Virus record (IMG/VR): IMGVR_UViG_3300031999_000240
Location: 1-20,479 of that record
DNA from: a virus
Strand: one strand, 5' to 3'
DNA: 20,479 nucleotides
In this document: positions 1 to 20,479 of the stretch, one piece after another
Layout of the letters: every line of letters starts with the position of its first letter
Position numbering within the stretch: the first letter of the stretch is position 1
Translations under genes and position numbers: made by a program
Notes under the pieces: generated by a model
Databases searched by the model: none
What the model was told of the DNA's origin: nothing
The model's input: the letters and a program-made list of their open reading frames with translations, nothing else

Positions 1-2283
1 CTCTACCCGATCCTACACGATCAAGCCAACCCGGAGATGACCAGCTTCGAGTTCCGCGAGCTGGCCATGAGCCACGTGGCCGGCTGGGGCAATGCCTACG
101 CCGAGATCGAGCTCGACGGCAGCGGCCAGGTGCTGGCGCTCTGGCCCTTGCGCCCGGACCGGATGCGCGTTTACCGCGTCCGCCTCGAGGGCCGCTCCGA
201 GCTGGTCTATGTCTATCGGCTGCCGGACAGCGTGGACATCCCGTCTAAGACGCTTCGTGAGTACCAGGTGCTGCATGTCCGGGGGCTCAGCCCGGACGGC
301 ATCGTGGGCTACTCGCCCATCCAGCTGGCGCGCCAGGCGGTGGGCCTGTCGCTGGCGATGGAGGAATACGGGGCCCGTTTCTTCGGCAACGGCGCCAATG
401 CCGACTTTGTGCTGGAGCATCCCAGCCAGCTCAGCGACGACGCGCTGCGCCACCTGAGGGAATCCTGGGAGGAAGATCACCTGGGCCTGGAGAAGGCGCA
501 CCGCATGGCCATCCTCGAGGAGGGGATGAAGATCGAGAAGATCGGCATTCCGCCCGACGACGCGCAGTTCATCCAGAGCCGCAAGTTCCAGATCAACGAG
601 ATCGCCCGCATGTACCGCATCCCCCCCCACATGATCGGCGACCTCGAGCGCGCCACCTTCTCCAACATCGAGCATCAGGCCATCGAGTTCGTGGTGCATT
701 GCATTCGACCCCACCTGGTGCGCTGGGAACAGCGGCTGCGCCGAAGCCTGTTCGCCCCGGAGGAAGCCAAGACGTATTTCCCTGAATTCCTGGTGGACGG
801 GCTGCTGCGGGGAGACGTCCAGACGCGGTTCGCAGCCTACGCCACGGCGCGGCAGAACGGCTGGATGAACGCCAACGAGATCCGCGAGCTCGAGAACCAG
901 AACCCGATCGAGGCCGGCGACGTCTACCTGGTGCCGTTGAACATGATCCCGATGGGCAGCCCCTCGCCGGCGACGACGGAACAGGCCCGCGGCAGCTTGC
1001 CCCCGGGCACGTCGCTGGTCCCGCTGAAGGACTATGCCCGGTTGATCGGTCGGCAACCGTTGCTGGAAAGTGGAGGCAATGGCCGCGCCAGCCAGGCCAG
1101 CGAGAAAAAGCGAGCGGCCCGCGATCGGCTGGCCATCGCCAAGTCGTACCGCCATGTCTTCCAGGATGCCGGCGAGCGGGCCGTGAAACGCGAGCTGCGG
1201 GAGATCAAGCAGGCGGCACAGAAATACCTGGCCCAGCGATCGCACGTGGCCGATTTCGAGGAATGGCTGCGGGGCTACTACCGCGATTTCCCGCAGGTGC
1301 TGAGCGAGTTGTGGTCGCCGGCTTTCTCCGCCCTGAGCGAGGCGGTCCAGGCGCTGGCGGCGCGCGAAGTAGAGGCCCCGGTCGGCATGACGCCCGGACT
1401 CGATGAGTGCCTGCGCTATCACGTCGATCGGTCGGTGGCGCGCCACGTGGGCCTTTCGCAGACCCTGGTGCTCCAGGCTCTGCGGATGAGCGAGGGTGCG
1501 GCCGATACCGTGCTCGAGGCGCTCGAGGATTGGCCGGAGCGGCGCCCGGCAAGTTTTGCCGCCTGGGAGACGATCCGCACATCCAACCTGATGGCCAAGG
1601 CCACGTGGTTCTACGCCGGCGCCGAAGGCCTGGAATGGATCCGCCTCGACGAAAACCCGTTCTGCGCCTCGCTCGACGGCCTGGTCATTGAGATGAGCGA
1701 CAACTGCCGAGGCACCCACTTTGTGATGGAGGGCGAGGAAGTCCCCGGCCGATCGGACAATCTGAAGCCGACGTGGAATGTCTCGACGCCCCCGCTCTTC
1801 GAGGGCTGCGAGTGCCAGATCGCGCCGGTCATGCCCGAGAAGAACGGGCGGACAGCGCGCCTCCCTGGCGACGAAAGGGGAACGATGGATTACTCCGAGG
1901 TGATTGCCCGGGCGCTCACCATGCAAGCCGAGGCGCTGCGATCGCTGGGCCAGATCCTTGAGAGGACGCGGGGCCCGGAGATCCGCTTCGACGTCGATCA
2001 CATGACGCAGACGCACGCGCCCGAGATCAACGTAGCCGGGCCGGACATGCAGCCGGTGGCGGACGCCGTCGAGCGGGCCATCGGCGAGATGGGCGAGGCG
2101 GTCGGCAAGCTCGAGCTGCCCGCGCCGGTGGTTGAGGTCAAGCCCGAGATCCGGGTGACGCCGGCGGAAACCAAGATCTTGAAAATCACTTCCCGGCATG
2201 AGAGTCAGAGAGTAGTTCGCGACAAGGACCAGAAGCTTGCTGGGACCGAGACGGACGTGGAATACCAGTACGAGAAGGAGTAG
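1..2283 (+). CDS. Phage portal protein fused to MuF-like head domain (5' partial)
   Basis: The frame is open from base 1 (LYPILHDQANPEMTSFEFRE), so the true start lies upstream and the ATG at 37 is internal. Residues about 1-330 match HK97-type portal proteins, which form the dodecameric DNA entry vertex: the PNPEMTSFEF segment, GNAYAEIE, then RMYRIPPHMIGDLERATFSNIE. Residues about 400-610 look like the SPP1 gp7/Mu F minor-head domain: RTSNLMAKATWFYAG, LDENPFCASLDG and the cysteine-bearing PPLFEGCECQI near 597. From about 629 a third segment ends in a VVRDKDQKLAG motif; it begins with an ATG at 1885 preceded by AAAGGGG, so it could also be made separately. Portal and MuF are usually separate adjacent genes, though fusions exist. 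The family assignment is secure; the fusion is seen directly as one uninterrupted frame. Confidence 0.9.
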   Translation, partial: LYPILHDQANPEMTSFEFRELAMSHVAGWGNAYAEIELDGSGQVLALWPLRPDRMRVYRVRLEGRSELVYVYRLPDSVDIPSKTLREYQVLHVRGLSPDGIVGYSPIQLARQAVGLSLAMEEYGARFFGNGANADFVLEHPSQLSDDALRHLRESWEEDHLGLEKAHRMAILEEGMKIEKIGIPPDDAQFIQSRKFQINEIARMYRIPPHMIGDLERATFSNIEHQAIEFVVHCIRPHLVRWEQRLRRSLFAPEEAKTYFPEFLVDGLLRGDVQTRFAAYATARQNGWMNANEIRELENQNPIEAGDVYLVPLNMIPMGSPSPATTEQARGSLPPGTSLVPLKDYARLIGRQPLLESGGNGRASQASEKKRAARDRLAIAKSYRHVFQDAGERAVKRELREIKQAAQKYLAQRSHVADFEEWLRGYYRDFPQVLSELWSPAFSALSEAVQALAAREVEAPVGMTPGLDECLRYHVDRSVARHVGLSQTLVLQALRMSEGAADTVLEALEDWPERRPASFAAWETIRTSNLMAKATWFYAGAEGLEWIRLDENPFCASLDGLVIEMSDNCRGTHFVMEGEEVPGRSDNLKPTWNVSTPPLFEGCECQIAPVMPEKNGRTARLPGDERGTMDYSEVIARALTMQAEALRSLGQILERTRGPEIRFDVDHMTQTHAPEINVAGPDMQPVADAVERAIGEMGEAVGKLELPAPVVEVKPEIRVTPAETKILKITSRHESQRVVRDKDQKLAGTETDVEYQYEKE

Positions 2284-2286
2284 ATC

Positions 2287-2685
2287 ATGGCTGGATCCAA
2301 GACGAACTATGCCGAGCAGAAGCTATTGGATCTGCTGATGGGCAATCAGTCGTACACACCCGGAGCGAACTCCGTCCTGGCGCTGTACACCGTAGCCCCG
2401 GGGGAGACAGGCGGAGGCACCGAAGCGAACTACGCCGGCTACGCTCGAAAGACCGTTACCAACGATCTGACGACCTGGCCGTCAGCCAACCCGAAGTTGA
2501 ACGGCATCGAGTTGGCATTCCCGACCGCTACCGGGGACCAGACGGGCAACATTGTCGGCGTCGGACTATTTGAATCGGCCGGCGTCAATATGATCGCCTA
2601 TGCCACGCTGACCACGGCGAAACCTGTGCTCAATGGTGACACGCCGCGGTTCCCGGCCGGCTCGCTGAGCTTCTCGGAGGACTGA
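2287..2685 (+). CDS. Gp80-like phage tail (fiber-type) protein
   Basis: This 132-residue protein starts 3 nt after the portal stop, with GGAG about 6 nt upstream. It has the layout of the small phage tail-fiber/Gp80-type family: an N-terminal helix (YAEQKLLDLLMGNQSYTPG), a strand VLALYTVAPGETGGGTEA followed by GYARK, a central IELAFPTATGD segment and a C-terminal half rich in beta strands (GVGLFESAGVNMIAYATL). The family is recognised from this motif order, not from a search. Placement directly after the portal fits a virion structural role. The exact position in the particle is not known. Confidence 0.72.
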   Translation: MAGSKTNYAEQKLLDLLMGNQSYTPGANSVLALYTVAPGETGGGTEANYAGYARKTVTNDLTTWPSANPKLNGIELAFPTATGDQTGNIVGVGLFESAGVNMIAYATLTTAKPVLNGDTPRFPAGSLSFSED

Positions 2686-2713
2686 GAGCAAACCAAGATA
2701 GGGAGACAATCCT

Positions 2714-3064
2714 GTGGCAGACCTAATTGATCGTATCAGCGGTGCCGACAAGCCCCGCAAGATTAACTTACATAGGTGGATTGGCGTTCAACGACTCTAC
2801 ACCGTCGGCGAGTGGACGCGTGCGCAGATCGCCGCGGAGTTCGGCATCACGGGGAATCCCGATGAGGAACGCCAGGCCATACAGATCGCCGACAAGATTG
2901 ATAGCTTCGGGGGAACCAACGGGCAACGCGATAAGGTGATCTACCTTGGTCGTGTCGAGGGCGTCATGATGTGCGTCGAGGATTACACCGACAGGCTGTA
3001 CCACGACGTGGCCGGGGCACTGAACAAGGCGAAGGTGTTCGAGGACTTGCAGATTGCGGGCTAA
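2714..3064 (+). CDS. Hypothetical phage structural-region protein
   Basis: The start is GTG 2714, with GGGAGA at 2701-2706 at suitable spacing; no competing ATG fits. The 116-residue product (MADLIDRISGADKPRKINLH) has a short segment (YTVGEWTRAQIAAEFGITG) that looks like a helix-turn-helix but may equally be a structural helix, and a C-terminal YTDRLYHDVAGALNKAKVF helix. I do not recognise a family. It sits in a tight operon between two virion genes (28 nt after the previous gene, 3 nt before the next), which suggests a small tail or head-associated protein. Base use matches its neighbours. Confidence 0.7.
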   Translation: MADLIDRISGADKPRKINLHRWIGVQRLYTVGEWTRAQIAAEFGITGNPDEERQAIQIADKIDSFGGTNGQRDKVIYLGRVEGVMMCVEDYTDRLYHDVAGALNKAKVFEDLQIAG

Positions 3065-3067
3065 GGC

Positions 3068-5266
3068 ATGGATGCCAAGGTAGGCTCATTCAACTCCGGC
3101 ACAGGAGCGCTGAATAGCACCCAGGAGATCACGATTGGCTTCCAGGCCAAGGTGATCTTCTTCTGGTGGAGTGGGCGCGCCGAGGCTGTCGATACATGCG
3201 GTGGCGCCACTCATCGTCGCGGCTTTGGCGTGGCGACGAGCACGAGTTCCCGCTTCTGCGTGGACACACGTTCAGTAGACGCGGGCTCTTCCTCCGTTGG
3301 ATCATGCTACAAGCACAATGCCGCCTGTATCATGGCCCACACCGATACAACGGTAGATGGGCTGATTGACATCTCTGCCATTGGCTCAACCAGTTTCACT
3401 CTGATCGTCGATGATGCAATGCCCTACGATCTGCGTGTTCACTACCTAGCCCTTGGCGGAAGTGATATTGTCAACGCGGCCTGCGGATCGGTCGCGGCAG
3501 ATGCTTCTTATCGCTTCAGAGTATCAGGACTGGGCTGGCAACCAAATCTTGCCATGCTCATAGGCAATGAATTCGGCACTGCCGCCCCCGCCGGAAGTAA
3601 CACCAATAGTATCTTCGCCATTGGGGCGGCGACTAGCGCGGCAAATCAAGCCACCCTGTCAGGTGGCGAAGACGATGCCTCATCAACTATGGATACCGCG
3701 GCATGGTGTACTGATAACCAAATGTTCGCCACACTTGCGGCATCGGTGGGAACATCGATTAGTGCTCGGGTAGATTTTTCTTCTTTTGACGCGGGAGGTT
3801 TCACGACTGTTCAGGATACGGTTGGTTTCGCGGCCGGGTCTGAGGTTTTCTATATCGCCTTGAACTGTACCAATGTCATCGTCGGCAATTCCCTAACCCG
3901 CACAGATGGCAATGACATCACTGTAAGTGGCCTCGGATGGAAGCCCGCCGCGGGCATGGTCGTCTCCCACTGCAAGGCCGAAAGTTCTGGCACGACGCTA
4001 AATCGCCACGACGAAACCAGCATCGGCGCGTTCACCAGCGCAACTGAGCGTGTAGCTCACGGTGTCAGGGACACAGATGCCCTCGCCGATAGCCAGGTGA
4101 CGACCGCCGTCGAACACGACGCAGTGTACGTCAACATGAATACATCCGATGCCGTTGAGGGGCTGATGGATGTGAAGTCGGTAGATGCTGACGGCGTCAC
4201 GTTCGTGATGGATGACACAGATCCGTCCGCGGCATACTTCTGGTACATCCTGTTTGGACCGGCGGCGGGCGGTGGTGGATTCGTTGATTTGGCCGCCAAT
4301 CTCGCGGGCGCACAACTTGTCGCGGCAGCCCTTGCGGTGGCCCGAGTATTGGAGGCTACATTCTCGGGGCTTACCAACATTGGGGCCGCAATGGGCGCGT
4401 TGCGCTCATTGGCGGCGCAAGTCTCCGCTTCAACTAGTATCACGGCGGGTCTGGATCGCCTGATCAATCTCGCTGCTGGCGCTGGCGGCACCACAGGGGC
4501 TGTCGCGGCAACCGATATCCTGCGAAACCTCGCTGCTGAGATTGCTGGCGTGAGTGCGGCGACAGCCGAGATGGATGTCGGCCGCGTTCTATCGGCAGCG
4601 GCCGCTGGCGCAATGGAGATCACGGCTGATTTGACCGTCGAAGGCGGCGCATTTGTCGATCTGGCCGCGGTCCTGGCGGGCACGCAGGTTGTCACAGGCA
4701 ATCTGGCCATTGCACGAGCTCTTGCGGCGGCTATTGTGGGTGTGGATACGATCAGCGCGGCCCTGGGAATGGCGCGGGGCCTTGGGGCATCCATCATTGG
4801 TGGAGAGACCATCGCCTCGGCGCTGGGTGTCCTGCGTGGCCTCACCGGTGAAATTGTTGGCTCGGAGACAGATACCGCCGCGTTGGGGATCTTGCGCAGC
4901 CTGGGGGCAATCATCGCTGGCGAGGAGGTTGTGGTCGCGGGGCTTGAGCGCCTCGTCAATCTGGTGGCTGGCGCCGAGGGAGCCACTGCGGCCGCTGCGG
5001 CAACCGAGATCCTGCGAGGCCTGGTGGCCGAGATCGCCGGCGTCGATGTAACCACAGCCGAGGTTGCCGTTGCCCGTGCTCTATCCGCAGCGGCGGAAGC
5101 CGCCATGCAGATTACGGCGGAACTGACCGTCGAGGGCGGCGAGGGGCCGCCGGAAGAAAAGCCTCCGCAACCGAGTGTTCCCGGCTGGACCTTCGGCATG
5201 GTCGACCGCTACTTCCGGGAGCAGGCCATGCGAGAGGAAGAGGAGGAGGTGGTCGTCGTTTTATGA
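3068..5266 (+). CDS. Large repeat-built virion protein (probable tail/adsorption component)
   Basis: 732 residues with clear internal architecture. Residues about 24-397 seem to be three diverged copies of a beta-rich domain of roughly 125-130 residues: the joins are marked by VSGLGWQP near 156 and VSGLGWKP near 287, and copies 1 and 3 share the pattern VDGLIDISAIGSTSFTLIVDD / VEGLMDVKSVDADGVTFVMDD. Residues about 404-693 are an Ala/Gly-rich helical repeat array. A proline-rich linker (GPPEEKPPQPSVPGW) and an acidic tail (REEEEEVVVVL) end the protein. The N-terminal half is visibly richer in A/T than its neighbours, suggesting module exchange. I do not recognise a named family; a tail or decoration role is inferred from size, repeats and position in the structural operon. 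The ATG at 3068 follows a weak AAGG. Confidence 0.75.
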   Translation: MDAKVGSFNSGTGALNSTQEITIGFQAKVIFFWWSGRAEAVDTCGGATHRRGFGVATSTSSRFCVDTRSVDAGSSSVGSCYKHNAACIMAHTDTTVDGLIDISAIGSTSFTLIVDDAMPYDLRVHYLALGGSDIVNAACGSVAADASYRFRVSGLGWQPNLAMLIGNEFGTAAPAGSNTNSIFAIGAATSAANQATLSGGEDDASSTMDTAAWCTDNQMFATLAASVGTSISARVDFSSFDAGGFTTVQDTVGFAAGSEVFYIALNCTNVIVGNSLTRTDGNDITVSGLGWKPAAGMVVSHCKAESSGTTLNRHDETSIGAFTSATERVAHGVRDTDALADSQVTTAVEHDAVYVNMNTSDAVEGLMDVKSVDADGVTFVMDDTDPSAAYFWYILFGPAAGGGGFVDLAANLAGAQLVAAALAVARVLEATFSGLTNIGAAMGALRSLAAQVSASTSITAGLDRLINLAAGAGGTTGAVAATDILRNLAAEIAGVSAATAEMDVGRVLSAAAAGAMEITADLTVEGGAFVDLAAVLAGTQVVTGNLAIARALAAAIVGVDTISAALGMARGLGASIIGGETIASALGVLRGLTGEIVGSETDTAALGILRSLGAIIAGEEVVVAGLERLVNLVAGAEGATAAAAATEILRGLVAEIAGVDVTTAEVAVARALSAAAEAAMQITAELTVEGGEGPPEEKPPQPSVPGWTFGMVDRYFREQAMREEEEEVVVVL
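4279..5140 (+). repeat. Ala-rich coding repeat array inside the virion protein
   Basis: The encoded segment starts FVDLAANLAGAQLV (about 4279) and restarts as FVDLAAVLAGTQVV (about 4650), so there is a large module of about 124 residues plus an extended second copy. Within each are units of about 23-25 residues with the pattern L-a-a-x-I-a-G-x-x-x-x-x-A-x-L-x-x-x-R-x-L. The paired segments LAAEIAGVSAATAEMDVGRV and LVAEIAGVDVTTAEVAVARA are obvious paralogues. The periodicity suggests a superhelical or coiled rod. Confidence 0.75.
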
Positions 5267-5286
5267 CGGCCGCCAGGAGGAATGCG

Positions 5287-6435
5287 ATGCCGTATCCCAA
5301 CGAACATTCAGCCAGACTCAAGGATCCGGACGATTTCGCCGCAGACAGCTTCCGGCGCAAGGCAGACGGAACAATCTACGGGAAGATCAAAGTGCCGGCG
5401 ACGATCGATGTGATTTGGGGAAAGTTGAAAGGCAAAGACGCTCCGGACGATCAGCCGATTCCCCAGGCGCTGCGCTTTCCAACGAAGGATTGGACGGCGA
5501 GCGAGGCCAAGGCATGGCTCGAGGAGAACAAGATCAAGTACGTCAGCTTCGAACCCGCCGAGGAGAAGTCGCGCACTAGCCCGCCTCCCGGCATCAAGAT
5601 CCCGCAAGGCTTCCAGCATCGAAGTTTCCCACTACGCGAACTCAGGGTTGAGCCCGCAGAGGACAACCAGAGGAAGATCGTGGGTTATGCCGCGGTTTTC
5701 AATGTCCTCAGTGAACCCCTGTGGGGTTTCCGGGAAAAGATCCGCAAGGGAGCGTTCACCAAGACCATCGGCGAGGCGAATATTGTTGCACTCTTCAACC
5801 ACAATGAGGACATGATTCTTGGTCGCAACAAAGCGGGCACCTTGAAACTCGCGGAAGATGACATCGGGTTGGCCATCGAAATCCTGCCGCCCGAGACGCA
5901 ATCGGCAAAGGATCTCATGATCAGCATGGAAAGAGGCGATGTTTCGCAAATGTCGTTCTCCTTCAGAGTCGTACGCGAGGAATGGGATCATCTGCCCGCT
6001 GAGGAAATCCGAACTCTGGTGGAAGTGGAATTGCGGGATGTCAGCCTAGTTGTGTTCCCGGCCTACCCGCAGACGATCGCCACGGTGGGGGTGCGCTCGG
6101 TGTTCGGGATCGAGATGCCCAAGCTGGCTGATGCCCTCGGCCGACTCGAGGCGGGCACCGCGGTATTGAGTGATCGTGACCTGGTGGGCGACGTGGTCGG
6201 CAAAATCAGCCGTTGCCTTCCGGGCGACCACGCCTGCAGACGTCGCGAGCTCGATGCGGCCATGCTGCCGCCGGACCTGGCGCGCCGGCGTGCCGAGCTC
6301 GATGCGGCTATGCGGGCGCCAGGCCTGCGGGGCATGCATAAACAGCTCGAGGAATTGGAGCGGGAAGTGCTGGCGGCGAGTCCAGATGACGAGCCAGTCA
6401 TGTCTCGACCGCGAAGAGGACACGATAGACACTAA
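5287..6435 (+). CDS. HK97-family prohead protease with extra N-terminal domain
   Basis: Start ATG 5287 is chosen because AGGAGG (5275-5280) is 6 nt upstream and MPYPNEHSARL is the usual start of this N-terminal domain; an in-frame ATG at 5263 lacks such a site. Residues 1 to about 95 form a small domain (PYPNEHSARLKDPDDF, TKDWTASEAKAWLEEN) often found in phage proteins. Residues about 110-270 are the serine protease that trims the capsid delta domain and matures the procapsid: RKIVGYAAVFN, His172 in LFNHNEDMILG, Ser223 in QMSFSF and an acidic residue (Glu248) in VELRDVSLVVFPAYP, a plausible H-S-E triad. The C-terminal about 110 residues are Arg/Leu-rich and helical. The middle is duplicated at 20152-20479. 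Confidence 0.9.
   Translation: MPYPNEHSARLKDPDDFAADSFRRKADGTIYGKIKVPATIDVIWGKLKGKDAPDDQPIPQALRFPTKDWTASEAKAWLEENKIKYVSFEPAEEKSRTSPPPGIKIPQGFQHRSFPLRELRVEPAEDNQRKIVGYAAVFNVLSEPLWGFREKIRKGAFTKTIGEANIVALFNHNEDMILGRNKAGTLKLAEDDIGLAIEILPPETQSAKDLMISMERGDVSQMSFSFRVVREEWDHLPAEEIRTLVEVELRDVSLVVFPAYPQTIATVGVRSVFGIEMPKLADALGRLEAGTAVLSDRDLVGDVVGKISRCLPGDHACRRRELDAAMLPPDLARRRAELDAAMRAPGLRGMHKQLEELEREVLAASPDDEPVMSRPRRGHDRH
5590..5917 (+). repeat. Direct repeat copy 1 (within prohead protease)
   Basis: This segment aligns without gaps to 20152-20479 at an offset of 14,562. I count about two dozen mismatches over the first 200 positions, in clusters between identical blocks. The final 127 positions (5791-5917) are identical to 20353-20479, with a mismatch immediately before (A at 5790, C at 20352). 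Confidence 0.95.
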
Positions 6436-6463
6436 GCCCGAATTGGCGGGCGGGGAGATGGGC

Positions 6464-6676
6464 ATGGACACGTTACCCGTGTTGCTGAAACTTGTGAGCG
6501 AGGGCGAAAAGTCGCTCATCGTGGATCTCACCTCGATAGCGATCGTGGTGAAGCATGGGGAAGGCGACCTTGAGGTCTGGATGAAATCGGGAACCATGTT
6601 CAAACTCACTGGCAAAAACGCCGCTCTCCTCTGGGCGGCGATCGAATCGGTGGCGATTCCAAAATTGCCGGGCTGA
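6464..6676 (+). CDS. Small hypothetical protein (70 aa)
   Basis: The product starts MDTLPVLLKLVSEGEKSLIV. GGGGAG at 6452-6457 lies 6 nt before ATG 6464; an in-frame ATG at 6458 directly abuts that site and is less likely. The sequence reads as two or three strands (SLIVDLTSIAIVVKH, EVWMKSGTMFKL) followed by a helix (NAALLWAAIESVAI). No family is recognised. It lies between the protease and tape-measure genes and stops 15 nt before the latter. Small genes just before a tape measure are often tail-assembly chaperones, but nothing in the sequence shows this. Confidence 0.68.
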   Translation: MDTLPVLLKLVSEGEKSLIVDLTSIAIVVKHGEGDLEVWMKSGTMFKLTGKNAALLWAAIESVAIPKLPG

Positions 6677-6691
6677 AGGAGGAAATGAACC

Positions 6692-8479
6692 ATGCCCGCT
6701 CCCGCTGAGACCCTGCGCGTCATCCTCACAGGCAAGGACGAGCTCAGCCCGACCATGCGCCAGGTGCGCGATGGGCTGAAAAAGCTGGGCGTCGACATCA
6801 CCAGCGTCGTCGCCCCTGCGGCCGCCGTTGCGGGGGCGATGGCCGGCGTGGCCGCGGCGGGCGCCAAGCTATTCGGGGATTGGCAGGAATACACCCTGAC
6901 GATCGGTGACTTCGCCGCCAAGCTGGGCACAACCACTGAAGAGGCCAGCGCCCTCACCGAGATGGCCGGCGATCTTGGCGTTCCCCTGACGTCGCTGGAA
7001 ACCGCGTTCAAGAAGATGTCGAAAGAGGGCATCGATCCCTCGATCGAGGGCCTGGTTGCGGTTCGAGAGAGGCTGAATGCCGCCAAGGATCCCGCCGAGA
7101 AACTGGCCCTGGCGACTTCGCTCCTGGGCAGGGCAGGCGCCGATCTCATCCCGATGTTCGACCAGCTGACCAACGACGAGCTGCGCAACTACATCGACAC
7201 GATGGGGGAAGGTCAGGTCGTGTCGCAGCGGGAGGTTGAACTAGCCCGTAAGAACCGCGCGGAGCTCGATGAGCTGGGCGATGCGTGGAAGAATTTCGGA
7301 CTGGTCGCCGGCGGGAGCATCGCGGAATTAATCTTGCCGCCGCTCGAGCGCCTAACCGGGGTTCTTTCGGGCGAGATGACCGTCTTTGATGCCTGGGCCG
7401 ATTGGTTTACTACCTCCAGCGTGGCGGCGCTGGCGGGTTGGCAGGAAGCAATCGAGACACATGCTGTCGTGCCGCTGCAGAACGCACGCGGCGCCATCCT
7501 GGGGCTGAATGATGAGGAAGTCGTGAAAGTTTTCCCGGACATGGCCGAACGGATCCGGGAAGGGCTTGTCGATCCGATGGACGCGGCTACCGGCAGCATG
7601 CAAGATTGGGGCCGGACCGCCATCATGAGTGCCGGGCTGGCACAGCTGTGGGGCGAGGCCATTGCGTTTGATGGGATCTCGGCCGAAGAAACGAAGGGCA
7701 TGATGGGACTTCTGACCGGAGACATGCGGGCCGAGATGTTGCCCACGCTGGCGGAAGCAATTTCGAACTTCAACACCGCGACTGGCGCGGTAGATGACGT
7801 CGGCCGGGCGCTTTCCCTTCTGCCCCCGCTCACCGAGCTCGAGGTGGTCACCTACTTCCGTGAGGTTCATGGAGGTGGAGGATCCTCGACGATCACGACG
7901 TCTTGGGGATCGGAGCACGAACGCCGGCAGGAAGGCGGCCCGCTCCCTGCGGCCGCCTGGACGCTGGTCGGCGAGCGGGGCTACGAACTCATCGATCCGA
8001 CAGGCTACGTCCATCCGCACGAAGAGTCGACGCGCCTGCTCGCCTCGCTGGCCCCCCAGGGCATCCAGGCCGGCGCCGCGGGCGTCATGATCGACGGCCT
8101 GGTGGGAGTGGGGGGAGCCTACGAGCGATCCGGGGCCGGGGTTGTCGGAGGCTACAGCCAGAGCACGGCCTATTACGGCGCAAACCCTCCGCCCGTCAGC
8201 GCTGGCGGGATCTCCGAAGGCGGCGCAGCCGGCGGATTATTCGATTCTGTGATTGAAGAGGTTCAACAGGCCGCCGCGGCCGAGAGCGCTGCGCTGGTCG
8301 CCTCGATCCCTGCTGCTGCAAGCGCCGCTGCCTCGGAACAGGGGCGCACGCAGGTTATCGAGACACGGCGTATCGGTGAAGATACGAACGCCAGGCTGGA
8401 CAAGATCCTGCGGGCGATTGAGAAGCAGACACGCACGCTGCCGACCATCGTGCGGGACGCCGTCGAGAGGGTGTTGTGA
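6692..8479 (+). CDS. Tail tape-measure-like protein
   Basis: 595 residues, ATG 6692 preceded by GAAGGAGG. The N-terminal part (DELSPTMRQVRDGLKKLGVD) leads to an Ala/Gly-rich hydrophobic stretch at about 36-60. Then come motifs common in tape-measure proteins, which set tail length and sit in the tail lumen: LGTTTEEASALTEMAGDLGV, ETAFKKMSKEG, and AKDPAEKLALATSLLGRAGA. A second hydrophobic region lies near 240-250. The C-terminal third has GGPLPAAAWTLVGERGYELI, the 'VGE-G-E-l' signature seen near the end of many such proteins. It is short for the family, implying a short tail or a reduced protein. It lies upstream of the capsid gene, the reverse of the usual order. Confidence 0.82.
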   Translation: MPAPAETLRVILTGKDELSPTMRQVRDGLKKLGVDITSVVAPAAAVAGAMAGVAAAGAKLFGDWQEYTLTIGDFAAKLGTTTEEASALTEMAGDLGVPLTSLETAFKKMSKEGIDPSIEGLVAVRERLNAAKDPAEKLALATSLLGRAGADLIPMFDQLTNDELRNYIDTMGEGQVVSQREVELARKNRAELDELGDAWKNFGLVAGGSIAELILPPLERLTGVLSGEMTVFDAWADWFTTSSVAALAGWQEAIETHAVVPLQNARGAILGLNDEEVVKVFPDMAERIREGLVDPMDAATGSMQDWGRTAIMSAGLAQLWGEAIAFDGISAEETKGMMGLLTGDMRAEMLPTLAEAISNFNTATGAVDDVGRALSLLPPLTELEVVTYFREVHGGGGSSTITTSWGSEHERRQEGGPLPAAAWTLVGERGYELIDPTGYVHPHEESTRLLASLAPQGIQAGAAGVMIDGLVGVGGAYERSGAGVVGGYSQSTAYYGANPPPVSAGGISEGGAAGGLFDSVIEEVQQAAAAESAALVASIPAAASAAASEQGRTQVIETRRIGEDTNARLDKILRAIEKQTRTLPTIVRDAVERVL

Positions 8480-8643
8480 TCGCGCCGGGTGAGATGACGC
8501 GCGAGCAGCTCGAGGCCGAGGTCGCCGCGTTGCGAGCGACGATCGAGGAGATCGGCAAAGAATGGCGGGAGCTGCATGCTTTGCTGAGCGTGGTGCTTCC
8601 GATTACGCCGTCGCGACGTGTGAATGCAGCACGGTTGAACTGA
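8476..8643 (+). CDS. Small coiled-coil protein (55 aa)
   Basis: GTG 8476 overlaps the tape-measure stop by 4 nt (GTGA), the classic arrangement for translational coupling. The product (MIAPGEMTREQLEAEVAALR onward) is a Leu/Ile heptad helix through WRELHALLSVV. It stops at TGA 8641. The same frame then stays open to TGA 8773, encoding LRRQLELADDPVPEVPR near the end. No family is recognised; coupling and position just before the capsid suggest a small virion-assembly factor. Confidence 0.55.
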   Translation: MIAPGEMTREQLEAEVAALRATIEEIGKEWRELHALLSVVLPITPSRRVNAARLN

Positions 8644-8823
8644 TACCGGCTCGCCGCCGCGCCGGGCCCAGCGGCCCACCCGGCGGACGCCCTGCAGGAC
8701 CCGCCCAGTGCGCGGGATCACCTGCGCCGGCAACTCGAGCTGGCCGACGATCCTGTCCCAGAGGTCCCTCGGTGAAGATCGGGGGACCTCGGAGGACGTA
8801 AACTTGCGAAAGGATGGTGAGTC
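8644..8823 (+). other. Gap before capsid gene with open reading-through frame
   Basis: No independent start codon with a good ribosome site is seen here. The frame of the preceding 55-residue ORF remains open from 8644 to 8775 with normal-looking codons. The capsid ribosome site (AAGGATG, about 8811-8817) lies at the end. Confidence 0.4.
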
Positions 8824-9840
8824 ATGAACAAAGGTCCATTTCACAGCCTGGGCGAGCAGCTGCAGGCCGTCGCCGAGTTCTACAAGTCAAGGGGGCGAGA
8901 TGCGGATCAGCGTCTGTTTGAGCCACGGGCCCTGGGGCTGAACGAGGGCATCCCGTCGGAAGGTGGGTTCCTGGTTCAGACCGACTTCTCGACGACACTG
9001 GTCGGCCTCATCCACGAGACGGGCATCCTGCCCGGGCGTTGCACGCCGTTCAAGATCTCCAGCCCATCTAACGGCGTGCACGTCAATGCCATCGACGAAA
9101 CGAGCCGGGTAGATGGCAGCCGCTGGGGCGGCGTTATCAGCTATTGGCTTCACGAGGCCGGGACAAAGCTCGCCACGAAGCCGAAGTTCCGCCAGATGGA
9201 TCTGAAGCTCGAAAAGCTGATCGGCGTGTGCTACGCCACCGACGAGCTCGTGGCAGATGCGGCTGCGCTCGAGAGCGTGGTCATGCAGGTGGTTCCAAAA
9301 GAGTTCGGCTTCCAGGTCGATCGGGCGATTTTCGAGGGGACGGGCGCCGGGCAGCCGCTGGGGATCCTGGGCAGTGGGGCGCTGATCACCGTCGCGGCAG
9401 AAGGTGGCCAGGCGGCCGATACCGTCGTGGCCGAGAACGCCGCCAAGATGTGGGCTCGCATGTGGCCGCCATGCCGGCGCAGCGCGGTCTGGCTCATCCA
9501 TGCGGACATCGAGCCCCAGCTCGATGCGTTCTCGGCGCCGGCGGTCTACATGCTCGAGGCCCCTTATTGGCGGCTTCTGAAGGGACGACCGGTGATCATC
9601 TTCGAACACTCCGCCGCGCTCGGGGATGTGGGCGACATCGTGCTGGCGGACTTCAGCCAGTACTTGCTGGCGGACAAGGATCCCGAGACGGCCACCTCGA
9701 TTCACGTGGCGTTCCTGACCGACGAGACGACCTTCCGGTTCGTGTACCGGGTGGACGGCGAGCCGATCTGGAATGCGCCGCTCACGCCGGCGAAGGGTAG
9801 CAACACGCTCTCGCCGTTCGTGACCCTGGCTGCCCGGTAA
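8824..9840 (+). CDS. HK97-fold major capsid protein
   Basis: 338 residues. HK97-type hallmarks in order: GLNEGIPSEGGFLVQTDF, the long E-loop/P-domain strands (WLHEAGTKLATKPKFRQMDL), LEKLIGVCYATDELVADAAA, VDRAIFEGTGAGQPLGIL, and a C-terminal PVIIFEHSAALGDVGDIVLADF. This protein assembles the icosahedral shell. The region before the fold is only about 30-40 residues, much shorter than the roughly 100-residue delta domain of HK97 itself, even though a prohead protease is encoded; any cleaved scaffold must be short or supplied by another protein. ATG 8824 follows AAGGATG. It is the last intact virion gene in this block. Confidence 0.93.
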   Translation: MNKGPFHSLGEQLQAVAEFYKSRGRDADQRLFEPRALGLNEGIPSEGGFLVQTDFSTTLVGLIHETGILPGRCTPFKISSPSNGVHVNAIDETSRVDGSRWGGVISYWLHEAGTKLATKPKFRQMDLKLEKLIGVCYATDELVADAAALESVVMQVVPKEFGFQVDRAIFEGTGAGQPLGILGSGALITVAAEGGQAADTVVAENAAKMWARMWPPCRRSAVWLIHADIEPQLDAFSAPAVYMLEAPYWRLLKGRPVIIFEHSAALGDVGDIVLADFSQYLLADKDPETATSIHVAFLTDETTFRFVYRVDGEPIWNAPLTPAKGSNTLSPFVTLAAR

Positions 9841-9869
9841 ACCGGGTACCTGAGTTGCCATCCGTGATG

Positions 9870-9896
9870 CCCGGCTCTCGCGTCCTGGGAGCCGGG
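9870..9896 (+). terminator. Hairpin after capsid gene
   Basis: CCCGGCTC (9870-9877) can pair with GAGCCGGG (9889-9896) across an 11-nt loop, 30 nt after the capsid stop. There is no T run, so it may be a weak or factor-dependent terminator, or an mRNA-stabilising 3' structure. Confidence 0.5.
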
Positions 9897-9988
9897 ACCG
9901 GTCCTCGAGGCAGAAGCTATCGACAGCAGCGGGCAAGTGCCGTGGAAGAGGGGGAATCCATCCGCCGGATGGATTTGAGGGACGACCG

Positions 9989-10117
9989 ACACAAAGCGAA
10001 CGAAGGCAAGAGCTCGGAGTGGGACAAGCGACGGTAGAACGGGCTGATGCAATCGTGGATCACGCGCCAGAGGCGGCCAGAGCTGTTGCTAACCGAAACG
10101 GGGAGGCGCAAGAAGGA
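9989..10117 (+). pseudogene. Fragment of ParB-like helix-turn-helix coding sequence, copy A
   Basis: In this frame the DNA reads TQSERRQELGVGQATVERAD followed by AIVDHAPEAARAVANRNGE. This resembles the HTH segment of ParB/KorB-like DNA-binding proteins (the pattern 'GVG-ATVERA--I---AP' is typical). No credible start or upstream domain is present, and the frame downstream turns into Arg/Ser/Trp-rich sequence, so I read it as a relic. It shares a 17-nt exact block (10052-10068) with copy B at 10224-10240. Confidence 0.5.
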
Positions 10118-10151
10118 CAAAGTGAACAGAGCATATACGGATCCTGGATAT

Positions 10152-10271
10152 GCTCGGAAGACGAAGAAAGAGCGAGCGGACGAGACTGGTGTTGGAGAAA
10201 GCACTGTTGGTCTGGCCGACTTCATCGTGGATCACGCGCCGATTCGGCACATGCTCCAAATTGGAGCATGA
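10152..10271 (+). pseudogene. Fragment of ParB-like helix-turn-helix coding sequence, copy B
   Basis: In a different frame from copy A the DNA reads ARKTKKERADETGVGESTVG then LADFIVDHAP, the same motif. It terminates at TGA 10269 inside a palindrome. It could be the end of a short ORF starting at ATG 10047, but that ORF lacks a ribosome site and its first 35 residues look non-native. Two out-of-frame copies 172 nt apart suggest tandem duplication and decay. Confidence 0.45.
10251..10269. promoter_or_regulatory. 19-nt perfect palindrome, probable operator
   Basis: ATGCTCCAAATTGGAGCAT has 9-bp arms around a single central base. A related palindrome with the same CTCCAA/TTGGAG core lies at 10907-10921. 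This fits a dimeric repressor or partition-type binding site; which protein binds is unknown. Confidence 0.5.
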
Positions 10272-10455
10272 TGCGAAGACTGTGGGACCTGGCGGGAGTG
10301 GTATGTGGGCGGAGATGGATTGGAGGAGATGATCGAGGCCCGCCGGCGCTGGCAGGGCGACGCGGCGGGCGAGGGGAAACGGAAGTGCCATCGATAATTG
10401 TACTGTCTCGTGGTTCTCCCGCAAGAGCTTTCGAGTCTCACGACGGAGGCGATCG
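10272..10455. other. Gene-poor stretch in decayed region
   Basis: No frame here shows a recognisable protein or a start with a ribosome site. I see nothing beyond the GGAGG (about 10444-10448) serving the following ORF. Confidence 0.4.
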
Positions 10456-10701
10456 ATGGCTGAGGTTTATCTTTCCCTCAACGACGTGCGAAGTCTACGC
10501 CGGATCCTACGCGGCCGGCCGCGACCGGATGGAGTGCGCCAGGGCACATGGTTTCATCTCGCGAGCCCATCGTCCGATCTTGTCGACGAGTGTCTCCCGA
10601 TCTCTGAGTTCGTCGCGCTCGGCCGAGCCGAGCCGCAGATTCTGCGAGTCCTCGGCTTTCTCCGCAAGGGCCCCGACAGCCGACGAGCAGGCGCGGGCTG
10701 A
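10456..10701 (+). CDS. Possible small hypothetical protein (81 aa)
   Basis: ATG 10456 is preceded by GGAGG at good spacing, and the codons have a G/C-rich third position as in real genes here. The product begins MAEVYLSLNDVRSLRRILRG and continues LVDECLPISEFVALGRAEPQ. No family is recognised. An overlapping ORF in another frame (from GTG 10019) is open to 10939 but looks like non-coding translation. The call rests on the ribosome site and codon bias only. Confidence 0.42.
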   Translation: MAEVYLSLNDVRSLRRILRGRPRPDGVRQGTWFHLASPSSDLVDECLPISEFVALGRAEPQILRVLGFLRKGPDSRRAGAG

Positions 10702-10952
10702 GTGTGGCTCATGCTGGCGAGGGTTCCGGTCGATGGTCGAAGCGGCGTTGTCGAGACTTTCGACGCCCCTGCACGGTGTGCGGACGCCCGCGCAGGGATC
10801 CAGGGCAGGCGAGGCCGGGAAAAGGCCCCTGGCGGGGCTCCTGGCGGTTTTCGACCCTTCGGGGCATCAAACACCGGGGACCCGCTTTCCGCCCCCCCTT
10901 GGGCCTCTCCAAAATTTGGAGACGTACATCCTGAGGTGATCGACGATCTCAC
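10702..10952. other. Low-confidence stretch, possibly decayed zinc-ribbon coding
   Basis: No convincing intact gene is seen. One frame encodes ECGSC near 10700 and another encodes RRPCTVCGRPRRD near 10775, so a CxxC...CxxC zinc ribbon broken by a frameshift is possible. An ORF from GTG 10702 ends with a 4-nt overlap on the nuclease start (ATGA) but its composition is Pro/Gly/Ala-rich and unconvincing. Confidence 0.3.
10907..10921. promoter_or_regulatory. Palindrome upstream of nuclease gene
   Basis: CTCCAAAATTTGGAG has 7-bp perfect arms (8 with the flanking T/A) around one base, 31 nt before the nuclease start. Its core matches the palindrome at 10251-10269, so both may be sites for one regulator. 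Confidence 0.45.
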
Positions 10953-11450
10953 ATGACGAATGCGATAGCGCTTCCCGATCTCGGCTCTGACTTGGAGCGT
11001 GCGTTCGACACGCAGCTGCGGCGCCTGGGTCCGGATCTGCCGGCGCCGGAGGCCGGCTATCGCGTCATGGTCAAACGCCGCTGGAAGTTCGATCGAGCCT
11101 GGCCGCGGGAGAAGATCGCCGTCGAGCTCGAGGGCGGGCGCTACGGCCGCACAGTCCAATGCCACGAGTGCGGGGCGACAGTCCGGGCGACGCGCGCCGA
11201 TGGATCTGCCGGCGAACCGATCCGGATCCTGGGCTGGCACGCGCGGGACGATCGTTTCCAGGCTGACATCGAGAAGTACAACCATGCGCAGGCCTTGGGC
11301 TGGATCGTGTTGCGCTTCAGTCGCCAGGACGTCGAGAGCCGACCGATCAACATGATCGCTACGCTGCGGCTCATCTTTGCTCTGCGAACATCGGTACTCT
11401 CCGAAGAACTTCGGCGCCGGTATGAGGAGCAATGCGAAGCGCTTGTCTGA
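10953..11450 (+). CDS. PD-(D/E)XK/Vsr-like endonuclease with CxxC insertion
   Basis: 165 residues. The core reads WKFDRAW (Asp47), then KIAVELEGG (Glu58, Glu60), then GWHARDDRFQADIEKYN and ALGWIVLRFS. This is the signature of the small restriction-endonuclease-like nucleases common in phages (Vsr/DUF559-type: D...E-x-E-G-G...G-H...K-Y-N...G-W-x-x-L-R-F). Between the E-x-E strand and the histidine lies an insertion of about 25-30 residues with CHECG (Cys70, Cys73). A second cysteine pair is not in this protein, so any zinc site must be half-formed or completed by dimerisation. The likely role is DNA processing during replication, recombination or packaging. ATG 10953 lacks a strong ribosome site. 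Confidence 0.75.
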   Translation: MTNAIALPDLGSDLERAFDTQLRRLGPDLPAPEAGYRVMVKRRWKFDRAWPREKIAVELEGGRYGRTVQCHECGATVRATRADGSAGEPIRILGWHARDDRFQADIEKYNHAQALGWIVLRFSRQDVESRPINMIATLRLIFALRTSVLSEELRRRYEEQCEALV

Positions 11451-11476
11451 AGCGCCCGTCTCCTAAGGCATCCCGG

Positions 11477-11674
11477 ATGGTTTTCATCCGCCGCTTTGCT
11501 GCGGATCCGCCCGACGAGCTGGCGGAGCACGTGCGGATCGTCTTTGAGCCCTGGCTCGCCGCGCTGTCGCCGGCGGCCGGTGCTACAATCAAAGCGGATC
11601 CGAAGCCCACGACAGGTGATCAACATGAAGCAAGCGGGCGCGCTGATCCGCGTCTCGACCTCCCGCCAACTTGA
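11477..11674 (+). CDS. Possible small protein overlapping recombinase start
   Basis: ATG 11477, with TAAGG about 9 nt upstream, opens a 65-residue frame (MVFIRRFAADPPDELAEHVR, then IVFEPWLAALSP). The first 35 residues look like a plausible amphipathic helical peptide; the last 20, which overlap the recombinase, do not. No family is recognised. It may be a short leader peptide or no gene at all. Confidence 0.35.
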   Translation: MVFIRRFAADPPDELAEHVRIVFEPWLAALSPAAGATIKADPKPTTGDQHEASGRADPRLDLPPT

Positions 11675-13310
11675 GGGCACGAGCCCCGAGAAGCAGCTCG
11701 AGGGCGTCCGGGCCCTGGCCGTGTCGCAGGGCTTTGCGATCGCCGACGTCCACGCGTGGACGATGGCCGAGAGCGGCAACCTCCGGGAGCGGGCCGGTTT
11801 CCGTCTGGCGCTCGATGCCATCGGCGCCGGCGAGATCGGCCGCCTGTATGTCTTCAGCATCGATCGGCTCGGGCGCAACCTGCTCGAGCTCCTGCTCTTT
11901 TTGCGCGACCTCGAGGACCGCGATGTCGAGTGCTGGGAGGCGCAGGGCGGGCGACGCCTTCGCTGGGACGACTTCCTTGTCCAGATCGAGGGGGCCGTCG
12001 CCAGCAAGGAGCGCCAGGAGATCGTCCGGCGGAGTCAGGATGGCCTGCGTCGCGCCATCTCGGCCGGCAAGTTCTCCGGAGGCATCATCGCCTACGGCTA
12101 TCGGCTCAATCCCGTCAGCAAGCAACTCGAGATCGATCCGGAGGAGTCGGCTGTCGTGCGGCTGATCTTCGACGGGACGGTCGGCGAACGCCTCAGCACC
12201 GTCGAAATCGCCGATCGGCTAAACGGCCTCGGGATCCCGACGCGCTACGCCAAGGACGGCCGCCAGATCCGCCGGGGAAAGCGGGCTCCGGAGCACACTG
12301 CTGGGATCTGGCGAGCCGGCCGCGTCCGGAACATGCTGAAGAACCCGGCCTACACTGGCACGTGGGAGTGGGGCAAGCGTTCCAGCAAGCGGCCGCCCTC
12401 CGATCGCATTGTTGGAGCCTGCCCGGCCATCGTTTCCGTGGAAACGTTCGAGGCCGCCGCCCGTGTGTTGGCTGTGAATCGCTGGCGGCGCGAGCGGCCG
12501 GCAGACCGGCCTTACTTGCTGCGCGGGCTGATCCGCTGCGGCGACTGCGGCCTGACGTATGTCGGCTCGGCCTCGCATGTCGCCGGCGGGAAGGAAAAGC
12601 GGTACTACCGGTGCAACGGGGCGACGCAATGGCACAAGCTCGGGCGGGCGAAGTGTCCGAGCAAGAGCCTAGTCGCCGGCGAGCTCGAAGCGGTCGTCTG
12701 GGCCGACATTCAGGCCTTCGTGCAGCGTCCGGAGGTGGCGCTCGAGCAGCTGCGGGCGGTCCGGGCGCCGCTGGACGCGACGCTGGGGGAGCGCCTGGCC
12801 GAGATCGATCGCGAAATCCGCGAGCTGCATCGGCGCGAGCGCAACGTCATTCGCCTGGCGGCCGAGAGCACGCAGGCCGATCCCCGGGCCCTCGACGATG
12901 TCCTGGGCGAGATCCGGGGCTCGCTGGCGTCCCTGGAGGCCTACCAGAGCCAGTTGCGGGCCCGGCTGCAGGCGGGCGAAGCCCTGGAGCGGGAGCTCTT
13001 CGGGGTCGCCGAACGCCTGAGTCGGCTGCAGCAGGCTATCGACCAGGCCGACTTTTCCCAAAGGCGACGAGCGGTGGAAGAGTTGGTCAAGGGCATCGAG
13101 GTGGCGACTCGGGTCGAAGATGGGCGCAAAACGCCCGTGGTCACCATAACTTACCGCTTTGACGACCTGGGTGGCCCCCCGGTGCCCACCTCGGGGCTGT
13201 TCTCCGGGGAGCTGGACCGCACGAGTGAACTTGCGCACGTACTGACCGGAGCGATGGAGATCACCCGGGAATGGGGGCCCGGTTGGCGGGATCGGGCAAT
13301 TGGCCCTTGA
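11625..13310 (+). CDS. Large serine recombinase (phage integrase type)
   Basis: 561 residues. Start ATG 11625 follows AGGTGAT and matches the family's N-terminus. The catalytic resolvase domain (1 to about 145) has the nucleophile Ser11 in LIRVSTSRQ and FSIDRLGRNLLELL. The 'recombinase' DNA-binding domain (about 150-300) carries KFSGGIIAYGYRLN and EIADRLNGLGIPT. A zinc ribbon has Cys305/Cys308 (IRCGDCG) and Cys330/Cys344. A coiled coil (about 385-475) completes the standard order. Such enzymes integrate circular DNA at attB without host factors and excise with a directionality factor. An equally complete tyrosine recombinase lies 560 nt downstream, so one of the two may have been acquired on a mobile segment. 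The frame is intact. Confidence 0.93.
   Translation: MKQAGALIRVSTSRQLEGTSPEKQLEGVRALAVSQGFAIADVHAWTMAESGNLRERAGFRLALDAIGAGEIGRLYVFSIDRLGRNLLELLLFLRDLEDRDVECWEAQGGRRLRWDDFLVQIEGAVASKERQEIVRRSQDGLRRAISAGKFSGGIIAYGYRLNPVSKQLEIDPEESAVVRLIFDGTVGERLSTVEIADRLNGLGIPTRYAKDGRQIRRGKRAPEHTAGIWRAGRVRNMLKNPAYTGTWEWGKRSSKRPPSDRIVGACPAIVSVETFEAAARVLAVNRWRRERPADRPYLLRGLIRCGDCGLTYVGSASHVAGGKEKRYYRCNGATQWHKLGRAKCPSKSLVAGELEAVVWADIQAFVQRPEVALEQLRAVRAPLDATLGERLAEIDREIRELHRRERNVIRLAAESTQADPRALDDVLGEIRGSLASLEAYQSQLRARLQAGEALERELFGVAERLSRLQQAIDQADFSQRRRAVEELVKGIEVATRVEDGRKTPVVTITYRFDDLGGPPVPTSGLFSGELDRTSELAHVLTGAMEITREWGPGWRDRAIGP
12431..12446. promoter_or_regulatory. CGTTTCC-N2-GGAAACG palindrome, site 1 (in coding DNA)
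   Basis: CGTTTCCGTGGAAACG lies inside the serine recombinase gene, where it encodes VSVET of a family-conserved motif, so codon constraint may explain it. It is identical to the intergenic site at 19104-19119. Confidence 0.4.
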
Positions 13311-13335
13311 CAGGTGACGCAACATCTGTTACGCT
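13307..13335 (+). promoter_or_regulatory. Strong sigma70-type promoter
   Basis: A perfect -35 TTGACA (13307-13312) is separated by 17 nt from TACGCT (13330-13335), which is preceded by TGT, an extended -10. The -35 overlaps the end of the serine recombinase gene. Predicted transcription starts near 13342 and reads into the structured segment and terminator before the gene at 13506. Confidence 0.75.
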
Positions 13336-13341
13336 GTAGGC

Positions 13342-13484
13342 AGAGAAGCGAAGAACGGGCCGATCAGCTGCAGTGAACAGCGGACCGGCCCTGAGCCTCA
13401 GCGCTGAGGAACCAGCACCAAGGCCTGCCCTATTCTAGCCCGGACTGCCGCAGGCGGCGACCTCAGCAAGAGGCGCCGCCTTTT
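13342..13484 (+). ncRNA. Candidate structured small RNA or attenuator leader
   Basis: Between a good promoter and a terminator hairpin lies about 140 nt with no ORF and strong pairing potential. GGGCCG (13357-13362) pairs with CGGCCC (13386-13391), enclosing GCTG (13367-13370) with CAGC (13378-13381). Next is the perfect palindrome CCTCAGCGCTGAGG (13396-13409), then an unpaired stretch and the terminator. It may be a free-standing sRNA or a leader controlling the downstream gene pair. I do not recognise a known RNA family. Confidence 0.55.
13452..13484 (+). terminator. Rho-independent terminator/attenuator
   Basis: AGGCGGCG (13452-13459) pairs perfectly with CGCCGCCT (13474-13481) over a 14-nt loop, followed by a short run of T (13481-13484). 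It ends 11 nt before the ribosome site of the next gene, a position typical of attenuators. Confidence 0.7.
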
Positions 13485-13505
13485 CGCTATCCTGGGGAGG
13501 ATGCC

Positions 13506-13874
13506 ATGTTCCACACATCTTTGCGGATTGTCCTTTCAACCGAAGCCGACGACTGCAATGCGTTTGACCGCCGCCGGGTTGTCCGGGCCCTGGCCGACGC
13601 CAGGCGGGTCCTGGAGGACCGCACCAACGGGGACAGCTTCCCGCCCCGGGGCGAGGCGGTCAACCTCCTTGTCGACTTGGCCAGGCGGCTGCGGCTGACC
13701 GCCTTCGAGATGATCGACGCCCTGGGTGCCCAGATCATGGACGACCGGGCCTGGGAGGCTACACTGCCCGTCAACGCGCCGCCCGCCGAATTCGCGACCT
13801 GGTGCGCCGAGCATGAGGGAAAGGACGTCGGCCCCCTCGATCTGGGAAGTGTCGACGTGCAGAGGCTGCGATGA
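13506..13874 (+). CDS. Hypothetical protein coupled to tyrosine recombinase
   Basis: 122 residues. GGGGAGG at about 13494-13500 supports ATG 13506, and the stop overlaps the recombinase start by 4 nt (ATGA), so the two are translationally coupled. It begins MFHTSLRIVLSTEADDCNAF and reads as mainly helical (RRVVRALADARRVLEDR, AVNLLVDLARRLRLTAFEMI) with an acidic C-terminus. No family or catalytic motif is recognised. Its place between a promoter/attenuator and an integrase suggests an accessory to, or regulator of, integration; this is inference. Confidence 0.68.
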   Translation: MFHTSLRIVLSTEADDCNAFDRRRVVRALADARRVLEDRTNGDSFPPRGEAVNLLVDLARRLRLTAFEMIDALGAQIMDDRAWEATLPVNAPPAEFATWCAEHEGKDVGPLDLGSVDVQRLR

Positions 13875-14764
13875 ACGACCTCGGCAACTGGCTCGCTCAG
13901 CGCCAGGATCTATCGGACTCAACGAGGATCCAGTATTCGTGGTACCTCCGTCGATTCCTGGACTGGCTGCAGAGCGAAGGCCTCACCGTTGATGACCTCG
14001 ACGCCGCGGGTTTCGTCCGCTGGCTCGACGCTCATGAGTGGAGCCGGGCCTCGCGCCGCCTGGCGGTGAACGCCATGCGCTCGTTCGTCCGCAGCCGGTT
14101 CGGGCCTGACCATCCCGCACTGAAGGTCCGTCTGCCTCGAGTGCTGCCGGCGCCGCAGCGCACGCTGACACAAGACGAGACGGCCGCCCTGCTGCGGGCG
14201 CTCGAGGTCGAGGATCCCGGGGACATCGCCAACGCGAAGCGAGTCCGGGATCTGACGCTCATGTCGCTGCTGATCGACACCGGCTTGCGATCAGGGGAGG
14301 TTTGCCGGCTGCGGCTACGCGACGTCGACCTGGAGAAACGGACCCTCACCGCGCAGGTGAAAGGCGGCCGATGGGCTCAAGGCTATTTTTCCGTGATCAC
14401 CCGGATCCGGCTCCGCTATTGGATTGCCCTCCGGAGGGATCTTGCCCGGCCTAGCGTCGAGGCGCTCTTCGTGGGCCTGGGCGGTTTGACCCCAGGGTGT
14501 GGCATGACGGTTTGCGGCCTGCGGTCCGTGTTTCGCGAACTGGCCCGCGAGCTCGGGCTCAATCCCTTCAGCCCCCACGCGTTGCGTAGAACATTTGCGA
14601 CGCTGCTGATTAGCAATGGCGCCTCCTCCAGAGTGACCCAGCTCGCCGGCCGCTGGTCCAACATCGGCATGGTTGAAACGTACACCAGGAGCCTGGCGAT
14701 CGAGACTGTGGATCCTTTCCTGCCGGCGGCGGTGCTTTGGACCAAGCAGCGGGAAACTGCGTAA
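13871..14764 (+). CDS. Tyrosine recombinase (XerC/D-like integrase)
   Basis: 297 residues with both standard domains. The N-terminal SAM-like core-binding domain (about 1-85) has SDSTRIQYSWYLRRFLDWLQ. The catalytic domain carries Arg140 (DTGLRSGEVCRLRLRDVDL), a lysine in the beta turn VKGGRW, His236-x-x-Arg239 (HALRRTFAT), Trp262 at the second His/Trp position (AGRWSN) and the nucleophile Tyr271 (VETYTR). The set R-K-H-R-W-Y is complete, so the enzyme should be active. It is Xer-sized, lacking the arm-binding domain of lambda-type integrases. It is coupled to the upstream unknown gene; an excisionase-like gene follows 14 nt later. Confidence 0.92.
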   Translation: MNDLGNWLAQRQDLSDSTRIQYSWYLRRFLDWLQSEGLTVDDLDAAGFVRWLDAHEWSRASRRLAVNAMRSFVRSRFGPDHPALKVRLPRVLPAPQRTLTQDETAALLRALEVEDPGDIANAKRVRDLTLMSLLIDTGLRSGEVCRLRLRDVDLEKRTLTAQVKGGRWAQGYFSVITRIRLRYWIALRRDLARPSVEALFVGLGGLTPGCGMTVCGLRSVFRELARELGLNPFSPHALRRTFATLLISNGASSRVTQLAGRWSNIGMVETYTRSLAIETVDPFLPAAVLWTKQRETA

Positions 14765-14778
14765 CCACGGAGGCACGC

Positions 14779-15165
14779 GTGAAGGAGAAGATCGGGAGCG
14801 ATCCGGCAGTTGATGTTGCCGTTGCGATCGCCCGGATCCGTGGGTGGCTCAGCGATTGCCGCCCCGGGGCGGTAAAACACGGGGACCGCATCGAAGAACT
14901 CTTGCGAGCAGCATCCGGCCAGGCCGACCACGTGGCCCGGCCGGATGCCGATTCGTTATCAGCGGAGGCAGGGATGAAAGAAAATCTGGACAAGCTCATC
15001 TCGCTCAAACAGGCCGCCGGCATCGCCGGCGTGTCGAGGATCTCGATCTGGCGGTGGATCCGGGGCGGCACACTGAAGCATGTCGAGGTCGGTGGCAAGC
15101 TCTTCGTGCGCCGCGCCGATCTCGACAGGGCCTTGCGGGCTCGTCGAGGTGGGCACCGAGCATGA
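14779..15165 (+). CDS. Excisionase-like HTH protein with N-terminal extension
   Basis: GTG 14779 is preceded by CGGAGG (14768-14773). The 128-residue product has an N-terminal helical part (IARIRGWLSDCRP, IEELLRAASGQADH) and a C-terminal MerR/Xis-type winged HTH: LISLKQAAGIAGVSRISIWR, WIRGGTLKHVEVGGKLFV, RRADLDRAL. A second in-frame start, ATG 14974, has its own GGAGG (14962-14966) and would give a free 63-residue HTH of normal excisionase size. Its place right after the integrase fits a directionality factor or repressor. Either start, or both, may be used. Confidence 0.78.
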   Translation: MKEKIGSDPAVDVAVAIARIRGWLSDCRPGAVKHGDRIEELLRAASGQADHVARPDADSLSAEAGMKENLDKLISLKQAAGIAGVSRISIWRWIRGGTLKHVEVGGKLFVRRADLDRALRARRGGHRA

Positions 15166-15404
15166 GCGCCGAGACGGCGATCGCCGTCATCCTGGCCCTG
15201 GTTGTCGGCTATGCGGTGGGGCAGTTGGCAGCGAAGAGGAAATCTCCATCGGGCACTGGCCTCCTGGTTCGCCTGGGGGCCGAGCCATCAGTGGATCCCG
15301 GGCTGCTCGAGGAGATGCGCGAGGCGCTGCTCGTGATCGAGGCCCGCCTGCAGCGGGCCCAGCGCGCGCTGGGCGAGATCCATCGCGGGGAGCGCGGTCG
15401 CTGA
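15162..15404 (+). CDS. Small single-pass membrane protein (80 aa)
   Basis: ATG 15162 overlaps the previous stop by 4 nt (ATGA). Residues about 5-24 (TAIAVILALVVGYAVGQLAA) form one transmembrane helix, followed by basic KRKS, which predicts the C-terminus in the cytoplasm. The rest is a coiled-coil helix (LLEEMREALLVIEARLQRAQ). No family is recognised. Small phage membrane proteins of this build can be superinfection-exclusion or lysis-related, but there is no direct evidence. Confidence 0.65.
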   Translation: MSAETAIAVILALVVGYAVGQLAAKRKSPSGTGLLVRLGAEPSVDPGLLEEMREALLVIEARLQRAQRALGEIHRGERGR

Positions 15405-15420
15405 GTCCTCGGCGGCGGAT

Positions 15421-15570
15421 GTTCGCCCCACGCGCGCGAGGGGGGGGTCTTCCGAACGTGTACCGAATCGGTATACGATGGTTCGCCCCACGCGCGCGAG
15501 GGGGGGGCTCATGCCCGGTTTCCGGCTATGTCGGGAAGACGAGTTCGCCCCACGCGTGAGGGGACAACCC
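15421..15570. CRISPR. Three-repeat CRISPR-like mini-array, type I-E-like repeats
   Basis: Repeats start at 15421, 15481 and 15543 with GTTCGCCCCACGCG, a spacing of 60 and 62 nt. Repeats 1 and 2 are identical over 27 nt; repeat 3 has a diverged 3' half (TGAGGGGACAACCC). Each is an imperfect palindrome (CCCC-ACGCG...-GGGG) like type I-E repeats of 28-29 nt with spacers of 32-33 nt. In one reading frame on the complement, repeats 1 and 2 read PPLARVGRT, a familiar by-product of translating such arrays. Gaps between repeats are 33 and 35 nt. No cas gene is in the window, and no AT-rich leader is evident. A non-CRISPR tandem repeat cannot be excluded with only three units. Confidence 0.65.
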
Positions 15571-15581
15571 AATTGTTGGGT
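15567..15581. promoter_or_regulatory. Short inverted repeat at array end
   Basis: ACCCAA and TTGGGT flank TTG, giving a 15-nt inverted repeat that overlaps the last bases of CRISPR-like repeat 3. It may be an operator or part of the array boundary. Confidence 0.3.
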
Positions 15582-15602
15582 CGCCGGCGGGTGGCGCTCG
15601 GC

Positions 15603-15630
15603 CGTTTCCCGGGAAACGCGATGATAGAAT
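15603..15630 (+). promoter_or_regulatory. Promoter with overlapping 16-bp perfect palindrome
   Basis: CGTTTCCCGGGAAACG (15603-15618) is a perfect palindrome with the arms of ParB parS sites (GTTTC...GAAAC) and the CCCGGG centre known from the Noc-binding site. An extended -10, TGATAGAAT (15622-15630), lies right after it, so the palindrome covers the spacer and -35 position. A bound protein would block or control transcription toward the gene at 15769. The -35 itself is poor. Confidence 0.6.
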
Positions 15631-15768
15631 ACCGATTGAAACAAGTCGCCGGCGAGGTAGAAGCCTCCCGGCGACGGCCAGCGCGGCGATGCGCGCGGCG
15701 ATCCCAGTGTAGCACAGATGGGCCGCTCGCAGAAGTCGCAGGCGGCCCGTTCGATTGCGAGGTGCTGC

Positions 15769-16296
15769 ATGGGCTTTATCTTTGTCGAGAAAGTTGCCTA
15801 CGATGTCCTGGCGGCTGCAGTGGATGAATGCCTGGAGACATTTATGCCCGGCGTCGTAGAGTATCAGGTCGAACGTCAGACGCCTGGCAGCGTGACCTAC
15901 CGGATGAATTGTCGACACGGGGATCTCGGCACGCTGGTGATACGAAAGTTGTCGGCGACGTGCTCTCAACTGGACTTCAGCGGTCCGCCGAAGGATAGGG
16001 TCGATAGGACTGCCGCGCGGCAGTGGTTATGGGACCCACTCATCCGGGGATTCTTCGCTCGGCTCCGTAAGGAGGAGATCTGGACGGACGAGAACCCGCC
16101 CACTGTGCCTCCCAAGCCGCCACGTGGTCGGCCCCGAAATCAAAACGATGCTTGGGCTGTGCAACAACTCAACGAGGGCAAGGATCCTGGCAAGACAAAG
16201 GCTTTGTGGAGCATCATGAACGAAAAAAGCGAAAGAAAGCTGTCGGACAAAACCCGTACCTGGGCACGGATTTTGAAGCGGCAGAAAATGCACTAA
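15769..16296 (+). CDS. Phage replication-region protein, probable DNA-binding
   Basis: Start ATG 15769 (MGFIFVEKVAYDVLAAAVDE) is preferred: GAGGTG lies 6 nt upstream and a conserved-looking hydrophobic start follows. An in-frame ATG at 15718 lacks a ribosome site. The 175-residue product has an N-terminal alpha/beta part (TYRMNCRHGDLGTLVIRK) and, after the proline-rich TVPPKPPRGRPRNQ, a basic C-terminus that reads as a helical DNA-binding tail (DAWAVQQLNEGKDPGKTKAL, KTRTWARILKRQK). I do not recognise a named family. It is first in the replication block behind an operator-controlled promoter, so an early regulator is plausible. Confidence 0.65.
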   Translation: MGFIFVEKVAYDVLAAAVDECLETFMPGVVEYQVERQTPGSVTYRMNCRHGDLGTLVIRKLSATCSQLDFSGPPKDRVDRTAARQWLWDPLIRGFFARLRKEEIWTDENPPTVPPKPPRGRPRNQNDAWAVQQLNEGKDPGKTKALWSIMNEKSERKLSDKTRTWARILKRQKMH

Positions 16297-16336
16297 CGTT
16301 TTGTCACTATTACTGCCTAAGGTTTTGTGAGATTCT

Positions 16337-16361
16337 GGGGCTGCCATTGAATGGCAGCCCC
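16337..16361. terminator. Perfect 12-bp inverted repeat, probable terminator
   Basis: GGGGCTGCCATT (16337-16348) pairs with AATGGCAGCCCC (16350-16361) around one base, so the real loop would be about 5 nt. It is followed by GTTCTGTTCC, only modestly T-rich. It lies in the gap between two genes and could end the upstream transcript in either direction. Just upstream, two near-copies of AGGTTTTGTGAG-like sequence (16297-16331) form an AT-rich direct repeat. Confidence 0.55.
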
Positions 16362-16403
16362 GTTCTGTTCCTGGAATCAGACCGGCTTTTCTGAGGAGGG
16401 CAT

Positions 16404-17252
16404 GTGTCCAAAAAGACTGAGACCCTACAAACCGATGCCAGCTCGCGTCTCCGCGCGCTTCTGGATCAGGAGATCGATCTAGACCGACGGCTGGTGGAGC
16501 TGAGGGCCCAACACTTCGTGGTCGACCTATCGGCGCCTGGCGCGTCCAGGCGCGCGAGCGAATTGCGCGGGCAGATCAAGGCATTGGAGGAGAGCGCGTG
16601 CGCGCTTGTCCCGCAAATCTCCGCGGCGAGAGATGACTTGCAAGCGGAGGTCTCTCACGAGCGCGACTCTCAACTCCTCGCCCTGCGAGGTGAAGAGCCG
16701 GTTCGGCGCAAGCCGATCGTCGCACTCGTGAGAGAGTTGAAGGCAGCCCTGGAAGTTTGGCGCGCCTTTTGCTTGCGCGAGGCCGCTCTGGGAGGGCAGC
16801 CATTCTATGTCGTGCCCGGGCAGCTCGAGGCAGGTATTGAAATCGCGCTGGCCTATTGGCGCCAGGCGGTGCCCGAGGAGTTGGGCCTACCACCGAAGCT
16901 GTCGCGGCACGAAGAGCTTCGAGCCGACGCCGTGCTCCAATGTGAGAATGCGATTGAGATTTGGCGCGCCGCGGATGAGCGTTCACGCACTGCAGGCAAC
17001 TCCAACTTGCGGTCGGCCAACGCTCGGCGCGCAGCCGAATTCCTTCGAGGCGTTGAGCGGACCCAGGCACGCTGTCGAGACCTTGGAATTGCCGTGCCTT
17101 CTGGCGGGCTGGGGTTGCTGCAGGCGCTAGAGAATCTTGCGCGCCAGGCGGTGGATGGACTCAAACGCGAACCCGCATCTGTCGGAGGCGCCGAGGGCGA
17201 AATTCCTGAAGCTCTGGCTGCTGCCGATCGCGCGGAAACATTGAGGCGGTGA
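16404..17252 (+). CDS. Hypothetical coiled-coil protein
   Basis: 282 residues. Start GTG 16404 (VSKKTETLQTDASSRLRALL) has GAGGAGGG about 5 nt upstream. Residues about 12-100 are charged heptad helix (DRRLVELRAQ, ASELRGQIKALEESACALVP, ISAARDDLQAEVSHERDSQ). The middle contains ELKAALEVWRAFCLREAALG, and the C-terminal part is Ala/Arg-rich helix. No catalytic motif or family is recognised. It lies at the head of the winged-helix/initiator/loader run, 9 nt before the next gene, so a replication or recombination accessory role is possible. Confidence 0.7.
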   Translation: MSKKTETLQTDASSRLRALLDQEIDLDRRLVELRAQHFVVDLSAPGASRRASELRGQIKALEESACALVPQISAARDDLQAEVSHERDSQLLALRGEEPVRRKPIVALVRELKAALEVWRAFCLREAALGGQPFYVVPGQLEAGIEIALAYWRQAVPEELGLPPKLSRHEELRADAVLQCENAIEIWRAADERSRTAGNSNLRSANARRAAEFLRGVERTQARCRDLGIAVPSGGLGLLQALENLARQAVDGLKREPASVGGAEGEIPEALAAADRAETLRR

Positions 17253-17261
17253 GGCGGATAC

Positions 17262-17651
17262 GTGGCTGGCAGTGTGGATCGGATCCGCGGTGTGACACAA
17301 GGTCCCGCGCCGCGAGCGCGGAAAGGCGGCGGCGCTGCTCATACCTCGACAGTGGCCTATCGGGAGGCGATTCTTTCGGGCGGCAAGCGGACGCAGCGCG
17401 ACCGGATTGTCGAAACGCTCAAGGCCTCGGGTGTGCCGTTGACACGGCGGCAGATATCGGGAATCACAAGGATCTCGATCAACGCGACGTGCAGCGCTGT
17501 TTTCTCGTTGCTGCGCGACGGCCTCTTGTGCGTGGCCTATGAGGATGAGGACTTGGGAACGAGGACAAAAGCACAGTTTCTCGAGGTGACGTCGCCGGCG
17601 CCGGTGCAGCGAATCTTTGCCTGGCCGAAGATGGGCGGGGAGCCGAGATGA
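17262..17651 (+). CDS. Winged-helix DNA-binding protein
   Basis: 129 residues from GTG 17262, with a GA-rich AGGCGG just upstream. After a basic, Gly-rich N-terminus (GPAPRARKGGGAAHTS), residues about 45-95 form a winged helix: RDRIVETLKASGVPLTRRQI, SGITRISINATCSAVFSLLR, DGLLCVAYEDED. The layout matches MarR/DprA-type HTH modules that phages use as regulators. The stop overlaps the next start by 4 nt (ATGA), so it is coupled to the initiator-like gene and may regulate or assist it. Confidence 0.72.
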   Translation: MAGSVDRIRGVTQGPAPRARKGGGAAHTSTVAYREAILSGGKRTQRDRIVETLKASGVPLTRRQISGITRISINATCSAVFSLLRDGLLCVAYEDEDLGTRTKAQFLEVTSPAPVQRIFAWPKMGGEPR

Positions 17652-18520
17652 GCGGGTCGCGCTTGATTGACGAATGGGGCCACTTTACGGCGATGCCGGA
17701 GATCGTCATCCAGCGCTGGGCAGAGCTGGGCACGGATGCCATCGCGATGTTTCTGTACCTTCGCTACAGGACGAATCGGGAGAGACGGCATCCGCTGGAG
17801 GGCTGCGCCTGGCCGGATCTTGACACCATCGGCCAAGAGACAGGGATGCACTATCGGCGCATTGGGCCGGCGCTCAAGATCCTTGAGAAGGCCGGCTTGC
17901 TGACCAGGGAAAAGAGGTTCGGCCGTTCCGTCGTTTACACCCTCCAGAGACCCCCAGATCTAGGGCTGAACAGTCCCTCCACCATTGGAGGGACTGAGGA
18001 AGTGCATAGTCCCTCCACCGTTGGAGGGACAGTCCCTCCACCGTTGGAGGGCACAGTCCCTCCACCGTTGGAGGGGGACCTATATAGAGTCTATCCAGAT
18101 AGAGTCTACCCAGATAGAGACACACCCTCGCGCGGCTCGGGTGTGCGAATCACCCACGACGCGATCCGACGGGCGGTAGCCGAGCATTTTGCAAAGTGCA
18201 CGGGTCTGGACTTGCCCGCTGTCGAGACAGAGGCCCAGCGCAAGAGTTCCGGCGCCGCCTGGTGGGCGCCAATCCGGGAGATCTGCGAGCTCGTCGACTG
18301 GCGCGAAACGGATGCCCAGGCCTTGGTTGACACGGCGATCGCCCGCCTGGGGAAGGGGCAATGCTCGATTGCCGAACCGCGCTCGATTCTCAAGACGGCT
18401 CGGGCAATCATTGGTGAGGTCAAGCGCGGTGCTTTCCAGCCCGAGGGGGAGCCTCGAGGTTACGCAGGCCTGCGCGCTTTCCTGCAGCAGTCTGAGGAGG
18501 TGGTCAATGTCGGACGCTGA
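17648..18520 (+). CDS. Lambda O-like replication initiator
   Basis: 290 residues; ATG 17648 follows GGGGAG. Residues about 20-100 are a winged HTH of the kind found in phage initiators: WPDLDTIGQETGMHYRRIGP, ALKILEKAGLLTREKRF, GRSVVYTLQRPP. Residues about 109-150 are low-complexity (SPSTVGGT, PPPLEG) because the DNA there is four inverted-repeat iterons. The C-terminal domain (about 165-280) has TGLDLPAVETEAQRKSSGAA and SILKTARAIIGEVK. An initiator with its own origin inside the gene, followed by a loader-like gene, is the arrangement of lambda O/ori/P. The function is inferred from this layout and the HTH, not from a close family match. Confidence 0.75.
   Translation: MSGSRLIDEWGHFTAMPEIVIQRWAELGTDAIAMFLYLRYRTNRERRHPLEGCAWPDLDTIGQETGMHYRRIGPALKILEKAGLLTREKRFGRSVVYTLQRPPDLGLNSPSTIGGTEEVHSPSTVGGTVPPPLEGTVPPPLEGDLYRVYPDRVYPDRDTPSRGSGVRITHDAIRRAVAEHFAKCTGLDLPAVETEAQRKSSGAAWWAPIREICELVDWRETDAQALVDTAIARLGKGQCSIAEPRSILKTARAIIGEVKRGAFQPEGEPRGYAGLRAFLQQSEEVVNVGR
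17974..18076. repeat. Four inverted-repeat iterons (probable replication origin)
   Basis: The unit TCCCTCCACCGTTGGAGGGA, itself an inverted repeat with 7-bp or longer arms, occurs at 17974-17993 (one base changed in the centre), 18010-18029, 18033-18052 and 18057-18076 (last base variable). Spacing is 36, 23 and 24 nt. They lie in the linker of the initiator-like gene, as in lambda ori. Confidence 0.8.
18080..18122. other. AT-richer tract next to iterons, candidate unwinding element
   Basis: Right after iteron 4 comes a stretch with three direct repeats of ATAGAGTCTA-like sequence (TATAGAGTCTATCCAGA, TAGAGTCTACCCAGA, TAGAGACAC). G+C is about 40%, far below the surrounding DNA. This fits the duplex-unwinding part of an origin. 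Confidence 0.6.
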
Positions 18521-19088
18521 AAGATCAGTTGCTCTCGCCCTGGCTCCGCTCCTGGCCACATGGCCTGAAGAAGAGATGCCTCCCGTTCGCATCCGGGCGT
18601 ATGTCATGGTCTTGGGGGATCTTGAGCCCGAGCTGCTCCAGGCCGCGGTCGCGCACTGCATCGCAACCTGCAGATTCTTCCCCAAACCGGCGGAGATTCG
18701 ACAGGCGGCTTTCGACCTGCGCAGCCGCGCCGAGGGGGCGCCAGATCCGATGGCCGGTTGGGGCCAAGTGGTTGATGAGATCGGGCGCGTGGGATCCTAT
18801 GGCATGCCCTGCTTCTCGCACCAGGTCGTCACCGATGCCGTGCGCCTCGTCGGCGGCTGGCAGCGGTTATGTCTTTCGGAGAACATGGCGAGCGACCGAG
18901 CGCGGTTCGTGGAGGCCTACAAGGAGCTGCAGACGAGACGCGAGTCGGATGCCCGGATGCTGCCTGCCGTGCGGGATCTGGTCCTCATGCTGGCGGATGG
19001 CATGGGATCGAACCGCCGGATCGCCGCACATCGACGCCCGTGTAGTGTGCCGGCCGACACGGCGCCGCGGGAGACAGAAACGGAATGA
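18507..19088 (+). CDS. Helicase-loader-like replication protein
   Basis: 193 residues. GAGGAGG (18494-18500) precedes ATG 18507, which overlaps the initiator-like gene by 14 nt. Residues about 20-70 carry the pattern of phage G39P-type loaders/inhibitors of the replicative helicase: PVRIRAYVMVLGDLEPELLQ, AAVAHCIATCRFFPKPAEIR, QAAFDLRS (helix, short linker, 'FPP/KPAEIR' turn). The C-terminal half is helical (ARFVEAYKELQTRRESDARM). With the O-like gene upstream it would load host helicase at the origin. The tail (HRRPCSVPADTAPRETETE) is probably disordered. Confidence 0.7.
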   Translation: MSDAERSVALALAPLLATWPEEEMPPVRIRAYVMVLGDLEPELLQAAVAHCIATCRFFPKPAEIRQAAFDLRSRAEGAPDPMAGWGQVVDEIGRVGSYGMPCFSHQVVTDAVRLVGGWQRLCLSENMASDRARFVEAYKELQTRRESDARMLPAVRDLVLMLADGMGSNRRIAAHRRPCSVPADTAPRETETE

Positions 19089-19103
19089 CCATCCGCGGTC
19101 GAC

Positions 19104-19119
19104 CGTTTCCGTGGAAACG
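19104..19119. promoter_or_regulatory. CGTTTCC-N2-GGAAACG palindrome upstream of terminase
   Basis: CGTTTCCGTGGAAACG lies in the 148-nt gap between the loader-like gene and the small terminase, with arms extended by one more C/G pair. It matches the operator-like palindrome at 15603-15618 except for the central two bases. It could be an operator, a ParB-type site or part of the packaging start. The rest of the gap (19120-19236) shows no clear promoter. Confidence 0.55.
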
Positions 19120-19236
19120 GCGGTCCCGGAGGCCAGGGGGGAGGCAAAGTCTACAGATTTTCGACCCCCGAGGACCGGGCGGCAGTCACGAAGACGCGCC
19201 CGCGTAATTCGGGTCCATTTTGAATCGAGCGATTGA

Positions 19237-19755
19237 ATGACCAGAGGACGAAGACCTTTGCCGACGAGGATCAAACAGCTCCGCGGAAATCCGGGGAAAC
19301 GGCCGTTGAATGCCAACGAGCCGTACCTGCCGCGTACGCTCCTCAAGTGCCCACGAGGAGCGTCGGCCAATGTTAGGCGGCACTGGAAACGGTTCGCCAT
19401 TCTCCTCCACAACGTCGGCGTGCTAACGGAGGCTGAGGGCCCGATCGTCGTCGCGCTTTGCGAAGAGTGGAGCACTTACTTGAAAGCCCGGGCGCACTTG
19501 GCGCGCCACGGGTTGGTGGTCCTAAGTGCGGGCGGATCTTACAAGCCTTCGCCGTACATCGGAATCAGCAACGCGGCGATGGCCAACATCCTGAAGATGT
19601 TCGGCGAGCTCGGCATGACGCCGGCGGCGAGAACACGTGTCCGCGTCGCAGATCCGCTCCAGATGTCTCTTAACCTTGAGCTTGAACAATTGCTCTGGCG
19701 TGAGAAAGTCATCGTGGCAAACCGGAAGGGAAAGGGCATCGATGAGGCGAAATGA
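19237..19755 (+). CDS. Terminase small subunit, P27 family
   Basis: 172 residues. The N-terminus MTRGRRPLPTRIKQLRGNPG is the hallmark of P27-type small terminases, followed by KRPLNANEP and CPRGASANVRRHWKRFA. Helices with VGVLTEAEGPIVVALCEEWS and NAAMANILKMFGELGMTPAA continue the family pattern. It recognises the packaging site and delivers DNA to the large terminase motor. The ribosome site before ATG 19237 is weak. Unusually, the next genes are an unknown and a protease; no large terminase follows within the window. Confidence 0.9.
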   Translation: MTRGRRPLPTRIKQLRGNPGKRPLNANEPYLPRTLLKCPRGASANVRRHWKRFAILLHNVGVLTEAEGPIVVALCEEWSTYLKARAHLARHGLVVLSAGGSYKPSPYIGISNAAMANILKMFGELGMTPAARTRVRVADPLQMSLNLELEQLLWREKVIVANRKGKGIDEAK

Positions 19756-20122
19756 ATTTCTCCTGGATCTGCGCAACGTGCGCAACGAGGACCTAACGCT
19801 GCTGGCAGGTATGCTTATCGGCTGCGCCAGGTGGCCGGTGGATCCGCCGGCGATGGCCGCGACCCTTGAGCAATTCGCGAAAGGTTTGGCGGCTGCGAGA
19901 CGTCGGAGGCGTGGACGGCCGAGGACGATGCGGATCTGGCCATCGGGGCGCCTGACAGCTGAGGACAGAATCGTCCTCGCAGGGAGTCTGCGGCGCTGGG
20001 CGGGGCTCTTCGAGAAAATCGAAGCTGTGGCGTCTTGCCTCGAGGGCATGGCGCAGGGGATCGAGGATTCCCTGCCGGCAGGCGAGAAGAAATCGCGAAA
20101 GCGAACGACAGGAGGAAGATGA
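19742..20122 (+). CDS. Hypothetical protein between small terminase and protease
   Basis: 126 residues. ATG 19742 overlaps the terminase gene by 14 nt, with AAGGGAAAGGG upstream. It begins MRRNEFLLDLRNVRNEDLTL and is helical with a strongly basic middle (KGLAAARRRRRGRPRTMR) and end (EKKSRKRTTGGR). No family is recognised. It might be a DNA-binding packaging accessory, on position and charge only. Its stop overlaps the following protease start (ATGATGA). Confidence 0.65.
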   Translation: MRRNEFLLDLRNVRNEDLTLLAGMLIGCARWPVDPPAMAATLEQFAKGLAAARRRRRGRPRTMRIWPSGRLTAEDRIVLAGSLRRWAGLFEKIEAVASCLEGMAQGIEDSLPAGEKKSRKRTTGGR

Positions 20123-20479
20123 TGAGAGACGGGCGATCAGACCGGCCGCTAGGCGTGAAGATCTCGGAGGGCTTCCAGTATCGAAGTTTCCCACTACGCG
20201 AACTCAGGGTTGAGCCCGCAGAGGGCGGCCAGAGGAGGATCCGTGGTTATGCCGCGGTTTTCAATGTCCTCAGTGAACCCTTGTGGGGTTTCCGGGAAAA
20301 GATCCGCAAAGGCGCCTTCGCGAAGACGATCCGGGAGGCGAACATTGTTGCCCTCTTCAACCACAATGAGGACATGATTCTTGGTCGCAACAAAGCGGGC
20401 ACCTTGAAACTCGCGGAAGATGACATCGGGTTGGCCATCGAAATCCTGCCGCCCGAGACGCAATCGGCAAAGGATCTCA
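20119..20479 (+). CDS. Second prohead protease, truncated by window end
   Basis: ATG 20119 (or the adjacent in-frame ATG 20122) follows AGGAGGA at 20110-20116. The product begins MMRDGRSDRPLGVKISEGFQ and joins the protease core at YRSFPLRELRVEPAEGG. It keeps the His in LFNHNEDMILG; the Ser and Glu positions lie beyond the end. It lacks the N-terminal MPYPNEH domain of the copy at 5287 and so resembles the ordinary form of the enzyme. The core is near-identical to copy 1 at DNA level, with a perfect 127-nt match at the end. Confidence 0.85.
   Translation, partial: MMRDGRSDRPLGVKISEGFQYRSFPLRELRVEPAEGGQRRIRGYAAVFNVLSEPLWGFREKIRKGAFAKTIREANIVALFNHNEDMILGRNKAGTLKLAEDDIGLAIEILPPETQSAKDL
20152..20479 (+). 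repeat. Direct repeat copy 2 (within second protease)
   Basis: Gap-free match to 5590-5917, offset 14,562. Identity is roughly 88% in the first 200 nt by hand count and complete over 20353-20479, ending exactly at the window edge. Confidence 0.95.

What the first reader, a model, noticed from the sequence alone, without database searches (positions are those of the whole stretch)
15421..15570. Orphan CRISPR-like mini-array inside a phage
Three repeat units spaced 60 and 62 nt, with a type I-E-like palindromic repeat and gaps of 33 and 35 nt, lie between an excisionase/membrane-protein gene pair and the replication module, with no cas genes nearby. Two repeats are identical over 27 nt, so the array is not old decay. 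Phage mini-arrays are known to use host Cas proteins against rival phages. Spacer 1 itself contains a perfect inverted repeat (TACCGA-A-TCGGTA), which is unusual for a spacer and might mean the unit is regulatory instead.
Basis: partly seen in the sequence, partly recalled or inferred. Interest (0 to 1): 0.75.

Follow-up and report, generated by a model that had tools for sequence, protein, structure and literature searches.

The report
Phage mini-CRISPR aimed at related phage
A temperate-looking phage contig carries a three-repeat, two-spacer CRISPR mini-array without cas genes, and one spacer is a perfect 33-34 nt copy of a partition-protein gene in a related phage, so it probably borrows the host's CRISPR machinery to shut out a rival.

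Summary
Three 27-28 nt palindromic repeats stand at 15421, 15481 and 15543. Spacers are 33 and 35 nt, with no cas genes found on the 20,479-base viral contig. The CRISPR reading gains a decisive-type result: spacer 1 plus one flanking base (15447-15480) matches 34/34 a related phage contig, IMGVR_UViG_3300031999_000127. The match starts and stops at the repeat borders. It lies inside an intact ParB-like gene, and that phage has no such repeat. The array phage's own ParB remnant matches only 23/33 there, so this contig is not self-targeted. Spacer 2 has no exact hit, but its best non-self match in the window falls on the same ParB site in the other orientation (p about 5e-5 to 5e-4). Spacer 1's inverted repeat is native to the target gene. 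A second viral contig (L027) carries an independent three-repeat array with a related repeat. Not established: host, host repeat, transcription, a known PAM (neither side reads AAG), and interference. The two contigs end in the same exact 88-nt overlap. This suggests one sample, but leaves linkage across the contig ends uncertain. Best filed as a new member of a known kind: phage-borne, type I-E-like mini-CRISPR arrays.

The parts
15421..15447 (-). CRISPR-like repeat R1 (27 nt, identical to R2); drawn on - because the I-E-like 3' end (GTGGGGCGAAC) reads on the minus strand
15448..15480 (.). Spacer 1, 33 nt (34 with G15447); exact match to a ParB-like gene of phage contig G001 (IMGVR_UViG_3300031999_000127, 11904-11937)
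15481..15507 (-). CRISPR-like repeat R2, identical to R1
15508..15542 (.). Spacer 2, 35 nt; no exact hit to its 24-nt core; best non-self match in the window is the ParB remnant at 10130 (23/35)
15543..15570 (-). Repeat R3, divergent copy with standard I-E geometry (CCCC-8 nt-GGGG) and 3' end CGAAC on the minus strand
15571..15717 (-). Intergenic stretch upstream of R3 on the minus strand; the only room for a leader/promoter (the other side has 16 nt). No consensus promoter found
   Evidence: inference
10019..10360 (+). Degenerate ParB-like gene remnant, homologous to the targeted gene of G001; protospacer 1 equivalent only 23/33, downstream flank 73/79
14737..15165 (+). HTH_17 / excisionase-like protein (phrog_66)
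13871..14764 (+). Tyrosine integrase (Phage_integrase)
15162..15404 (+). Small ORF (80 aa, N-terminal hydrophobic stretch), ends 16 nt before R1

Best explanation
It is a phage-borne mini-CRISPR array of type I-E-like geometry: three repeats, two spacers, no cas genes. Proposed mechanism: in a host with a compatible type I-E system, the array is transcribed, most likely on the minus strand from the 15571-15717 intergenic stretch. Host Cas6e cuts the transcript at the repeat hairpins, and host Cascade uses the crRNAs against related phages. Spacer 1 directs it to the linker region of a ParB-like gene in a probably co-occurring relative, excluding that rival from the cell. Shown: the array, the exact spacer-protospacer identity bounded by the repeats, absence of the array in the target phage, an intact target gene, and a diverged self-locus. 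Inferred: spacer capture by host Cas1-Cas2, transcription, orientation, processing, interference and the superinfection-exclusion role.
For: Window 15447-15480 matches G001 11904-11937 34/34, ending exactly where R2 begins and starting one base inside R1. The match lies within an intact 276-aa ParB-like ORF (phrog_4715 and tblastn to phage ParB genes). G001 lacks the repeat at up to 3 mismatches. The window's own copy of the site is mutated (23/33) while the downstream flank is 92% identical. Spacer 2 falls on the same site at p 5e-5 (shuffled) to 5e-4 (genomic 35-mers). An independent three-repeat array, spacing 61/61, with a related repeat lies next to an HTH/excisionase-like ORF in another viral contig, L027. 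The anatomy matches published virus-borne mini-arrays: 1-2 spacers, no cas genes, targets in close relatives, self-loci mutated (PMC6858448; PMC11656645).
Against: No host is known, and no genome with an identical array was found among 84,980 species or in two phyla with a paired repeat-end pattern. Neither flank of protospacer 1 carries the E. coli-type AAG PAM: the 5' side is TTC(G) in plus reading, CCG in minus reading. No promoter was scored. The repeat hairpin is no more stable than shuffles. R1/R2 deviate from normal I-E geometry by 2 extra bases and a G run, so they may be poor Cas6e substrates. The shared contig ends leave a small chance that G001 belongs to the same element.
Confidence: 0.6

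Rival explanations
1. A decaying or inert mini-array: genuine CRISPR in origin (spacers captured by host Cas1-Cas2 into the phage), but no longer processed or used because repeats R1/R2 are aberrant and the target lacks a recognised PAM.
For: R1/R2 carry 2 extra bases and an 8-G run; R3 differs; no promoter scored; no AAG PAM.
Against: R1 and R2 are identical over 27 nt, spacer 1 still matches 33/33, and the minus-strand 3' end of the repeat is kept in all three copies.
Confidence: 0.22
2. RNA-based anti-CRISPR (Racr-like decoy): the repeats mimic host repeats and jam Cas6/Cas7, the intervals being irrelevant.
For: Phages carry solitary repeat units that inhibit type I-F, I-E and V-A systems, two I-E examples tested (PMC10651486). 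The repeats here are imperfect.
Against: Racrs are solitary units; this is a regular array of three, and one interval is an exact phage-derived spacer of normal length.
Confidence: 0.06
3. Self-directed array: the window's right end and G001 are one element, so spacer 1 targets the same genome and is tolerated for lack of PAM or of Cas.
For: Window end and G001 end share an exact 88-nt dovetail, also present at window 5830-5917; no AAG PAM.
Against: Each contig has its own integrase (43% identical), capsid (83%) and tape-measure gene (67%). The shared segment is a three-way repeat, as expected of two strains in one assembly. The window carries its own diverged ParB remnant.
Confidence: 0.08
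4. Not CRISPR: tandem regulatory or integrase/excisionase binding sites, or another repeat element, next to int-xis.
For: Position beside int-xis; inverted repeat in spacer 1; GC-rich palindromes.
Against: Regulatory sites do not explain a border-to-border exact copy of a foreign phage gene. The inverted repeat is native to the ParB gene.
Confidence: 0.03

Closest known systems
Virus-borne mini-CRISPR arrays of Saccharolobus portogloboviruses SPV1/SPV2 (Medvedeva et al. 2019, PMC6858448)
   Same: 1-2 spacers, no cas genes, intergenic, exact match to a close relative, orthologous self-locus mutated
   Different: Archaeal viruses with host repeats and leader known; here a bacterial-type tailed phage, I-E-like repeat, host and leader unknown; two spacers appear to converge on one 35-bp site
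Provirus/virus-encoded CRISPR arrays in metagenomes (landfill study, PMC10076291; review PMC11656645)
   Same: Metagenomic phage arrays whose spacers hit other viral contigs; proposed superinfection exclusion
   Different: Those are catalogue-level in the passages read; here the target gene, borders and diverged self-copy are resolved
Type I-E-like CRISPR array, e.g. the Armatimonadetes MAG array in L009 (GGTTCACCCCCACATGCGTGGGGACCAC)
   Same: About 61-nt period, 28-nt repeat, similar half-sites
   Different: No cas locus here, only two spacers, repeats not identical to any held host array
Racr / solitary repeat units (PMC10651486)
   Same: Phage-carried imitation of host CRISPR repeats without cas genes
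   Different: Solitary repeat as inhibitor; here a regular array with a phage-derived spacer

Membership tests
Virus-borne mini-CRISPR array | Two or more direct repeats with 1-2 spacers of uniform length | tested here: met
   3 repeats, spacers 33 and 35 nt
Virus-borne mini-CRISPR array | Located in a viral genome, between viral genes, without cas genes | tested here: met
   int/xis and replication/terminase genes on either side; no cas hit among scanned ORFs
Virus-borne mini-CRISPR array | Spacer matches a related virus outside any array | tested here: met
   34/34 in ParB-like ORF of G001, which lacks the repeat
Virus-borne mini-CRISPR array | Orthologous site in the carrier is changed | tested here: met
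   23/33 in window remnant
Virus-borne mini-CRISPR array | Repeat identical to a CRISPR repeat of the host | tested here: inconclusive
   Host unknown; no identical array in held genomes
Virus-borne mini-CRISPR array | Leader/promoter and transcription | tested here: inconclusive
   147-nt intergenic stretch on one side but no consensus promoter; no RNA data
Type I-E CRISPR | 28-29 nt repeat, about 61-nt period, CCCC-8 nt-GGGG hairpin | tested here: inconclusive
   Period 60/62 met; R3 has the geometry, R1/R2 have 10 nt between arms; hairpin energy not better than shuffles
Type I-E CRISPR | AAG-type PAM 5' of the protospacer | tested here: not met
   TTC(G) or CCG depending on strand; PAM of the true host system is unknown
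Type I-E CRISPR | cas3-cse-cas operon in cis | tested here: not met
   None on the contig among scanned ORFs; would have to be supplied by the host
Racr / solitary repeat unit | Single repeat with no partner within 100 bp | tested here: not met
   Three repeats within 150 bp; definition in PMC10651486

The most novel reading that the evidence does not exclude
The array is specialised on one hypervariable site: both spacers are variants of the same ~35-nt ParB linker segment taken in opposite orientations, so a family of co-resident phages would be sorted into mutually exclusive types by what they carry at a single partition-gene site, possibly through a type I-E-like system with a non-AAG PAM.
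Probability: 0.2. Interest if true: 0.75.

Novelty: new member of a known kind. Interest (0 to 1): 0.6.

Why it matters
Mini-arrays in bacterial phages are mostly catalogue entries. Here the spacer, its exact target gene, the absence of the array in the target phage and the mutated self-copy are all visible in two contigs that probably come from one sample. That makes phage-against-phage CRISPR conflict directly testable in a bacterial system and points to partition (ParB-like) genes as a target.

Tried and rejected
Regulatory or integrase arm sites: rejected after the exact spacer match. Chance repeat: rejected (27 nt against at most 13 in randomisations). BLAST of the whole segment against phage and plasmid records: only weak partial matches at E about 0.01-1. 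Spacer searches in those collections: nothing significant for spacer 1 in phages or spacer 2 in phages and plasmids. Spacer 2 core in IMG/VR: none; full spacer in 24 longer viral contigs, mostly capsid relatives, at 3 mismatches: none. Relatives of the flanking ORFs 15718-16296 and 14737-15165 in IMG/VR: none. Host by capsid homology: only 33-44% hits in the phyla of the Armatimonadetes and Desulfovibrio MAGs, uninformative. Host by paired repeat end in those phyla: none. Three of four IMG/VR array-pattern hits (L028-L030) were not arrays.

Full report
What is there. The window is a whole viral record of 20,479 bases, 63% GC. At 15421-15570 there are three direct repeats. R1 (15421-15447) and R2 (15481-15507) are identical over 27 nt. 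R3 (15543-15570) keeps the first 14 nt, lacks 2 nt in the loop and ends ACAACCC instead of a G run. The intervals are 33 and 35 nt. The longest exact repeat at offsets 50-75 in 100 first-order Markov randomisations was 13 nt, against 27 here. The repeats stand 16 nt after a small ORF that follows integrase and excisionase-like genes, and 147 nt before an unknown ORF. Replication initiator and small terminase genes follow on that side. None of the ORFs scanned is a Cas or known defence-system protein; the only PADLOC match was of the HTH protein to mad1, which I take for shared HTH similarity.

The key result. One close relative was found in IMG/VR, IMGVR_UViG_3300031999_000127 (here G001, 32,414 bases). 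Its capsid is 83% and its tape-measure protein about 67% identical. Comparing the two contigs gave a 34/34 match of window 15447-15480 to G001 11904-11937. The match begins at the last base of R1 and ends at the base before R2, as a spacer should. In G001 the site lies inside an intact 276-aa ORF that resembles phage ParB-like proteins. No repeat flanks it, and no repeat exists in G001 at up to 3 mismatches.

Self and non-self. The window holds a broken remnant of the same ParB-like gene at about 10019-10360. Downstream of the protospacer the two genes agree at 73 of 79 bases. Within the protospacer they agree at only 23 of 33, with three mismatches in the first five bases of the minus-strand reading. 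The carrier contig is therefore not a perfect target of its own spacer. The same was reported for SPV1/SPV2, where orthologous self-loci carry mutations or deletions (PMC6858448).

Spacer 2. Its 24-nt core has no exact match in IMG/VR, and the full spacer has none at 3 mismatches in 24 longer contigs. Its best non-self match in the window is the ParB remnant at 10130 (23/35), ending in the same GGAAGACGA that overlaps protospacer 1. A match that good at this one site, in either genome and either orientation, arises in 5e-5 of shuffled spacers and 5e-4 of genomic 35-mers. The raw score is not unusual for a whole-genome scan; only the position is. I treat convergence on one site as likely but not proven.

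Orientation and type. Read on the minus strand the repeats end in the same bases, (G)TGGGGCGAAC, in R1 and R2 and GTGGGGCGAAC in R3. The plus-strand 3' ends differ. The I-E crRNA handle comes from the repeat's 3' end (established knowledge), and the only room for a leader is 15571-15717, so minus-strand transcription is the better guess. No promoter was scored. R3 has the I-E hairpin geometry; R1 and R2 have two extra bases. Hairpin energies do not exceed those of shuffles. The protospacer is not flanked by AAG: the 5' flank is TTC(G) in plus reading and CCG in minus reading. So 'type I-E-like' is as far as I go.

Other arrays. The R1/R2 repeat pattern is found in no other IMG/VR contig. A looser paired pattern found one more true array: L027 (IMGVR_UViG_3300037518_000672), three copies spaced 61 and 61, repeat GTTCGCCCCACAAGCGCGTGGGTCAGGGG, between a TnpB-like gene and an HTH/excisionase-like ORF, named from reading their sequences. 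In 84,980 genomes the paired pattern found two hits. One is a Desulfovibrio MAG with two repeats between ribosomal protein genes. The other is an Armatimonadetes MAG with a degenerate three-repeat array about 0.2 kb from a regular I-E-like array. Neither is shown to be the host, and two phyla searched with a paired repeat-end pattern gave nothing.

Assembly caveat. The last 88 bases of the window equal the first 88 of reverse-complemented G001 and also window 5830-5917. Two contigs that stop at the same exact overlap look like neighbours in one assembly graph, so carrier and target probably shared a sample (inference). It also means linkage across these ends is uncertain. The gene order of the left half (portal, protease, tape measure, capsid) is scrambled relative to G001. 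Separate integrases, capsids and tape-measure genes argue for two phages. The array itself, about 150 bases, is not affected.

Verdict. Observation confirmed and interpretation supported. The most likely function is interviral exclusion through the host's CRISPR effector, with transcription, processing, PAM and interference untested. That this is a CRISPR array by origin I hold at about 0.9; that it is functional, at about 0.6. An inert relic of such an array is the main rival. The kind is known (PMC6858448, PMC7099407, PMC11656645, PMC10076291); this is a well-resolved phage member.

Noticed in passing
window 20392-20479 and 5830-5917; G001 (L006) end: The same exact 88-nt segment ends both contigs and recurs inside the window: a shared repeat node of one assembly, or a real duplication of the prohead protease gene (5590-5917 against 20152-20479, 93%).
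   Followed up: partly
window 5263-9900: Structural genes are out of the usual order: protease, tape measure, then capsid, while G001 has protease, capsid, then tape measure. Chimeric assembly or a rearranged element.
   Followed up: partly
window 17968-18110: Tandem repeats of about 24 nt (GGACAGTCCCTCCACCGTTGGAGG type) inside the replication initiator gene, iteron-like possible origin.
   Followed up: no
window 11634-13310 and 13871-14764: Both a large serine recombinase and a tyrosine integrase lie on one contig within about 3.2 kb.
   Followed up: no
L008:2725-2815: Two I-E-like repeats 61 nt apart in a Desulfovibrio MAG, between ribosomal protein genes; possibly off-target spacer integration or a stray mini-array.
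   Followed up: no
L009:281-492 (L020 end): Degenerate three-repeat array close to a regular I-E-like array in an Armatimonadetes MAG.
   Followed up: no
L005 (G001) 2101-2832, 6881-7936, 7926-9953, 11441-12271: The target phage carries four ParB-like genes, which seems a high number.
   Followed up: no
L027:1334-1488: Second phage mini-array with 32-33 nt spacers; no match of its spacers among fetched loci, not searched in whole collections.
   Followed up: partly
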